Of a stretch of DNA of 64,000 nt, positions 1-64,000 are shown one piece after another. The DNA lies in the NCBI RefSeq assembly GCF_013266755.1, contig NZ_JABRWJ010000001.1, positions 434,001-498,000 on the forward strand, given 5' to 3'. A program made the translations under genes and the position numbers. Position 1 is the stretch's first letter, and the number at the start of each line of letters is the position of its first letter. Under the pieces are notes generated by a model. The model worked only from the letters and a program-made list of their open reading frames with translations, searched no databases and had not been told where the DNA came from. Source of the stretch: Pseudaquabacterium terrae (lineage in GTDB: Bacteria; Pseudomonadota; Gammaproteobacteria; Burkholderiales; Burkholderiaceae_C).

Positions 1-810
1 GAGGCGGTGCAGGCGCTGCCGGCGCAGGAACTGGTGCTCGACGGCGAGGCCGTCGCGTTGAACGCCGGCGGCACGCCGCTGCCATTCCAGGTGACGATGC
101 GTCGCTTCGGCCGCAAGCTCGACGTCGCGCGCATGCGCAGCGAATTGCCCTTGGCGGTCTACTTCTTCGACTGCCTGCACCGCGACGTCATGCCGCTGAT
201 CGACCGGCCCGCCCGCGAGCGCTTCGATGCGCTCGCCGACGTTGTGCCCCCAGCGCTCGTGATCCCGCGCCTGATCACTGCCGACGTCGCCGCCGCCGAA
301 GACTTCTATGCCGATGCCCTGGCGCGCGGCCACGAGGGCGTGATGGCAAAGGCGCTCGATGCGCCCTACGAAGCGGGCGGCCGCGGCGCGAGCTGGCTGA
401 AGGTCAAGCGCACCCACACGCTCGACTTGGTCGTGCTGGCCGCCGAATGGGGCCACGGCCGCCGCCGTGGCTGGCTGTCGAACCTGCACCTCGGTGCGCG
501 TGATCCGGCCGGCGGCTGGGTGAAGCTGGGCAAGACCTTCAAGGGCATGACCGACGCGCTGCTCGAATGGCAGACCGCCGAGCTGCTGGCACGCGAGAGC
601 AGCCGCGATGCTTACACGGTATATGTGCGGCCCGAGCTGGTGGTCGAGATCGCGTTCAACGACTTGCAGCAGAGCCCGCAGTATCCGGGTGGCCTCGCGC
701 TGCGCTTTGCGCGGGTCAAGGGCTACCGGCCGGACAAGCGGGCCGAGGAGGCGGATACGATCGAGGCGGTGCGGGCTTTGTATGCGGCGCAAGGAGCGAA
801 TGAGGCATGA
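1..810 (+). CDS. ATP-dependent DNA ligase, C-terminal part (5' end outside window)
   Basis: The open frame enters from the left edge and carries the ligase/nucleotidyltransferase core without its start and without the active-site Lys motif. Visible are a motif III region (LDGEAVAL, then YFFDCLHRD), motif IV (EGVMAKAL) and motif V (WLKVKR). An OB-fold-like C-terminal domain follows and ends near [11 protein letters not shown]. This order is typical of small ATP-dependent ligases, either stand-alone or the ligase domain of LigD. Such enzymes seal nicks in DNA repair. Whether LigD-type polymerase or nuclease domains exist upstream cannot be seen. The stop overlaps the next start by four bases (ATGA). 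Confidence 0.88.
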
Positions 811-1256
811 AACGGTTGATGGCACTTCTGGTGGCCGCATGGCTTCCGTTGACGGGCTGCGGCGGCGATTCCGATCCGGATCGCGACCCCACCGTCACCG
901 CAGCGAAGCAGCGCTGGTTGGACGCCAACGTTCGCAGTTATCGCTTCACGTACTCGATGTCCTGCTTCTGTCCCTCGCGCGGACCGATCGCGGTCACGGT
1001 GCGGGACAACCTGGTGATTGAGGCGCACGCGAAGGAGACCGGCATGGCGCTGCCGGCGGAAGAACTCAAGTCCGTTCAGACCATCGGGCGCATCTTCGAC
1101 CGCATCGACGATGCCTATGCGCACAAGGCCAGTGTGATCCGGGTGACGGCCGATCAGACCTACGGCTATCCCACCAGCGTGTACATCGACTACAGCGGGG
1201 GCTTCGTCGATGATGAAGTCGGCTTCACCATCGTCGAATTCGTGGCCGGTGCATGA
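807..1256 (+). CDS. DUF6174-like lipoprotein
   Basis: A 149-residue protein starting with a lipoprotein signal peptide; the lipobox LTGC places the modified Cys at residue 18. The mature part contains [23 protein letters not shown], a segment ending in IFDRIDDAY, and [11 protein letters not shown]. This is the arrangement I know from the DUF6174 family of small extracytoplasmic proteins, whose function is unknown to me. It starts inside the ligase stop and its own stop overlaps the GNAT start by four bases, so the three genes are probably translated from one mRNA. No catalytic residues are evident. Confidence 0.75.
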
Positions 1257-1675
1257 GTGATCAAATGCGCTACGTACTTCGACACGACGTTCCCTCCGTC
1301 GAAACCTACATCGACATTCGCCTCGCAGCGGGCCTCAGCAGGAAGTCGTCTCAGGCGGCCACTGTCGGTCTGAGCAATGGCCTCTTCAGCGTGGTCGTGT
1401 ACCTGGATGCCGCACCCGTGGGCATCGGTCGGATCATCGGCGACGGCGGCTGCTTCTTCGAGATCGTGGACATCGCGGTGCGGCCGGAGCACCAGAAGAA
1501 GGGGCTCGGCGACATGATCATGAGGGCGCTGATGCGCTGGATTCATGAGAACGCGCCGTCGACCGCCTACGTCAGCCTGATGGCAGACCATGGGACTCCA
1601 AAGTTCTACGAGCGCTACGGCTTCGAAGCCTCGCTGCCTCCCAAGAAGTCCGGCATGTCCCTGCGCATCGCGTAG
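1253..1675 (+). CDS. GNAT family N-acetyltransferase
   Basis: A 140-residue protein covering one GNAT fold. The acetyl-CoA pyrophosphate-binding motif is seen in the stretch VRPEHQKKGLGDMIM (Q/RxxGxG pattern, residues about 80-95). The C-terminal family signature YERYGFE follows near residue 120. The family transfers an acetyl group from acetyl-CoA to an amine. The substrate cannot be read from sequence. The start overlaps the preceding stop (ATGA), supporting co-translation with the lipoprotein gene. Confidence 0.85.
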   Translation: MSDQMRYVLRHDVPSVETYIDIRLAAGLSRKSSQAATVGLSNGLFSVVVYLDAAPVGIGRIIGDGGCFFEIVDIAVRPEHQKKGLGDMIMRALMRWIHENAPSTAYVSLMADHGTPKFYERYGFEASLPPKKSGMSLRIA

Positions 1676-1690
1676 TTGCGAAACGAACGG

Positions 1691-1963
1691 ATGGCCGATC
1701 GGATCATCGCCTTCCTTGCCGAGGCCGTACCCGCCTTGTTCTGGGCCACGGCCGAGTTCACGTTGCTCGTCCTCGCGTTCAGCGCGTGCTTGAGGGCGTA
1801 TGCCCTCTTCCGTTCGCGCAGGGAGCGCACGGCCGACTTCATCGGACACGATGCCCTGGCAAGGTGGATCCGCTTGACGTGGGATGCCTGGCTTCAGCTC
1901 GCCGTCGTCGCGATCCTCCTTGGCGCTGTCTGGGCGATGATCGCGGCACTGACCGAAGAGTAG
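1691..1963 (+). CDS. small membrane protein, two predicted TM segments
   Basis: A 90-residue protein with one hydrophobic stretch near residues 5-30 (from FLAEAVPALFW) and another near the C-terminus (LQLAVVAILLGAVWAMIAAL), joined by a basic loop rich in Arg. I chose the ATG 15 bases after the GNAT stop over a TTG directly behind that stop. No family is recognised. Codon use matches its neighbours, so it is probably a real gene at the end of the small operon. Confidence 0.55.
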   Translation: MADRIIAFLAEAVPALFWATAEFTLLVLAFSACLRAYALFRSRRERTADFIGHDALARWIRLTWDAWLQLAVVAILLGAVWAMIAALTEE

Positions 1964-2002
1964 GAGGCTCTTCGAACTCACCGTCCACTCGGAGACATTC
2001 GC

Positions 2003-2479
2003 TTGATCATCGAACGCATCTACATCGGCGCACCCTCCGGCGATTCTCAGCAGGAGGTGCCGGCGGTCCAGGTGATTGCCGGGGCGGGCATCGTCGGGGA
2101 CCGGTACTTTGGGCGGCATGACGAGCCGGGCCAGAACATCACGTTCGTCGAGGCGGAGGCCATCGAATCCTTCCAGGACCTCCACGCGAGGCCTCGGGAT
2201 CTTTCGGTCACGAGGCGCAACGTCGTGACCCGCGGCGTCCGATTGAACGAGCTCGTCGGCAAGGAGTTCATTGCCGGCGGCCTGCGCTTTCGCGGCGTCG
2301 AGCTCTGCGAGCCGTGCCTCGGCCTGGGCCAGGCGCTGTCGTCGGCAGCGCTTGCACCGCCTGCCGTCGTCAAGGCATTCGTTCATCGCGCAGGCTTGCG
2401 CGCCGATGCGCTCTCGAGCGGTGAGTTGCGGCAAGGCGCGCAGCTCGAGTGCGAGGCGTCTGGTCAGGCACGCGCATGA
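2003..2479 (+). CDS. MOSC domain-containing protein
   Basis: A 158-residue protein made of a single MOSC domain (the fold named after the molybdenum cofactor sulfurase C-terminus). Supporting segments are GIVGDRYFG near the N-terminus, the RRNVVTRGVRLNEL block, and RGVELCEPC, which contains the conserved Cys. Stand-alone MOSC proteins of this size resemble YiiM/YuaD-type proteins that handle molybdenum cofactor-linked sulfur or detoxify N-hydroxylated compounds; the role here is inferred only from family. The start codon is TTG. The stop overlaps the following gene (ATGA). Confidence 0.82.
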   Translation: MIIERIYIGAPSGDSQQEVPAVQVIAGAGIVGDRYFGRHDEPGQNITFVEAEAIESFQDLHARPRDLSVTRRNVVTRGVRLNELVGKEFIAGGLRFRGVELCEPCLGLGQALSSAALAPPAVVKAFVHRAGLRADALSSGELRQGAQLECEASGQARA

Positions 2480-2814
2480 GACCGCTGGCAGGGAGCGCGC
2501 CGCTCGCCTGGCTCGCCGCCGCGGCAGCAATCGTTGCCGCCTCGTGGCCGCATCTGTTTGGCGCTGAAGTCCCGTTGCCGGGGTTGCGGGGCTTGTCTGC
2601 GCCGACTGTCGGCTGGCCACTGTCGGTGGCCTCATTGGCCATGGCGGTGTTCCTGTCGCTGCCGCGCCTGCTGTCCAGAGACCGGCTGCTGGTCTGTGCC
2701 GGCATTGCGCTGTGCCTGTTCGTGGTGCTCGTCGTCTACGTCTCTCCCGTATTCGCCGGCGTGTTCGCCCTCATGGCCGGAAGCATCATCCGCGAAGTCA
2801 GGCCCACGGCCTGA
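2476..2814 (+). CDS. small integral membrane protein
   Basis: A 112-residue hydrophobic protein with about four membrane-spanning stretches (AWLAAAAAIVAASW, PLSVASLAMAVFLSLP, LLVCAGIALCLFVVLVVYV, FAGVFALMAGSII). It starts within the MOSC stop codon (ATGA). No family is recognised and no catalytic motif is visible. Confidence 0.55.
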   Translation: MRPLAGSAPLAWLAAAAAIVAASWPHLFGAEVPLPGLRGLSAPTVGWPLSVASLAMAVFLSLPRLLSRDRLLVCAGIALCLFVVLVVYVSPVFAGVFALMAGSIIREVRPTA

Positions 2815-2843
2815 TCCGGGCTGAGCGCTCGTTCGCCCCGCCG

Positions 2844-2857
2844 TGAAAGCGCATGCA
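2844..2857. promoter_or_regulatory. degenerate LacI-type operator half-site upstream of the regulator
   Basis: TGAAAGCGCATGCA begins 25 bases before the regulator start. It shares the left half TGAAAGCGC with the perfect palindrome TGAAAGCGCTTTCA found three times nearly perfectly elsewhere in this locus. The right half is degenerate (three mismatches). It could serve weak autoregulation; this is inference. Confidence 0.35.
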
Positions 2858-2868
2858 CAATCACGCGC

Positions 2869-3906
2869 ATGCGCAAATCAGCAGCCCGCACGGGTCCCGC
2901 CGGCGGCAAGGTCACGCTGGAGATGGTCGCTCTGCGCAGCGGCGTGTCGCCGGCCACCGTCTCGCGCATCCTCAACGGCACGGCAGTCGTCAGCGACGAG
3001 AAGCGCGCGGCGGTCGACCTGGCGATCGCCGAGCTCGGCTTCGTGCCGAACCCGATCGCGCGCGGGCTGGCCGGCGGGCGCACGCTCAGCGCGGGCGTCA
3101 TCACGCAGGCGATCGACAGCCCGTTCTACGGCGTCGCGCTGCGCGGCATCGAGGAGGTGCTGGACAAGGCCGGCTACATCCCGCTGTTCGTCAGCGGCCA
3201 CTGGAACGCCGACGAGGAGAAGCGCTGCATCGAGGTGCTGCGCTCGCGCCGCGTCGATGGGCTGATCGTGCTGACCGGGCGGCTCGGCGATGCCGAGTTG
3301 GGCAAGGTGGCGAAGACGCTGCCGACGGTGATCACCGGGCGTGTGCTGAAGGCGCCGGGGCTGTATTCGCTGCAGTTCGATGACTTCGAAGGGGCGCGGC
3401 TGGCGACCGAGCACCTGCTGTCGCTGGGCCATCGGCGCATCGCCTTCATCGCCGGCGATCCGGTGCACCCGGATGCCAACGAGCGCCTGCGCGGTTATCG
3501 CAGCGCGCTGCAGGCAGCGGGCGTGCGCTTCAAATCGAGCCTGGTGCTGCAGGGCAGCTTCATCGAGGAGAGCGGCCGCGCCGCGGTGCAGCGGCTGCTG
3601 GCCAGCGGCGAAGCGTTCAGCGCGATCTTCGCGGCCAATGACCAGATGGCCTTCGGCGCCGCGCTGGCGCTGTACGAAGAAGGCTTGCGCGTGCCCGACG
3701 ACGTGTCGGTGGTCGGCTTCGACGACCTGGCCGGCGCCACGCACTCGATCCCGCCGCTGACGACGATCCAGCAGTCGGGGCTCGAGATGGGCCGGCTCGC
3801 GGCGGCCAGCCTGCTCGAGCTGCTGGCCGGCGAGCTGCCGAAGGCGCAGCTGCCGAAGCCGCAGCTGATCGTGCGCGCGTCGACGCGGCCGATCGCGCCG
3901 GCCTGA
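2869..3906 (+). CDS. LacI family transcriptional regulator
   Basis: A 345-residue regulator. An N-terminal helix-turn-helix (VTLEMVALRSGVSPATVSRILNG, about residues 15-37) is followed by the hinge region ending GFVPNPIARGLAGG. The rest is a periplasmic-binding-protein-like sugar domain with the family landmarks RRVDGLIVL, LLSLGHRRIAFIAG, AIFAANDQMAFGAA and VSVVGFDDL. Proteins of this family usually repress sugar genes and release DNA on binding the sugar. Its neighbours downstream are a sugar ABC transporter and glycosidases, and LacI-type palindromes lie at their promoters. It is therefore most likely the repressor of the beta-glucoside locus. Confidence 0.93.
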   Translation: MRKSAARTGPAGGKVTLEMVALRSGVSPATVSRILNGTAVVSDEKRAAVDLAIAELGFVPNPIARGLAGGRTLSAGVITQAIDSPFYGVALRGIEEVLDKAGYIPLFVSGHWNADEEKRCIEVLRSRRVDGLIVLTGRLGDAELGKVAKTLPTVITGRVLKAPGLYSLQFDDFEGARLATEHLLSLGHRRIAFIAGDPVHPDANERLRGYRSALQAAGVRFKSSLVLQGSFIEESGRAAVQRLLASGEAFSAIFAANDQMAFGAALALYEEGLRVPDDVSVVGFDDLAGATHSIPPLTTIQQSGLEMGRLAAASLLELLAGELPKAQLPKPQLIVRASTRPIAPA

Positions 3907-3987
3907 GAGAGGCCCCGAGAGGGCTGAGCGCGCGCTCGAGCGCCCGCCCGGTCCCGCGCCGCACCGCGGGGCCGCGATTACCCTGAG

Positions 3988-4016
3988 TTGACAGCTGCGA
4001 GGCGCGCTCATAGAGT
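3988..4016 (+). promoter_or_regulatory. sigma70-type promoter of the sugar ABC operon
   Basis: A consensus -35 box TTGACA (3988-3993) is separated by 17 bases from TAGAGT (4011-4016; four of six positions match the -10 consensus). The perfect LacI-type palindrome begins two bases further on, so the predicted transcription start falls inside the operator. The binding-protein gene begins 33 bases after the -10. Confidence 0.65.
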
Positions 4017-4017
4017 G

Positions 4018-4031
4018 TGAAAGCGCTTTCA
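4018..4031. promoter_or_regulatory. LacI-type operator (perfect palindrome)
   Basis: TGAAAGCGCTTTCA is a perfect 14-base palindrome with the central CG step typical of LacI-family operators. It lies directly after the predicted -10 box, where a bound repressor would block initiation. The same word recurs at 10633 and, with one change, at 10659. Confidence 0.78.
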
Positions 4032-4048
4032 GCACAACCCGCCTTCCC

Positions 4049-5338
4049 ATGTCCTCACGCCGCCCCTTCACCGTTCACGCGCTGCGCCGCCGCATCGCGC
4101 TGGGGCTGCCTGCGGCCTGGGCCCTCGGCACGACGGCGGCGCGCGCTGCGGCGCCGCGCGCGCTGACGGTCGCCGCGTTTCCGGCGATCGACCAGATCGT
4201 GCGCGGTGCTGTTCCCGCCTGGCGCGAGCTGCATCCCGACGTCGAGCTGAAGGTCGTCAGCCGGCGCGCGTCGGACCACCACGTGGCGATGACGACGGCG
4301 CTGTCGAGCCAGAGCAACCTGCCGGACCTGTTCGCGCTGGAGGCCGATTACGTCGGCCGCTTCTCGCTCGGCAGCGGGCTCGAAGATCTGCGTCGCGCGC
4401 CGTTCAACATCGAGGCGCTGCGTCAGCGTTTCGTGCCCTACGCGTACCAGCAGGCGACCAACCCGCGCGGTGAGGTCGTCGCGGTGCCCACCGATGTCGG
4501 CCCCGGCACGCTGCTGTACCGCAGCGACCTGCTGCAGCGCGCCGGCCTGGTCGAAGCCGACCTGGTGCGCAGCTGGGACGGCTTCGTCGAGGCCGGCCGG
4601 CGCATCAAGGCCAGCACCGGCGCCGTGCTGCTGGCGCATGCGCGCGACATGAAGGACATCCTGATCCGCGCCGGCGTCACGCCCGGCGACGGCATCTACT
4701 TCGGCCGCGGCAACACGGTGCGCGTCAATTCGCCGCACTACGCGCGCGCCTTCGAGCTGGCGCGTGCGGTGCGCAAGGCCAAGCTGGACGCGAACATCGG
4801 CTCCTGGTCGTCGGACTGGACCGAAGGTTTCCGGCGCGGCGGCATCGCCACGCAGATGATGGGCGCCTGGCTCGCCGGCCACCTGAACAACTGGCTCGCC
4901 CCGGGCACGCGCGGGTTGTGGCGCGCGGCGCAATTGCCCGAGGGCGCGTACGCGGCCTACGGCGGCACCTTCTTCGCGCTGCCGCGTGCCGCCGATCCGG
5001 CGGGCAAGGCACTGGCCTGGGAACTGGCGACGCTGCTGACCACCGATCGCCGATTGCAGCTGGCCGCGTTCCAGCAGCACGATGCCTTCCCGGCGGCGGT
5101 CGACACCTACGGCGACCCGTTCTTCGAGCAGCCCATTCCCTTTCTCGGTGGCCAGCCGGCGCGCACCGTCTGGCGTGAGGCTGCACGCCGCATCACCGCG
5201 CCGACCGTGCACAAGCAGGACCGCTTCGCCGAGGAGGTGATCAACACCGAGCTCGACAAGGTGCTGCTGCGCGGCAAGGACATTCCCACCGCGCTGGGTG
5301 ACGCCGAGCGGCTGCTGAAGCAGCGCGCGTTGCGCTGA
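4049..5338 (+). CDS. sugar ABC transporter substrate-binding protein
   Basis: A 429-residue periplasmic binding protein of the family 1 (maltose-type) class. The N-terminus has a cleavable signal (hydrophobic core IALGLPAAWALG, ending near ARA) preceded by three arginines, so Tat export is possible. The mature part shows the usual pattern of DLFALEADYVGRF, a G-W-x-F region (RSWDGFVEAGRRI), and AYGGTFFALP near residue 300. The permease genes follow 11 bases after the stop. The substrate is probably a gluco-oligosaccharide, judged from the GH1 enzyme in the operon. Confidence 0.9.
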   Translation: MSSRRPFTVHALRRRIALGLPAAWALGTTAARAAAPRALTVAAFPAIDQIVRGAVPAWRELHPDVELKVVSRRASDHHVAMTTALSSQSNLPDLFALEADYVGRFSLGSGLEDLRRAPFNIEALRQRFVPYAYQQATNPRGEVVAVPTDVGPGTLLYRSDLLQRAGLVEADLVRSWDGFVEAGRRIKASTGAVLLAHARDMKDILIRAGVTPGDGIYFGRGNTVRVNSPHYARAFELARAVRKAKLDANIGSWSSDWTEGFRRGGIATQMMGAWLAGHLNNWLAPGTRGLWRAAQLPEGAYAAYGGTFFALPRAADPAGKALAWELATLLTTDRRLQLAAFQQHDAFPAAVDTYGDPFFEQPIPFLGGQPARTVWREAARRITAPTVHKQDRFAEEVINTELDKVLLRGKDIPTALGDAERLLKQRALR

Positions 5339-5349
5339 AAGCGGCGACG

Positions 5350-6390
5350 ATGGCACTCGACGGCACACCCCCTGCGATGACGACGCCGCTGCGCCCCGCC
5401 GATGCACCCGAGACGCTGCCTCCTGTCAGTGCCACCAGCGCCGCCAGTGCAGCGGTGCCCGCGCGCGGCAGCCGGCTGCGCATCTCGGCGCGCTCCGCCC
5501 CCTACGTGCTGCTGCTGCCCTTCCTCGCGCTGTTCCTGATCTTCGGCCTGTTCCCGCTGGGCTTTTCGCTCTACCTCGCGTTCCAGAGCTGGGAGCCGAC
5601 CAGCGGCCTGGGCGCGATGAGCTTCGTCGGCTGGGACAACTTCCGCTTCGCGTTGAGCGACGAGTGGTTCTGGAAGTCGATGTGGAACACGCTGTGGCTG
5701 GCGGTCGCCGGCGGCGTGCCGCAGCACCTGGTGGCGATTCCGCTGGCCTGCTTCATCCATGCCGGCTTCAAGCGCTGGCGCAACATCGTGCTGGGCGCGT
5801 ACTTCGTGCCCTACATCACCTCGACCGTCGCGGTGGCCATCGTCTTCACGCTGCTGTATTCCACCGAATACGGGCTCATCAATGCGGTGCTGCGTGGGCT
5901 CGCGAAATGGCCACTGATCGGCGCGCTGATGCCGGCGCAGGCGATCGACTGGATCAACGACCCCGAGCACCTGAAGCCGGCCATCGCGGTGCTGGTGTTC
6001 TGGCGCTTCGTCGGCTTCAACATCGTGCTGTACCTGGCCGGCCTGCAGGCGATCCCGCGCGACCTGTACGAGGCCGCGACGATCGACGGCGCCGGCCCGC
6101 TGCAGCAGTTCTTCCACATCACGCTGCCGGGGCTCAAACCCATGATCCTGTTCGGCGTCACCTTGAGCGTCGTCGGCGGGCTGCAGCTGTTCGAGGAGCC
6201 CTTCATCCTGACGCCCGATGGACGCGGCGGCTCGGACCAGGCCGGCATGACGGCCGCGGTGTACCTGTACCGCACGGCCTTCGATTTCAATGACTTCGGC
6301 GCTGCGAGCGCGATGTCCTGGCTGCTGTTCATCGCGGTGGGCGCGCTGACCTGGGCGATCCACCGCGGCATCGGCAGAGGCCTGCGATGA
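5350..6390 (+). CDS. sugar ABC transporter permease (MalF-like)
   Basis: A 346-residue inner-membrane permease. A roughly 45-residue Pro/Ala-rich cytoplasmic extension precedes the first membrane segment (APYVLLLPFLALFLIFGLFP). Six hydrophobic segments are recognisable. The EAA loop that contacts the ATPase is EAATIDGAGPLQQFFHITLPG. Its stop overlaps the second permease start by four bases. Confidence 0.92.
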   Translation: MALDGTPPAMTTPLRPADAPETLPPVSATSAASAAVPARGSRLRISARSAPYVLLLPFLALFLIFGLFPLGFSLYLAFQSWEPTSGLGAMSFVGWDNFRFALSDEWFWKSMWNTLWLAVAGGVPQHLVAIPLACFIHAGFKRWRNIVLGAYFVPYITSTVAVAIVFTLLYSTEYGLINAVLRGLAKWPLIGALMPAQAIDWINDPEHLKPAIAVLVFWRFVGFNIVLYLAGLQAIPRDLYEAATIDGAGPLQQFFHITLPGLKPMILFGVTLSVVGGLQLFEEPFILTPDGRGGSDQAGMTAAVYLYRTAFDFNDFGAASAMSWLLFIAVGALTWAIHRGIGRGLR

Positions 6391-7223
6391 ACGCACGCCG
6401 CAACACCGTTCGCGCCACCTGGGCCGCCTACGCCCTCATCGGCGCCGGCGCGCTGCTGATGCTGGCGCCGTTCTGGTTCATGTTCGTCTTCGCGACGCAT
6501 TCGCGCACGGAGATCTTCAGCGTGCCGCCGCCGATGTGGTTCGGCGACGACCTGCTGAACAACCTGCGCATCCTCGGTGAGCGCATTCCGTTCTGGCGCA
6601 ATCTCGGCTGGAGCGTCTACGTCGCGCTGGCGTCGACGGCGCTGACGCTGCTGTTCTGCTCGATGGGCGGCTACGCCTTCGCGATGTTCGAGTTCCGCTT
6701 CAAGAAGGCGCTCTTCGCACTGGTCATCGGCACCATGCTGCTGCCGTCGTTCATGAGCATGATCCCGACCTTCATGATCATGGACGCGCTGGGCTGGATC
6801 GACCAGCCGCGCGCGCTGTACATCCCCGGCGCGGCCAGCGCCTTCGGCATCTTCCTGATGCGGCAATACGTGCTGAGCGCGGTGCCTCGCGAATTGATCG
6901 AAGCCGCGCGCATGGATGGCTGCGGCGAGCTCGGCATCTATGCGCGCATCGTGCTGCCGCTGCTGAAGCCCGCGCTCGGCACGCTGGGGCTGGTGACCTT
7001 CATCGGCTCGTGGAACAACTTCATCGGGCCGCTGATCGTGATGCGCAGTCCCGACAACTACACCTTGCCGTTGGCGCTGCGCAGCCTGCAGAGCCCGGCG
7101 GACACCGAATGGGGCGCATTGATGGCCGGTGCGGCGGTGGCGACCTTGCCGCTGCTGGTGCTGTACACGCTCGCCTCCCGGCAATTGATCGCCGGCCTGA
7201 CCGTGGGCGCCGTGAAGCAGTAG
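6387..7223 (+). CDS. sugar ABC transporter permease (MalG-like)
   Basis: A 278-residue permease pairing with the preceding one. It starts by ATGA overlap. The first membrane segment is ALIGAGALLMLAPFWFMFVFA, and the EAA loop EAARMDGCGELGIYARIVLP lies near residue 171. The protein ends GLTVGAVKQ, a common ending in this family, where the GLTxGAxKG motif occurs. Confidence 0.92.
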   Translation: MNARRNTVRATWAAYALIGAGALLMLAPFWFMFVFATHSRTEIFSVPPPMWFGDDLLNNLRILGERIPFWRNLGWSVYVALASTALTLLFCSMGGYAFAMFEFRFKKALFALVIGTMLLPSFMSMIPTFMIMDALGWIDQPRALYIPGAASAFGIFLMRQYVLSAVPRELIEAARMDGCGELGIYARIVLPLLKPALGTLGLVTFIGSWNNFIGPLIVMRSPDNYTLPLALRSLQSPADTEWGALMAGAAVATLPLLVLYTLASRQLIAGLTVGAVKQ

Positions 7224-7293
7224 CGCCTGTTCCGGGCTCCTGCGGCCCGCTTTGTCTGACTTGCACGCCGGCCTGCGAGGTCCGGCTTCGACC

Positions 7294-8628
7294 ATGAACG
7301 ACCCACTCGGCTTGACGCCCCCCTTTCCCCCCGGTTTCGTCTGGGGCGTGGCCACCAGCGCCTATCAGATCGAAGGCGCGGCCAGGGTCGACGGCCGCGG
7401 ACCGTCGATCTGGGACACGTTCTGCCGCGTGCCCGGCGCGATCGCCGACGGCTGTTCGGGCGACGTCGCCTGCGACCACTACCACCGCTGGGCGACCGAT
7501 CTCGACCTGGTCAAGAGCCTGGGCGTCGAGGCCTACCGCTTCTCGATCGCCTGGCCGCGCGTGCGGCCCGATGGCCACGGCGCGTTCAATGCCGCCGGCA
7601 TGGATTTCTACGACAAGCTCGTCGACGGCCTGCTCGCGCGCGGCGTCACGCCCTACATCACGCTGAACCACTGGGACCTGCCGCAGGCGCTGCAGGACGA
7701 GGGCGGCTGGGGCGCGCGCGACACGGTGCACCGCTTCGTCGAATACGCCCGCCACGTGCATGCGCGCCTCGGCGACCGCGTGCGCTCGATCACCACGCAC
7801 AACGAGCCCTGGGTGATGGCTGTGCTCGGCCACCAGAACGGGATCTTCGCGCCGGGGCTGAAGCACCGGCCGCTGGCGATGCAGGTGTCGCACCACCTGC
7901 TGCTGAGCCACGGCCTGGCGCTGCAGGCCCTGCGCGCCGACGGCGCGAAGGCCGAGCTCGGCATCGTGCTGAACCTCGCGCCCTTCCACCCGGCCACCGA
8001 TGCCCCGGCCGACCACGACAAGGCGCGGCTCGAGGACGGGCTGCTGCGGCGCTGGTACCTCGATCCGATCTATCACGCCAAGTACCCGGAAGACGTGCTC
8101 GCCGAGCTCGGCCCGGATGCGCCGCTGGTGCAGCGCGGCGACATGGCCGACATCGCGCAGCCGATCGACTTCCTCGGCGTCAACTACTACTCGCGCTCGG
8201 TGGTCAGCGCGGCCGAGCCGTGGGATGCGCAGGCCGCCGGCCACGAGACCACCGCGATGGGCTGGGAGATCTACCCGCAGGGGCTGACCGAGCTGCTGGT
8301 GGCGCTGGGGCGCGACTACCCGGTGCCGGCGCTGATCGTCACCGAGAACGGCGGCGCCTTCGCCGACGAGCTGAGCCACGGCCGGGTGCACGACGCCGAT
8401 CGTGCGCGTTATCTGGCGACGCACGTCGCCGCGGTCAGCGATGCGATCGCCCAGGGCGCGCCCGTGCACGGCTACATGGTGTGGAGCCTGCTCGACAACT
8501 TCGAGTGGGCGTCGGGCTACGACAAGCGCTTCGGCATCGTGCACGTCGACTACGCCACGCAGCGCCGCACGCTGAAGGACAGCGCGCTCTGGTACCGCGA
8601 CTTCCTCGCCCGTCAACGGCAGCGCTGA
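7294..8628 (+). CDS. GH1 family beta-glucosidase
   Basis: A 444-residue glycoside hydrolase family 1 enzyme covering the full (beta/alpha)8 barrel. The acid/base Glu171 is in THNEPW and the nucleophile Glu351 in IVTENGG. The N-terminal family signature FVWGVATSAYQIEGA is intact. No signal peptide is seen, so it acts in the cytoplasm on imported beta-linked disaccharides or oligosaccharides. I chose the ATG at 7294; an in-frame TTG 42 bases upstream would add a poorly conserved extension. The gene sits between the permeases and the ATPase of the same transporter, fitting import followed by hydrolysis. Confidence 0.94.
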   Translation: MNDPLGLTPPFPPGFVWGVATSAYQIEGAARVDGRGPSIWDTFCRVPGAIADGCSGDVACDHYHRWATDLDLVKSLGVEAYRFSIAWPRVRPDGHGAFNAAGMDFYDKLVDGLLARGVTPYITLNHWDLPQALQDEGGWGARDTVHRFVEYARHVHARLGDRVRSITTHNEPWVMAVLGHQNGIFAPGLKHRPLAMQVSHHLLLSHGLALQALRADGAKAELGIVLNLAPFHPATDAPADHDKARLEDGLLRRWYLDPIYHAKYPEDVLAELGPDAPLVQRGDMADIAQPIDFLGVNYYSRSVVSAAEPWDAQAAGHETTAMGWEIYPQGLTELLVALGRDYPVPALIVTENGGAFADELSHGRVHDADRARYLATHVAAVSDAIAQGAPVHGYMVWSLLDNFEWASGYDKRFGIVHVDYATQRRTLKDSALWYRDFLARQRQR

Positions 8629-8649
8629 ACGTTTTCGAGAGGGCACGAG

Positions 8650-9711
<1,062 letters not shown>

Positions 9712-9728
9712 GCCGCCGCGCTGGGGCG

Positions 9729-10586
9729 TCACGGCGCCTGGTAGATCCGCACGTGCTCGACTTCGAAGCGCACCGGGAAGATCGCGTCGTCGATCGCCCC
9801 GCCCAGGTCGCCGCCGATGGCCAGGTTCAGGATCAGGAACTGCGGCGCATCGAATGGCCATTGCGCGCTGCCGCTGCCGCGGTTCTCGTACACGTGGTGC
9901 ACGCGGCCGTTGACCGCGAACGTCACGCGATGCGGCGTCCACAGCATCTGGTAGTCGTTGAAGGCGCTGCAGGCCGTGGGCAGCTGCGAGCCGCCGCCGA
10001 CGCCCTGGCCGCCGCTGCCGGAGGTGGTATGCACGGTGCTGAAGACGCGCGTCGGCGCGCTGCCGACGTGTTCCAGGATGTCGAGCTCGCCGGCGGCCGG
10101 CCAGTTGCCGTGGCCCAGCGTCCAGATCGCCGGCCAGGTGCCGGCGCCGCAGGGCATCCTGGCGCGGATCTCGAAGAAGCCGTAGGTCCACGATGCCTTG
10201 CCGCTGGTGATCAGCCGCGCCGAGGTGTACCGCTGGCCGCCCCAGTCAGCCGCCTGGCGCAGTTCTTCGCGCCGCGCGGTGATGACCAGGCGGCCGTCGC
10301 GCACCTCGCTGTTCTCGAGCCGCGCGTGGCCGTAGTACTGCTTCTCGCGGTTGTGCCAGCCGGCCTTGTTCAGGCCGGTGTCGTAGACCCAGCGGCTGGC
10401 GTCGGGCAGGCCGGGCACGTCGAATTCGTCCGACCACACCAGCCGGTAGGTCGGCGGCAGCGTCAAGGTCGTGGCCGTCGGCGCGGGCGGCGGGCTGCCG
10501 GTCGCCGGCACGGTGTCGCCGGTGCCGCCGCAGCCGGTAAGCAAGGCGGCGGCGAGCGCGCCGAAGCGCTGGAAAGGCAAGGACAT
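9729..10586 (-). CDS. GH16 family endo-beta-glucanase, lipoprotein
   Basis: A 285-residue protein. A lipoprotein signal has lipobox LLTGC with Cys19, followed by a Pro/Thr-rich linker to about residue 45. The GH16 jelly-roll domain follows. The catalytic motif GELDILEH supplies Glu167 (nucleophile), Asp169 and Glu172 (acid/base) in the ExDxxE pattern typical of laminarinase-type (beta-1,3 or mixed-linkage) glucanases. Further landmarks are LVWSDEFD and YGFFEIRARMP. It is divergent from the TonB operon and shares an intergenic region with two LacI-type operators, so it is probably induced together with the uptake genes. Confidence 0.92.
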   Translation of the reverse strand: MSLPFQRFGALAAALLTGCGGTGDTVPATGSPPPAPTATTLTLPPTYRLVWSDEFDVPGLPDASRWVYDTGLNKAGWHNREKQYYGHARLENSEVRDGRLVITARREELRQAADWGGQRYTSARLITSGKASWTYGFFEIRARMPCGAGTWPAIWTLGHGNWPAAGELDILEHVGSAPTRVFSTVHTTSGSGGQGVGGGSQLPTACSAFNDYQMLWTPHRVTFAVNGRVHHVYENRGSGSAQWPFDAPQFLILNLAIGGDLGGAIDDAIFPVRFEVEHVRIYQAP

Positions 10587-10625
10587 TCGGGTGTCTCCTA
10601 GGTTCCAAATCTTGAAGGCGCTCTT

Positions 10626-10654
10626 ATTATGCTGAAAGCGCTTTCAAACGCCAA
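10626..10654 (-). promoter_or_regulatory. promoter of the GH16 gene with operator in the spacer
   Basis: Read on the minus strand, TTGGCG (10654-10649; four of six match) and CATAAT (10631-10626; five of six match) are separated by 17 bases. The spacer contains the perfect operator 10633-10646. A repressor bound there would directly occlude RNA polymerase. Confidence 0.55.
10633..10646. promoter_or_regulatory. LacI-type operator (perfect palindrome)
   Basis: TGAAAGCGCTTTCA, identical to the operator at 4018. It lies in the GH16/TonB divergent region, inside the spacer of the predicted GH16 promoter. Its centre is 26 bases from that of the second operator. Confidence 0.78.
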
Positions 10655-10658
10655 CGAC

Positions 10659-10672
10659 TGAAAGCGCTTTCT
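10659..10672. promoter_or_regulatory. LacI-type operator (one mismatch)
   Basis: TGAAAGCGCTTTCT differs from the perfect palindrome only in the last base. It lies on the TonB-receptor side of the divergent region, 122 bases before that gene. I did not find a convincing -35/-10 pair for the receptor, so its exact position relative to the promoter is unknown. Confidence 0.72.
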
Positions 10673-10793
10673 ACGCACCGGAATCCAACGACAACCCTCG
10701 ACCGACACCGAGCGCGGAGGCTTGACGGGCTGCCGCCACTGACCGCCTCCGCGCCACGGGTCCCCAATCGAAAACACACCGGAGACTACGCTG

Positions 10794-13700
10794 ATGAATC
10801 CCTTGCCCTCGGCCCGTTCGGCTCACGGCCCGCGCCCGATCTTCCGCATCACGGCGCTGGCGGCGGCCTGCGGGCTGGTGTGCAGCGGGGCTGCGTTGGC
10901 GCAGACCGCGGCCGCGCCGCCGGCAGCGGCGGCGTCCGCCGCGGCGCCTGCGGCGGCCGCCTCCGCGGTCCCGCCCACGCTGCTCGCGCAGGCCGCAACC
11001 GTGGCGCCGGTGGCCCAGGCCGGCACCCTGCAGCAGCCGATGACCGTCGTCATCACCGGCATCCGCCGCAGCCTCGAGTCGGCGATGGACCTGAAGCGCA
11101 ATGCGCAGGGCGTGGTCGACGGCATCGTCGCCGAGGACATCGGCAAGTTCCCCGACACCAACCTCGCCGAATCGATGCAGCGCATCACCGGCGTGTCGAT
11201 CGACCGCACGATCGGCGAGGGCTCGGCGATCACGGTGCGCGGCGTCGGGCCGGACTTCAACCTCGTGCTGCTCAATGGGCGCCAGATGCCGGCGTCGAGC
11301 ATCGCCGACACCGCGCCATCGAATTCGCGCGCCTTCGACTTCGCGAACCTGGCGTCCGAGTCGGTGTCGGCGATCGAGGTCTACAAGACCAGCCGCGCCA
11401 GCTCGCCCGCCGGCGGCATCGGCGCGACGGTGAACATCAAGACCGCGCGGCCGCTGGAGAATCCCGGCCTGCGCGCGAGCGTCGGCATCAAGGGCGTCAA
11501 GGACGATTCCAACGACCGCCTGCCGAGCAGCCTGCAGGGCAGCTCGGTCACCCCCGAGATCTCGGGCATCTTCAGCAACACCTTCGCCGACGGCCGCTTC
11601 GGCATCGCGATCAGCGCCAGCTACCAGGAGCGCGACCTCGGCTTCAACCAGGCCGCGGTGCCGAACGGCTGGCGCGCCTTCAAGGGCGACGAGAACAACT
11701 GGGGCACGATTCCGCAGCCCGGCACGCCCGGCAGCGAGAACATCACCAACCGGCCCGGCCCGAACGACATCTACTCGGTACCGCAGAACCTGCTCTACAG
11801 CTTCAACGGCGTGCAGCGCAAGCGCACCAACGGCCAGCTGGCGCTGCAGTTCGAGCCCTTCAAGGGCCTGCGCGCGACGCTGGACCACACGTATTCCGAG
11901 AACAAGATCCAGACCAAGCGCAACGAGCTGTCGGCGTGGTTCAACTTCGGCCCCACGGTGACCAAGTGGACCGACGGCCCGGCCGCCGCGCCGACCTTCT
12001 ATTCGGAGATCATCAACCCGCCGACCAGCGACATCGCGATGGCCGGCGCGCTGTACGCCACGCGCAACGAGAACAAGTCGACCGGCTTCAACCTGGCCTG
12101 GAAAGCGAGCGACAAGCTCGGCTTCGAGTTCGACATCCACCAGTCCACCGCCACCTCGGGCGCCGACAGCCCCTACGGCTCGAACTCGGTGCTCGGCGCG
12201 GCCAGCTTCAATCGCGGCACGACCTCGGTCGATTTCACGCGCGACTTCCCGGTGCTCAGCATCCAGGGTTCGCAGCTCGACGCATCGAAAATGATGGTCA
12301 CCGGCTCGTCCTTCCGCAACAGCTACATGAAGTCGGGCGTCGACCAGGCCCAGGCGTCGGGCAAGTGGAAGATCCGCGAGGAGTCGGAGCTCCGGTTCGG
12401 CCTCGCGGCCACCCGCGTCGAGAACCGCACGGCCTTCTCGAACGTGCAGCGCGACACCTGGGGCGGCGCGACGAATCCGGGCGACTATCCCGATGACCTG
12501 TGGCGCGCCGACACCGTGCGCCAGTACTTCGGCCAGATCTCGGGCAGCGGCGATCCCGCACTGTTCAACCAGTTCTACGTCTGGGACTTCGAGAAGGTGC
12601 GCGCGATCGCCGCGCAGGTCGGCGGCGACCCGTCGCTGTACCTCGCGTCGAACGCCTTCACGACCGACCGCCGCGTCAAGGAGAACTCCGACAGCGCCTA
12701 CCTGCAGTTCGACCAGGACTGGGAATGGGGCGTGCCGATGCATGCCGCGCTCGGCGTGCGCTACGAGCGGACCAAGATCACGTCGACCGCGCTGGTGCCC
12801 ACCGCCACCGGCATCCTGTGGACCGGCAACAACGAGTTCTCGGTCCAGTTCGGCCAGCCGGGGTTCACGACCTTGAGCGGCGACTACAAGTACTTCCTGC
12901 CGAGCCTGGACTTCGATGCCGAGCTGAACGACCGCATGAAGCTGCGCGCGAGTTATGGCGAGAGCATCGGCCGGCCGCAGTGGCACCACATCCAGGGCGG
13001 CCAGACGCTGACGCAGCTGGCCCGCATCAACGGCGGCACCGGCGCGCAAGGCAACCCGGGGCTGAAGCCGCTGAAGGCCAAGAACTTCGATCTGTCGTTC
13101 GAGTACTACTACGCCAAGTCGAGCTATGCGGCGCTGGGCCTGTTCCACAAGACCATCGACAACTTCGTCGGCGTGACGACGGTGAACCAGACGCCGTTCA
13201 ATCTCCATACGCCGGCCGGCGGCGCGCTGTTCAACGAGGCGGTGCAAAGCGGCTGCGTGCAGGGCGACCTGACCTGCATCCGCAACTACATCTTCCGCAC
13301 CCACAACGGCCGCAACGGTGTCGTGCGCACCGGCACCGATCCGAACGGCAACGAGCAGGGCACGATCGCCGGCCAGCCGGGCGACCCGATCGCGACCTTC
13401 GCGATCACCATCCCGGCGAACCAGCGCTCGTCGAAATTGAAGGGCCTGGAGTTCAACATCCAGCACGTGTTCGGCAACTCCGGCTTCGGCGTCTCGGCCA
13501 ACTTCACGAAGGTCAAGTCGGGGCTGGAGTACAACAACGCGAGCCTCGGTGAACAGTTCCCGCTGGTCGGGCTGTCGGATTCGGCCAACTTCGTCGGCTT
13601 CTACGAGGACAACAAGTTCTCGGTGCGCGCGGCCTACAACTGGCGCGACAAGTTCCTGGCCAACGTCGTCGACGGCAGCGGCCTGCCGAACCCGGTCTAC

Positions 13701-13886
13701 ACCGAGGCCTACGGCCAGTGGGACGTGACGCTGGGCTACAAGATCACCGACAACCTCACCGTGCAGGCCGAGGTGATCAACCTGACCGACGAGATCCAGC
13801 GCCAGCACGGCCGGCGCAAGGAGCAATTGCTCGGTGTGACGCAGACCGGCCGGCGCTACATGTTCGGGGCACGCTGGCAGTTCTGA
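10794..13886 (+). CDS. TonB-dependent receptor (glycan-type)
   Basis: A 1030-residue outer-membrane receptor. A signal peptide (core ITALAAACGLVCSGAALA) is followed by an unusually long Ala/Pro-rich linker to about residue 80. The TonB box region (MTVVITGIRRSLESAMDLKR) and plug domain come next (FPDTNLAESMQRITGVSIDR, ITVRGVGPDFNLVLLNGR). The rest is a beta-barrel ending in RRYMFGARWQF with the C-terminal aromatic residue needed for assembly. The plug wording is that of the large TonB receptors used for oligosaccharides in Xanthomonas- and Caulobacter-type bacteria. It heads the halogenase/SapC/cupin operon and faces GH16, so it likely imports beta-glucan oligomers. Confidence 0.94.
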   Translation: MNPLPSARSAHGPRPIFRITALAAACGLVCSGAALAQTAAAPPAAAASAAAPAAAASAVPPTLLAQAATVAPVAQAGTLQQPMTVVITGIRRSLESAMDLKRNAQGVVDGIVAEDIGKFPDTNLAESMQRITGVSIDRTIGEGSAITVRGVGPDFNLVLLNGRQMPASSIADTAPSNSRAFDFANLASESVSAIEVYKTSRASSPAGGIGATVNIKTARPLENPGLRASVGIKGVKDDSNDRLPSSLQGSSVTPEISGIFSNTFADGRFGIAISASYQERDLGFNQAAVPNGWRAFKGDENNWGTIPQPGTPGSENITNRPGPNDIYSVPQNLLYSFNGVQRKRTNGQLALQFEPFKGLRATLDHTYSENKIQTKRNELSAWFNFGPTVTKWTDGPAAAPTFYSEIINPPTSDIAMAGALYATRNENKSTGFNLAWKASDKLGFEFDIHQSTATSGADSPYGSNSVLGAASFNRGTTSVDFTRDFPVLSIQGSQLDASKMMVTGSSFRNSYMKSGVDQAQASGKWKIREESELRFGLAATRVENRTAFSNVQRDTWGGATNPGDYPDDLWRADTVRQYFGQISGSGDPALFNQFYVWDFEKVRAIAAQVGGDPSLYLASNAFTTDRRVKENSDSAYLQFDQDWEWGVPMHAALGVRYERTKITSTALVPTATGILWTGNNEFSVQFGQPGFTTLSGDYKYFLPSLDFDAELNDRMKLRASYGESIGRPQWHHIQGGQTLTQLARINGGTGAQGNPGLKPLKAKNFDLSFEYYYAKSSYAALGLFHKTIDNFVGVTTVNQTPFNLHTPAGGALFNEAVQSGCVQGDLTCIRNYIFRTHNGRNGVVRTGTDPNGNEQGTIAGQPGDPIATFAITIPANQRSSKLKGLEFNIQHVFGNSGFGVSANFTKVKSGLEYNNASLGEQFPLVGLSDSANFVGFYEDNKFSVRAAYNWRDKFLANVVDGSGLPNPVYTEAYGQWDVTLGYKITDNLTVQAEVINLTDEIQRQHGRRKEQLLGVTQTGRRYMFGARWQF

Positions 13887-13898
13887 GGAGGGCGAGGG

Positions 13899-15449
13899 AT
13901 GAGCAGCAGCGTCCGCCAGGTGATCATCGTCGGCGGCGGTTCGGCCGGCTGGCTGGTGGCGGGCGTGCTCGCCGCGCGCCACCGCTCGGCCGATGCCGAC
14001 GGCTTGCGCGTGACGCTGCTGGAGTCGCCCGACAAGGCGCCGATCGGCGTCGGCGAGGGCACCTGGCCGACGATGCGCGACACGCTGCGCACCATCGGCG
14101 TCAGCGAATCGGACCTGGTGCGCGAATGCGACGCGACCTTCAAGCAGGGCTCGCGCTTCGACCGCTGGATCGGCGGGCGCGATCCGCAGCGCGACGGTGA
14201 TCGCTACTACCACCCGTTCTCGCTGCCACAGGGCTACGGCGATGCGGACCTGGTCGCCGGCTGGCTGCGGCAGCATGCCGATGTGCCGTTCGCCGACCTG
14301 GTCGGCCCGCAGCCGCACCTGTGCGCGCAGCACCGCGCGCCGAAGCAGGCGCAAACGCCGGAGTACGCGTCGATCGCGAATTACGCCTACCACTTCGATG
14401 CCGGCAAGTTCGGGCCCTTTCTGCGCCGGCACTGCGTCGAGCGGCTCGGCGTGCGGCATGTGCTCGACGAGATGGTCGAGGTGCTGTCGCACGACAACAG
14501 CGACATCGCTGCGCTGAAGACGCGTGACCACGGCGTGCTGGCGGCTGACCTGTTCGTCGACTGCACCGGCATGCCCTCGCTGCTGCTGGGCCGGCACTAC
14601 GGCGTGCCGCTGGTGTCGCAGCGCCATGTGCTGTTCTGCGACACGGCGCTGGCATTGCAGGCGCCGTACTCGCGTGACGACCACCCGATCGCCTCGCAGA
14701 CGATCTCGACCGCGCAAGCGAGCGGCTGGATCTGGGACATCGGGCTGTCGAGCCGGCGCGGCATTGGTCACGTCTACTCGAGCGCCCACACCAGCGACGA
14801 CGCGGCCGCGGACGCGCTGCTGCGCTACATCGAGGCCCATGGCGGCCCGAAGAACGCCGGCACGCCGCGCAAGATCGGCTTCACGCCCGGCCACCGCGAG
14901 CGCTTCTGGCACCGCAACTGCGTCGCGATCGGCCTGTCGGCCGGCTTCATCGAGCCGCTCGAAGCCTCGGCGCTGGCGCTGATCGAGCTCTCGGCCGCGA
15001 TGCTCGCCGACGACCTGCCGGCGACGCGCGAGGCGGTCGACATCTGCGCGCGCCGCTTCAACGAGTGCTTCAGCTACCGCTGGGGCCGCATCATCGAGTT
15101 CCTGAAGCTGCACTACGTGCTGTCGCAGCGCGCCGACAGCGAGTTCTGGCGCGACAACCGGCGCGCGGAATCAATACCGGAGCGGCTGCGCGAGATGCTG
15201 CTGCTGTGGCGTCACCGCAGCCCGTCGCGCTACGACCTGCAGCGCATCGACGAGGTGTTTCCGTCGGCGAGCTGGCAATACGTGCTGTACGGCATGGGCT
15301 TCCGGCCCGAGGCGCTGCCGAGGCACGCGGCCGCGGCCGATGAACATTTCCACGCTGCCGCGGAACTGACGCGCCGCATGCTCGGCGCGCTGCCCGACCA
15401 CCGCACGCTGATCGATCACATCAAGCTGCACGGCCAATCGACGATTTAA
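13899..15449 (+). CDS. tryptophan halogenase family flavoprotein (first copy)
   Basis: A 516-residue flavin-dependent halogenase-family protein. The FAD-binding motif GGGSAGW is at residues 12-18. Lys82 in the TFKQG context aligns with the catalytic lysine of RebH/PrnA (Lys79). GFIEPLEAS (about 349-357) matches the family GFxEPLEST motif. The WxWxIP motif is altered: it reads WIWDIG (277-282), with Gly replacing Pro. GVGEGTWP replaces the usual GVGEATIP. The substrate is unknown; homologues in TonB loci are usually annotated only as halogenases. It starts 12 bases after the receptor stop, behind a GGAGGG ribosome site. Confidence 0.87.
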   Translation: MSSSVRQVIIVGGGSAGWLVAGVLAARHRSADADGLRVTLLESPDKAPIGVGEGTWPTMRDTLRTIGVSESDLVRECDATFKQGSRFDRWIGGRDPQRDGDRYYHPFSLPQGYGDADLVAGWLRQHADVPFADLVGPQPHLCAQHRAPKQAQTPEYASIANYAYHFDAGKFGPFLRRHCVERLGVRHVLDEMVEVLSHDNSDIAALKTRDHGVLAADLFVDCTGMPSLLLGRHYGVPLVSQRHVLFCDTALALQAPYSRDDHPIASQTISTAQASGWIWDIGLSSRRGIGHVYSSAHTSDDAAADALLRYIEAHGGPKNAGTPRKIGFTPGHRERFWHRNCVAIGLSAGFIEPLEASALALIELSAAMLADDLPATREAVDICARRFNECFSYRWGRIIEFLKLHYVLSQRADSEFWRDNRRAESIPERLREMLLLWRHRSPSRYDLQRIDEVFPSASWQYVLYGMGFRPEALPRHAAAADEHFHAAAELTRRMLGALPDHRTLIDHIKLHGQSTI

Positions 15450-15458
15450 GACCAGCCC

Positions 15459-16163
15459 ATGACCCGCCCCGCACTGCTCAACAACATCGACCACCGCGAT
15501 CTGCGTGTGAAGACCGACCGCGCCGAGCACTTCGGCGACGCCGTGATGTCGGCCGTGACCTTCCCGGCCGAGTTCCGCAGCGTGCAGGCGCACTATCCGA
15601 TCGTCTTTCAGAAGACCGCTGACGGCACGGGCTTCCAGCCGCTCGCGCTGTTCGGGTTCGAGGCAGGCGAGAACCTGTTCCTCGGCTCGCAGGGTTGGGA
15701 CGCGCCGTATGTCCCGATGGCGATCGAGCGTGACCCGTTTCTGATCGGCCGCGACGGGGATTCGTTGCTGATGCACGTCGACCTCGACAGCCCGCGGCTG
15801 GGTGTGAACGGTGCCGGCGGTGAAGCGCTGTTCCGGGCCCATGGCGGCACCACCGACTACCTCGACCGCATGAACTCGGTGCTGCTCGCGTTGCACGAAG
15901 GGCTGCAGGCCACGCCGGCCTTCATCACCACGCTGCTCGAGCTGCGGCTGCTGGAATCCTTCGTCTTCGACGTCGAGCTCGACGACGGCTCGACGCACCG
16001 GCTGGCCGGCTTCTACACGATCGACGAGGACCGGCTCGCCGCGCTCGACGGCGCGGTGCTCGAGCGCCTGCAGCGCGCCGGCCAGCTGATGCCGATCTAC
16101 ATGGCGGTGGCGTCGCTGTCGAACTTCCGCACACTGGTCGAGCGCCGCAACCGTCGCTCGTAG
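15459..16163 (+). CDS. SapC family protein
   Basis: A 234-residue protein that matches the SapC family, named after a Campylobacter surface-layer gene cluster. Landmarks are the N-terminal region HRDLRV, FPAEFRSVQAHYPIVF, ALFGFEAGENLF, and WDAPYVPMAIERDPF. The biochemical role is not established to my knowledge. In Proteobacteria it is often placed beside a TonB receptor, halogenase-like proteins and a cupin, exactly as here. It starts 10 bases after the halogenase-like gene. Confidence 0.85.
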   Translation: MTRPALLNNIDHRDLRVKTDRAEHFGDAVMSAVTFPAEFRSVQAHYPIVFQKTADGTGFQPLALFGFEAGENLFLGSQGWDAPYVPMAIERDPFLIGRDGDSLLMHVDLDSPRLGVNGAGGEALFRAHGGTTDYLDRMNSVLLALHEGLQATPAFITTLLELRLLESFVFDVELDDGSTHRLAGFYTIDEDRLAALDGAVLERLQRAGQLMPIYMAVASLSNFRTLVERRNRRS

Positions 16164-16171
16164 CACGCACC

Positions 16172-17194
16172 ATGAGCGTCCACCTGCCGATGCCGACGCC
16201 GGTGCGCGAGATCACCGGCATCGATCCGGCCGCGCTGCCCGACGAGCTGTTGCAGTCCACCGAGCCGGTGGTCGTGCGCGGCCTGGTGCGGCATTGGCCG
16301 GCTGTGCAGGCCGCGCTCGCATCCGGCGCTGCCGTCTCGCAGCTGCTGCGCCGCTGCTGGCGCGACGCCACCGTCAACGCCTGGATCGGTGCGCCGGAGA
16401 TCGAGGGCCGCTTCTTCTACGACGCTCAGTTCAGCGGCTTCAACTTCCATGCCGAGCGGCTGCCGCTGGGCAGCGTGCTCGATGCGCTGGCACGGCACCA
16501 CGCCGACCCGCGGCCGCCATCGCTCTACGTCGGCTCGACGACGATCGACACCTGCCTGCCGGGTTTCCGCGATGACAACGACCTCGGGTTCGGCAAGCTG
16601 CAGCCGTTGATGAGCCTGTGGCTCGGCAATCGCACGCGCATCGCCGCGCACCAGGACCTGCCGGCGAACCTGGCTTGCGTGGTCGCCGGGCGGCGGCGCT
16701 TCACGCTGTTCGAGCCCGGGGAGGTCGGCAACCTGTACATCGGCCCCCTCGATTTCACGCCGGCCGGCCAGCCGGTGAGCCTGGTCGACATCACCGCGCC
16801 GGACCTCGATCGTTTTCCGCGTTATGCCGATGCCGCGCGGCGCGCCCGCGGCGCCGAGCTCGCTCCGGGCGATGCGATCCTCATTCCCAGCCTGTGGTGG
16901 CACCACGTCGAGGCCACCACGCCCTTCAACGCGCTGGTGAACTACTGGTGGCGCGACACGCCCGAGCACATGGACGCGCCGGTCGCCGCGCTGCTGCACA
17001 CCATCCTGTGCGTGCGCGAGCTGCCGCCGGAGCAGCGCCGCGCCTGGCAGCAGCTGTTCGAGCATTACGTCTTCGCGGCCGATGCATCGACCGCTGCGCA
17101 TATCCCGGAGCATGCACGCGGCGTGCTGAAGCCGCTGGATGCCGAAGCCTCGCGCCGCCTGCGCGCGCAACTGCTGCAGAAGCTCAACCGCTGA
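16172..17194 (+). CDS. cupin-like (JmjC/Cupin_8) protein, putative Fe(II)/2-oxoglutarate oxygenase
   Basis: A 340-residue protein with a JmjC-type jelly roll. Metal ligands are suggested by His160 and Asp162 (AAHQDLP, an HxD pair) and a distal His in LWWHHVEA (244-245). The fold is further indicated by RRRFTLFEP and the closing NYWWRDTP. Family members hydroxylate proteins or small molecules; the substrate is not known here. It lies between SapC and the second halogenase-like gene with short spacings (8 and 10 bases), so it is part of the receptor operon. Confidence 0.85.
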   Translation: MSVHLPMPTPVREITGIDPAALPDELLQSTEPVVVRGLVRHWPAVQAALASGAAVSQLLRRCWRDATVNAWIGAPEIEGRFFYDAQFSGFNFHAERLPLGSVLDALARHHADPRPPSLYVGSTTIDTCLPGFRDDNDLGFGKLQPLMSLWLGNRTRIAAHQDLPANLACVVAGRRRFTLFEPGEVGNLYIGPLDFTPAGQPVSLVDITAPDLDRFPRYADAARRARGAELAPGDAILIPSLWWHHVEATTPFNALVNYWWRDTPEHMDAPVAALLHTILCVRELPPEQRRAWQQLFEHYVFAADASTAAHIPEHARGVLKPLDAEASRRLRAQLLQKLNR

Positions 17195-17204
17195 GGTGAT
17201 CACG

Positions 17205-18752
17205 ATGCAACCGACCCCGCCCACCCCGACCCGCCGCATCGTGATCGCCGGCGGCGGCACCGCCGGCTGGATGGTGGCGGCCTGCCTGGCGAAGACGCTG
17301 GGCAGGAAGCTCGACATCACGCTGGTCGAGTCCGACGAGATCGGCACCGTCGGCGTCGGCGAGGCGACGATCCCGACGCTGCTGCTGTTCCACGAGCTGC
17401 TCGGCATCAACGAGCAGGAGTTCATGGCCGCGACGCTGGCCACCTTCAAGCTCGGCATCGGCTTCGAGCACTGGCGCGCGCCCGGCCACCAGTACATCCA
17501 TTCCTTCGGCCTGACCGGCCGCGACCACTGGACCGCCGGCTTCCAGCATTTCTGGCTGAAGGGCCGCGAGCGTGGCCTGGCCTCGGCCGAGTACGGCGAC
17601 TACTGCACCGAGCATCGCGCCGCGCGCGAGAACCGCTTCGCGCACCTGCCGAAGGCCGGCATGAACTACGCGTTCCACCTCGACGCGACGCGGTATGCGC
17701 GCTTCCTGCGCAGCTTCAGCGAGCCGCTGGGCGTCAAGCGTGTCGAGGGCAAGATCGTCGACGTGCTGAAGCACGCCGACTCGGGCCACATCCGCGCACT
17801 GAAGCTCGATCGCGGCGCCGAGATCGCGGGCGACCTCTTCATCGACTGCACCGGCTTCCGGGCGCTCTTGATCGGCACGACGATGGGCGTGCGCTACGAG
17901 GACTGGTCGCACTGGCTGCCCTGCGACAGCGCGGTCGCCGCGCAGACGGCCTCGGTGGGCGAAGCGGTGCCGTACACGCGCTCGATCGCCCACGAATGCG
18001 GCTGGCAATGGCGCATTCCGCTGCAGCACCGGGTCGGCAACGGCATGGTCTACGCAAGCCGCTACCTCGACGACGACGCGGCCAAGGCGACACTGCTGCA
18101 ACGCGTGCAGGGCGAGGTGCTGGCGCCGCCGCGGGTGCTGAAGTTCCGCCCCGGCCAGCGCGAGGAAGCCTGGCGCGGCAACTGCGTCGCGATCGGCCTG
18201 GCCGGCGGTTTCATCGAGCCGCTGGAGTCGACCAGCATCCACCTGATCCAGCGCGGCGTGATCCGGCTGCTGCAGCTGTTCCCCTCGGACGGCATCTGCG
18301 CGGCCGACGTCGACGAATACAACCGCCAGACGCGCTGGGAGATGAAGCACATCCGCGACTTCATCGTGCTGCACTACCACGTGACCCAGCGCGACGACAC
18401 GCCGTTCTGGCGCGACTGCCGCAGCATGGACATTCCGGCGTCGCTGCGCCAGCGCATCGAGCTGTTCCAGGAGAGCGGCCGCGTCTTTCGCGCGCCGAAC
18501 GAGCTGTTCGCCGAGAACTCGTGGATCCAGGTGATGCTGGGGCAGGGCATCGTGCCGCGGCGGCCGAATGCAACGGCCGACATGATGGGCGACGAGGAGC
18601 TGCGGCATTTCCTCGAGGGCATTCGCATGGGCGTCGAGCGCACAGTAATGCCACTGCCGCGGCACGAGGCCTATGTGCGCGAGTATTGCGGCGCGGTGGC
18701 GCAGCCGGCCGGCGTGCCGGCGGCTGCGCCGGCGCTGGCCGTGCCGAGGTGA
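17205..18752 (+). CDS. tryptophan halogenase family flavoprotein (second copy)
   Basis: A 515-residue paralogue of the protein at 13899 but closer to the classic family. FAD motif GGGTAGWM (17-24), GVGEATIP (50-57), Lys82 in TFKLG (aligned with catalytic Lys79 of RebH), an intact WQWRIP (267-272) and GFIEPLESTS are all present. The complete motif set makes a functional flavin enzyme likely, but the substrate is unknown and need not be tryptophan. No flavin reductase gene is nearby. I chose the ATG at 17205, which follows the cupin stop by 10 bases. The stop overlaps the deacetylase start. Confidence 0.9.
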   Translation: MQPTPPTPTRRIVIAGGGTAGWMVAACLAKTLGRKLDITLVESDEIGTVGVGEATIPTLLLFHELLGINEQEFMAATLATFKLGIGFEHWRAPGHQYIHSFGLTGRDHWTAGFQHFWLKGRERGLASAEYGDYCTEHRAARENRFAHLPKAGMNYAFHLDATRYARFLRSFSEPLGVKRVEGKIVDVLKHADSGHIRALKLDRGAEIAGDLFIDCTGFRALLIGTTMGVRYEDWSHWLPCDSAVAAQTASVGEAVPYTRSIAHECGWQWRIPLQHRVGNGMVYASRYLDDDAAKATLLQRVQGEVLAPPRVLKFRPGQREEAWRGNCVAIGLAGGFIEPLESTSIHLIQRGVIRLLQLFPSDGICAADVDEYNRQTRWEMKHIRDFIVLHYHVTQRDDTPFWRDCRSMDIPASLRQRIELFQESGRVFRAPNELFAENSWIQVMLGQGIVPRRPNATADMMGDEELRHFLEGIRMGVERTVMPLPRHEAYVREYCGAVAQPAGVPAAAPALAVPR

Positions 18753-19579
18753 AGGCGGCCGCGGGCTTCGCGGCACTGTGTCTGCTGCTCGGTTCACCTG
18801 CAGGTCATGCCTCCGAAAAGCAGCGGCCATCGTTCGCCTGGCCCGGTGGCGCGACGCTGGCCGTCAGCCTGTCCTATGACGATGCCTTGCCGTCGCAGCT
18901 GGACAACGCACTGCCGGCGCTGAACGCGCTCGGCCTGAAAGCCAGCTTCTACCTCACGCTGTCGAGCGAGACGCTCGCGCAGCGCCTGCCTGAATGGCGC
19001 GCCGCGGCCGCGGCCGGGCACGAACTCGGCAACCACACGATCTTCCATCCGTGTTCACGCAGCGCCGCGTCGGACCGGGACTGGGTCGCGCCGCATCGTG
19101 ACCTCGATCGCCTGAGCGTCGCGGCGCTGCGCGACGAAATCGTCGCGGCGAATGGGTTCCTGCACGCGATCGACGGGCGCACCGAGCGCACGTTCACCGC
19201 GCCGTGCGGCGACCTGCGCGCCGGCGGCGAGCCCTACCTGCCGGCGATCCTGCCTCTCTTTCTCGGCATCAAGTCGCGCAGCGGCGGCGTGACGGACGAT
19301 GTGCTGGCGCAGGACCTGCACGATGTGAGCACGTGGGCGCCGGTGGCAGCGGACGCGGACGCGTTGATCGGCTTCCTCGAACGCGCCGCGGCAGCCAGCA
19401 GCGGGCGAGGGCTGGCCAGCATCACCTTCCACGGCATCGGCGGCGACTACCTGGCGGTGTCGAAGCACGCGCACGAACGCCTGCTGCGGCACCTGGCCAC
19501 CCATCCTGGCCGCTATTGGGTGGCCACCTTCGCCGACGTGGCACGTCGCGCACGCCAGCCAGCGGCGCAGTGGCCTTAA
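18749..19579 (+). CDS. NodB-type polysaccharide deacetylase, exported
   Basis: A 276-residue protein beginning at a GTG that overlaps the halogenase-like stop. A signal peptide (FAALCLLLGSPAGHA) is present. The NodB domain shows motif 1 SLSYDDA with two Asp residues and motif 2 HELGNHTIFHP with the metal-binding H-x3-H spacing. FTAPCGD (motif 3 region) and ITFHGIGG (motif 5 region) are also visible. Such enzymes remove acetyl groups from acetylated sugars. As the last gene of the receptor operon it may deacetylate the imported glycan. It converges with the next gene, with four bases of overlap. Confidence 0.82.
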   Translation: MKAAAGFAALCLLLGSPAGHASEKQRPSFAWPGGATLAVSLSYDDALPSQLDNALPALNALGLKASFYLTLSSETLAQRLPEWRAAAAAGHELGNHTIFHPCSRSAASDRDWVAPHRDLDRLSVAALRDEIVAANGFLHAIDGRTERTFTAPCGDLRAGGEPYLPAILPLFLGIKSRSGGVTDDVLAQDLHDVSTWAPVAADADALIGFLERAAAASSGRGLASITFHGIGGDYLAVSKHAHERLLRHLATHPGRYWVATFADVARRARQPAAQWP

Positions 19580-20748
19580 GGTCCGCGCAGCGACAACGCG
19601 CCGAGGTCGATGAACGGCACCTCGCCGAGCGTGGCCTGGGCCAGCGCCTCGCCCAATCCGGCCGAGTGCTTGAAGCCGTGGCCCGAGCAGGCCGAGACTA
19701 CCGTGACGTGGTCGAGCGTCGGATGCCGGTCGACGACGAAGCCCGAGTCCGGGCTCACCGTGTACGGGCAGGCGGCGGCGTGCACGCGCTCGGGCGTCAC
19801 GCTGCGCAAGCGGCCTGCGACGTGCCGGGCGTGCATGTCGGCGCTTTCCTCGGCGCCGACCTCGCGCACCAGGTGGTCGGGGTCGGTGGTCTGCCGGTAC
19901 TGCTCGGTCGCGACCTTCACGCCGCCGAAGCCATCGACCATCGGGAAGCCGTAGAAGGTGTCCCCGTCGCCGCTGCCGTGCATCCAGATGAAGACCGGGC
20001 AGCCCGGCGAGGCGTACAGCGCGGGCTCGGCCGGCCGGAACCAGTGCAAGGCCTGGCGCATGACGCGCAGCTGCGCCGCATAGGCGCCGCCGACGAGCCC
20101 GGGCAGCCAGGGCCCGGCCGTCACGATCACGTGGCCGGCGGCGACGCTGCCGCGATCGGTGCGCACCGCCGCGCCGCCCGGCGCGCTCTCAATGGCCAGC
20201 ACGGTCTCGTTCAGCCGCAGCACGGCGCCCGCTCGCCGGGCCGCTTCGAGCTGCACGGCGACGCAGCGCTCGGGCTTCAACACCCCGGCGTCGGGCTCGT
20301 AATAGGCCACCTCGTCGCCGCGCACCAGGAACTGCGCAAAGCGCGCCGCCACCTCGGCGGCGTTCAGCACCTCGTGCGGAATGTCAAAGCGGCGCGCCGC
20401 GGCGATGGTGCGCCGCAGGAAGTCGGGCCGGCGGTGATGGTGCGCCTGGCCGACGCCCGCGCCCATGGTCAGGCCGCCGGTCTTCAGGTACAGGCGCTCG
20501 CCGTGCGCGGCCTCGAGCGCCTGCCAGATCTGGTGCGAGCGCAGCACGATCGGCACGTACAGCTCGCCCTCGCCGATGGCCAGCCGCGTGATGCGCGTGG
20601 CGCCGTGGCTCGAACCGCGGTCGTGCGGCGGGGCGAAGCGATCGATGCCGATCACGCGCGCCCCGCGGCGCGCGAGCTGCCAGGCGGTGGCGCTGCCGAA
20701 GGCGCCCAGGCCGATCACGATGACGTCGGCGACGGTGGGAGGGTTCAT
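19576..20748 (-). CDS. FAD-dependent amine oxidase of the sarcosine / N-methyltryptophan oxidase family
   Basis: A 390-residue flavoenzyme. The dinucleotide-binding motif GLGAFGSA lies near the N-terminus and is followed by GIDRF. SSHGATRITR matches the family segment that binds FAD. The Cys in ACPYT (about residue 327) aligns with the covalently flavinylated Cys315 of monomeric sarcosine oxidase, and CSGHGFKHSAG follows. The family oxidises N-methyl amino acids to formaldehyde and H2O2. I chose the ATG at 20748; a GTG 12 bases upstream is possible. It converges on the glycan operon and is probably unrelated to it. Confidence 0.88.
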   Translation of the reverse strand: MNPPTVADVIVIGLGAFGSATAWQLARRGARVIGIDRFAPPHDRGSSHGATRITRLAIGEGELYVPIVLRSHQIWQALEAAHGERLYLKTGGLTMGAGVGQAHHHRRPDFLRRTIAAARRFDIPHEVLNAAEVAARFAQFLVRGDEVAYYEPDAGVLKPERCVAVQLEAARRAGAVLRLNETVLAIESAPGGAAVRTDRGSVAAGHVIVTAGPWLPGLVGGAYAAQLRVMRQALHWFRPAEPALYASPGCPVFIWMHGSGDGDTFYGFPMVDGFGGVKVATEQYRQTTDPDHLVREVGAEESADMHARHVAGRLRSVTPERVHAAACPYTVSPDSGFVVDRHPTLDHVTVVSACSGHGFKHSAGLGEALAQATLGEVPFIDLGALSLRGP

Positions 20749-20967
20749 GACGCCATTCACTTCGCTGAAAACCGCGTTGCGGCCGAAGGCCTATTTCCCG
20801 CCGAGGGCTTCCCGTAGCTTAGCGGCGGGTACTCCCGAATCCGAATGGATCCCGACCCGCCGGCTGCTCATCGGTTTCGGCCCGCGGTGGCCGTCATCGC
20901 CCACCAGCGGGTGTGCCTCCCTCCCTCGATCGGTGGATGCGTGGCGGGTCGAGCTCTCCTCTGCCGC

Positions 20968-20996
20968 TTGATCAGTATCCGCAGATTACATACATT
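20968..20996 (+). promoter_or_regulatory. putative sigma70-type promoter of the trypsin-CHAT-SIR2-FRG cluster
   Basis: TTGATC (20968-20973) and TACATT (20991-20996) are separated by exactly 17 bases, each matching the consensus at four of six positions. They lie in a locally AT-richer patch of the 297-base gap before the protease gene. Apart from this and the hairpin just downstream, I see nothing in that gap. Confidence 0.42.
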
Positions 20997-21003
20997 GCCA
21001 GCG

Positions 21004-21018
21004 GCCACTTTCAGTGGC
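21004..21018 (+). repeat. leader hairpin before the protease gene
   Basis: GCCACT-TTC-AGTGGC forms a six-base stem with a three-base loop and can extend by three pairs including G-U. It would sit at the very 5' end of a transcript from the predicted promoter, 13 bases before the strong ribosome site AAGGAGGAGA (21031-21040). It could stabilise the mRNA or be an operator palindrome. Confidence 0.4.
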
Positions 21019-21045
21019 TGTCCCCGCCACAAGGAGGAGAACCGG

Positions 21046-22077
21046 ATGGCTACCTCGCGCACACGAATTCCCGCAGCCGTTGGCGTCAGGGGTGATCCGA
21101 TTCCCGCGGCCGACTCCTCTGGTCCTGGCCTCGCAGCCGCGATCGCCGCGGCCGAACGCGAAGCCGGTGCCGACGACGCGCTGTTCCTGCATCAACTCGA
21201 GCAGCGCCTGCGCGCCGGGCCCGGCAATCGCAGCGCAGCGCCGCCGACAGCCCGCAGTAGGACGATCCGCATCGTTCCGGCGACGCCGCCCAACCGCAGC
21301 TTCGAGGTCCTCAAGGATCCGCGCTACCTGGCCAACATGCGCCAGCTCATGCACCGCACCGGCGGCGGCGAACGTGTCGTCGGCGGCCAGCCGGTGAAGG
21401 CCGGTGAATTCCTCGACTGCGTAGCCGTCGGCTCGGACACCGACTGGGCCTGTACCGGCACGCTGATCGCGCCCAACGTCGTGCTCACCGCCGGCCACTG
21501 CGCCGAATTCGCAACCCGCGTGTACTTCGGCAACGACGTGTCCCGTCCCGGCAAGGTGGTCAAGGTCAAGCAGCGCGTGCGCCACCCCAAGTACCATCAA
21601 GGCGCGACCAACGATCTGCTGGTATTGCTGCTGCAGCAGAACGTCACCACCGTGAAGCCGCGCGCGCTGGCCACCAAGGCGCTGGCCGACAAGGCCACCG
21701 ACGGCCGCGTGGTCGGCTTTGGCACCGTCAACGCCGGCGGCGATCTCGGCTACGGCATCAAGCGCTTCGTCGACGTGCCTGTCGTCTCCAACGCCTGCCG
21801 CGGCAAGCTCGACGGCAAGCAGGACCGCTTCAGCTACGGGTGCGACCCTGGCCAGGAACTGGTCGCCGGCCGGCCGATGCTCGAGCGTGACAGTTGCCGC
21901 GGCGACAGCGGCGGCCCCTTCTACGTGCTGAATGCGCAGAGCGCCTGGGTGCTCGCCGGGGCCACCTCACGCGCCACCAGCAGCGCAATGAGCACCTGCG
22001 GCGACGGCGGCATCTACGAGCGCGTCGACCGCTTCCGCGACTGGATTGCCTCGCTCGCCGGCGTGGTTCTGCCTTGA
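21046..22077 (+). CDS. trypsin-like serine protease with N-terminal propeptide, cytosolic
   Basis: A 343-residue S1-family protease. The catalytic triad is His151 (TAGHC), Asp190 (NDLLVLL) and Ser288 (GDSGGP). Asp282 aligns with trypsin Asp189, predicting cleavage after Arg or Lys. Residues 110-114 read R-VVGG, the junction at which trypsinogen-type zymogens are activated, so the first 110 residues look like a propeptide. No signal peptide is seen, which is unusual for this family in Proteobacteria and suggests an intracellular target. The ATG is fixed by AAGGAGGAGA six bases upstream. The stop overlaps the CHAT start (TTGA), so the two proteases are translationally coupled. Confidence 0.9.
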   Translation: MATSRTRIPAAVGVRGDPIPAADSSGPGLAAAIAAAEREAGADDALFLHQLEQRLRAGPGNRSAAPPTARSRTIRIVPATPPNRSFEVLKDPRYLANMRQLMHRTGGGERVVGGQPVKAGEFLDCVAVGSDTDWACTGTLIAPNVVLTAGHCAEFATRVYFGNDVSRPGKVVKVKQRVRHPKYHQGATNDLLVLLLQQNVTTVKPRALATKALADKATDGRVVGFGTVNAGGDLGYGIKRFVDVPVVSNACRGKLDGKQDRFSYGCDPGQELVAGRPMLERDSCRGDSGGPFYVLNAQSAWVLAGATSRATSSAMSTCGDGGIYERVDRFRDWIASLAGVVLP

Positions 22078-24032
22078 GCCGCCGCGCCAAGGCGCCGACG
22101 CAGGCCCCAGCCGCCCCGGCCACCACGCCGCTGCAGGTTAGCGTCTGCTGGGGCGACATGACGCGCTCCGCCGGCGATGTGCTGCTGGTGGGCCACTACG
22201 CTGGCGTGATGCCCCAGCGTGCCGAACTGGCGGTGGACGACTGGGTCTCTGCCACGGCCGGCGGCGGTCCCGAAGTGCCGCGCTTGATCACCGAGATGAC
22301 CCGTCGCGGCGTGCTGCGCGGTGACCTCGGCGAGGTGCAATTCTTCCCAGGCCCGGACGGCCGCCTCGCCGCGGTGGCCGGCATGGGGCAGCCGGGCACC
22401 TTCGGGCCATCACAGCAGCGCCGACTGGCGACCGCCGTGGCTCAGGTGATCGGCATGCTGCCACAGACCCGCAGCGTGACCAGTGTGGTCATCGGCTCCG
22501 GCGAAGGCAACTTGCCGCTCGAACTAGCCGCGCGGGATTTCGTCGATGCATTTGCCGGCGCGCTGCAGGCCGACCCGCGGCTGAAGGTGCGTTCGCTGGC
22601 CATCGCCGAACGCCAGCTCGAACGGGCCTTGCAGGTCCAACGCGCACTCGCCGCGGCCCCAACGCGCCCGGCGGCCACACGGCAATGGACGCTGGCCGAT
22701 GGGCTGCAGGAGGTCGACGGCGGCGGCGTGTCGGCCGACTTCGGCTGCGCGATGTTGCTCGCAGCGCTGGGACTTCCCGATGATGGCAAACCGGGCCTGC
22801 TGGAGTCGGCGCTGCAGCGCTTGCCCGAGTCGCTGCGCGATGCGGTGCGTCAACGCATCCGCGGCGCGCAGGCGAACGGCCAGCCGCCCGAAGCAGCGCT
22901 GCGCCACGCCGCGCTGCAACTGCGTCTCGCGCCGCCGGAGGAGCCTGTCACCCGCCTGGTGCCGACACGAATGGCTTTCACCCATAGAGGCGACGACCTG
23001 CACGCCACCGCGATCACGGAGCGAACCACGGTCACCGAGCGGGTGCTCGAGCGCCGAGTGCAGCTCGCTCTGCGCGCCGCCGAAAAGCTCGCCGAGGCCA
23101 GTACCAGCAGCGCGTCCCAGCTCGGCCAGCGGATACGGCGGCTGCTGGTGCACGGTGACCTGCAATCCCTGCTCCAAGCGCTGGGCGACCTGGTGCTCGA
23201 ACTCGACGAGGTGACCGCCTCGATGCCCTGGGAGATGCTGGCTCTGGAGGGCAACGCCGAGCCGCTGGCCGTGCGTCGCCCGTTGGCTCGGCAGTTGCGC
23301 ACGCGGTACAGCCCGCGCCCCGGCGAGTCCGTCCGCGGCGGGCTGCCGCGCGTGCTGATCATCGGCGACCCCGCCTCCGGCACAGGCGCGCTGCCATCGG
23401 CGCGTGTCGAGGCCAAGGAGCTCGGCACGTGGTTCAAAGAGCACGAGGTGGACTGCACTGTGCTCATCGGTCCGCCCGAGGCGGGCACTGGTGCCGGCAC
23501 GGAAGCAGGCTACGAGCCGGCCGAGTACGTCGAGGTCGTGACCTTGCTGCAATCCGGCCAGTACGACATCGTGCATTTCTGCGGCCATGCCGACTACGAG
23601 CAGGGGAGCGCCGAACGCTGCGGCTGGCTGTTCGATGAAAACCACCGGCTCACCGGCAGCGACCTGCAAGGCATGGCCAGGCCGCCGCGCCTGGTGTTTG
23701 CCAACGCCTGCCTGACCTCGCAGATCAAGCGTGGCAACGTCGCCGCTGGCCTGGCCGACGAGTTCTTCCACGTCGGCGTGCAGGACTTCATCGGTACTGC
23801 CTGGGAGGTGCCTTCGGAACCGGCCCGCACGCTGGCCATGACTTTCTATCGCGAGCTGCTGCCGGCCGCCAACAGACTCGGAGCGCCCATCGGCGAGGCG
23901 CTGAGGGAGGCACGTGCCGCGATCTGGCAGCCGGAACAGACAGCGCAGGTACACGCCGAAGGCGCGCCGCGGGCGGCTTGGGCTGCGTACCAGCATTACG
24001 GCGACCCGGCTTCACGATTCGTGACGCGCTGA
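22074..24032 (+). CDS. CHAT domain (caspase-like) protease
   Basis: A 652-residue protein from the TTG overlapping the protease stop. The C-terminal third (about 425-650) is a CHAT domain with catalytic His505 in HFCGHADY and Cys546 in FANACLTS, the caspase-type dyad. SMPWEMLAL precedes it, as in other CHAT proteins. The N-terminal region (about 20-190, for example DVLLVGHYAGV, EVQFFPGPDGRLAAVAGMGQ) resembles the macro-like N-terminal domain of M17 aminopeptidases; this is my reading, not a search result. The middle (200-400) is helical and unassigned. CHAT proteases act in several bacterial immune systems by cutting a partner effector. Confidence 0.87.
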   Translation: MSRRAKAPTQAPAAPATTPLQVSVCWGDMTRSAGDVLLVGHYAGVMPQRAELAVDDWVSATAGGGPEVPRLITEMTRRGVLRGDLGEVQFFPGPDGRLAAVAGMGQPGTFGPSQQRRLATAVAQVIGMLPQTRSVTSVVIGSGEGNLPLELAARDFVDAFAGALQADPRLKVRSLAIAERQLERALQVQRALAAAPTRPAATRQWTLADGLQEVDGGGVSADFGCAMLLAALGLPDDGKPGLLESALQRLPESLRDAVRQRIRGAQANGQPPEAALRHAALQLRLAPPEEPVTRLVPTRMAFTHRGDDLHATAITERTTVTERVLERRVQLALRAAEKLAEASTSSASQLGQRIRRLLVHGDLQSLLQALGDLVLELDEVTASMPWEMLALEGNAEPLAVRRPLARQLRTRYSPRPGESVRGGLPRVLIIGDPASGTGALPSARVEAKELGTWFKEHEVDCTVLIGPPEAGTGAGTEAGYEPAEYVEVVTLLQSGQYDIVHFCGHADYEQGSAERCGWLFDENHRLTGSDLQGMARPPRLVFANACLTSQIKRGNVAAGLADEFFHVGVQDFIGTAWEVPSEPARTLAMTFYRELLPAANRLGAPIGEALREARAAIWQPEQTAQVHAEGAPRAAWAAYQHYGDPASRFVTR

Positions 24033-24087
24033 CGCTCACCGTCGCTGCCCCGATGTCCATTCACCACCACCCAGGGGGTCTCTGCCG

Positions 24088-24888
24088 ATGATCATTACCG
24101 ACGACACCACACGCCGCTTCATCAGCAGGTCTCGCCTGCCGAAAGTCCCGCGCAGCGCCGACAGGGGTTTGCGCGGGGCGATCGAAGACCTACCGCCGCT
24201 CGAGCTCAAGGCCAAGGACGCGCAGGCCCTGGTGGTCGGCAGCGGCCTCGTCGTCGCCGCCGAGAAGGTGCCAGTCCAGGTGCGCGAAGACGTCGTCAAC
24301 TGCACGCTGTTCGCGCAGCTCGTGGCCACTGCTGAGGTCGGCGATCCGACCAAGGTCAACGAGTGGTACGGCGCGTATTTCCGCGCCCTCACCAACCTCG
24401 GCTGGGCGCAGAGCGACCAGCAATTCCAGAAGTACCGGTTCGACACCAGCGGCGCCGTCGCGCACCAGGCAGTGCTGCCGGTGGTCACCGCGCTGCTCGG
24501 TCCTCAGGCCGCCGCGCTGGCCGTTCTCAAGGCCGCCTTCGATGGCCTGAAGGAGATGAGCGAGAACGCGCCGTGGATTACGCTCTTCGAGCGCTACTCG
24601 CGGGTCGAGCAGTCGGCGCACTTCCAGGTCGCTACCGCCGAGGTCGGTGAAGGCGGCTTGGTGCAGGTGGCCCTGGTGGCCTTCGACCTGCAGGCACACA
24701 GCGAACTGATCCAGGTACTGTTCTTTAAGTTCAACAAGGCCAAGACGCTGCTCAACTACTCGGCGGGCCGCGCCACGATCTACGAGGCGGCGCTGGCCAG
24801 CCAGCGCGAGGCCCTGGCGCAACGCCTGGCGGCCTACCGCAAGGCCTATGTCGGGCAGGTCAGACTGCCGCCGCTGCCGGCGCCGTGA
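24088..24888 (+). CDS. protein of unknown family in the protease-SIR2 cluster
   Basis: A 266-residue protein that I do not recognise. The N-terminus is polar with several Arg/Lys sites (for example SRSRLPKVPRS, residues 13-23). A mostly helical central part follows, with AVLPVVTALLGPQAAALAVLKAAF near 127-150 as its most hydrophobic stretch. The C-terminal part alternates beta-like strands (GLVQVALVAFDLQ, ELIQVLFFKF) and ends in a helix. There is no signal peptide and no catalytic motif. It lies 55 bases after CHAT and seven bases before the SIR2 gene. Its position next to two proteases, one predicted to cut after Arg/Lys, makes it a candidate proteolytically activated effector. Confidence 0.82.
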   Translation: MIITDDTTRRFISRSRLPKVPRSADRGLRGAIEDLPPLELKAKDAQALVVGSGLVVAAEKVPVQVREDVVNCTLFAQLVATAEVGDPTKVNEWYGAYFRALTNLGWAQSDQQFQKYRFDTSGAVAHQAVLPVVTALLGPQAAALAVLKAAFDGLKEMSENAPWITLFERYSRVEQSAHFQVATAEVGEGGLVQVALVAFDLQAHSELIQVLFFKFNKAKTLLNYSAGRATIYEAALASQREALAQRLAAYRKAYVGQVRLPPLPAP

Positions 24889-24895
24889 GGGCGAC

Positions 24896-26815
24896 ATGAG
24901 AGGCGGCAAGCGTCCACGTAGCGCGGCCAAGCCTGCGGCGCGTACCACGCGCGCGGCCCCGGCCGTCGTCGACGAGACCTGGCTTGCACAGTGCAACGAG
25001 CAAGCCCTGGCGCTACTCGAGCGGCAGGGCCGCACCGGGCTGGGTCTGGTGCCGTTCGTCGGGGCAGGGCTGTCCACCGCCTTCGGCTTCCAGGACTGGC
25101 GCAGCCTGCTGCTCGGCGCCGCCCCGCCGCATCTGCGCGATGCGATGCGCAGCGCGCTCGACGCCGGCGACTACGAAGGGGCCGCGCAGAGCCTGCTCGA
25201 TGATTTGGGGGCCGACGGCTTCCAGAACATGGTGGCCGTAGCCGCCGGCGACCGCCGCTTCGATGAGGCTGCACTGCGCGCAGGCACGCTGTCGCTGCTG
25301 CCACTGCTTGCCGGCGGCCCAGTCGTCACGACAAACTTCGACCGCCTGCTCGAGCATGCCTTCGCGGCCAACGGGCGCGCTTTCGAGTCGGTGGTTTCCG
25401 GGCCCAGGCCGGACCTGATCGTCGATGCGCTGCACGGTAACCGCCGCGTGCTGATCAAGCTGCACGGCGATTGGCAGGATCGCGTCGGCCGCACGTTCGC
25501 GCGCTCCGACTATGCCGCCAACTACGGCAGCGACGGCTCAGCCGACAAGCGCGTTCTGCTGGAGAGCGCGCAATGCCTGTTGTTCGCCAGCCGGCCGATG
25601 CTGTTCATCGGCGCCAGCCTGGGTGTCGATCGCACCGTGGACATGCTGCTGAAAGTGCAGGAAGACTACGCCGGCGTACGCCATTTCGCGGTGATGAGCG
25701 CGCCATCCACGGCGAGGGCGTTTCGCGCCAAGGAGCGGCAATTGCGTTCTCTAGGCGTGCTGCCGCTGTGGTACCGCGCCAGCAGCGGTGCCGAGCATGT
25801 GCGTGAAGTTGAAGCGCTGGTGCAGCGCATAGTCGCGCGCATCTCGGTGCGCACGCTACGCGGCCCGCGGGCTCGGGCGACCGTCCGGGCACGAGTAATC
25901 GCACCACCGCCTGGCATGTCCGGCATGCCGCCCGAGCTGAACGGCCAACTGGAGCGGGTGGTCAACCTCATTCGCGCCGGTCAACTCAGCCTCTTCCTCG
26001 GCTCGGCGGTGCATTGGCCGACCAAGCTGATGGCCAAGCACTTCTATGATGAGTTGGCCCGCCGCTTCGACTGTGAGGCCCTGGCCAGCGAGCGCAGTGC
26101 GGTGGCGCAGCACATCGCCGATCGCCATGGTCGCGAGGCGCTCAACGGCGAAATCGACAAGCTGCTCGATCGTTCGGACCTGCAGCCGCGTGAAGCCCAT
26201 CAGCTGCTGGCAGCCTGGCCGCAGCTTTATGGCGGGGAGGGCCAGCCACCGCCGTGGCCGACCGTATTCACGACCAACTACGACGATGTTCTCGAACGAC
26301 ACCTCGCCGGGGCCGACGTTCCGTTCCACCTGCTGACGTACCACAACGAGGGTGAGTGGCGTGGCCTGTTCAGCCACCTCGACGTCGACGGCTCGCTGCG
26401 CATTGTCGAGAGGCCGCGCAATCTTCTGCGGCTGGCGCCCGCCATGGTGGTGGTCAAGCTCAACGGCGGTCAGAACCAGGGCCTGGGCATTAGCCGCAGC
26501 TACGTGACGACAATGATGGACTACATCGACCTGGCCGCGCGCATCCCGGAGGGGTTGCCGGCGGTGCTGCGGCGCACGCTGGAGGCGCATCCGCTGCTTT
26601 TCCTCGGCCATGGGCTGGTCGAGTCGGACGTCGAGTCGGTGCTCCGCTTCGCCCACCAGGACCACCGGGGGATGCGGTCCTGGGCGGTGGTAAAGGGCAA
26701 GCCGCCGGAGAGAGTGGCCTACTGGTCGCAATGCGGCGTGCAGATCGTCGACCAGCCGGTCAACCTCTACACCGCCGAGTTGCATCGTCGGCTCGCCAGG
26801 GCCGCCAGGCCATAG
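24896..26815 (+). CDS. tandem SIR2 domain protein (active-looking plus degenerate domain)
   Basis: A 639-residue protein with two SIR2-type Rossmann domains. Domain 1 (about 45-320) has GAGLS (56-60), TTNFDRLLE (145-153, Asn147), KLHGDW (188-193, catalytic His190) and GASLGVD (239-245). Domain 2 (about 350-635) has LGSA at 368-371 in place of GAG, an intact TTNYDDVLE (459-467), and KLNGG (521-525), where Asn523 replaces the catalytic His. It closes with FLGHGLVESDVE. SIR2 proteins of this kind hydrolyse NAD+ during phage defence (ThsA, DSR types). Domain 1 could be the NADase and domain 2 a sensor or dimerisation module; this is inference. I chose the ATG at 24896. Confidence 0.87.
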   Translation: MRGGKRPRSAAKPAARTTRAAPAVVDETWLAQCNEQALALLERQGRTGLGLVPFVGAGLSTAFGFQDWRSLLLGAAPPHLRDAMRSALDAGDYEGAAQSLLDDLGADGFQNMVAVAAGDRRFDEAALRAGTLSLLPLLAGGPVVTTNFDRLLEHAFAANGRAFESVVSGPRPDLIVDALHGNRRVLIKLHGDWQDRVGRTFARSDYAANYGSDGSADKRVLLESAQCLLFASRPMLFIGASLGVDRTVDMLLKVQEDYAGVRHFAVMSAPSTARAFRAKERQLRSLGVLPLWYRASSGAEHVREVEALVQRIVARISVRTLRGPRARATVRARVIAPPPGMSGMPPELNGQLERVVNLIRAGQLSLFLGSAVHWPTKLMAKHFYDELARRFDCEALASERSAVAQHIADRHGREALNGEIDKLLDRSDLQPREAHQLLAAWPQLYGGEGQPPPWPTVFTTNYDDVLERHLAGADVPFHLLTYHNEGEWRGLFSHLDVDGSLRIVERPRNLLRLAPAMVVVKLNGGQNQGLGISRSYVTTMMDYIDLAARIPEGLPAVLRRTLEAHPLLFLGHGLVESDVESVLRFAHQDHRGMRSWAVVKGKPPERVAYWSQCGVQIVDQPVNLYTAELHRRLARAARP

Positions 26816-26851
26816 GCACAGGCATCGGGGCGTCCACGGAGGAGTTCTGGG

Positions 26852-28222
26852 ATGAGCAATTCAAGCCACGAAGAGTCTGCCCAGAAGGCTGTCGAGTACT
26901 TTCTTCGCACCGCGTTTGGGGAACAACGGCAAAGTCTGTGGAACGCGCGGACGCTCGAGGCACTGGGCTACATAAGCCAAGCGGCCCACGTTGAGCCTCT
27001 CGTCGGCGGTCGACGAAATGCCAACGGCCATCCGATGGATTGGGTCGCCCCAAGCTTTTGGCATGCCGCAGCGGCATTGCTGGAAGCATGGGCCAGGACA
27101 CGCCTACGTGAAGAAAGCTTGACGCCGGAGTCAGCCAACCAATACTTTGGTGCGCATTGGGTGTTCCGTGGGCAGGCGAACCCCTGGCCGATCCTTCCAA
27201 GCGCGCTGCGGACGCAGTTGTATAGGCAGCACAACCACAATTTCGTGGAAGCTCTGCGGAGCTACGTGGCTACCCACTTGCCTGAAGAAGAGATTGCCGG
27301 CCTGAGCGAATACGCCAATCTTTCGCACTTCAGCAATGCGGCTGCGATGGGGCAACACTATGGACTTCCTACGCATTGGGTCGACTTCACCTTCCACCCG
27401 CTCGTTGCGCTGCACTTCGCAAGTCTGGACGCCAACGCCGCTGCCCCGGCAAACCACCCATTGCCGGGTCACGGCGTCATCTATCGAACCCGTTTCGGGA
27501 AGCTCCAGCGGATGCAGGATGTCGGGCTCATCGATCTGCATCTGGAGTTGCTGCCACCGTGGGTGATGAAGCGCTGGTATCAGCAGTCCGGTTTTCACGT
27601 TTCTTGTCCTGACGAGTCAGAAGATCAGTGGAAGAGCTTCACTGATGAGTGTGAAGCCATCCATTTCCCCAGGCACTACCCCAAGCTGTCGCAGAAAGCC
27701 CATGTCCTCGACGAGGCGTCGATCGCTGGCGCTCTCGCTCCGCCCGATGATCCGTTCTATGCCGTGCAGACCAAGATCGTGCTGCATCGCTGGTATCCGA
27801 GCGAACCATTCATCGAAGATGCGATTGCGGCTATCGTGGGCTGCTGCGCGAAGGACCCGCGCGGGTTCAATGCAGACAGGGCACTGCACGCAGCGCGGAA
27901 GGCCAAGCGAGTTGGCTCCCCGTGGATGAATTCAATGATCGGAGTGCCCCGGACCCGTATTGGCATGATCATGGCCGATCCGATGCGCATCGCGATGCAC
28001 TATCTGTTCGAGGCATCGAGCGTGCACACGCCAGTAGGGGTTCATCTTGATCCCGCTATCGCAATCGCGTTCGGATCCCAGAATCGCCGGCTGTTCGACA
28101 CGCTGGCCGACCTCTCCCAGAGCGTTGATCTGTTCGGGCTTCCACTGATGTGTGACTTGGTGGCCGAAGCAGCCGATCGCTGGAATGACTGGGTAGACCG
28201 GCGATCGACCACGAACTGCTGA
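26852..28222 (+). CDS. FRG domain-containing protein
   Basis: A 456-residue protein with the FRG signature: WVFRGQ (103-108) and PSALR, then GQHYGLPTHWVDFT (167-180) and HPLVALHFA (182-190). FRG domains occur in phage-defence and toxin contexts and have been linked to ADP-ribosyltransferase-like folds, but their chemistry is poorly defined. The C-terminal half (260-456) is unassigned and includes a helical region with CCAKDPRGFNADRALHAARKAKR. Two 60-base stretches I counted have 57% and 60% GC, against 80% in one stretch of the CHAT gene, which suggests a different origin. It has a strong ribosome site (GGAGGAG, about eight bases upstream) and follows SIR2 by 36 bases. Confidence 0.83.
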   Translation: MSNSSHEESAQKAVEYFLRTAFGEQRQSLWNARTLEALGYISQAAHVEPLVGGRRNANGHPMDWVAPSFWHAAAALLEAWARTRLREESLTPESANQYFGAHWVFRGQANPWPILPSALRTQLYRQHNHNFVEALRSYVATHLPEEEIAGLSEYANLSHFSNAAAMGQHYGLPTHWVDFTFHPLVALHFASLDANAAAPANHPLPGHGVIYRTRFGKLQRMQDVGLIDLHLELLPPWVMKRWYQQSGFHVSCPDESEDQWKSFTDECEAIHFPRHYPKLSQKAHVLDEASIAGALAPPDDPFYAVQTKIVLHRWYPSEPFIEDAIAAIVGCCAKDPRGFNADRALHAARKAKRVGSPWMNSMIGVPRTRIGMIMADPMRIAMHYLFEASSVHTPVGVHLDPAIAIAFGSQNRRLFDTLADLSQSVDLFGLPLMCDLVAEAADRWNDWVDRRSTTNC

Positions 28223-28246
28223 TCGCGACGTCGTCGTCTTCCTGGT

Positions 28247-28261
28247 CCAGGCGTCGCCTGG
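28247..28261. repeat. short inverted repeat after the FRG gene
   Basis: CCAGGCG-T-CGCCTGG lies 25 bases after the FRG stop. It could fold as a five-base stem with a five-base loop. No T-run follows, so it is at most a weak terminator. The remainder of the gap to 28375 shows nothing recognisable. Confidence 0.28.
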
Positions 28262-28374
28262 CTCAGGCGATCCGCCGTCCAGTAAACCCATCGTGGTCGA
28301 TACGGCATTGCACGATTCACAACAATCGGCGCAGCGGTTAGCCTGACGACGCGTCCTGCACCGGGAGTGGAGCG

Positions 28375-29472
28375 ATGAAGCGAGTTGCCATGGGCCTGCT
28401 GGCCCTCGTGTTGGCCCTGGCCGCGTACCTGAGCTTGTGGCCCGTGCCGGTGGAGCCGGTGGCCTGGAATGCGCCCGCGGCGCCCGGCTACACCGGCGTG
28501 CACGCCGTCAACAGCCGGCTGGCCGGGCTGAACCTCATCGCGCTGGGTGACGAGGCCGGCCCCGAACACGTCGTGCTGGGGCGCGACGGCAAGCTCTACG
28601 CGGCCGTGGCCAGCGGCCGCGTGCTGCGCATGAACCCCGACGGGACCGGTCAGGAAGTCTTCGCCACCACCGGCGGACGCGTGCTGGGCTTTGCCTTCGA
28701 CGCCGCGGGCCGACTGATCGCCGCCGACGCGGTGAAGGGGCTGCTCGCGATCGGCACCGACCGCCAGGTCACGGTGCTCACCGACAAGGTGGACGGCGAC
28801 GCCATCCGTTATGCCGACGCGGTGGTCGTGGCGCGCAACGGCAAGATCTATTTCAGCGATGCGTCGACCCGCTTTGCGCCGGCTTCATGGGGCGGCACCT
28901 ACGAAGCGGCGGTACTGGACATCATCGAGCAGCGCTCGACCGGCCGCATCCTGGAATACGACCCGGCCACCCGCGCCACGCGCGTGGTGGTGCGCGGCCT
29001 GAGCTTCGGCAACGGCGTGGCGCTGAGCGAGGACGAGCAGACCCTGTTCGTCGCCGAGACCGGCAAGTACCGCGTCTGGAAAGTGGCCGTGGCCGCGGAC
29101 CGGCTCGACGTGGCGCAAGGCTCGCCGCAAGCCACTGTCCTGCTCGACAACCTGCCCGGTTTCCCCGACAACCTGATGCGCGGCCAGGACGGGCGCATCT
29201 GGCTCGGCTTCTCGGGACCGCGCAGCCCGAACGTGGACAGCCTGGCCGGCAAGCCCTTCATGCGCTCACTCACGCTGCGCCTGCCGCGCGCGATGTGGCC
29301 GGTCCCGAAGCCCTATGGCCATGTCATCGCCTTCACCGAAGACGGGCGTGTGGTCGCCGACCTTCAGGACGCCACCGGCACCTATCCGGAGACCACGGGG
29401 GTGACCGAAACGGCTGATCGCTTGTACGTGCAGAACCTGCACTTGAAGGTGCTGGGGTGGAAGGCGCGGTGA
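28375..29472 (+). CDS. SMP-30/strictosidine synthase-like beta-propeller protein
   Basis: A 365-residue protein with an N-terminal signal or anchor (MGLLALVLALAAYLSLW). A six-bladed beta-propeller of the SMP-30/gluconolactonase/strictosidine synthase-like type follows. Landmarks are GPEHVVLGRDGKLYAA, GLAFD-like GFAFDAAGRLIAAD, NGKIYFSDAS, and GLSFGNGVALSEDEQTLFVAET, the last being the most conserved blade. It ends with LYVQNLHLKVLGW. Family members are lactonases or bind small molecules; the substrate is unknown. It is separated from the FRG gene by 152 bases and probably not part of that cluster. Confidence 0.82.
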   Translation: MKRVAMGLLALVLALAAYLSLWPVPVEPVAWNAPAAPGYTGVHAVNSRLAGLNLIALGDEAGPEHVVLGRDGKLYAAVASGRVLRMNPDGTGQEVFATTGGRVLGFAFDAAGRLIAADAVKGLLAIGTDRQVTVLTDKVDGDAIRYADAVVVARNGKIYFSDASTRFAPASWGGTYEAAVLDIIEQRSTGRILEYDPATRATRVVVRGLSFGNGVALSEDEQTLFVAETGKYRVWKVAVAADRLDVAQGSPQATVLLDNLPGFPDNLMRGQDGRIWLGFSGPRSPNVDSLAGKPFMRSLTLRLPRAMWPVPKPYGHVIAFTEDGRVVADLQDATGTYPETTGVTETADRLYVQNLHLKVLGWKAR

Positions 29473-29556
29473 CGAAGCAGGGCGCGTGCCCTTGGGCCCG
29501 CCGGCAAGGTTTCTCCGCTTCCCCTACCATGCGCGCCTTTCCACTGACAGCCGCGC

Positions 29557-30516
29557 ATGCCAACATCCCCTGACAGCGCCAGTGCGGTCTCGATCCGGGG
29601 CCTCACCAAGACCTACGCCACCGGCTTCCAGGCACTCCAGCGGGTGGACCTCGACATCCGGCGCGGCGAGATCTTCGCGCTGCTCGGGCCGAACGGCGCC
29701 GGCAAGACCACGCTGATCTCCATCGTGTGCGGCATCGTCACCGCCAGCCGCGGCAGCGTGACCGTTGCCGGCCACGACATCGGCCGCGACTGGCGCACCA
29801 CCCGCTCGAAGATCGGCCTCGTGCCGCAGGAGCTCGCCACCGACGCGTTCGAGACCGTGTGGTCCACCGTGAACTTCAGCCGCGGGCTCTTCGGCAAGGC
29901 GCCGAACCCGGCGCTGATCGAGCAGGTGCTGCGCGACCTGTCGCTGTGGGAAAAGCGGCACAGCGAGATCAGGGAGCTGTCGGGCGGCATGAAGCGCCGC
30001 GTGATGATCGCCAAGGCGCTGTCGCACGAGCCCGAGATCCTGTTCCTGGACGAACCCACCGCGGGCGTCGACGTGGAGCTGCGCCGCGACATGTGGGAGA
30101 TGGTTCGCGGGCTGCGCGAGCGCGGCGTGACCATCATCCTCACCACCCACTACATCGACGAAGCCGAGGAGATGGCCGACCGCATCGGTGTCATCAGCAA
30201 GGGCGAGGTCATCCTGGTGGAGGAGAAGACGGCGCTGATGAGCAAGCTCGGCAAGAAGCAGCTCACCATCGAGCTCGACGCGCCGCTCGAGGCCATCCCG
30301 CACGAGCTCGCCGCGTGGAACCTCGTGCTCAAGCCGGGCGGCCACACGCTGCAGTGCGAGTTCGACGCCTCCGATCGCAACGCCGGCGTGGCGACGGTGC
30401 TCAAACGCCTGGCCGAGCTGGGCATCGGCTACAAGGACGTGAACACGCAGCAGAGCTCGCTCGAGGACATCTTCGTGAGCCTGGTGCATGACCGTCAGGC
30501 GGAGACGGCGGCATGA
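29557..30516 (+). CDS. ABC-2 type transporter ATP-binding protein (YadG-like)
   Basis: A 319-residue ATPase with Walker [10 protein letters not shown] (about 48-56), signature LSGGMKRRV, Walker [13 protein letters not shown] and the switch [13 protein letters not shown]-terminal extension follows the nucleotide-binding domain, as in YadG/DrrA-type exporters. Length and wording fit YadG-type proteins. The permease follows after 58 bases. Confidence 0.9.
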
Positions 30517-30574
30517 GCCCGCCCGGCCGTTCCGAAGGGCTCATCCCGCAGCGCGCAGCGCGGAGGGTATTGCA

Positions 30575-31348
30575 ATGAGCGGAGCCTTCAACCGGTTCAG
30601 CGTCTGGGCCATCTACCGCTTCGAGATGGCCCGCTTCCTGCGCACCATCGGCCAGAGCATCGTCGCGCCCGTCATCACCACCTCGCTGTACTTCGTGGTG
30701 TTCGGCGCGGCCATCGGCTCGCGCATGCAGGACGTCAACGGCGTGGCCTACGGCGCCTTCATCGTGCCGGGGCTCATCATGCTGTCGCTCTTCACGCAGA
30801 GCCTGTCGAACGCCTCCTTCGGCATCTATTTCCCGCGCTTCACGGGCACGATCTACGAGATCCTCTCGGCACCGGTCTCGTCCTTCGAGCTGGTGGTGGC
30901 GTATGTGGGCGCAGCAGCCAGCAAGTCCATCATCCTCGGCCTCGTGATCCTGCTCACCGCCGCGTTCTTCGTCCCGCTGCACATCGCGCATCCGGTGTGG
31001 ATGGTCGCCTTCCTCGTGCTCACCGCCGTGACCTTCAGCCTCTTCGGCTTCATCATCGGCATCTGGGCCAAGGGCTTCGAGCAGCTGCAGCTGATCCCGA
31101 TGCTGGTCATCACGCCGCTCACCTTCCTGGGCGGCGCGTTCTACTCGATCGACATGCTGCCGCCGCTGTGGCGCACGGTGACGCTGTTCAATCCTGTCGT
31201 CTACCTGATCGACGGCTTCCGCTGGAGCTTCTTCGACTCAGCCGACGTGGGCGTGGGCTGGAGCCTCGCGGCCTCGAGCGGCTTCCTGCTGCTGTGCATG
31301 GCGGTGGTGACCTGGATGTTCCGCACCGGGTACCGGCTCAAGAACTAG
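30575..31348 (+). CDS. ABC-2 type transporter permease (YadH-like)
   Basis: A 257-residue integral membrane protein with six hydrophobic segments, among them [20 protein letters not shown] and LILMLSLFTQ-like [14 protein letters not shown]. The ABC-2 family segment [16 protein letters not shown] is characteristic. It pairs with the preceding ATPase as a small exporter of unknown substrate. The ATG at 30575 follows GGAGGG. Its stop overlaps the convergent reductase gene by four bases. Confidence 0.88.
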
Positions 31349-31917
31349 CAGGCGTAGTGCAGGTGCACGGTGTCCGAACCGTGCAACCGCTGCTGGCCCA
31401 GCAGCTTGAACGGCCGTGCAGCGGCGGCCTGGAAGGCCGGCACCCCTGCGCCCAGCAGCACGTTGCCCACCAGCAGGTGCAACTCGTCGACGAGGCCGTG
31501 CGCCAACAGGTCGCTCGCCAGCACCGGGCTGCCATAGATCAGCAGGTCACGGTCCTCCCGGGCCTTCAGCTGGCGGATGCGCGCATGGGCATCGCGGCGG
31601 CGGACATGCTCGGCCTCGCCCCACGGCTCTGCCTGCGCCAGCGTGTCGCTCACCACCAGCTTGCCGGCGTCCTGCACCCGCCGTGCGATCTCGCGCACCG
31701 TCGGCGACATGGCCGCATCGTCCTGAGCCACGTTCGGCCAAAAGGAGCGGAACATGCAGAACGTGGTGCGCCCGAAGAGCAGCGTGCCGGCGTGGCGCAG
31801 GCGCTCGAGGTTGTGGGCGTCGAACGCCGCGTCCATTGGCATGCCGGCCAGCTGGCCGCCGGGACCGGCGCAGTGGCCATCGAGTGAAATGAGGGTGCTG
31901 ATGACGAGCCTGGCCAT
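31345..31917 (-). CDS. RibD C-terminal/dihydrofolate reductase family protein
   Basis: A 190-residue protein with the DHFR-like fold. It shows [15 protein letters not shown] at the start, [11 protein letters not shown] near residue 45, and [26 protein letters not shown] near 120-145, the NADPH-binding and family signature region. Proteins of this group are pyrimidine-reductase-like and mostly uncharacterised. I chose the ATG at 31917 because homology begins there. It lies 78 bases downstream of the ECF sigma factor on the same strand and may be transcribed with it. Confidence 0.82.
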
Positions 31918-31995
31918 GGGTTCTCCTGAAATGGATGCGCGCCGGCCGCAGATTCGGCCGGCGTCATTCACTTGGAGACAGGGCAACGCCAAAAC

Positions 31996-33024
31996 TCATC
32001 GGTCCGGCGCGGCGATCTCCATCGGCAGACCGAAACGCTGGTGCACGGCGGGGTCCAGGAAGCTGTGCAGACCGCCGATGCGCCCTGCCCGCAGGCTCAG
32101 CAGCGTGATCCCGCCCAGGCGGAAGCGGTCGTCGCCGGCCGCCCGCAGGTAGCAGGCATAACCGACCTGGCCGTTCGCCCGCAGGGGCCGCAGGATCCAC
32201 GGCGTCTGAAACACCCGCTCGGTGAGGAACCGGGCGACCGCCGCGCGGCCGTCGAACCAGGCGGGCAGCGGTGGCATGGTGAAGCGCGCATCCTCGGTGA
32301 GCAGCGCGACGAGCCCTGGCACGTCGCGCGCATCCCAGGCGCGCGCGAACGCGCCGAGCAGCCGTTCGAGGCCCTCGGTGCCCAGCGCTTGCAGCTCTGC
32401 CGCCTGCGACACCGCGGGCAACTTCTCGGCCACGGTCTTCTGCGCGCGCTGCAGCGCGCTGTTCACCGATGCTGTGCTCGTCTCCAGCGCCTCGGCGGTC
32501 TCGGCGGCGGTGTATTCGAGCACCTCGCGCATCAACAGCACCGCGCGCTGCGCGCCGGGCAGGTGCTGCAGGGCGGCGACGAAGGCCAGCGCCACGCGCT
32601 CGCGCCGCTGCAGCGCCGCGGCCGGGTCCTCGACCGCCTCGTCCGCGAGGCCGTCGTCATCGGGCAGCGGCTCGATCCACACCGGCCCGGGCACCGGCGC
32701 GCCGAGCTCGGCGGTCTGCTCGAACGCAGGGCCGTACTCCGACGAGACGAGGCGGCGCGGCCGTTGCGAGATCAGCCGCAGGCACACGTTCGTGCCGATG
32801 CGGTACAGCCAGGTGCCGAGCGCGCTGCGGCCTTCGAACGACGCCAGCGCACGCCAGGCGGCGAGCAGCGTCTCCTGCAAGGCATCGTCGGCATCGTGTG
32901 GCGAACCCAGCATGCGGTAGCAGTGCGTGTGGAGACGGCGGCGGTGGGGCGCGACGAGGGCGTCGAACGCGGCGCTGTCGCCGGCCTGGGCGCGGGCGAG
33001 GAGGTCGGGGTCGGTGGCAGACAT
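31996..33024 (-). CDS. ECF-type RNA polymerase sigma factor with SnoaL-like C-terminal domain
   Basis: A 342-residue protein. Sigma region 2 is at residues 10-85 (HCYRMLGSPHDADDALQETLLAAWRAL) and region 4 at about 145-200 (LPGAQRAVLLMREVLEYTAAETAEAL, STASVNSALQRAQ). A SnoaL/NTF2-like domain of about 130 residues follows (FARAWDARDVPGLVALLTEDARFTMPP). This three-part layout belongs to large ECF subfamilies in which the C-terminal domain modulates activity in place of an anti-sigma factor. No anti-sigma gene is adjacent. Confidence 0.9.
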   Translation of the reverse strand: MSATDPDLLARAQAGDSAAFDALVAPHRRRLHTHCYRMLGSPHDADDALQETLLAAWRALASFEGRSALGTWLYRIGTNVCLRLISQRPRRLVSSEYGPAFEQTAELGAPVPGPVWIEPLPDDDGLADEAVEDPAAALQRRERVALAFVAALQHLPGAQRAVLLMREVLEYTAAETAEALETSTASVNSALQRAQKTVAEKLPAVSQAAELQALGTEGLERLLGAFARAWDARDVPGLVALLTEDARFTMPPLPAWFDGRAAVARFLTERVFQTPWILRPLRANGQVGYACYLRAAGDDRFRLGGITLLSLRAGRIGGLHSFLDPAVHQRFGLPMEIAAPDR

Positions 33025-33135
33025 GGGGCGATTCTGCTGGGCGGCCGGCGTGGGCCAGCAACCCGGCGATAGCGGCCAAAAAGTGCGTCAGCCGGCATGC
33101 GCCGCCACGTCGCCATCGCGAGAGCGTCGACGGCT

Positions 33136-34275
33136 TCAGGCCGTCGCAGTCGCTTCCGGCAGCGTGACCACCCGGTTGCGGCCCTGTGACTTGGCCTCGT
33201 ACATCGCGCGGTCGGCACGGTCGATCAAGGCATCGACGGACTCGGGCGGCAGGTAGTCGGTCAGCCCGATCGACACCGTAAAGGTCAGAGCCTGGCCGCC
33301 AGGTGTCGTCACGACCGCGGCAGCCACACACTCATGCAGTCGGGCCGCCCCCTGGGCCGCTTCGTGTGCGGTGCTGCGGGGGTAGATGACGAGAAACTCC
33401 TCGCCGCCCCAGCGTCCGACGGTGTCGGTGCTGCGCATCGCCGCGCCGGCCTGCTTTGCAAAGGCGCGCAGCACGCTGTCGCCTACCGCGTGGCCATGGG
33501 TGTCGTTGATGCGCTTGAAGTGGTCGAGGTCGACCAGCGCCACCGCGAAGGAGTCGCCCGCGCGCTGGCAGGCCATGCGCTGCTGCGCCAGCAGCTCGTT
33601 CATGTGGCGTCGGTTGAACAGCCCGGTGAGCTCGTCGCGCGAGGCCAGCTCGGCCAGCGCGCGGGTATTGGCGAGGTTCGCTTCATCGGCTCGGCGCTTC
33701 TCCAGCACAAGCGCATCCTTGCGCCGGCTCAGTTCGATCGACAAGCGGTACATGACCACCCCCAGCACGAGGGGATAGCTCAGGAGGAAGGGCACGCACA
33801 ACAGCACGGTCAGGAAGCTCGTTTCAGGCCGGAACTTCAGCCCCACAGTCAGGAGCGCAACGCCGGCGCCCGCCACATGAGCGACAGCGCCCTTCCCGAG
33901 GAACCTGGCGCCGCCTGACGCAATGTTGTTCATCGCGAGTGCGCCGAGGAGCAATACGCTGGGCAGGACGTTGAAGGCCATCGCCACGGCCCAGAAGCCC
34001 CCCGCGAACGAGTCCACCAGGAGGTTTCGGCCTTCCGCCGCGAAGGGTGAGACTGAGCGGATGCTGATCTGATACGCGATGTGCGGCCAAGCGCAGCAGT
34101 AGGCGATCATGACGACCCAGACCCAGGGTGGCGCGTCCGCCTGGTACAGCCCGGCTCCTGCGCACAGTGCACCGATGCCCAGCCCGACGAAGCGCGGCAG
34201 ATAGACCCGACGGGCGAGCCCGAAGCCACGCGACGATGTGCCAATGGGAGGCAGGGCGCGTTCAGTCGTGTCCAT
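33136..34275 (-). CDS. MASE2-GGDEF diguanylate cyclase
   Basis: A 379-residue membrane-bound cyclase. The N-terminal half is a MASE2-type sensor: YLPRFVGLGIGALCAGAG, WVWVVMIAYCCAWPHIAY and further hydrophobic helices to about residue 200. A short coiled linker leads to the GGDEF domain, with DELTGLFNRRH and active site GGEEF at 290-294. The RSTD tetrad ends five residues earlier, forming an intact RxxD inhibitory site. The protein should make c-di-GMP and be subject to product inhibition. It is transcribed alone. Confidence 0.9.
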   Translation of the reverse strand: MDTTERALPPIGTSSRGFGLARRVYLPRFVGLGIGALCAGAGLYQADAPPWVWVVMIAYCCAWPHIAYQISIRSVSPFAAEGRNLLVDSFAGGFWAVAMAFNVLPSVLLLGALAMNNIASGGARFLGKGAVAHVAGAGVALLTVGLKFRPETSFLTVLLCVPFLLSYPLVLGVVMYRLSIELSRRKDALVLEKRRADEANLANTRALAELASRDELTGLFNRRHMNELLAQQRMACQRAGDSFAVALVDLDHFKRINDTHGHAVGDSVLRAFAKQAGAAMRSTDTVGRWGGEEFLVIYPRSTAHEAAQGAARLHECVAAAVVTTPGGQALTFTVSIGLTDYLPPESVDALIDRADRAMYEAKSQGRNRVVTLPEATATA

Positions 34276-34538
34276 GGTTTCCCCCGGGGAGACACCCCGG
34301 CCCATTCGGTGCGCCGTCCTGCATGAGCAGCCCCTGCCAATGAGTCGCCCGGGCCCGGGCTGACGCGGCCGTTGTTACCTGGCCTGGCGCCTTGTCTCCC
34401 CAGGCACGATTCCTGTGCCTCTTGCCTCTTCGCAGGGTTATCGGCGCGCGATGGGCATGCTTGAGTTCGAAGACATGTTCGAAAAGTTGTTGACTTCGAT
34501 GGTGGCGTACTTGGCTGCCGACGACGGCGACAGAGGCG

Positions 34539-35819
34539 TCAGCCGCCGAACCACTTGGCGGGCACGGTGACCAGCGACGGGAACAGGACCATCAGGAACA
34601 TCACCGCCAGTTCGGCCAGCATGAACGGCATCACGCCCTTGGTGACGTCGTCGATCTTCATGCGGCCCACGCCGGCGACCACGTTGAGCACGGTGCCCAC
34701 CGGCGGCGTGATGAGGCCGATCGAGTTGTTGATGATGAACAGCACGCCGAAGTAGACCGGGTCGATGCCGGCGGCCTTGACCACCGGCATCAGCACCGGC
34801 GTCAGGATCAGGATGGTCGGCGTCATGTCCATTGCCGTGCCGACGACCATCACCAGCACCATGATGGCGATCAGCAGCAGCGTCGGGTTGCCCATGAAGG
34901 GCTCGAGCAGGCCGATCACCTTGCTCGGCAGGTCGGCCACCGTGATCAGCCACGCCGACACCATCGCCGCGGCGATGAGCAGCATGATCACCGAGGTGGT
35001 CTTGGCGGCGGTGACGAAGATGGCGTGAAGCTGCGACAGCTTCAGCTCGCGGTAGACGACGGTCGAGACGAACAGCGCGTAGACCGCGGCGACGACGGCG
35101 GCCTCGGTCGGCGTGAACACGCCGGCGCGCAGGCCGACCAGGATGATCACCGGCAGCATCAGCGCCCACGTCGACTGGCGCAACGCAGTCAGCACTTCGG
35201 CGCGTGACTTGCGCGGCGGCGGGGTGATCTGCTCGCGCCGGCCCAGCCACCACCAGGTGAACCACAGCGATGCGCCGATCAACAGGCCCGGGAAGATGCC
35301 GGCCAGGAACAGCTTGGTGATCGACACGTTGGCCGCGACGCCGAAGATCACGAAGCCGATCGACGGCGGGATGACCGGCCCGATGATCCCCGACGCCGCA
35401 ATCAGGCCGCCCGAGCGCGCCTTGTCGTGCCCCGCCTTCACCATCATCGGCAGCAGCAGCGCGGTCAGCGCAGCGGCGTCGGCCACCGCGGAGCCTGACA
35501 GCGCGGACAGCAGCACCGCCGCCATGATCGCGACATAACCCAGTCCGCCTTTGACGTGGCCGATCACCGCGAGGGCCAGGTCGACGATGCGCCGCGACAG
35601 GCCGCCGACGTTCATGATCTCGCCGGCCAGCATGAAGAAGGGAACAGCCAGCAGCGGAAAGCTGTCAGCGCCGTTGACGACGTTCTGCGCCAGGATCTGC
35701 GCATCGAACAGGTCGAGGTGCCACATCAGCGCGACGCCGGTCGCGAGCAGCGCAAAGGCGATCGGGATGCCGAGCGCCATCGCGCCGAGCAAGGCGCCGA
35801 GGAAGATGGCGACGGTCAT
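34539..35819 (-). CDS. dctM: TRAP transporter large permease (DctM)
   Basis: A 426-residue membrane protein of the DctM family with about 12 hydrophobic segments. Examples are GALLGAMALGIPIAFALLATG, LSALSGSAVADAAALTALLLPMM, GPVIPPSIGFVIFGVAANVSITKLFLAGIFPG and NNSIGLITPPVGTVLNVVAGV. It forms the main translocation subunit for a TRAP transporter driven by an ion gradient. The ATG overlaps the DctQ stop by four bases. It is the last gene of the minus-strand operon; the 263 bases beyond it show nothing recognisable. Confidence 0.93.
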   Translation of the reverse strand: MTVAIFLGALLGAMALGIPIAFALLATGVALMWHLDLFDAQILAQNVVNGADSFPLLAVPFFMLAGEIMNVGGLSRRIVDLALAVIGHVKGGLGYVAIMAAVLLSALSGSAVADAAALTALLLPMMVKAGHDKARSGGLIAASGIIGPVIPPSIGFVIFGVAANVSITKLFLAGIFPGLLIGASLWFTWWWLGRREQITPPPRKSRAEVLTALRQSTWALMLPVIILVGLRAGVFTPTEAAVVAAVYALFVSTVVYRELKLSQLHAIFVTAAKTTSVIMLLIAAAMVSAWLITVADLPSKVIGLLEPFMGNPTLLLIAIMVLVMVVGTAMDMTPTILILTPVLMPVVKAAGIDPVYFGVLFIINNSIGLITPPVGTVLNVVAGVGRMKIDDVTKGVMPFMLAELAVMFLMVLFPSLVTVPAKWFGG

Positions 35820-36376
35820 GGCGTGCGCTCCTCGCGCGCCAGCTCGGCCTGCAGCGCTTCGAGCTCGCCCTGCTCCTCGGACTCCTTGACCATCACCAGC
35901 TCCGCCTCGCTGAGCTGACCCGAGACGGCCCGCCACAGGTCGCGCACGATGATCACCGCGGCGGACACGGCGAACACGATCCCCGAGGCGTAGAAGATGG
36001 CGCCCGATGCGCCGGTGACCGGCGCGGCGACGTCCCAGTTGATCTTCGCCTGCTCGAGGCTGCCCTTGAACAGCAGCCACGTGATGAAGAGCATCAACAA
36101 CTGACCGGCGACGAGGCACAGCTTCTTGCCGAGCACCGGCAGGCGCGACACCAGCATGTCGGTGCCCAGGTGAGCGTGCTCCTTCATCGCGACGATGGCG
36201 CCGAGGAACGTGAGCCAGACGAAGAGCCAGCGCGAGACTTCCTCCGACACCGTGATGCCGGAGTTGAAGGCGTAGCGCAACACCACGTTGCCGAACACCA
36301 GCACCACCATGACGGCCAGCGCCAGCGCAATGAGCACGCTGAGGGCCTTGCAGTACAGGTCGATGAGGCGTGTCAT
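35816..36376 (-). CDS. dctQ: TRAP transporter small permease (DctQ)
   Basis: A 186-residue protein with four hydrophobic segments. It carries the DctQ signature VTVSEEVSRWLFVWLTFLGA-like stretch ITVSEEVSRWLFVWLTFLG near residues 41-59. A charged, Glu-rich tail of about 30 residues extends past the usual end (VKESEEQGELEALQAELAREE). It lies between DctP (31-base gap) and DctM (ATGA overlap). Confidence 0.9.
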   Translation of the reverse strand: MTRLIDLYCKALSVLIALALAVMVVLVFGNVVLRYAFNSGITVSEEVSRWLFVWLTFLGAIVAMKEHAHLGTDMLVSRLPVLGKKLCLVAGQLLMLFITWLLFKGSLEQAKINWDVAAPVTGASGAIFYASGIVFAVSAAVIIVRDLWRAVSGQLSEAELVMVKESEEQGELEALQAELAREERTP

Positions 36377-36407
36377 GGCGGCTCCCTCTCGGATGACGAG
36401 CCCGGGC

Positions 36408-37433
36408 CTACTTGACGGCGCGTGCCTTGGCGAGCTCGGCGAACATCTCCTGCGCCATCGCCGGGTCGAGCTGCTTAACGTACTTGTCGGTCACGGGCTT
36501 GAGCTTCTCGCGCAGGCGCTCGCGCTCCTGCGGCGGGAAGCTGGTGAGCGTCATGCCCTTGCTCTTGAGGAATTCGGCGGCCTTGGCATTGACCTCGCGG
36601 TTGGCGGCGCGCTGGTAGGGCTGCGTTTCCCTGGCCGCGTCGTTGAGGATCTTGCGTTCGTCCTCGGAGAGCTGGTCCCACACCTTCTTGCTGAACAGCA
36701 CGACGATGGGATTGAAGGTGTGGCGCGTGTCCGAGGCGTACTTCTGGATCTCGTAGTACTTCGAGGCCTCGACCAGCGAATACGGGTTCTCCTGCCCATC
36801 CACCGCCTTCTGCTCCAGCGCGGTGTACACCTCCGGCAGCGGCAGCGGAGACGCGTTGGCGCCCAGCGCGTTGAACATGTCGATCATCACGGGGATCTGC
36901 ATCGTGCGCAGCTTCAGGCCCTGCAGGTCTTCCATCTTCGCCACGGGCCGCCGGCTGTTGGTCACGTTGCGAAAGCCGTGCTCGAAGTAGGTGAGCCCGA
37001 CGAGGCCCTTCGCGGGCAGCTGTTCCAGCAGCTTCCTGCCCACGGGTCCGTCGATCACGTGGTCGGCTTCCTTCTCGTTGTTGAACAGGAAGGGCAGGTC
37101 GAACAGCGCGAAGTCCTTGATCGCCACCGAGAGCGAGCCGGGCACCACCATCGTCAGGTCCACGGTACCGCCCTGCAGCGAGGAGATGATCGCCGAGTCG
37201 CCGCCCAGCACCCCGGCGGGGAAGAGCTTGACCTTCATCTTGCCGCCGCTCTTCTTCTCCACCAGTTCCGCGAAGCGCTGCGCGCCCATGCCCTGCGGAT
37301 GGTCCTTCTGGTTGACGAAGGCGTACTTGAAGTTGCGCTCCTTGACGTTCTGCGCGTGGACCGCGCTGGCCATCACGAGCGAGGCCGACAGGCCGCACAG
37401 GGCCGCCACGATGCGTTCGAGCGATGTCTTCAT
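36408..37433 (-). CDS. dctP: TRAP transporter substrate-binding protein (DctP)
   Basis: A 341-residue periplasmic binding protein with a signal peptide (VAALCGLSASLVMASAVHA). Family landmarks are GGTVDLTMVVPGSLS, GLKLRTMQIPVM with the substrate-contacting Arg, and LPLPEVYTALEQKAVDGQENP. DctP proteins commonly bind organic acids through that arginine. The adjacent amidase and CnbZ-like genes suggest an amide- or amino-derived organic acid, but this is inference. The start overlaps the amidase stop by four bases. Confidence 0.92.
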   Translation of the reverse strand: MKTSLERIVAALCGLSASLVMASAVHAQNVKERNFKYAFVNQKDHPQGMGAQRFAELVEKKSGGKMKVKLFPAGVLGGDSAIISSLQGGTVDLTMVVPGSLSVAIKDFALFDLPFLFNNEKEADHVIDGPVGRKLLEQLPAKGLVGLTYFEHGFRNVTNSRRPVAKMEDLQGLKLRTMQIPVMIDMFNALGANASPLPLPEVYTALEQKAVDGQENPYSLVEASKYYEIQKYASDTRHTFNPIVVLFSKKVWDQLSEDERKILNDAARETQPYQRAANREVNAKAAEFLKSKGMTLTSFPPQERERLREKLKPVTDKYVKQLDPAMAQEMFAELAKARAVK

Positions 37434-38797
37434 GAGAGTCTCCTGGGAAGTTCGAGTGCACGTTCGATGGCGGCGCCGACGGCCAGCACGTGACGATCGG
37501 CGCCGGTCGGCCCGCAGACGCTGAATCCGACCGGCGCGGACCCGGGTTCGTGGCAGGGCAGCGTCAGCGCGCAGCCGTCGAGAAAGTTGACGACGCCGGC
37601 ATTGCGAAGCAGCCGCAGGTTCCAGCGCACGTAGTCGTCGTCGCTGCGGCCGGCTTCTTCGATCGAGGGCGCGATGCAGGCGACCGTCGGCATCACCACG
37701 GCATCGAACGGGGCGGCGACGCTCGAGAACGCCTCGATGGCCGATGCGCGCAGGCGCAGCAACTCGATGTGATCGGCCGCGCGGATGTCCGCGCCGAGCG
37801 CGATGCGCTGGCCGACACGCGGGTCGTAGAGATGCAGTCGATCCAGGTTCCGGCGGTGCACGACGTAGGCTTCGGCGCCGGCGATGCCGCCGCGCTCGAA
37901 ATAGGCCTGCTGAGCGGCCAGCGGCGGCACCGCTGCCGTGACGAGGCACGCGCCGGCGCGCGACAGCGTGTTCAACGCCGTGTCGAAGGCGCGAGCGACA
38001 TCGTCGTCCAGGTCCTCCATCGGCCCGCCTTGCGGCACCAGCAGCCGCAAGCCCTTGGCCGGCAGCATCACCAGCGGGCGCGATGCTTCGCCGGCCAGCA
38101 CGGCGTCGAAGCTTGCGCAGCACTCGACCGAGTTGGCCAGCGGCCCGACCGAATCGAGGCTCCATGACAGCGGAAAGGCGCCCGCCGTCGGCACGCGGCG
38201 CGCCGTCGGCTTGAAGCCGACCACGCCGCACAGCGCGGCGGGAATGCGCACCGATCCGCGCGTGTCCGTGCCGAGCGACATCACGCCCATGCCGTCGGCC
38301 TGGGCGACGCCGGCGCCCGACGACGATCCGCCCGGCACACGGCCGGTGCCGCGGTCCCACGGGTTGCGCGGCGTGCCGGTGTGCGGATTGAGCCCGACGC
38401 CGCCGAACGCGAACTCGACCATGTTGGTGCGGCCGACGATGACGGCGCCGGCGGCACGCAGCCGCGCGACGGCCGCCGCATCGTGCGCCGCCGGCGGCGC
38501 ATCGGCCAGCAGCGCCGAGCCGGCGCGCGTGACCTGGCCGGCCACGTCGAAGAGATCCTTCACGGACACCGGCAGGCCCTCGATGGGCGAACGGACGATG
38601 CCGCTGCGGCGCATCGCGTCCGATGCGTCGGCCGTCGAGCGCGCGAGCTCCGCATGCACCTGCGTGAAAGCCCGCGCGCCTTCGCCGGACGGGTCCGCGA
38701 TGCGTTCCAGCGCTTGCTCGACGAGCGCGCGCGAGGAGGTTGTTCCTGCGGCGAGTGCGGCCGCGAGCTGCGCTGCTGTGGTCATGCCGCTGTCCAT
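37430..38797 (-). CDS. amidase signature family hydrolase
   Basis: A 455-residue enzyme with a complete Ser-cisSer-Lys triad: Lys80 in PVSVKDLFD, Ser158 in GGSSSG, and nucleophile Ser182 in TDTRGSVRIP. AALCGVVGFKPT completes the signature. The family hydrolyses amides to acids and ammonia. An ATG 12 bases inside the gene is an alternative start. Being coupled to a TRAP binding protein and a CnbZ-like gene, it probably works on the imported compound or a product of it. Confidence 0.9.
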   Translation of the reverse strand: MDSGMTTAAQLAAALAAGTTSSRALVEQALERIADPSGEGARAFTQVHAELARSTADASDAMRRSGIVRSPIEGLPVSVKDLFDVAGQVTRAGSALLADAPPAAHDAAAVARLRAAGAVIVGRTNMVEFAFGGVGLNPHTGTPRNPWDRGTGRVPGGSSSGAGVAQADGMGVMSLGTDTRGSVRIPAALCGVVGFKPTARRVPTAGAFPLSWSLDSVGPLANSVECCASFDAVLAGEASRPLVMLPAKGLRLLVPQGGPMEDLDDDVARAFDTALNTLSRAGACLVTAAVPPLAAQQAYFERGGIAGAEAYVVHRRNLDRLHLYDPRVGQRIALGADIRAADHIELLRLRASAIEAFSSVAAPFDAVVMPTVACIAPSIEEAGRSDDDYVRWNLRLLRNAGVVNFLDGCALTLPCHEPGSAPVGFSVCGPTGADRHVLAVGAAIERALELPRRLS

Positions 38798-38815
38798 GGG
38801 CCTGTTCTCGGCCGC

Positions 38816-39571
38816 CTAGGCGTGCACCAGTTCGCGCGCCACGCGCCGCACATCCATCTCGTACTCCAGGCCGACGATCGGCGGACGCGCGAACTGCCAC
38901 GTGAGGCCCGCAGGCGCCGTGCCCCGCTGCACGAGCTCCTGCCACATCAGCGGTCCGATGTCGCGCACCGTGTAGGCCTGCGTCGCCATCGCGTCCTGCC
39001 AGGAGAAGCCGAGGGCCTCGAGCCGACGCGTCATTTCCGCCACGACGTAGCTCACCTTCTCGCGCAGGCCGTCCAGACTGGTGTCGCCGCGGCGCACGAT
39101 GACGTCGCGATAGTTGGGATGGCCTTCGGGGGCTTCGCCGCCGCCGGCGACCACGAAGGTCGGCAGCGCCTCGGCATCCTGCGCCACCGTGTAGGAAAAG
39201 GCGTGGAACACCGGCTGCGACGGGGGCTCATGCGCGGGACAGACATTGGTGCGGGCGACCGGGTTGGTGTCGCCGTCGACCAGTTCCCAACGTTCGAGCG
39301 TCTCGACGTATTGGCGATTGAACGCGATGAACCCCTCTTCGGAAAACGGCGCCGGCGAGCGCAACTCGCAGCCGCACAGCGCGGTCAGCGGGCGGCCGCG
39401 TTGCTTCAGATGCGCGGCGATCGCCTCGAAGCCTTCGGTCAGGTCCGGTGTGCGCTGGAAGCGCACGCGTTCGATCGCGAAACCCGGCTGCGCGGCGACG
39501 CCGGCCGAGTACTGGAACACCGCCTTGACGTAGCGGTAGCCGCCGGGTTCGAAATCAACAACGTTCGCCAT
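38816..39571 (-). CDS. CnbZ/Rid-like putative deaminase
   Basis: A 251-residue protein beginning MANVVDFEPGGYRYVKAVFQYS. The C-terminal end (LTWQFARPPIVGLEYEMDVRR) and the segments YRDVIVRRGD and SWQDAMATQAYTVRDIG resemble 2-aminomuconate deaminases of the CnbZ type. These remove ammonia during aromatic amine degradation. I base this on remembered family wording only; it could be another Rid-like imine deaminase. It is the first gene of the operon whose later genes encode an amidase and a TRAP transporter, 118 bases from the LysR gene. Confidence 0.6.
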   Translation of the reverse strand: MANVVDFEPGGYRYVKAVFQYSAGVAAQPGFAIERVRFQRTPDLTEGFEAIAAHLKQRGRPLTALCGCELRSPAPFSEEGFIAFNRQYVETLERWELVDGDTNPVARTNVCPAHEPPSQPVFHAFSYTVAQDAEALPTFVVAGGGEAPEGHPNYRDVIVRRGDTSLDGLREKVSYVVAEMTRRLEALGFSWQDAMATQAYTVRDIGPLMWQELVQRGTAPAGLTWQFARPPIVGLEYEMDVRRVARELVHA

Positions 39572-39689
39572 GAATGAATGCCTCCGTTGGTGCCAACTCT
39601 AGTCAGGTTGTCGCACCGAAAGAAGGCGAATGGCGGCATGCGCGTGTTGCCGAAATGCGCACAGACCGGGCGTCTGCAGCGCAGACTGC

Positions 39690-40586
39690 TCAGCCGTGAC
39701 GGGCCATTCCCGCCTTGAACGTTTCCAGCAGCTTGCGCGCTGCCGGCGACAGCTGGCGCGACGGCAGCGTGATCAGGCTGATGCTGGTGTGCGCCAGGTC
39801 GCGCTCCTGCAGCGGCACGGCGCAGAGCTCGCCGTTGGCAATCTCTCGCAGCGCGGCATATCGCGGCAGGAAGGTCAGCAGCTCGGAGTTGCGCACCACG
39901 CCCTTGGCCATCTCCAGGGTGTTCGTCTCGATGATGTGGACCAGCGGCGTCTTGGTCTTCGCGGCGATGCCGTCGATCAACGAGCGGATCTGGAACGTGC
40001 GGTCGGGCAGCGCCACGCGCTGGTCGGCAAGCGCCTTGAACGAGACGCTGCGGCGCGACGCGAGCGGGTGGCCTGCAGCCACGATGACGCACAGCGGTTG
40101 CTCGAGCCGCGCATGTTCGCGGAACGGATGGCGCGTCGGCAGGCCGAAAGCCAGCGCAAGGTCGACCTCGCCGTCGCGCAGCAGCTCGAGCACGGCGCGC
40201 GAGCCGACGACCGATACGATGACCTTGACACCGGGAAAGCGTTTGTCGAAGGTGGCGAGGTAGCGCGAGAGGAAGTAGGTCACCATGCCCTCGACGCTGC
40301 CGATCTTGACCTGCCCTGCCTGCAGCCCGGCAATCTGCTGCAGCGATTCGCGCAGCGTCTCGAAGTCGGCCGTGGAACGTTCGGAGTAGGCAAGCAGGAG
40401 CTCGCCCGCCGGGGTCAGCGACAGACGGCGGCCCCGGCGGTCGAAGACCGTCGCTTGCAGATCCGCTTCAAGCTTGCTGATCTGGCGGCTGATCGCGCTC
40501 GGTGCGATCGACAGATGCTCCGCTGCGCGCCGGATGGAGCCGCTGAGGGCGACTTCGCGGAAGTAGGTCAGGGCGGGGGGGAGCAT
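39690..40586 (-). CDS. LysR family transcriptional regulator
   Basis: A 298-residue regulator. The N-terminal winged helix-turn-helix is FREVALSGSIRRAAEHLSIAPSAISRQISKLE (about residues 9-40). The periplasmic-binding-like effector domain begins near residue 90 (GQVKIGSVEGMVTYFL). I chose the ATG at 40586 over a TTG nine bases upstream. It lies upstream of, and on the same strand as, the deaminase-amidase-TRAP operon, and is the likely regulator of it. LysR proteins usually act from divergent positions, so this arrangement is slightly atypical. Confidence 0.92.
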   Translation of the reverse strand: MLPPALTYFREVALSGSIRRAAEHLSIAPSAISRQISKLEADLQATVFDRRGRRLSLTPAGELLLAYSERSTADFETLRESLQQIAGLQAGQVKIGSVEGMVTYFLSRYLATFDKRFPGVKVIVSVVGSRAVLELLRDGEVDLALAFGLPTRHPFREHARLEQPLCVIVAAGHPLASRRSVSFKALADQRVALPDRTFQIRSLIDGIAAKTKTPLVHIIETNTLEMAKGVVRNSELLTFLPRYAALREIANGELCAVPLQERDLAHTSISLITLPSRQLSPAARKLLETFKAGMARHG

Positions 40587-40637
40587 GTTGCACAAGCATA
40601 GGGGCCATTGCCATGCTACCGGTGACGGTTCGACCTA

Positions 40638-41003
40638 CTACGAAGTGACTCCACCGATCGAGACAACCTGGAAATAGGTCGCGCCGGCAATGTCGAGCCG
40701 CCGCAATTCCACGTCGACTCTGCCGCCGCCGTAGCTGAGTTCGATCCAGCCGTCCGACGAGTACTTCGCGTTCGCGCAGTGCGCTTCAACGAGGAATGCC
40801 AGGGAGCTGGGCTCTACTGTCTCTCCGATGCGAAGGAAGTCCCACGGATCGGTGCTGCATCCCAACCGGCTCGTCACCGGAGGCTGCCAATTGCGTGCGG
40901 CGATCAAGAGCACCCAGGCGGCGGCGAAGCACACGGCAAGCACTCGCGACGTGCGGTCGGGAAACGTGGTGCCACCTTCCAGCCATAGGCCGCGATTCGA
41001 CAT
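40638..41003 (-). CDS. small membrane-anchored protein, unknown
   Basis: A 121-residue protein with one hydrophobic segment (VLAVCFAAAWVLLIAA, about 24-39) after a short positively charged N-terminus. An extracytoplasmic part with strand-like repeats follows (WIELSYGGGRVDVELRRLDIAG). No family recognised. Base composition is slightly less GC-rich than in the neighbouring genes. The start is the ATG at 41003. Confidence 0.55.
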   Translation of the reverse strand: MSNRGLWLEGGTTFPDRTSRVLAVCFAAAWVLLIAARNWQPPVTSRLGCSTDPWDFLRIGETVEPSSLAFLVEAHCANAKYSSDGWIELSYGGGRVDVELRRLDIAGATYFQVVSIGGVTS

Positions 41004-41164
41004 GTCGACTCCTCGCGCTGCAGTGTGGACGGATGCAGCATAGTCCGCTTGGCTCGACTCTGCGATGAGGCATTTTGATCTTCGACCCGCTATGCAGTGG
41101 TGCCCGCCCCGGCGCCCTTTGAGACCCGCAGCTTCCGCTACCCGTGGCCCGCCGCGCTGGGAGT

Positions 41165-41815
41165 TCAAGCCCGTGCGCCGGCGCGGCGCAGGACCCGTGC
41201 AATCGCGTGCTGCCCGCGCTGCTCTGCGTGGGCCAACGGCGTCACGCCCTGCGCATCAGCCAACTGCAGATTGGCGCCGTGCGCCACCAGCAGCTGGACG
41301 ATCTCGGTGTGCGCCGCGCCGCCATCGCCCAGGATGATGGCCTCGAGCAGTGCCGTCCAACCCAGGCGGTTGACATGATCGACGTCGATCCGTGTCTTCA
41401 GCAGCTCGCGCACGATCTGCACATGACCGTGGTGCGCCGCCGGGATCAAGGCCGTACCGCCATATCGGTTGGTGCTCTTGAGGTCGGCACCTGCGGCCAG
41501 CGTCATGCGCAGGATCTCGAGCCGCCCCTCTGCGCCTGCAAAGAGAAAGGGCGAATCCTGAATGTCGTCCTTGGCGTTCACGTCGGCGCCGCGCTCGATC
41601 AGCAGACGCGCCGCGTCGATCCGGTTCGCGTGCGTGGCCACGAGCAGGGCGGTGCGGCCGCGTCCGTCACGCCCGTCCACAGGCACCCCTGCATCGAGCA
41701 GCCGCTGCAGGGTTGCCGTGTCGCCCTGTCGGGCCGCGGCTGCCAGCATGAGGACATCGGCACACGCCCATGTCGGCCATGCCACGCTGCCGGCCAGCAG
41801 TGCGCGGCGCCTCAC
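41165..41815 (-). CDS. exported ankyrin-repeat protein
   Basis: A 216-residue protein starting at a GTG that overlaps the deaminase stop (GTGA). A signal peptide is likely (RRRALLAGSVAWPTWACA). Five or so ankyrin repeats follow, recognisable by LLDAGVPVDGRDGRGRTAL, LIERGADVNAKD, GGTALIPAAHHGHVQIV, and LLVAHGANLQLADAQGVTPL. Ankyrin repeats bind other proteins. Its tight coupling to an exported deaminase suggests a functional pair, for example an inhibitor or scaffold; this is inference. Confidence 0.78.
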   Translation of the reverse strand: MRRRALLAGSVAWPTWACADVLMLAAAARQGDTATLQRLLDAGVPVDGRDGRGRTALLVATHANRIDAARLLIERGADVNAKDDIQDSPFLFAGAEGRLEILRMTLAAGADLKSTNRYGGTALIPAAHHGHVQIVRELLKTRIDVDHVNRLGWTALLEAIILGDGGAAHTEIVQLLVAHGANLQLADAQGVTPLAHAEQRGQHAIARVLRRAGARA

Positions 41816-42279
41816 CGCGGGGCTCCGGCGTCGGTCAGCGCCTCGCCGTAGACCATGCGCGAGATGCCGGCCCAGCCGGCTGCTGCCTCGCACATGCGGC
41901 AGGGGCGCGAGGTCGACACCAGCACGCAAGCCGAAAGGTCGCGCGTGCGCAGCCGGCGCGCCGCGTCGCGGATGGCTTCCAGCTCGGCATGCGCGGTGGG
42001 GTCCGTGCCGGTGACCACGCGGCTGCGCGCGGCACCGACGATGGTGTCGCCGCGCAACACCACGGCGCCGAAAGGCTGGTCGCCAGCGCGAAGCGCCTCG
42101 TCTCGAAGCTCCTCGGCGCGACGCATCGCCACGCGCAGGTGCGTTTCATCGGCGAGCGCGGGCACTGGCAAGGACAGCCAGGGCAAAGCCGCCAGCAGGC
42201 TGTATCGGCGGTGAAGGTCCGGTGGGTCATGGCGACGTGGCACGCCGACATTTTGGCCATGACGAGCAGCTGGCACCAT
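41812..42279 (-). CDS. nucleoside/cytosine deaminase-like protein with N-terminal export signal
   Basis: A 155-residue protein. A leader (HRRYSLLAALPWLSLPVPALA, residues 23-43) looks like a signal peptide, and the zinc deaminase core follows. His97 and Glu99 lie in TAHAEL, and Cys127 and Cys130 in PCRMC, giving the complete zinc and proton-transfer set of the guanine deaminase/TadA group. The core stops soon after SRMVYGEA, lacking the roughly 40 C-terminal residues common in guanine deaminases. A periplasmic location for such an enzyme is unusual. It overlaps the ankyrin gene by four bases. The start may lie further downstream. Confidence 0.72.
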   Translation of the reverse strand: MVPAARHGQNVGVPRRHDPPDLHRRYSLLAALPWLSLPVPALADETHLRVAMRRAEELRDEALRAGDQPFGAVVLRGDTIVGAARSRVVTGTDPTAHAELEAIRDAARRLRTRDLSACVLVSTSRPCRMCEAAAGWAGISRMVYGEALTDAGAPR

Positions 42280-42566
42280 GGGGTGAAGGCAGGGGCAGCA
42301 GCTTCGAGTGCGTCAGGCTGCTGGACAGCTGCCTGCGCGCAAACGGAGTACGCCGTTGACACAGCAAGACTAGGGATGCCGTGTTAGAGATCGGTTGTAT
42401 CGCCGCATCCCCGGTGCCATGAGACTTGCTTCGCCCCGTCAATGACTCGAAAGGGTGTCCCCCATGTCCTTGTCATCATGCCGCCGCGGCCTGCCTGGCC
42501 GGCGATGGAATGGGCCACCGGTCCACACCCGGCAGTGCCACCGCGTGGCACGGTGAAGGAGCGGTC

Positions 42567-43646
42567 ATGATCGTTCGCGCGCACACCCACCACGCGTGCA
42601 TTCTCACGACGCTGAACCTGCTTGGCGGCAGGTCCGGCGCCCCGACGCCGCCCAGCACGATCGGGCGCTCGGTCGGACGCAACAGCGCCAACCAGTCGAA
42701 CGACGTCAAGACCGTGCAACGACTCTTCAATCGCATCGCCGTGGCCGACGGCGGACCTGAGGATCTGCTGGCCGAGGACGGCTTCATCGGGCCGCTCACG
42801 CTGGGCACGATCGCGCGCTTTCAGAAGCATCACGGGACCGGGTCCGACGCGCGGATCGATCCGGGCGGACCGACCTTGGCGAAGATGAACGCCGTGGCCG
42901 GTGACCGCGACCCGCAGCTCGCGCAGATCTCCGGCAAGGACGTCGACGCGCACGCCTACCACGGCATCGCCGATGGGCTCTTCTCGCTGTTCACAGTGCC
43001 GACGCTGCCACTGCGAACGGCGAGGAGCCTGCCGCAGGTGCGCGACACGGCCCGCAAGGCCCTCCGCACCGCCGAGCTGGCTGCCGATCACTTGCGCGGG
43101 GGGTTGGGGGGTGCGCGGCCGTGGCGGCTGGCGCAGCTGCACTTCGCGCTCGATCGCGTGCCCCGCGCGAGGGCCCTGACGGCCCTGGCAGATATCCAGG
43201 TCACGTTTCGCCGCGTGCTGACGGTGCTGACGTCGCGGCCAGGCGCCACGGGCGGCGACCCGTTCGGTCTCAGCATCTTCGAGATCGATCGGACCGGCAC
43301 GAGCGCCGTCGCGTACTCACCGGCGCAGGCTGCAGAGCCGCGCCGCCAGGACCCCAACGCCCCGCACGCGGGGCGCGTCTACCTGGGGTCGGCGGCGGCC
43401 CGACTCGTGCCCGACCACTTCGAGCACGTCCTGCTGCACGAACTATTGCACTTCATCGACGAAGAGACGACGAAGCGCGTGATCGGCGACCTCGGATACC
43501 GGGATCGGGCGTTCCAGTTGCCGCACGAAAAGCGGATGCGCAACGCCGACAACTACGCGTTGTTCGCGTCGCACGCCTTTCTCGGACGGGCGCGGCTGGT
43601 GGCGAGCCAGCCCGCGGTGGCACCCCACGTGCCCGACGATCTCTAA
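42567..43646 (+). CDS. peptidoglycan-binding-like/M35-like zinc metallopeptidase
   Basis: A 359-residue protein. Residues 44-110 resemble a peptidoglycan-binding helical domain (VKTVQRLFNRIA, DGFIGPLTLGTIARFQKHHG). The C-terminal half contains HELLH (291-295) and, 30 residues later, NADNYALFA (326-334). This is the zinc motif and downstream Asp-containing motif of aspzincin (M35)/lysine-specific endopeptidases. No standard signal peptide is seen. It may be released by a contractile or other secretion system or act inside the cell. The ATG at 42567 follows GAAGGAG. Confidence 0.75.
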   Translation: MIVRAHTHHACILTTLNLLGGRSGAPTPPSTIGRSVGRNSANQSNDVKTVQRLFNRIAVADGGPEDLLAEDGFIGPLTLGTIARFQKHHGTGSDARIDPGGPTLAKMNAVAGDRDPQLAQISGKDVDAHAYHGIADGLFSLFTVPTLPLRTARSLPQVRDTARKALRTAELAADHLRGGLGGARPWRLAQLHFALDRVPRARALTALADIQVTFRRVLTVLTSRPGATGGDPFGLSIFEIDRTGTSAVAYSPAQAAEPRRQDPNAPHAGRVYLGSAAARLVPDHFEHVLLHELLHFIDEETTKRVIGDLGYRDRAFQLPHEKRMRNADNYALFASHAFLGRARLVASQPAVAPHVPDDL

Positions 43647-43873
43647 CGAGGCTCCGCCTCAGACGGCGGGGGGGTGAACCAGCTCCGACGCCGCGTGCGA
43701 GGACGCATTGCTCGGCAGCACGGCGCTGCGGCGTTTCGTCGGCATCCCGATCAGTGCATTCCAACGGCCGATTCAACGCTTGGTCCAACGGACCAGGGCG
43801 ACAGTGACTCCCGCCCGGCCTTCACCCGAGATCCTCTCCGGCGAGCCGGTGCGACCTTCATCAGGAGCTCGTC

Positions 43874-44299
43874 ATGCGCCACGTCTTCCGTTGCATCGCT
43901 ATCGCGGCGTCCTTCCTTGTTGCCGTGTCCGGCCCGGCGTTCGCACAGCCGCAGCAGACGGTGATCACCGGCCAGCAGCCGGCCCGCCCTCCTCGCGTCG
44001 ATGTCGAGCGAGCCTGCCCCGCAATCGCCGAGACCCTCAACCGCGAACTCTCGCCGGCGATGCAGATGTTTGGTCGCGAGGGCACTGTGCGGGTCGAGTT
44101 CCGCATCGCCGGAGACGCGGTCGAAAGCGTCGCCGCGCGCGGCGGTCCGCACGAGTACCGGCCGTTCGTCCGTCGTGCAATGCGTGCGGTGACCTGCATT
44201 CCCGACTCGCTTGGCGATCGCTTCGTCTTCTCGATCCGCTTCGATCCCGAAGCGCCTCCCGAAGCGCCTCAGCGCGTCGCGCGTCTGGTCGGGCGGTGA
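43874..44299 (+). CDS. exported protein with TonB C-terminal-like domain
   Basis: A 141-residue protein with a signal peptide (CIAIAASFLVAVSGPAFA). A domain follows that resembles the C-terminal domain of TonB-type energy transducers in its pattern GTVRVEFRIAGDAVESVAARGG and FVRRAMRAVTC. It lacks the N-terminal membrane anchor and Pro-rich spacer of real TonB proteins. The similarity is weak, so unknown periplasmic protein is the safer reading. The 227 bases before it contain nothing I recognise. Confidence 0.6.
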   Translation: MRHVFRCIAIAASFLVAVSGPAFAQPQQTVITGQQPARPPRVDVERACPAIAETLNRELSPAMQMFGREGTVRVEFRIAGDAVESVAARGGPHEYRPFVRRAMRAVTCIPDSLGDRFVFSIRFDPEAPPEAPQRVARLVGR

Positions 44300-44383
44300 C
44301 AAGCACCTGAAGCGATCGGGCGCTTTGACGACGGCGTCGCGGGAACCCGATTGCGAAGTCCTCCGGAATGCGCGCGCCACGAT

Positions 44384-45370
44384 TCATTCAATGACCTGGT
44401 CAGCGCGGACCAGCACGCTCTGTGGGAGGGTGAGGCCGAGCGTCTTGGCAACCTTCAGGTTGACAACGAGTTCCAGCTTGGTTGCCTGCTCGAACGGGAT
44501 GTCGCCCGGCTTCGTGCCCTTGAGAATCTTGTCGATGAAACTCGCCGCGCGCCTGGCCGTTTCCGCGAAGTCGCCCTGGTACGACAGGAGGCCGCCGGCG
44601 TCCAGGTAACCGGCGCCGCCCCACACCGACGGCAGCCGGTGCTTAATGCACAACTCGCCAAGCCGCGTGCGGTGCACCCAGAACATGGAGTCGCTGAGCA
44701 CGGCGACGGCATCCACGCGCTCACGCGCCATCGTCGCGAAGGCGGCGTCGAAGTCGTCCGGCCCGCGCACTTCGAGTACCTTGACCTGAACGGCGAGAAG
44801 GCGTTCGACGTTCTGCCTCTGAAGATACGCTTCGACCTGAGCGCGCCCATAGCTGATGGGGTTCGTCAGCACCGCAAAGCGCCGCGCGTCCGGCACGATG
44901 TCCTTCATCAACTGCAGGCGCTTTTCGAGAATGCCCTGGAACGCGCCCGACAGCCCGGTGATGTTGCGACCCGGGCGCGCGTGAGTGACCGCGAGCCCCG
45001 TCGCGACCGGGTCATCGATCGCCAAGGCGACGACCGGGACTGTGGGGGTCGCGTCCCTGGCGAGGATCGCCGAGGGCGGGCCGAGGGTCACGAGCACGTC
45101 GGGAGCGAGCGCGATCAACTCGGCCAGCAGTCCGGGCAGACGTTCCTGCTTGCCCTCGTGCCAGCGGAATTCGATGGTGATGTTTCGGCCCTCGACATAG
45201 CCCAGGTCGCGCAGGCCCTGGCGCAAGGGCTCGACCCAGGTGCTCAGAACGACCGGATCGGGCGTGCTGCCGCCGATGAAACCGATTCGCGCCATCTTGC
45301 CCGCGGGCTGCGCCATGCCCTCCAGAGGCCGCGCGAGAAGGCCGCCGACGATGACAGTTCGCCTGCGCAT
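44384..45370 (-). CDS. ABC_sub_bind family periplasmic binding protein (first copy)
   Basis: A 328-residue protein with an N-terminal signal (RRRTVIVGGLLARPLEGMAQ). The typical ABC_sub_bind pattern follows: ARIGFIGG, FRQGLRDLGYVEGRNI-like GLRDLGYVEGRNITIEFRW, HARPGRNITGLSG, and the ending TLGLTLPQSVLVRADQVIE. The family is very abundant in Burkholderiales and Bradyrhizobium, usually without adjacent permease genes, as here. Ligands are unknown. Two more copies lie at 46288 and 49519. Confidence 0.86.
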   Translation of the reverse strand: MRRRTVIVGGLLARPLEGMAQPAGKMARIGFIGGSTPDPVVLSTWVEPLRQGLRDLGYVEGRNITIEFRWHEGKQERLPGLLAELIALAPDVLVTLGPPSAILARDATPTVPVVALAIDDPVATGLAVTHARPGRNITGLSGAFQGILEKRLQLMKDIVPDARRFAVLTNPISYGRAQVEAYLQRQNVERLLAVQVKVLEVRGPDDFDAAFATMARERVDAVAVLSDSMFWVHRTRLGELCIKHRLPSVWGGAGYLDAGGLLSYQGDFAETARRAASFIDKILKGTKPGDIPFEQATKLELVVNLKVAKTLGLTLPQSVLVRADQVIE

Positions 45371-45542
45371 GAGACCAACTCCTGTCAACGCACCACGCGG
45401 ACGCATGCGCGTGCGTGCCATGTGCTCGCGCCCGTCTTCACCGGTTTGCCGTGGCGAGCTTGTCTGCGTGCGGTCTTGGCGCCCCATTCGCGCCTGGCCT
45501 GCAGGGGGAAAGTCTACGCTTGAACGAACGTTTCGGGCCGAG

Positions 45543-46166
45543 CTACGCCTGGTCCGAGGACACCCGAGGCCGCTGCCGCTCCGCCACGCCATCGACGAAC
45601 CGGCCGAAGGCCTCGAGCAGCGGCGCGGCGTCGAAGGACGGGCCCTCCAGCATCGCCAGCGCCTGCACGGTGGCTTCCAGCGTCGAGACCTGGTCGGCTC
45701 GCCGCGCCGCACGTATTGCGCGGTAGCGGGTCGGTGCCGGCGCGTCCAGCGCCAGCCGCGGCAGCGCCGCCAGGGCCGGGTGCCCGAGCAGCATCCGCAG
45801 GCTCTTGCGCCACGTCGCGTCGAGGACCACCAGCCGCAGGGGCGCGCCCGCCGTCGTTCCCGGGGCCGGCGGCGCGGGCGCCGCGGGCACGTCCGGGTAG
45901 AGCAGCCGCGTGTCCCGCCCGGGGCGCTGCAGCAGTGCCTGCAGCGCGCCGGGCGCGAAGCGCTCACCGACGACCACCTCGCAGTGCGCCAGAGACAGGC
46001 GCAGCAGCGCCACGCTGTTCTTGGCCTGGCGCTGTTCCTGCGGGTGCTGCAGCACCAGCACCTGGGTGCGATGGGCGGTCGGGCGCGCCAGCGCGCACAG
46101 GCAGGTCGCCTGCGGGCGCTGGCAGCGCGCGCAGGCCGCGCGGCGGAGGGTAGACGGACCGTTCAC
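45543..46166 (-). CDS. DTW domain protein (tRNA-uridine aminocarboxypropyltransferase-like)
   Basis: A 207-residue protein. The N-terminal zinc-finger-like pattern is Cys12, Cys15, Cys22 and Cys24 (CARC, CLC). HPQEQRQAKNS near residues 41-51 and LDATW at 115-119 form the DTW signature. Bacterial DTW proteins such as TapT/YfiP attach 3-amino-3-carboxypropyl to uridine in tRNA using S-adenosylmethionine. The protein is cytosolic and the gene stands alone. Confidence 0.85.
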   Translation of the reverse strand: MNGPSTLRRAACARCQRPQATCLCALARPTAHRTQVLVLQHPQEQRQAKNSVALLRLSLAHCEVVVGERFAPGALQALLQRPGRDTRLLYPDVPAAPAPPAPGTTAGAPLRLVVLDATWRKSLRMLLGHPALAALPRLALDAPAPTRYRAIRAARRADQVSTLEATVQALAMLEGPSFDAAPLLEAFGRFVDGVAERQRPRVSSDQA

Positions 46167-46287
46167 GCGGGAATGGTCGCACGCGTGTCCGTCCGTCGGC
46201 TGCCTTGTGTTGGCGTTGGCCCGTTCACCTTTGAACTAGCGGCAGCGCTCGGCCCGTGCTTCAATATGTCCTCCAGCAGGAGGCCGG

Positions 46288-47337
46288 ATGGAGCGCCGCA
46301 CGGTCCGGGGAGCAGCAGCCGCCGCGTTCACGGCGCCCGGCGCTGCTGCGAGTGCGCATGGTGCCCAACTGACGAATCGTCGGTCGCTGCTCAAAGCGTC
46401 GGCTGCCACCTGGCTGAGCGCCGCCTCGCTGCCCATGGCGAAGGCACAGAACCCAACGAGCCGCGTCACGCTCCTCGGCATTTCGCCTGGGAGCCCAGGT
46501 GTCGAGAGGTTTCGATCGAGGCTTGGCGAACTTGGGTGGGTCGAGCATAAGAACCTGGTCCTGGAGACGAGATTCACGCAGGGCGACGGCTCGCGCGTTG
46601 CGCCGCTGACAGCAGAGTTGTTGGCACTGCGACCTGACGTCTTCGTCGCAAGCCTCGACACCTTGGCCATTGCGGCCGCCGCTTCCACAGCGACGGTGCC
46701 CATCGTGTTCGCGGCAGGAATAGATCCAGTCGCGTACGGCCTCGTCAAATCACTCTCACATCCCGGTCGCAACGTTACGGGCTTCACCGTGGGCGGCATT
46801 GAATTGGGGCAGAAGAGCCTGTCACTGCTCAAGGAGGCAGTTCCCGGCTTGAAAGTGGTCGGTGTCCTGGTTGGCATTCGTGACCGCTACAAGGTCGAGT
46901 ATCTGGAGGAAGCTCGACGGCACCTCGGCTTGGCGCTTGTGCAGTTTGAGCTGAGCCGGCCAGACGACATCGACGAGGCGTTTCAAAGCTTTGCCAAAGC
47001 GGGTGCGAACGGCGTCCTGGACTTTTCCAGCACGCCATCGACCTTCGACGTGCGCGACCGGCTCGCCGCGCTTGCTGTCCAGTACCGGCTGCCGATGAGC
47101 GTGCTGTCAGGACAAGCCGATGCCGGAGGATTGCTGTCGTACGGGCCGAACATTCCCGACTTGTTCCGACGCGCCGCCGGGCTCGTGGACCGGATTCTGC
47201 GTGGCGCGAAGCCGGCGGACATTCCAGTAGAGCAAGCCAATGTGCACGATCTCGTCATCAATCTGCGAACTGCTCGGGCACTTGGAGTGACCGTGCCGCA
47301 AAGTGTGCTGCTGCGCGCGACACGCGTGATTGAATGA
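46288..47337 (+). CDS. ABC_sub_bind family periplasmic binding protein (second copy)
   Basis: A 349-residue protein. The N-terminus is longer than usual and contains a Tat-like segment NRRSLLKASAATWLSAASLPMAKAQ (about residues 32-56), so the true start may be downstream of 46288. The mature part follows the family: VTLLGISPGSPG, LGELGWVEHKNLVLETRF, SHPGRNVTGFTVGG, ending VTVPQSVLLRATRVIE. There are no permease or ATPase genes beside it. Codon use is less GC-biased than in most neighbours. Confidence 0.84.
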   Translation: MERRTVRGAAAAAFTAPGAAASAHGAQLTNRRSLLKASAATWLSAASLPMAKAQNPTSRVTLLGISPGSPGVERFRSRLGELGWVEHKNLVLETRFTQGDGSRVAPLTAELLALRPDVFVASLDTLAIAAAASTATVPIVFAAGIDPVAYGLVKSLSHPGRNVTGFTVGGIELGQKSLSLLKEAVPGLKVVGVLVGIRDRYKVEYLEEARRHLGLALVQFELSRPDDIDEAFQSFAKAGANGVLDFSSTPSTFDVRDRLAALAVQYRLPMSVLSGQADAGGLLSYGPNIPDLFRRAAGLVDRILRGAKPADIPVEQANVHDLVINLRTARALGVTVPQSVLLRATRVIE

Positions 47338-47475
47338 ACCGATTCGGGGATGGCCATCGCGGCGCTGGGGAACGAGATCAGGTACTTCGTCATGGGCAGG
47401 ACTCCTGGCTGCGGCTTTTCGACTGCGAACACCTGTCGTGAGAGGTTCGCGGATCCTATCCGCGCCGGCCGATCT

Positions 47476-49260
<1,785 letters not shown>

Positions 49261-49518
49261 GCCGCAGGAGAGCGTGGAACGGCATTCGGGGAAGGCTTAC
49301 ATCCGCATGGGCATCGTGCTCGGGACAGTGAAGGGGCGCGATCTTAAGCGAGCGAGTTTTGCCGCGTCAACGTGCTGCGATCGTCCCGCGCCCCAAGAAG
49401 GCTCCCGCAGAGTAGAGTGCGCCGGGACAAGATCGAGCTGATGGTACGTAGCTTCCGACGCGACCGCCACGTAAGCACTTTCATGAGCACCGCGAACAGG
49501 CGTGGCCAGCAGCGCGAC

Positions 49519-50505
49519 ATGAACCCGATTGCCACGTCACGGCGCAGGATCGCCGGAGCGCTGGCCGGCGCGGCGTTGGGATGCCTCGCGGCTCGTGTGC
49601 CGGCGCAACGCGCGCGGGTGGTCCGGCTCGCCTTCCTGGGCGTGGTCGCGCCGAGTTTCCCGATCACGAAACCCGGCTCACCTTGGGGTGTGTTCTTCCG
49701 CGACCTGAGCGCTCGCGGCTGGATCGATGGCCGCAATCTGAAGGTGGAGGTTCGGCGGCTGGCCGGCCCGGACTCGGTCTCGCACCTGGCGGCGGAGGTC
49801 GTGGCGAGTCGCCCGGACGTGATCGTGTGCGACACGTCGAGCGCGGTCCTTGCGCTGCGTTCGCTCACGTCGACGATTCCCATCGTGATCCATCTCGTCG
49901 GCTTTCCGGTCGAACTGGGGCTGGTGACTTCGCTGGCCCGGCCCGGCGGGAACGTGACCGGGTCGGCCGACTTCATGCTGCCGATGATGGGCAAGTACCT
50001 CGAGCTGCTGCGCGAAGTCGTCCCCGGCCTGCGCCGCATCGGGATGCTCTGGGCACCGCACAACCCCAGCGCCGGTCTCATGCACGCCGAGTTCCAACGG
50101 CTCGCCACCGAGGCGGGCCTGCAGTTCACGTCACTGCCGGTCGCTCGCCCCGACGACGTGGCGGGCCCGCTGCAGGCGGCGCGCGAGGCGCGGCTGCAGG
50201 CACTGTACGTCCACCCGTTCGGCATCCCGAAAGAGGTGTTCGCCTGGGCCATCGAGCACAAGCTGCCGACGCTGGGACAAGCGCACAGAGGCGCGCTGAT
50301 AGGCTACGGTCCGGACGCCATCGAGCAGTTCGAGACGAGTGCGCGGTACGTGGCCCTGATCCTCGACGGCAAGTCGCCGGCCGACCTTCCGGTGGTGCTG
50401 CCGAGGCGCTTCCGCCTTGTCGTCAATCTGCGCACCATGCGCGCAATCGGCATTGAACTGTCCAGGAATTTCAGGATACGCGTGGACGAGTTCCTCGAAG
50501 AATAG
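49519..50505 (+). CDS. ABC_sub_bind family periplasmic binding protein (third copy)
   Basis: A 328-residue protein from the ATG at 49519; in-frame ATGs at 49441 and 49483 would lengthen it. The signal peptide (SRRRIAGALAGAALGCLAARVPAQ) carries consecutive arginines and could use the Tat route. Family landmarks are VRLAFLGVV, LSARGWIDGRNLKVEVRRL, LARPGGNVTGSADF and the ending MRAIGIELSRNFRIRVDEFLEE, which diverges from the PQS ending of the other two copies. No transport partners lie nearby. Confidence 0.84.
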   Translation: MNPIATSRRRIAGALAGAALGCLAARVPAQRARVVRLAFLGVVAPSFPITKPGSPWGVFFRDLSARGWIDGRNLKVEVRRLAGPDSVSHLAAEVVASRPDVIVCDTSSAVLALRSLTSTIPIVIHLVGFPVELGLVTSLARPGGNVTGSADFMLPMMGKYLELLREVVPGLRRIGMLWAPHNPSAGLMHAEFQRLATEAGLQFTSLPVARPDDVAGPLQAAREARLQALYVHPFGIPKEVFAWAIEHKLPTLGQAHRGALIGYGPDAIEQFETSARYVALILDGKSPADLPVVLPRRFRLVVNLRTMRAIGIELSRNFRIRVDEFLEE

Positions 50506-50707
50506 GGACATCGCCCAGCGCAGTGGTGCGCCACTCCATGGACGCCGGACAGGCCGCAGAATGCGGGGCCGACATACGTGGCCCCGAAAGAGACGGACGC
50601 ACCCTGGCGGTCGCCTTTCGGGAACGCCCCAGCTATCGCGAATCCCGTCTTGTCAGCGCCGCGCGTGGCTCCTCCAATGCCGGTGAATTTCACCGGAGCC
50701 CTGCGAC

Positions 50708-51931
50708 ATGATTTCCGTTTCAGCCAACGCCCCGCTGTCCATCCACACGCCCATGGAAGGTGCCGGGCCGACCCACGCCCCTGCCGAGCCGGTGGCGCTG
50801 GCGCAGGCGGCGCCGGCGGGCGAGGGGTTCGCGTCTCTGCCCCGGCACGACATGCACCCCGACGTGGTGTTGTACGCCGACAAGAGCCGCGGCGCGGCCC
50901 GCGCGCAGCTGACCAAGACCCCGCCGCCGGCACCGCCGCCGCCCAAGGTCTACGACCTGGCGACGGTCTCCCAGGCCGAGATCGATGCGCTGAAGAAGAG
51001 CGGCGACCTGAAGCAGAAGCGGCTCGGCTGGACGATCGAGAATGCCAAGGTCGCTTATGGCGACCTGCTGGTGCCGAACGCGCAGGGGCACAAGGCGCAC
51101 ATCGTCGTGACCTCCAGTGACGCCAACGGCGGCCAGCCGGTGCTGGTGATGAAGGGACCGGGCTTCAAAGACACGCTGCCGGCCCGCGTGCACACCCACT
51201 ACCACGGCGACAACGCCACGGTCGCGGACCCCGTCGGCTCGAAGGCGGGGACCAATTCACGCATGCGCGCGTCGATGGCCCGCGATCCGCAGACCGTGTT
51301 CGTCCTGCCCGAGGCCAACAACACGACGCAGGCCACCGACTCGCCGGCGCGCGACAACTCGAACCCCAACGTGAGCTGGGCCGGCATCAAGAGCCAGGTG
51401 CAGACCACGCAGGACGGCCTGACCGCGGCCGGGATCACGACTGTCGGCAAGCAGATCGTGTCGGTGCATTCCAAGGGCGGCTCGGCCCTCTCGACACTCC
51501 TCGCGCTCGACCCCAGCGGCAAGCTGCTGAAGGCCGATCGGCTCGAGATGTACGACTCGCTCTACGGATCGCAGGGGCCCGTCGCGCGCTGGGCCGCCAC
51601 GGCCAACGGCAAGGCCGTGCAGGAGGTCATCGTCTACCGCGGCAACCTGGCGCCCTGGCGCGAGGACGGGATCAAGCAGGCCTTCGGCAAGAAGTTCGAA
51701 GTGGTGGTGATGCGCGACCAGCCGGCGCTCAACGACCCGAAGAATTCGGCCTATCGCGACAGCGTGAATCCGATCACGCCGGACGCCACGGGCGCGACCC
51801 ACGACCGCAACCGCGACTACACGGACAAGAAGGGCGTGTACCACGTGCACCGGCCCACCGTTCGGCAGTTCGACGAGGATCCGCACTACCGCACGACGGG
51901 GCAGTTCCTGGACACCAAACCCGGGCCTTGA
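50708..51931 (+). CDS. unknown protein with hydrolase-like nucleophile motif
   Basis: A 407-residue protein with no signal peptide. The first 80 residues are low-complexity and Pro/Ala-rich, ending in PPPAPPPPK. The remaining part resembles an alpha/beta hydrolase: a Ser in VHSKGGSAL (Ser255, within an HSKGGS turn) after a strand-like KQIVSV. HTHYHGDNA (162-170) and a His-rich end (YHVHRP) provide possible histidines. I do not recognise the family and cannot assign a substrate. The long disordered N-terminus without a signal would suit a secreted effector or a surface protein exported by other means. Confidence 0.7.
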   Translation: MISVSANAPLSIHTPMEGAGPTHAPAEPVALAQAAPAGEGFASLPRHDMHPDVVLYADKSRGAARAQLTKTPPPAPPPPKVYDLATVSQAEIDALKKSGDLKQKRLGWTIENAKVAYGDLLVPNAQGHKAHIVVTSSDANGGQPVLVMKGPGFKDTLPARVHTHYHGDNATVADPVGSKAGTNSRMRASMARDPQTVFVLPEANNTTQATDSPARDNSNPNVSWAGIKSQVQTTQDGLTAAGITTVGKQIVSVHSKGGSALSTLLALDPSGKLLKADRLEMYDSLYGSQGPVARWAATANGKAVQEVIVYRGNLAPWREDGIKQAFGKKFEVVVMRDQPALNDPKNSAYRDSVNPITPDATGATHDRNRDYTDKKGVYHVHRPTVRQFDEDPHYRTTGQFLDTKPGP

Positions 51932-51947
51932 GCGGCTCGGGCCGGTG

Positions 51948-51973
51948 ATCACGCGCCGTCATCACGCGCCGTC
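51948..51973. repeat. tandem direct repeat of 13 bases
   Basis: ATCACGCGCCGTC occurs twice back to back (51948-51960 and 51961-51973), between the ends of two convergent genes. It ends one base before the minus-strand stop codon. It is probably a local slippage duplication. Confidence 0.6.
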
Positions 51974-51974
51974 G

Positions 51975-52715
51975 TCACTCACCGTAAAGGCGCAGCCGCC
52001 AGCGCATCTGCAGCATGGCCTGCGCGCCCGAGGTGCCGGTCTGCACATCGAACACCTCGCGCGGCGCGACCCATTCGCTCCAACCGGCCTTCGGGTCGGG
52101 CCGGCGGGGCATCGGCGGCATGAAGACCTCGTGGCGCTCGCCGCTCGGCAGCTTCAGCCGCGCCACGACGAGCCGGCTGCCGGCGCGGATCAACGGCCCC
52201 TGCACGGCGGGCACGATCAGGTGCGCGCCTTCGCGGCGCACCTCGTCCTGCAGCACCAGTGCCACCGGCCGCGTATTCGCCGTGGTGACCTCCACGTCCA
52301 GCCATCGGCGCGCGGATTCGCCGGGGGCCGACGCGGCCAGCGCGCGGAACTCCAGCAGCAGGCTGGCCTGCGTGTCGCCGTTGTAGGTGACCGGTACTTC
52401 GCGCGATTGCACCCAGGCCCAGCCCACTGCCACGCCCAGCCCCACGAAGACGGCCAGCCCCAGCACGCCCTGTCCGAGCTGCCGCAGCCCTTCACCCGTG
52501 GGTGCGCTGCGGGCATACCAGACCAGGCCGCCCACCAGGCCGAGCAGCGCCCCGATGATGCCCAGCCCGATCACGAAGTAGCCCACGGCGCCCTCGCGGT
52601 TCGAGGCATTCGTCAAATGGGCCACCAGCGTCGCGCCCGCCGCGAACAGCGCGAAGCCGAGCACCATGCCGCCGAGACCCCACAACAAGCCGAGCATTGC
52701 CTTCATGGCCGCCAT
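51975..52715 (-). CDS. membrane protein of unknown function
   Basis: A 246-residue protein. Three hydrophobic segments occupy the first 100 residues (LLWGLGGMVLGFALFAAGATLV, YFVIGLGIIGALLGLVGGLVWY, GVLGLAVFVGLGVAVGWAWV). A C-terminal extracytoplasmic domain of about 140 residues is rich in beta-strand patterns (RRWLDVEVTTANTRPVALVL, RLVVARLKLPSGE). No family recognised. An ATG nine bases inside is an alternative start. Confidence 0.68.
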   Translation of the reverse strand: MAAMKAMLGLLWGLGGMVLGFALFAAGATLVAHLTNASNREGAVGYFVIGLGIIGALLGLVGGLVWYARSAPTGEGLRQLGQGVLGLAVFVGLGVAVGWAWVQSREVPVTYNGDTQASLLLEFRALAASAPGESARRWLDVEVTTANTRPVALVLQDEVRREGAHLIVPAVQGPLIRAGSRLVVARLKLPSGERHEVFMPPMPRRPDPKAGWSEWVAPREVFDVQTGTSGAQAMLQMRWRLRLYGE

Positions 52716-52811
52716 CGTGCCGCGTTCGACGGGTGCCTGGGGCCGCTGTCGATACGGGCGACACCGATGCGACGAATGAAACGCGGCCGGTGCGGTGCGG
52801 CCACGGCGGCC

Positions 52812-53609
52812 TCACTTGCCGAACGCTTGCAGTGCCTCGTGCCAGTAGCGTTCGATCAGGCGTTCAGCCTTCATCTGCCTGAGCGTTGCGGCCAGGCGCG
52901 GGGCGAGCTCGGCGTGCTTGCGGTTAACGTGCAGGTAGAGCGGCACCGGGTCGCCGACATTGATCAACTTGCGCAGGGGTGCCGTCGCTCTGGCCTCCGG
53001 TGCCGCTGGCGGGGCTGACAACACCACCAGGTCGAAACCGCACAAGAAATCGGCGCGTCCGGTGGCGACCATGCTGACGGCTTGCTCGGTGATTTGCACG
53101 TCGATCAAGCGATCGGCCGCCAGCAGGGGGATCAGCGTCCGCTCGCACTCGACGGCTCCGCGCGCATAGACCCCGCGCCAACGGGTTGCCGGCAAGTCCT
53201 GCAGCCGCGCGAGCGTCAGCGCCGGGTGGGTGGCGTACAAAGCAAACACCGCGTTCCAAACCGGTTCGTCGACGCGGATCACGTCGGCGAGGCCGGAGGC
53301 GTAGTCGGGTCCGCGCACTGTTTCACCATCGAGCTCACCCTGCGACAGCAGCACGCCCAGCCGCATGACGGGGTGGACTTCGAAGCGCACCGGGATGCCG
53401 AGGCGTCGGAAGGCCTCGCCATAGATCTTTCGCACCCACTGACCGGCGGCCGTGTCTTCGGGTCGGGTCGTGCCCATGACGAACGGTGCCGGGGCCGCAG
53501 TCCACGCTTCGCGCGGACTCGCGGCCATCAAGGGCAGCATGCCGGCGCACAACAGGGTCCGGCGACGCCAGCCCGAATTCGACTGTTTGCCCAGCCCTTG
53601 GACTACCAT
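52812..53609 (-). CDS. periplasmic solute-binding protein, family 3-like
   Basis: A 265-residue exported protein. The signal peptide contains GWRRRTLLCAGMLPLMAASPREAWTA with consecutive arginines. The mature part fits the family 3 binding-protein fold used by amino-acid transporters and by sensor proteins: FEVHPVMRLGVLLSQGELDGE, TRWRGVYARGAVE, and an ending in LAATLRQMKAERLIERYWHEAL. No permease genes are adjacent. It is divergent from a GGDEF protein, 107 bases away, so it may feed a signalling pathway. I chose the ATG at 53609. Confidence 0.78.
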   Translation of the reverse strand: MVVQGLGKQSNSGWRRRTLLCAGMLPLMAASPREAWTAAPAPFVMGTTRPEDTAAGQWVRKIYGEAFRRLGIPVRFEVHPVMRLGVLLSQGELDGETVRGPDYASGLADVIRVDEPVWNAVFALYATHPALTLARLQDLPATRWRGVYARGAVECERTLIPLLAADRLIDVQITEQAVSMVATGRADFLCGFDLVVLSAPPAAPEARATAPLRKLINVGDPVPLYLHVNRKHAELAPRLAATLRQMKAERLIERYWHEALQAFGK

Positions 53610-53716
53610 TGCTCCGCCCCTGCTGGAAGCGCTGCCGCTCTCCGTGCCGGCGACGCGTTCGATGAGTATAGGCATGCACCTCGACGTCAGGACAAGCAGC
53701 GAAAGCCCAGCGCCCG

Positions 53717-55933
53717 ATGAGCCTCAAGCCCCGCGCTGCCGCCGCTGAGTCGCCGGTATCGTGGCTGGCGCATCTCGCTGCGCGCCTGCCCGCGCGCCTG
53801 CGCGAGCGCCGCCTGGGGCCGCGGCTGCTGACCGCCATCGTTCTGGCCAGCACCTGCCTCGCGCTGGTCGCCACGGCCATCCAGCTGTACCTCGACTATT
53901 CGCGCGAGCTGACTGAGATCGATGCCGAATTCCGGCAGATCGAGAGCTCCTACTTGGGTAGCCTGGCCAGCAGCCTGTGGTCCTTCGATCGGACGCAGAC
54001 GCAGCTGCAGATCGAGGGGCTGCTGAAGCTGCGCGACGTGCAGTTCGCCGCGGTGCGCGGCGAGACCGGCGAGCAGTTCCAGGCGGGCCGCAAGTCCGAC
54101 GAACGCAGCGTGGTGCGCGAGTTCGAGCTGCGCTCGCCGAAGCCACCGCATCAGGCGCTGGGCAGCCTGACGGTCGCGATCGGGTTGCAGGGCGTCTATG
54201 GTCGGCTCTTCGATCGCACGCTGGTGATCCTGACGACTCAGGCCACCAAGACCTTCTTCATTGCGCTATTGATCCTGTTCATCGTCAGCCGCTGGGTCAC
54301 CCGCCACCTGGAACACATGGCCCGGCACGCACGGGGCATGAGCGTCGAACGCCTGTCGCAGCCGCTCGCCTTGCCGCGCCGCCCCGGGGACGAGCCCGAC
54401 GAGCTGGACGAGGTGGCGACGGCCTTGAACGAGATGAGCCGCAGCTTGTCTGCCGAGCTCAGCCGGCGGGCCCAAGCGGATCAGGAGCTCAAGCAGCACC
54501 GCGACCAACTGGTCGAAGCCGTTGCCGACCTTCGCGTTGCGGAGGAGAAGTACCGCAGCATCTTCGAGAACGCCATCGAGGGCATCTTCCAGTCGACTCC
54601 GGCGGGTCGCATCCTCACCGGCAACCCGGCCATGGCCCGCATGCTCGGTTATGCCGAGCCTGCCGAATTGCTGACGATTGACGCAACCGATCTCTACGTG
54701 AGCGCCGACGATCGGCAGCGCTGGCGGACCGCGATGGAGCGCGAAGGCAGCGTGCGCGACTTCCCGCTGCAGTTGCGCAGGCGTGACGGCCAGGTGCGGT
54801 GGGTCAGCAACAGCAGCCGCGTCGTGCGTGGCGCCGACGGCCAGGCGCTGTATTACGAAGGAACGCTGGAAGACGTCACCGAGCGCAGGCAGGCCGAGGC
54901 CAATGCCGAGCGCCTGATTCGCGAGGAAGCGGCCCGCCAGCAAGCCGAAGCGGCGCGCGACGAGATGGCGCGCCTGGGCGAAATGGTCGGACTGATGCAG
55001 GCCTGCGCGACGCTCGACGAGTTGCGGGCCGTTATCGCGCAGCAGCTGCCGAGGTTGTTCGAAGGCGACGACGGGGCGCTGTACCTGTTCGAGCCCCAAC
55101 AACGCTTCGTGGCGATCGCCGCGGCCTGGGGCATGGCGCCGTCGTTTGCCGACAGCCTGACGGCCGATGATTGCTGGGCCTTGCGCCGCGGCCGGCCGCA
55201 TCTCGTCGAGCACGGCCCGGATGGGCTGCGCTGCCGGCATGTCGACCGTGCACTCTCGAACTACGCTTGCTTGCCGCTGATCGCCCAGGGCGAAGCGCTG
55301 GGGTTCCTGCACCTGCGCTGCAACGCGGGGCGCCCGATTGCGCAGCGGCGGCCTTATCTGCAGACCGTCGCGGAAAACCTCGCGCTGGGTTTCGCCAATG
55401 TCAAGCTGCGCGAAGCGCTGCGGCACGAAGCCATTCGCGATCCGCTGACGGGCCTCTACAACCGGCGCTTCATGAACGAAACCCTGGAGCGCGCCTGCCA
55501 CAGCGCGACGCGCACTGGCCGCCCGCTGGCGCTGTTGCTGATCGATATCGACCACTTCAAGCGCCTCAACGACAGCTTCGGGCACGACGTCGGTGACCGG
55601 GTGCTGCGCGAGGTGGCGAAGTCGATCGCTGCGCGCATCCGCAGCTCCGACCTGGCTTGCCGTTTCGGCGGCGAGGAATTCCTCGTCATTCTTCCGGACA
55701 CAGCGCTCGAGGCCGCGCGCGCGGTGGCCGAAGTGCTCTGCAAGGGCGTGCGCGAGCTCGCCTTGAGCGACAGCTCGCGCGCCATCGGCCAGGTGACGAT
55801 CTCGCTGGGGGTCGCTTCGTTTCCGCAGCACGGCAGCGATCGCGCGGTGCTGACGCGGGCTGCGGATGCGGCGCTGTACCAGGCCAAGGGCCAGGGTCGC
55901 GACCGTGTCGTGGTCGCGACTGCAGTGTCATGA
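53717..55933 (+). CDS. multidomain diguanylate cyclase (periplasmic sensor-HAMP-PAS-GAF-GGDEF)
   Basis: A 738-residue signalling protein. A first membrane helix (LLTAIVLASTCLALVATAIQL, about 38-58) and a second (FFIALLILFIVSRW, about 180-195) bracket a periplasmic domain of about 120 residues. HAMP (about 195-250), PAS (YRSIFENAIEGIFQS, 275-395), a GAF-like domain (LMQACATLDELRAVIAQQLP, 420-560) and GGDEF follow. The active site is GGEEF at 651-655, and RSSD before it forms an intact inhibitory RxxD site. The protein should make c-di-GMP in response to periplasmic and cytosolic cues. Confidence 0.92.
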   Translation: MSLKPRAAAAESPVSWLAHLAARLPARLRERRLGPRLLTAIVLASTCLALVATAIQLYLDYSRELTEIDAEFRQIESSYLGSLASSLWSFDRTQTQLQIEGLLKLRDVQFAAVRGETGEQFQAGRKSDERSVVREFELRSPKPPHQALGSLTVAIGLQGVYGRLFDRTLVILTTQATKTFFIALLILFIVSRWVTRHLEHMARHARGMSVERLSQPLALPRRPGDEPDELDEVATALNEMSRSLSAELSRRAQADQELKQHRDQLVEAVADLRVAEEKYRSIFENAIEGIFQSTPAGRILTGNPAMARMLGYAEPAELLTIDATDLYVSADDRQRWRTAMEREGSVRDFPLQLRRRDGQVRWVSNSSRVVRGADGQALYYEGTLEDVTERRQAEANAERLIREEAARQQAEAARDEMARLGEMVGLMQACATLDELRAVIAQQLPRLFEGDDGALYLFEPQQRFVAIAAAWGMAPSFADSLTADDCWALRRGRPHLVEHGPDGLRCRHVDRALSNYACLPLIAQGEALGFLHLRCNAGRPIAQRRPYLQTVAENLALGFANVKLREALRHEAIRDPLTGLYNRRFMNETLERACHSATRTGRPLALLLIDIDHFKRLNDSFGHDVGDRVLREVAKSIAARIRSSDLACRFGGEEFLVILPDTALEAARAVAEVLCKGVRELALSDSSRAIGQVTISLGVASFPQHGSDRAVLTRAADAALYQAKGQGRDRVVVATAVS

Positions 55934-56031
55934 GTGATTCGGCTCCGACCGGGCCGCGCGCTGCACTGATCGACAACGAGATCCGGGCGCTGCAGCGCAG
56001 CGGCCGCTTCGCTCAGCCCGGGGACCGGTAG
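55930..56031 (+). CDS. possible 33-residue small protein coupled to the cyclase
   Basis: An ATG overlaps the cyclase stop (ATGA) and opens a 33-residue frame, SDSAPTGPRAALIDNE then IRALQRSGRFAQPGDR. The overlap resembles the other coupled genes of the window, and the amphipathic helix ALIDNEIRALQRSG is protein-like. No family recognised; it may equally be chance. Confidence 0.3.
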   Translation: MSDSAPTGPRAALIDNEIRALQRSGRFAQPGDR

Positions 56032-56046
56032 TCCGGTCTCAGGGTC

Positions 56047-56274
56047 TCAGAAAACGATGCGGGAGAGCTGCTGCGGGCCCGGGTTGCGCATGGCGTACAG
56101 CCGGGCCAGTTCCGCAGACACGGCGTCGCGCTCCGCGTCGCCGATGCGATCGACCGCGCGTTGCAGCTGCTCGCCTTCGCTGGCCTCGTACAAGGACAGC
56201 AGCATCGCGTTCAGCGAGGCGTCGTGGAAGGAGCGCTCGAGCGGGCTGTGCCGGGTCGGAAAAGGAATCACCAT
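56047..56274 (-). CDS. small helical protein of unknown function
   Basis: A 75-residue soluble protein with a helical character (LNAMLLSLYEASEGEQLQRAVDRIG, then ERDAVSAELARLYAM). It convergently follows the cyclase gene. No family recognised. Support is limited to codon use and the amphipathic pattern. Confidence 0.42.
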   Translation of the reverse strand: MVIPFPTRHSPLERSFHDASLNAMLLSLYEASEGEQLQRAVDRIGDAERDAVSAELARLYAMRNPGPQQLSRIVF

Positions 56275-56393
56275 GCCGCCATGCTAGGCAGGCGGCCGCG
56301 AGCCGGAACGGGAAAATTGCCAACGAAAGCCCCGCTGTTCGAGGCTTGACTCGGGGGGACTTCAGGCGTCCGGCGAACCGGGACGCGCCAGCT

Positions 56394-57185
56394 TCAGCGC
56401 GCCTTTTCCAGCCGCTCGTCGAGATCGGCCGTCGCCAGCTGATCGCGCCACCATTCGGCAAAGCGCACGTACGCCGGCTGGTTGGAGGCTTCGCGCTGGC
56501 TGCGTGATGCGGCGGCCTCGTCGGGCAGCGGCAGGTTCAATCGGAAAGCCGGGAACAGCTTGGCCAGTCGGTCGGTCGCCCACTCGCGGCGGCCGTAGCT
56601 CATCTGCGGATCGTGCGCGGTGGCGAACAGGAGCGTTACCGATTCGCGCGTGTACACCACCTTCAGCGGCACGTGGTTCGATTCGCTGTCCTTGTGCGTG
56701 ACATAGGCGTCGTAGTCGCCGGCCCGCAGGAAGAGGCGCATGTTCGCGTCGGCCTTGAAGCTGAGCGTGCCCTTGGGCGGGATCGTCGTCGGCTTCGGCA
56801 CCGGCACTTCGATCGCGTATTCGTCGACGCTGCCGAGCGTGGTCGTGGTGACCTTGCCCATCGTGAAGCTCAGGTCCTCGCGCGTCTTCTGGTCGACGAG
56901 GTGGAACTCGATGTCCAGCGATTGCGCGGGATCGTCGATCACCAGGCCGCTGCTGCCGGGGTTGCTCAGCGTGACCTCCAGCGGCAGCGGCTTGCCCAGC
57001 GCGGTGAGGGCGGCGGCTTGAAGGGTGATCTGCATGGTGCGGTGTCCTCGTGGGGCCTTGGGCGCCGGGCTGGCCCGGCGCGGGGCCGATGCTTCGATCG
57101 GCGTGGGCGTCTGCGTCGCGGCGGGCGCCACCGCGCAGCCGGCCGCCGCGGCCAGGCCGGCTGCCAGCCAGGTGCGCCAGGTCAC
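56394..57185 (-). CDS. lipoprotein of unknown function coupled to a metallopeptidase gene
   Basis: A 263-residue protein from a GTG that overlaps the upstream gene stop (GTGA). The signal (WRTWLAAGLAAAAGC) has an AAGC lipobox with Cys17. The mature part includes an Ig-like beta domain: LPLEVTLSNPGSSGLVIDD, DIEFHLVDQKTREDLSF, TTIPPKGTLSFKADANMRLFL. A helical C-terminus follows (QPAYVRFAEWWRDQLATADLDERL). No enzyme motif is seen. The overlap with the HEAGH peptidase gene indicates joint function, for example as an anchor, inhibitor or substrate receptor. Confidence 0.72.
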   Translation of the reverse strand: MTWRTWLAAGLAAAAGCAVAPAATQTPTPIEASAPRRASPAPKAPRGHRTMQITLQAAALTALGKPLPLEVTLSNPGSSGLVIDDPAQSLDIEFHLVDQKTREDLSFTMGKVTTTTLGSVDEYAIEVPVPKPTTIPPKGTLSFKADANMRLFLRAGDYDAYVTHKDSESNHVPLKVVYTRESVTLLFATAHDPQMSYGRREWATDRLAKLFPAFRLNLPLPDEAAASRSQREASNQPAYVRFAEWWRDQLATADLDERLEKAR

Positions 57186-59113
57186 GGATTGATGCCGCGC
57201 AGAATCTTCTTCTCGCGGTCGGTGAAGGTGGTTCCGCCCGACGTGGTGTAGTACATGATGCCGGCGTTCGAAGCGGAATGGTCCAGCGACGGGCCGAACA
57301 CGTCGCGCTTGAAGAACGACTTGGTGGCATGGCCGGCCTCGTGCCGCACCACCTGCTTCACGGTGGCCGCCGAGTTGCCCAGCGGCACGGTGACGCGGCC
57401 ACTGCCGTGGCTCAGGCCGCCCCAGTTGATCCACAGCGCGTCGGGGTCCTTGCCGGTGTAGTAGTGGCCGCCGCCGCTCTTCGGGAAGACGTCCACCGTC
57501 AGCCAGGCCGGGGTCGAGGCGCCGCCCAGCTTCCACTCATTGGTCGCGTGGTCGCCGCCGGCACTCGAGTACTTCGGGTGATAGTACTGAATCGCCACCA
57601 GCGCGTTGGCGGGAATCGCCGCATCGCTCACCCACTTCGGCATCGCGGCATGGAAGGCGCTGTCGATGCGCGTGGCCCAGGCCTGGGCCTTGGCCTTGAT
57701 CGCGGCCCGCGCTACATCGCGCTTGGCCACCAGCGCCGCATCGGCGCCGGCGTAGTTGGCATCGGCGATTTCGGTCGCGCTGGGCGTTTCGGCCGCCGTC
57801 TTGGCCTGCATCGTCGCCCACGAGGTCTGCGGCGTGCCGGTGCTCTCCCAAAGCCCGATGTACTTGACGCTCTTGTCGGCGGCGATGCCGGTCGCCGCGC
57901 CGGCGGTGTAGCGCACGAAAGCCGGGTCGAACACCGGCGAGATGGTCCCCGTCGAGCCGTTGGTCGAGACATGCGTCAGGCCGACCATCTCGTGGATGTT
58001 GGCGAAGTCGACGAAACGCCACACGGTGTGGGTGTCGCCCTCCTTGGACAGCAGCACCGTCCCGCCGGAGTCCTTCACCTCGGCCTTGAGCTTGAAGTCG
58101 TCACCGCCCACGCCGGAGGGCTTGAACCCGACCTTGGCCTTGCCCAGGTCCGCGCCATCGGCCACGTCGGTCAGCACGATGCTGGTCAACTTGTAGCTGT
58201 CGACGCTGGTCGACGTGGTGGCCCCCAGCGCGGCCCAGTGCAGGGCATCGGCATCGGCCTTCTTGCCCAGGCATTTCGGGTCGGCGTACTTGAACGAATC
58301 GGCCTTGGTGGTGTTGTCGGCCGGTGGGTCGGTGAAGCTGAAGTCCACGCGCACCGGCACCTTGGTCAGCACGGCGCTGCCATCGATCTTCTTGAGCTTG
58401 ACGGTGGCGATCGTCTCGAAGCGGCGCTCGATGTCGTTCATGAAGAGCTTCTTGTCGGCCGCATCCTTGAGCTCGAGCGCGATCTCGGCGACCTCGATCT
58501 TGAACGTGGCCTCCTGCGTCTCGGGCGACCCGCCCGGCAGCGTGATGCGCAGCTTGTAGGGCGAGAAATGCGGCGACAGCCAGTCGCCCGGATAGTCCGA
58601 TCCGCCGTTGTGGCCGGAGATCTTGCCGTCCCACTCGAGCTTGTGGTCGCCGTGCTTGTACTCGGCCTTGCTCAGGCTGCGCGTCCACAGCGGCTTGCTC
58701 TCGTCCATCACGCCCTTGACCGTGTGGAACAGCTCCAGCTTGCACGACGACGCAGCGACCTCGGCGTCGTCGATGGTGTAGGTGCCGACCTTCTCGATGC
58801 TGGGCGCAAAGCGCGGCGGCATCGTCAGTGCGGTGACACCGTACTTCGGCTTCTTCTTCGGCGGCGTGTCCGACGGGCCGGACGGTTTGGGTTTCGGGTC
58901 CGGCGTCGGATCGCCGCCGCCCTTGGCGCCGCCGCCGCCGCTGGAGCCGGGCTGGCGCTTGTCGGCGCGCAGCGGCAGTGGGGTGTCCTTCTTGCGCAGG
59001 TCCGGGCCGGTGGGGCCGGGGCGCGGCATCGCAGCGCGTGGCAACGTGCCGTCGTCGATCGGTACTTCGATCGGGCGCGAACCTTCCGGGCCGGGAGTGC
59101 GGTGGGCAGCCAA
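57182..59113 (-). CDS. large HEAGH-motif metallopeptidase-like protein
   Basis: A 643-residue protein without signal peptide. The first 90 residues are Pro/Gly/Lys-rich and probably disordered. A beta-rich region follows with a FlgD-like phrase (LWTRSLSKAEYKHGDHKLEWDG). The C-terminus has HEAGH (591-595), a further DH pair at 611-612 and GIMYY at 618-622, which may be a Met-turn. This is the layout of metzincin-type zinc peptidases. The 16-residue spacing between HEAGH and the third histidine is longer than the classic seven. Absence of a signal suggests cytosolic action or non-Sec export. It overlaps the lipoprotein gene. Confidence 0.72.
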   Translation of the reverse strand: MAAHRTPGPEGSRPIEVPIDDGTLPRAAMPRPGPTGPDLRKKDTPLPLRADKRQPGSSGGGGAKGGGDPTPDPKPKPSGPSDTPPKKKPKYGVTALTMPPRFAPSIEKVGTYTIDDAEVAASSCKLELFHTVKGVMDESKPLWTRSLSKAEYKHGDHKLEWDGKISGHNGGSDYPGDWLSPHFSPYKLRITLPGGSPETQEATFKIEVAEIALELKDAADKKLFMNDIERRFETIATVKLKKIDGSAVLTKVPVRVDFSFTDPPADNTTKADSFKYADPKCLGKKADADALHWAALGATTSTSVDSYKLTSIVLTDVADGADLGKAKVGFKPSGVGGDDFKLKAEVKDSGGTVLLSKEGDTHTVWRFVDFANIHEMVGLTHVSTNGSTGTISPVFDPAFVRYTAGAATGIAADKSVKYIGLWESTGTPQTSWATMQAKTAAETPSATEIADANYAGADAALVAKRDVARAAIKAKAQAWATRIDSAFHAAMPKWVSDAAIPANALVAIQYYHPKYSSAGGDHATNEWKLGGASTPAWLTVDVFPKSGGGHYYTGKDPDALWINWGGLSHGSGRVTVPLGNSAATVKQVVRHEAGHATKSFFKRDVFGPSLDHSASNAGIMYYTTSGGTTFTDREKKILRGINP

Positions 59114-59181
59114 AGTGGCCGCAGTCTAAGACCCGCTTCGCCTGACAGGGGGGCGGCGCGCGGGGGGACGTGACCTTTGGC

Positions 59182-60393
59182 CTACGCCGGTCCGAGCAGA
59201 ACGCCCGCCTGGCGCAAGCGCGCGAGCTCTTCGTCACCGAACCCGCTCTCGCGCAGCGCCGCACCCGAGTGCTGCCCGAACCCCGGCGCCGCGAACGCCG
59301 GCGGCCCCGGTGTGCGCCCGAACCGGATCGAGCGCGTGACGCCGCGGTAGCGGCCGAGCGAAGGGTGCTCCAGCTCGCCGACCATGTCCTCGGCCAGCAC
59401 CTGCGGATGGTCGAACATGTCCTCGATGCGCCGCGCGGCGGCGCAAGGCACCTCGTCGCCGAAGAGCGTCTCCCATTCCAGCGCGCTGCGTGACGCCAGC
59501 GCCGCATGCAGCTGCGGCACGATCTCCGCGGCATGCTCGGCGCGCTGGCGCACGGTGGCGTAGCGCGGATCGGACGCCAGCGCGTCGAGCCCGGTCTTGC
59601 GGCACAGCGCGGCCCAGAAATGCGGCGTGTTGGCCGACAGGTAGAGGTGGCCGTCGCGCGTCGGGTGAATGCCGGTGACGCCTCCGGAGCGCATGTCGCG
59701 GCCGATGTCACGCGGCTCGCCCTCGGCCCACACCAGCCGTGCGGACTGCATCGTCAGCGCGCTGCGCAGCAGCGAGATGCCGACGTACTGTCCGAGCCCG
59801 CTCTTCTCGCGCTCGTACAGCGCCGACGCGACGCCGGCGGCCAGCAGCGCCGCGGCGTAGTAGTCGACCACCGAGCCGTAGACCAGCTCCGGCGCACCGC
59901 CGAGCCGGCCCTGCAGCTCGCACATGCCGGTCATCGTCTGCAGCACCTGGTCGTAGCCGGCCTTGTCCTTCAGCGGCCCGGTCTCGCCGTAGCCGCTGAC
60001 GGCGCAGTAGATCAGCCGCGGGTTCAGCGCCTGCAGCTGCTCGAAGGCGATGCCGAGCCGCTTCGGCACGCTGGGGCGGAAGTTGTGCACCAGCACGTCG
60101 GCCTCGCGGGCCAGGCGCAGCAGCACGGCCAGGCCGTCGGGCTTCTTCAGGTCGAGCGCGATGCCGCGCTTGCTGCGGTTGACGCCGACGAAGGCCCGGC
60201 TCTCCGCCGCCAGCGTCGATGGGTACTTGCGCAGGTTGTCGCCGTCCGGTGGTTCGATCTTCAGCACCTCGGCGCCCTGGTCGGCGAGCAGCGTGCAGCC
60301 GTAGGGGCCGGCGATGTAGGCCGACAGGTCGAGCACGTGCACGCCGGAGAGGGGACCCGGGGCACCGGTGCGGAAGGTAGAGGGCGAGGGCAT
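59182..60393 (-). CDS. CaiB/BaiF-type CoA transferase
   Basis: A 403-residue class III CoA transferase. Asp177 in VYGSVVDYYAA aligns with the catalytic Asp of formyl-CoA transferase. Other landmarks are VLDLSAYIAGPYGCTLLADQGAEVLKIEPP near the start (about 20-49) and SKRGIALDLKKPDG. It moves CoA between carboxylic acids; the acid is unknown. It lies 11 bases after the GH127 gene on the same strand, an unexpected neighbour for a glycosidase. Confidence 0.9.
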   Translation of the reverse strand: MPSPSTFRTGAPGPLSGVHVLDLSAYIAGPYGCTLLADQGAEVLKIEPPDGDNLRKYPSTLAAESRAFVGVNRSKRGIALDLKKPDGLAVLLRLAREADVLVHNFRPSVPKRLGIAFEQLQALNPRLIYCAVSGYGETGPLKDKAGYDQVLQTMTGMCELQGRLGGAPELVYGSVVDYYAAALLAAGVASALYEREKSGLGQYVGISLLRSALTMQSARLVWAEGEPRDIGRDMRSGGVTGIHPTRDGHLYLSANTPHFWAALCRKTGLDALASDPRYATVRQRAEHAAEIVPQLHAALASRSALEWETLFGDEVPCAAARRIEDMFDHPQVLAEDMVGELEHPSLGRYRGVTRSIRFGRTPGPPAFAAPGFGQHSGAALRESGFGDEELARLRQAGVLLGPA

Positions 60394-60404
60394 GGTGAGG
60401 CGGT

Positions 60405-62315
60405 CTAGTCGATCGGCGGCTCGTCGGTCGCCGGCGGCTCGTCGGCCGGGGCCAGCGACAGCCAGGTCAGGCGCCAGGCGCCGTGGCTGCGGCCGCCGGC
60501 ACGGTAATAGGGCGCAAAGTGGATGGGTGGGCGGTCGGCGAGGTTCAGCCGCAGCAGCGGTCCGTCGCCGCTGGCGTCGCCGGGCAGCGTGTCGACGCAG
60601 CCGGGCGGAGCAGTGCGGTCCAGCGCGCCGTCGGGCAAGCGGATCGTCTCGGCACTCTTGAAGCCGTCGATCAGCCCGTCGGTCGCGTAGACCAGCGGTC
60701 CGCGCAGCAGCGCGACGACGTCCTGCCGCAGCACTTCCTGGCGCACGGTCGACCCGTCCGGCGCACGCGACTCCTGCACGTTGCGGTGGCAGTGGACCTC
60801 GAAGCGCGCGGCGATCGGCAGCTGGAGCACGATGCGTTCACCGTCGTGCCAGCTGCGGTCGAGCAGCACGAAGTGGCCGGCTTCGGCCGGCAACGGCACC
60901 TGGCCGGCGAGCTGCAGCGTTGCGCCGGCGGCCCACGGCGGAATGCGCAGCTTCAGCGCCAGCCGCAGCGGCTCGGCGCAGCGGATCACCAGCTCGATGC
61001 GGCCATCGAAGGGGTAGGCCGTGTATGCTTGCACGCAAAGCACGCGACCATCGGGCAGCGTGGCGCGCACGTCGGCCGGCCCGATCAGGTTCATCGCCAG
61101 CATCGGCACCGCGCCGGTGATGTCGAGCGACCAGGCCGCCAGCGCCAGCTCTTCGAGCGCCATCGCGCCGCTGGACTTGCAGCAGCGCCAGTAGGTCGTG
61201 TGCACGCGCCGGCCGTTCGGGAAGACGTAGTAGCACCAGTCCTCGCCATTCGGCGCCAGCGCGCCGAGCAGGTCGTTGTAGGCACTGCGCTCGATCTCGT
61301 CGGCGTAGCGCGCATCGCCGGTCAGCTGCAGCAGCTCGCGGTTCAGCTGGATCCAGGCCAGCGTCGAGCAGGTCTCGACGTAGGCCTGCGGGCTGAAGCT
61401 GCCCGGTGCGTTGAAGACTTCGCGCGAGCGGTGCGCGACCCCGCCCCAGGGACCGCCGCCGAGCGTCAGGTGGTGCGTGCGGATGCTGGTCCACAGCGCC
61501 TCGACCGCGCGCATCAAGTCCTCACGACCGGTCGCGTGCCACAGCTTGGCCAGGCCGACCAGGTTCCACTGCAGCTGGTAGGCCTTAGCCGTGGCGATGT
61601 CGGCGGCGTCGGCGCCGGCCAGCGCCTGGCGCAGCAGCTGCAGCCGCGGCTCGGCATCCGCCTGTTCGAGCACGCGCAGCGCGAGCTGCAGGTAACGCGG
61701 CTCGCCGGTGTCCAGGTACAGCTGGGCGGCCGGATCGAGCAGCACCGTCGCCGACAGGCCGTGGTGGTTGCCGAGCGTGGTGATGTCGAGGCCGCCTTCG
61801 GTCAACACCTGCAGGCACAGGTCGCCGATGCGGCAGGCGGCGTCGAGCAGGCGCTGCTCGGGGAAGTGGCGATGCACCTCCAGCAGGCCGAGCATCAGGT
61901 AGGCGTGGATCCAGATGTCCCAGGTGCGGCGCGCCGGTGCGCCGTCCCAGGTACCGGGTTTGGGCGGCTGCGGCACGCTGAAGCGGTGCGTGGCCGCGTA
62001 GGTTCCGAGGTAGCCGTCGGGCTGCTGCTGGCCGGCGAGCCAGCGCGCGGCGTGCTGGACGCGTTCGCGCAGCGTTGCATCGCCGCTGCGCGCGGCGGCG
62101 CGTGCGGCGGCGATCAGCCATTTGCCGGCATGCTCGCCGTACCAGTCACCCTCGGTGTTGCGCTCGCGGTGCTCGGGCCCGAAGAGCCGCAGCGCCGGGC
62201 TCGCTTCGTCGACGATGAAGCTCGACAGCCGACCGCGCTGGCTGGCGCCGATCGCCTCGCCGAGCAGTCCGCCGAGCGTGACGTCGAGCGTGCTGGCCGT
62301 CGTCGCGTGATTCAT
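60405..62315 (-). CDS. GH127 family beta-L-arabinofuranosidase
   Basis: A 636-residue enzyme of glycoside hydrolase family 127 with an alpha/alpha barrel. The zinc-cysteine site is complete by comparison with HypBA1: Glu314 and Cys316 in VETCST, Cys378 and Cys379 in WRCCKSSG, where the first of the pair is the expected nucleophile. PDGYLGTY and KWLIAAARA near the N-terminus also match. No signal peptide, so action on imported arabinosides is expected. I chose the ATG at 62315; a GTG at 62360 overlapping the previous stop (GTGA) is an alternative and would add 15 residues. Confidence 0.9.
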   Translation of the reverse strand: MNHATTASTLDVTLGGLLGEAIGASQRGRLSSFIVDEASPALRLFGPEHRERNTEGDWYGEHAGKWLIAAARAAARSGDATLRERVQHAARWLAGQQQPDGYLGTYAATHRFSVPQPPKPGTWDGAPARRTWDIWIHAYLMLGLLEVHRHFPEQRLLDAACRIGDLCLQVLTEGGLDITTLGNHHGLSATVLLDPAAQLYLDTGEPRYLQLALRVLEQADAEPRLQLLRQALAGADAADIATAKAYQLQWNLVGLAKLWHATGREDLMRAVEALWTSIRTHHLTLGGGPWGGVAHRSREVFNAPGSFSPQAYVETCSTLAWIQLNRELLQLTGDARYADEIERSAYNDLLGALAPNGEDWCYYVFPNGRRVHTTYWRCCKSSGAMALEELALAAWSLDITGAVPMLAMNLIGPADVRATLPDGRVLCVQAYTAYPFDGRIELVIRCAEPLRLALKLRIPPWAAGATLQLAGQVPLPAEAGHFVLLDRSWHDGERIVLQLPIAARFEVHCHRNVQESRAPDGSTVRQEVLRQDVVALLRGPLVYATDGLIDGFKSAETIRLPDGALDRTAPPGCVDTLPGDASGDGPLLRLNLADRPPIHFAPYYRAGGRSHGAWRLTWLSLAPADEPPATDEPPID

Positions 62316-62356
62316 CGCTCGTGTCCCCGGGCTTGCGCTCCACCACCAGGCGATGG

Positions 62357-64000
62357 TCACGCCACGTCCACCACGCAGCGGAATCCGATGCAGGCCGAGC
62401 GGTCCTTGCCCGGCGCCATCAGCAGGTACTTGCCGTGCTGGTCGAGCCGCTGCGCCTGCGGGAAGTACCAGTGCGAGGTCTGCGGCAGGTACGCGCTGCC
62501 GCCGCGCAGCACCGCGGCGCGGGTGTGTTCGTCCTCGAACTCGTCGGTCCACTGCCAGACGTTGCCGATCAGGTCGAGCACGCCGAACGGGCTGGCGCCC
62601 TCGGGATAGGCGTCGACGTCGGCCGGCGGGCCGAGCACACGATCACGCTGCGTCGGCGGCACGGCGTGGGGATTCCAGGCATTGCCCCAGGGATAGAGCC
62701 GGCCATCGCTGCCTTGCGCGGCGTATTGCCATTCCCATTCGTGCGGCAGCCGCTTGTGGGCCCACGCGGCGTAGGCGCGGGCGTCTTCGAGGCTGATCCA
62801 GGTCACCGGCTTGTTCGACCAGCCGGCGCGCGGCGCGCCATGGACCCAGTCGCGCAGGAAGTTGTGGGTGTCGCGCGGTTGGTAGCCGCTGGCTTCGATG
62901 AAGGCGTGGAACTGCTGGTTGGTGACCAGCGTGCGGTCGATGTGAAATGGTTGCAATTGCATCCGATGCCGATGGAAGCGGCGCGCGCTCGACTCCCACG
63001 GGTATTGCACGTCGACGCCGTCCCATTGCTGGCCTTCGATCTCGACGCCGCCGACGACGAAGTCGAAAGCGCCACCGGGGATGCGGACCATGCCGGGCGG
63101 CGGCTCGGCGATCGGCGCCGTGCGCTCGATCGGCACGCAGCTTTGCGGCAGCGAGCGCCAAACGGTCGACAGCGATTGCAGCGGTGTGCGGGCGAGCTCG
63201 GCCATGCGCGCGAGGAAGGCGTCGAGGCCGTCGACGGTGATGCCGGGCGCGATGGCCAGCACGGCGCCGTAACCCTGCGCTTCCAGTTCGAAGTCCAAGA
63301 TGTCGCTAACGCCATCTTGACGCGGCTTCAATTCGCGACCGTGCCAGAGGTCGAGGTAACGTACGCCCTCGACATGCGGCAACGCGAGCTGTTCACCGGC
63401 GATCGGCGACTCGGTGCGATTGACGACGGTCCACAGCGTCGATCCGTCACCCGGAAAGCGGCTCGCGTACACGCCGCGCTGCAAGGTCGGGTAGTACGGT
63501 GTCCATTCCGCGCTGACCAGCAGCGCCGGAAACTGCCGGTAGATCGCCGCGATGCGCCGCAGCGTCTCGGCATCGCGCTCGACCAACTGGTTCCAGATGC
63601 CCCAGACGTTCTCCCAGGCGACATAGCCGATGCCGTTGAAGAAGCAGTACTGCAGGTCGTTGGTGCGCAGCCGGCCCCAGCGGTTCTCGACGTTGATCAT
63701 GTGGCGCGGTTCGAGCCACTTCCACTTGGCGACCGCCGGCACCACGTCGGCCGGCACCTTCTTGCCCCAGCTCTGCACGTTCCAGATCAGCGCCTCCTCG
63801 GCCGACATCGTCGACTCGGGCTGCAGCACGACCGGGCAGCCGCGGGCGTCGCAGGCGTCGTAGAACGCGCGCGGCACGCCGTTGTAGGTGTCGCCGTTCA
63901 GGCCGTCGGCGCCGGTGGCCGCGAAGACCTCGGCGATCGCCTGCCAGTCGGATCGGCCGGTCGGCCGCGTGCCGTTGTCCCAAGGCTTGGTCGGCAGGAA
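62357..64000 (-). CDS. TIM-barrel-like domain fused to a formylglycine-generating-enzyme (SUMF1) domain, 5' end outside window
   Basis: The frame runs off the right edge; 547 residues are visible. The N-terminal part (for example KPWDNGTRPTGRSDW, ENRWGRLRTNDLQYCFFNGIGYVAWENVWG) looks like a glycosidase-type barrel. A small beta domain follows (LWTVVNRTESPIAG). The C-terminal 250 residues are an FGE/SUMF1 domain: MVRIPGGAFDF, PFHIDRTLVTNQQF, RLPHEWEWQYAAQG, LDLIGNVWQWTDEF, VLRGGSAYL and CIGFRC. The visible N-terminus has no start, so residue numbers cannot be given. It precedes GH127 in the same operon. Confidence 0.8.
   Translation of the reverse strand, partial: FLPTKPWDNGTRPTGRSDWQAIAEVFAATGADGLNGDTYNGVPRAFYDACDARGCPVVLQPESTMSAEEALIWNVQSWGKKVPADVVPAVAKWKWLEPRHMINVENRWGRLRTNDLQYCFFNGIGYVAWENVWGIWNQLVERDAETLRRIAAIYRQFPALLVSAEWTPYYPTLQRGVYASRFPGDGSTLWTVVNRTESPIAGEQLALPHVEGVRYLDLWHGRELKPRQDGVSDILDFELEAQGYGAVLAIAPGITVDGLDAFLARMAELARTPLQSLSTVWRSLPQSCVPIERTAPIAEPPPGMVRIPGGAFDFVVGGVEIEGQQWDGVDVQYPWESSARRFHRHRMQLQPFHIDRTLVTNQQFHAFIEASGYQPRDTHNFLRDWVHGAPRAGWSNKPVTWISLEDARAYAAWAHKRLPHEWEWQYAAQGSDGRLYPWGNAWNPHAVPPTQRDRVLGPPADVDAYPEGASPFGVLDLIGNVWQWTDEFEDEHTRAAVLRGGSAYLPQTSHWYFPQAQRLDQHGKYLLMAPGKDRSACIGFRCVVDVA

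Follow-up and report, generated by a model that had tools for sequence, protein, structure and literature searches.

In the window analysed here, i.e., the whole stretch of 64,000 nucleotides from Pseudaquabacterium terrae, five co-directional genes of the forward strand were found to form a cluster. Because it combines two proteases, a protein with the predicted fold of protease-trimmed membrane-damaging toxins and an enzyme of the NAD-consuming type, this cluster resembles a device for cell suicide or self-defence. Our preferred reading, whose chances we consider close to balanced, is that genes 1 to 3 encode a protease-gated membrane effector and that the SIR2 and FRG proteins constitute a second, NAD+-directed or sensor arm. 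The gene coordinates bear out the spacings of -4, 55, 7 and 36 bases given by a sequence-only reading of this DNA. The -4 overlap of genes 1 and 2 requires a TTG start at 22074, which lacks a clear ribosome site; the start of gene 2 is uncertain, and the ATG at 22158 would leave an 80-base gap after gene 1, the latter being preceded by a good ribosome site (aaggaggag). The promoter-like pair that the same reading had placed ahead of the cluster was not recovered, since a consensus scan of positions 20760-28500 gave a single site, at 27119 within the FRG gene, for 0.8 expected by chance.

Gene 3 (24088-24888, +) is the natural candidate for the protease-activated effector. Its sequence has no significant match in Pfam, NCBIfam or PADLOC: its sole Pfam row is an unrelated family (E 0.27), no Cyt family appeared among the weak Pfam families listed (25 of 26) for 45 members of its own family, and the comparison of this family with the sequences of solved structures gave nothing significant. 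The predicted structure, in contrast to these sequence searches, matches the cytolysin fold (Cyt, volvatoxin A2 or VVA2, Evf) well above unrelated folds and over most of the domain. This result was repeated with the predicted model of another family member, both models being built on the same sequences; against the cytolysin-fold rows, Foldseek gave low TM-scores (about 0.2-0.55) and a large rmsd. Identity to Cyt1Aa, Cyt2Ba and volvatoxin A2 is 8-13%. A viral structure library gave no match at E 0.001 or better. For a gasdermin identity, which was the first guess from the protease context, no row appeared among the structure matches listed.

The core of gene 3 covers approximately residues 41-251, and residues 1-46 form an Arg/Lys-rich N-terminal extension placed where Cyt1Aa has its propeptide. 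Part of this basic character may be explained by the larger Arg content of high-GC genomes; in the N-terminal composition count of 30 members, others from high-GC DNA lie below gene 3 (L009, 0.14; L030, 0.04; L017, 0.09). The uncut Cyt1Aa protoxin monomer also forms membrane-bound oligomers, and its assembly is blocked by a disulphide rather than by the propeptide. Hence, the switch may lie elsewhere than in the removal of the propeptide. Pore formation does not follow from a common fold either; Evf of Erwinia (2w3y), which aligns with gene 3 over 190 residues from residue 8, is described in the available part of its source as a palmitate-bearing, Drosophila-related virulence factor. Unlike Cyt1Aa, Cyt2Ba and volvatoxin A2, which are crystal or secreted toxins, gene 3 adjoins protease genes. 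We know of no protease partner of Evf.

The first of these proteases is encoded by gene 1 (21046-22077, +), a trypsin-like protein of the S1A type (Trypsin PF00089, 1.9e-28) with a pro-region of about 110 residues, an activation site VVGG at 111 behind Arg110, and the triad H151, D190 and S288. Its D282, which we take to be the position of chymotrypsin D189, predicts Arg/Lys specificity. The second, encoded by gene 2 (22074-24032, +), is a CHAT (caspase-like) protease (CHAT PF12770, 1.9e-34) with H505 and C546. Together with N147 and H190 of the first SIR2 domain, these residues uphold the earlier claim that the catalytic sites of the three enzymes are intact. Matches to parts of known systems are weak, both for the CHAT protein (BovA CHAT of PADLOC, 5.6e-4) and for the trypsin (LmuA variants, 0.023). 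Two proteases for one substrate would be redundant, a point which weighs against the preferred reading.

The association with proteases extends beyond the window. The gene 3 family was found in at least seven phyla, and trypsin-like or caspase-type proteases adjoin it at 10 of the 36 non-redundant loci outside the window. This is illustrated by the 7 Trypsin_2 neighbours, in separate clades, where 0.25 were expected, and by a second protease class at three further loci. Taken alone, the near-versus-far test is modest (Fisher p of 0.018 with none far and 0.073 with one far match), and related loci are not independent. The neighbour tally, based on genes called with a simple script, left out the frame-broken copy L013, the near-copies L034, L037, L048 and L049, genes of more than 1300 residues and genes cut at contig ends; the family tree holds one copy per locus (34 rows), without L013, L034, L037, L044, L046-L049 and second copies. 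The protease count left out the trypsin-like genes at L048 and L049, a subtilase at L016 that fell in the farther set and, close to family members, two Peptidase_C92 proteins and a sub-threshold matrixin-like protein (L036). The sequence of a 172-residue caspase-like protein gave nothing significant against those of solved structures.

According to the preferred reading, gene 3 would be made as a precursor with the cytolysin fold, and a trigger would activate the CHAT protease, the trypsin zymogen (which activates itself) or both. The precursor would then be cut in its Arg/Lys-rich extension, by analogy with Cyt protoxins, and the released core would assemble, possibly as a pore, on the cell's own membrane. 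The resulting permeabilisation would stop a cell under infection or stress, the SIR2-like protein, with its complete first domain, and the FRG protein serving as a second, NAD+-directed arm or as a sensor arm. This scheme presumes an order of action for the two proteases and a role in phage defence.

Gene 4 (24896-26815, +) encodes a tandem SIR2-like protein (SIR2_2 PF13289, 4.1e-31, two stretches). The first copy, with the Asn and His of the motif (N147 and H190), has the features of a SIR2-type NADase, as judged from the sequence; the second keeps Asn461 and is probably inactive because Asn523 (KLNGG) replaces the His. Among the SIR2 parts of PADLOC, gene 4 matches ThsA (5e-15, over positions 25-230 of the 478 of the profile) and LmuA (5.3e-14). 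Gene 5 (26852-28222, +) has an FRG domain (FRG PF08867, 3.8e-14, residues 102-195) and matches the PADLOC candidate family PDC-S15 (1e-15). None of the five proteins gave a match to LmuB, as Lamassu would have beside LmuA, or to the ThsB, TIR or SLOG parts that define Thoeris with ThsA, and no other core gene was matched among them.

The sequence-only reading had proposed a cascade of proteases acting on an effector within a single five-part system. The first element is supported by the fold of gene 3 and by the protease loci of its family, whereas the five genes were not found again as a recurrent set in the samples searched, whether the search went through gene 3, CHAT, SIR2 or FRG. Within these samples, this is the outcome that the sequence-only reading had itself named as refuting the five-part unit. 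No CHAT, SIR2_2 or FRG occurs among the 25 families listed in each tally of neighbours. A phmmer search with single window proteins also gave no SIR2, FRG or CHAT beside the family; this negative is weak because the same search overlooked trypsins that were recovered with other seeds and profiles. In 250 genomes of the order, FRG was found at 1e-15 in its own genome only, and SIR2 in two other genomes over one SIR2 domain only. A CHAT family search of 34 whole host genomes found it in 17 and not in the other 17, presence in the genome being counted rather than nearness.

Because the set was not found again, a composite of two separate conflict modules, genes 1-3 and genes 4-5, which are chance neighbours and do not cooperate, is a serious alternative, credible without being probable. 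At other loci the family has TIR, nuclease, cell-wall hydrolase or STAND genes nearby, and neither SIR2_2 nor FRG is among the neighbour families listed. The GC3 of the FRG gene (0.69, the lowest of the five) also differs from that of genes 1-4 (0.83-0.88). Since all these values are below the mean of 11 flanking genes (0.92), the cluster, and above all FRG, may have been acquired. Against a composite, the same-direction gaps of 7 and 36 bases suggest a single transcript, and a TIR gene lies upstream of the family gene at L014 and L015, in the same clade as the window, so that an NAD+-cleaving-type enzyme beside the family is a repeated theme. TIR enzymes of this kind often cleave NAD+. The surroundings of the window gave no evidence of a defence island, a phage or a mobile element. 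Besides its own genome, two further members of the genus carry the downstream gene (28375-29472; 3 of 21 in all), with different DNA upstream; no empty site could be shown there because the upstream flank of the window is absent from both.

It is unlikely that the locus serves competition through an exported toxin, gene 3 being aimed, like Cyt and Evf, at other cells or hosts and matured or released by the proteases. The solved fold relatives are indeed toxins or virulence factors. By eye, L024 and L044 lie near Rhs-like or toxin-like genes, and cell-wall hydrolases lie near the family gene at L014 and L050. However, none of the five proteins has a signal-peptide-like hydrophobic stretch, no secretion gene was seen by eye in the gene list of the window, and the STAND, EAD and TIR partners point to cell-autonomous conflict systems such as those in the consulted part of PMC7159879.

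An improbable variant is an NAD+-signal relay, in which SIR2 would make an ADP-ribose-type product sensed by the N-terminal part of CHAT, which would start the protease cascade. This part has a stretch resembling M17_N, a macro-like domain, which favours such sensing but falls below the Pfam cut-off (E 0.054). TIR genes, which two of the three closest relatives possess, could stand in for SIR2, yet the L015 genome has no CHAT match and both CHAT matches of the L014 genome fall outside the contig of L014. A search of 273 other genomes of the class and of plasmids gave no relative of the CHAT N-terminus from which to build a model, and nothing significant was obtained among the sequences of solved structures. 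A TIR-signalled caspase-like immunity, which such a relay would resemble, is cited in the part of PMC12799240 consulted. Just as doubtful is a chance or general-proteolysis link with gene 3 as a lipid-binding protein devoid of a killing role: it would fit the 26 of 36 family loci among whose nearest genes neither a trypsin-like nor a caspase-type one was found, and a fold does not show function, but the Trypsin_2 excess in separate clades and the second protease class speak against it.

In bacterial gasdermins, a partner protease frees a membrane-damaging precursor. If our preferred reading is right, the gene 3 module would work like these proteins, also cited in the part of PMC12799240 available, although none is among the listed domain and structure matches of the window proteins. 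That text further describes Hachiman, AVAST, Lamassu, DRT and Canu nuclease-protease pairs, in which a trypsin or caspase partner adjoins a proenzyme and is exchanged among systems. The proenzyme there is an MBL-type nuclease, whereas its counterpart in the window is a cytolysin-fold protein, and no MBL match was found in the five proteins. The trypsin, EAD1-trypsin, lysozyme-like and NucA parts of the NucA-trypsin 'System 3' (PMC7159879, seen in part) are found again next to the family at L014, L026 and L039. The window, in contrast, lacks NucA and EAD1, no Endonuclease_NS match being found in its five proteins while L014 has one. The System 3 section names no cytolysin-fold part, and the main text, as available, contains none of the terms Cyt-like, Cyt toxin, Evf, endotoxin and cytolysin.

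Protease-activated killing, common to animal and bacterial immunity, has been linked so far to gasdermins and, in recent work, to pro-nucleases (PMC12799240, in the portion consulted). We tentatively propose, with the balance somewhat against it, a second bacterial class of membrane-damaging effectors, independent of gasdermins and based on the cytolysin fold, which would be held as precursors until freed by the trypsin- or caspase-like protease recruited by each conflict locus; in the window variant, two proteases would be coupled with an NAD+-directed SIR2/FRG arm. If this is true, a cell-suicide part of wide distribution would have the same fold as the insecticidal Cyt proteins and the fungal volvatoxins, and a classic toxin fold would be tied to cell-autonomous conflict systems. 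This effector class, left unnamed for gene 3 by Pfam, NCBIfam and PADLOC, would then be a new marker for defence-gene searches. No relative of gene 3 was found in phage records; one IMG/VR contig carries such a relative (L054).

The cluster consists of five genes running in the same direction (21046-28222, forward strand) with spacings of -4, 55, 7 and 36 bases, as the sequence-only reading had described, in a host genome of 8.04 Mb. Pfam matches were obtained for gene 1 (21046-22077; Trypsin, 1.9e-28), gene 2 (22074-24032; CHAT, 1.9e-34), gene 4 (24896-26815; SIR2_2, 4.1e-31) and gene 5 (26852-28222; FRG, 3.8e-14), while gene 3 (24088-24888) gave no useful match in Pfam, NCBIfam or PADLOC. 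The gene 1 protein displays VVGG at position 111 directly behind an Arg, which is the trypsin zymogen pattern, and Asp282 at the position where Arg/Lys-cutting trypsins carry Asp. Ser288 (trypsin), Cys546 (CHAT) and His190 (SIR2) had been correctly named; in the second SIR2 copy of gene 4, the His is replaced by Asn523. The initial observation is sound except for the start of gene 2, which is uncertain, and for a promoter-like pair reported upstream of the cluster, where a consensus scan found none. The GC3 of all five genes is lower than the mean of 11 flanking genes, FRG being the lowest, and the flanking genes, judged from their translations, are of other kinds. At 10794-18752 of the window, a TonB-receptor-like gene is followed by halogenase-like and cupin-like genes (by eye), a usual type of nutrient-use cluster.

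The proposal that the five parts form a new defence system is unsupported as regards a recurrent unit, since no second copy was found in the genomes, plasmids, phages and viral contigs sampled; all these searches were samples, in which absence is not proof. With gene 3, matches were found in 3 of 100 relatives and in 3 of 274 genomes of the class (own genome included in each), and none of these, nor the GTDB contigs, plasmids, phages or viral contigs, yielded a second five-gene set. CHAT matched 2 of 120 relatives, again including the own genome, and 9 plasmid records, its N-terminus being restricted to the own genome among 274 genomes. SIR2 was matched in 3 of 250 genomes (own included) and 3 plasmid records; beyond the own genome, CHAT and SIR2 matches covered a single domain only. 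FRG was found in the own genome only among 250 genomes and in no plasmid.

The main find is a broad, protease-linked family of predicted cytolysin-fold proteins related to gene 3; the window holds an unusual two-protease variant of it. Structural modeling makes this fold very probable for gene 3, our confidence being reduced because TM-scores are low; Cyt, Evf and volvatoxin are treated as a single fold in the available text of PMC5390079. Scanning GTDB with gene 3 returned 35 loci, with a second intact copy adjoining the first at 12 of them, and plasmids gave 41 records (38 from Sinorhizobium). The family extends over Pseudomonadota, Acidobacteria, Bacteroidota, Actinomycetota, Bacillota, Cyanobacteriota and Verrucomicrobiota, and the best Pfam match among 45 scanned members was 1.3e-4, for one member and to an unlikely family. 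Outside the window, its neighbors were tallied at 36 non-redundant loci, with 161 nearest genes called by a simple script. Seven of these encode Trypsin_2 proteins (L009, L014, L019, L026, L039, L050 and L051) vs 0.25 expected from 61 matches in 37.9 Mb of six host genomes (Poisson 1e-8 assuming independent loci, some of which are not independent). For the 123 genes lying farther out at these loci, Trypsin_2 was absent from the 25 families listed (down to 2 members); the direct near/far comparison gives p 0.018 if far matches are 0 and p 0.073 if there is 1. These neighboring trypsins match Trypsin_2 best, and the trypsin of the window matches PF00089. A caspase-type partner occurs at L045 (PF00656, 5.7e-22), and a 172-173-residue protein with His and Cys motifs beside the family at L016 and L030 is read as caspase-like from its sequence; the L016 protein had no Pfam match and no useful PDB match. 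In total, a trypsin-like or caspase-type partner is present at 10/36 loci, and no such protease was found among the families listed (25 per tally) at the remaining 26. In a 34-member tree, the window's member forms a clade with those of L014, L050 and L015 (support 100/100); trypsin and caspase-type partners are present in other clades too, and partner labels showed no significant clustering.

According to the part of PMC7052140 available, Cyt1Aa is a protoxin whose activation, for which proteinase K or trypsin was used, removes approximately 30-37 residues from the N-terminus and 5-7 from the C-terminus, the N-terminal propeptide covering part of the lipid-binding face. The alignment of the gene 3 core with this protoxin begins at residue 41, and the N-terminal extension of gene 3 (about 45 residues) contains 10 Lys/Arg, the highest share among 30 members (0.02-0.14 per residue in the others). 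In the simplest mechanism, a trigger would activate CHAT and/or the trypsin, the activated protease would cut gene 3 within its N-terminal extension, and a membrane-active core would be set free. Since a simple scan found no signal-peptide-like stretch in any of the five proteins, the target would be the membrane of the producing cell. FRG and SIR2, the latter having a single complete motif, would add an NAD+-directed arm; of the window's three closest relatives, two have TIR genes near the family member. The best explanation, to which we give slightly less than even credence, is that genes 1-3 act as a protease-gated membrane effector with SIR2/FRG as second or sensor arm. Its rating was slightly reduced because Cyt1Aa monomers can assemble into membrane-bound oligomers without being cut (PMC7052140, same part). 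The wider proposal that the family constitutes a second, gasdermin-independent class of protease-gated membrane-damaging effectors, to which the window adds the SIR2/FRG arm, is possible but rather doubtful.

Among tested systems, the closest logic in the text available is that of Hachiman, AVAST and Canu, in which a pro-nuclease is paired with a protease (PMC12799240); the authors consider that further protease-activated classes may exist. Among predicted systems, NucA-trypsin System 3 comes closest; the searched text of PMC7159879 names no cytolysin-fold part for it, and no mention of pore-forming proteins or cytolysins was found in the accessible text of PMC8195603. No paper on a protease-linked cytolysin-fold family stood among the top literature matches listed, and its novelty holds to this limited extent, within literature mostly outside subscription journals. 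L014 of Bradyrhizobium (4590-13880), possibly a locus of the System 3 type that includes a cytolysin-fold part, carries a family member together with two TIR genes, a pesticin/lysozyme-like gene (sub-threshold) and a 1229-residue protein in which Trypsin_2 is fused with Endonuclease_NS and Metallophos. TIR is also found at L015, as scanned on the equally long contig L007, and nSTAND1 at L024 and L027. EAD1 is carried by the trypsin of L026 and, below cut-off, by that of L039, where EAD11 is present. On the Sinorhizobium plasmid locus L050 (7821-13862), a family member, a GDSL/Amidase_3/M15 hydrolase and a Trypsin_2 protein form a tight trio with gaps of about 40 bases, which also occurs on Sinorhizobium plasmids L048 and L049. 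At L008 (4916-9449), a contig equal in length to L030, and at L016 (2684-7447), runs of apparent divergent tandem paralogues of the family precede the 172-173-residue caspase-like protein, and L016 additionally encodes a subtilase. In Paenibacillus (L020, L025, L031), tandem members have a response-regulator gene and a long gene resembling a sensor in their vicinity; no protease was found there, and this context is different from that of the protease-linked loci. Besides, a Peptidase inhibitor I66 gene (L035, 301-747) and two tandem family members are separated by about 1.2 kb in a cyanobacterium, an endonuclease/exonuclease/phosphatase-type gene (L021, 8860-9525) is downstream of a Muricauda member, and a very long frame, toxin-like by eye (L044, 3-6968), is upstream of three members in Pseudomonas chlororaphis.
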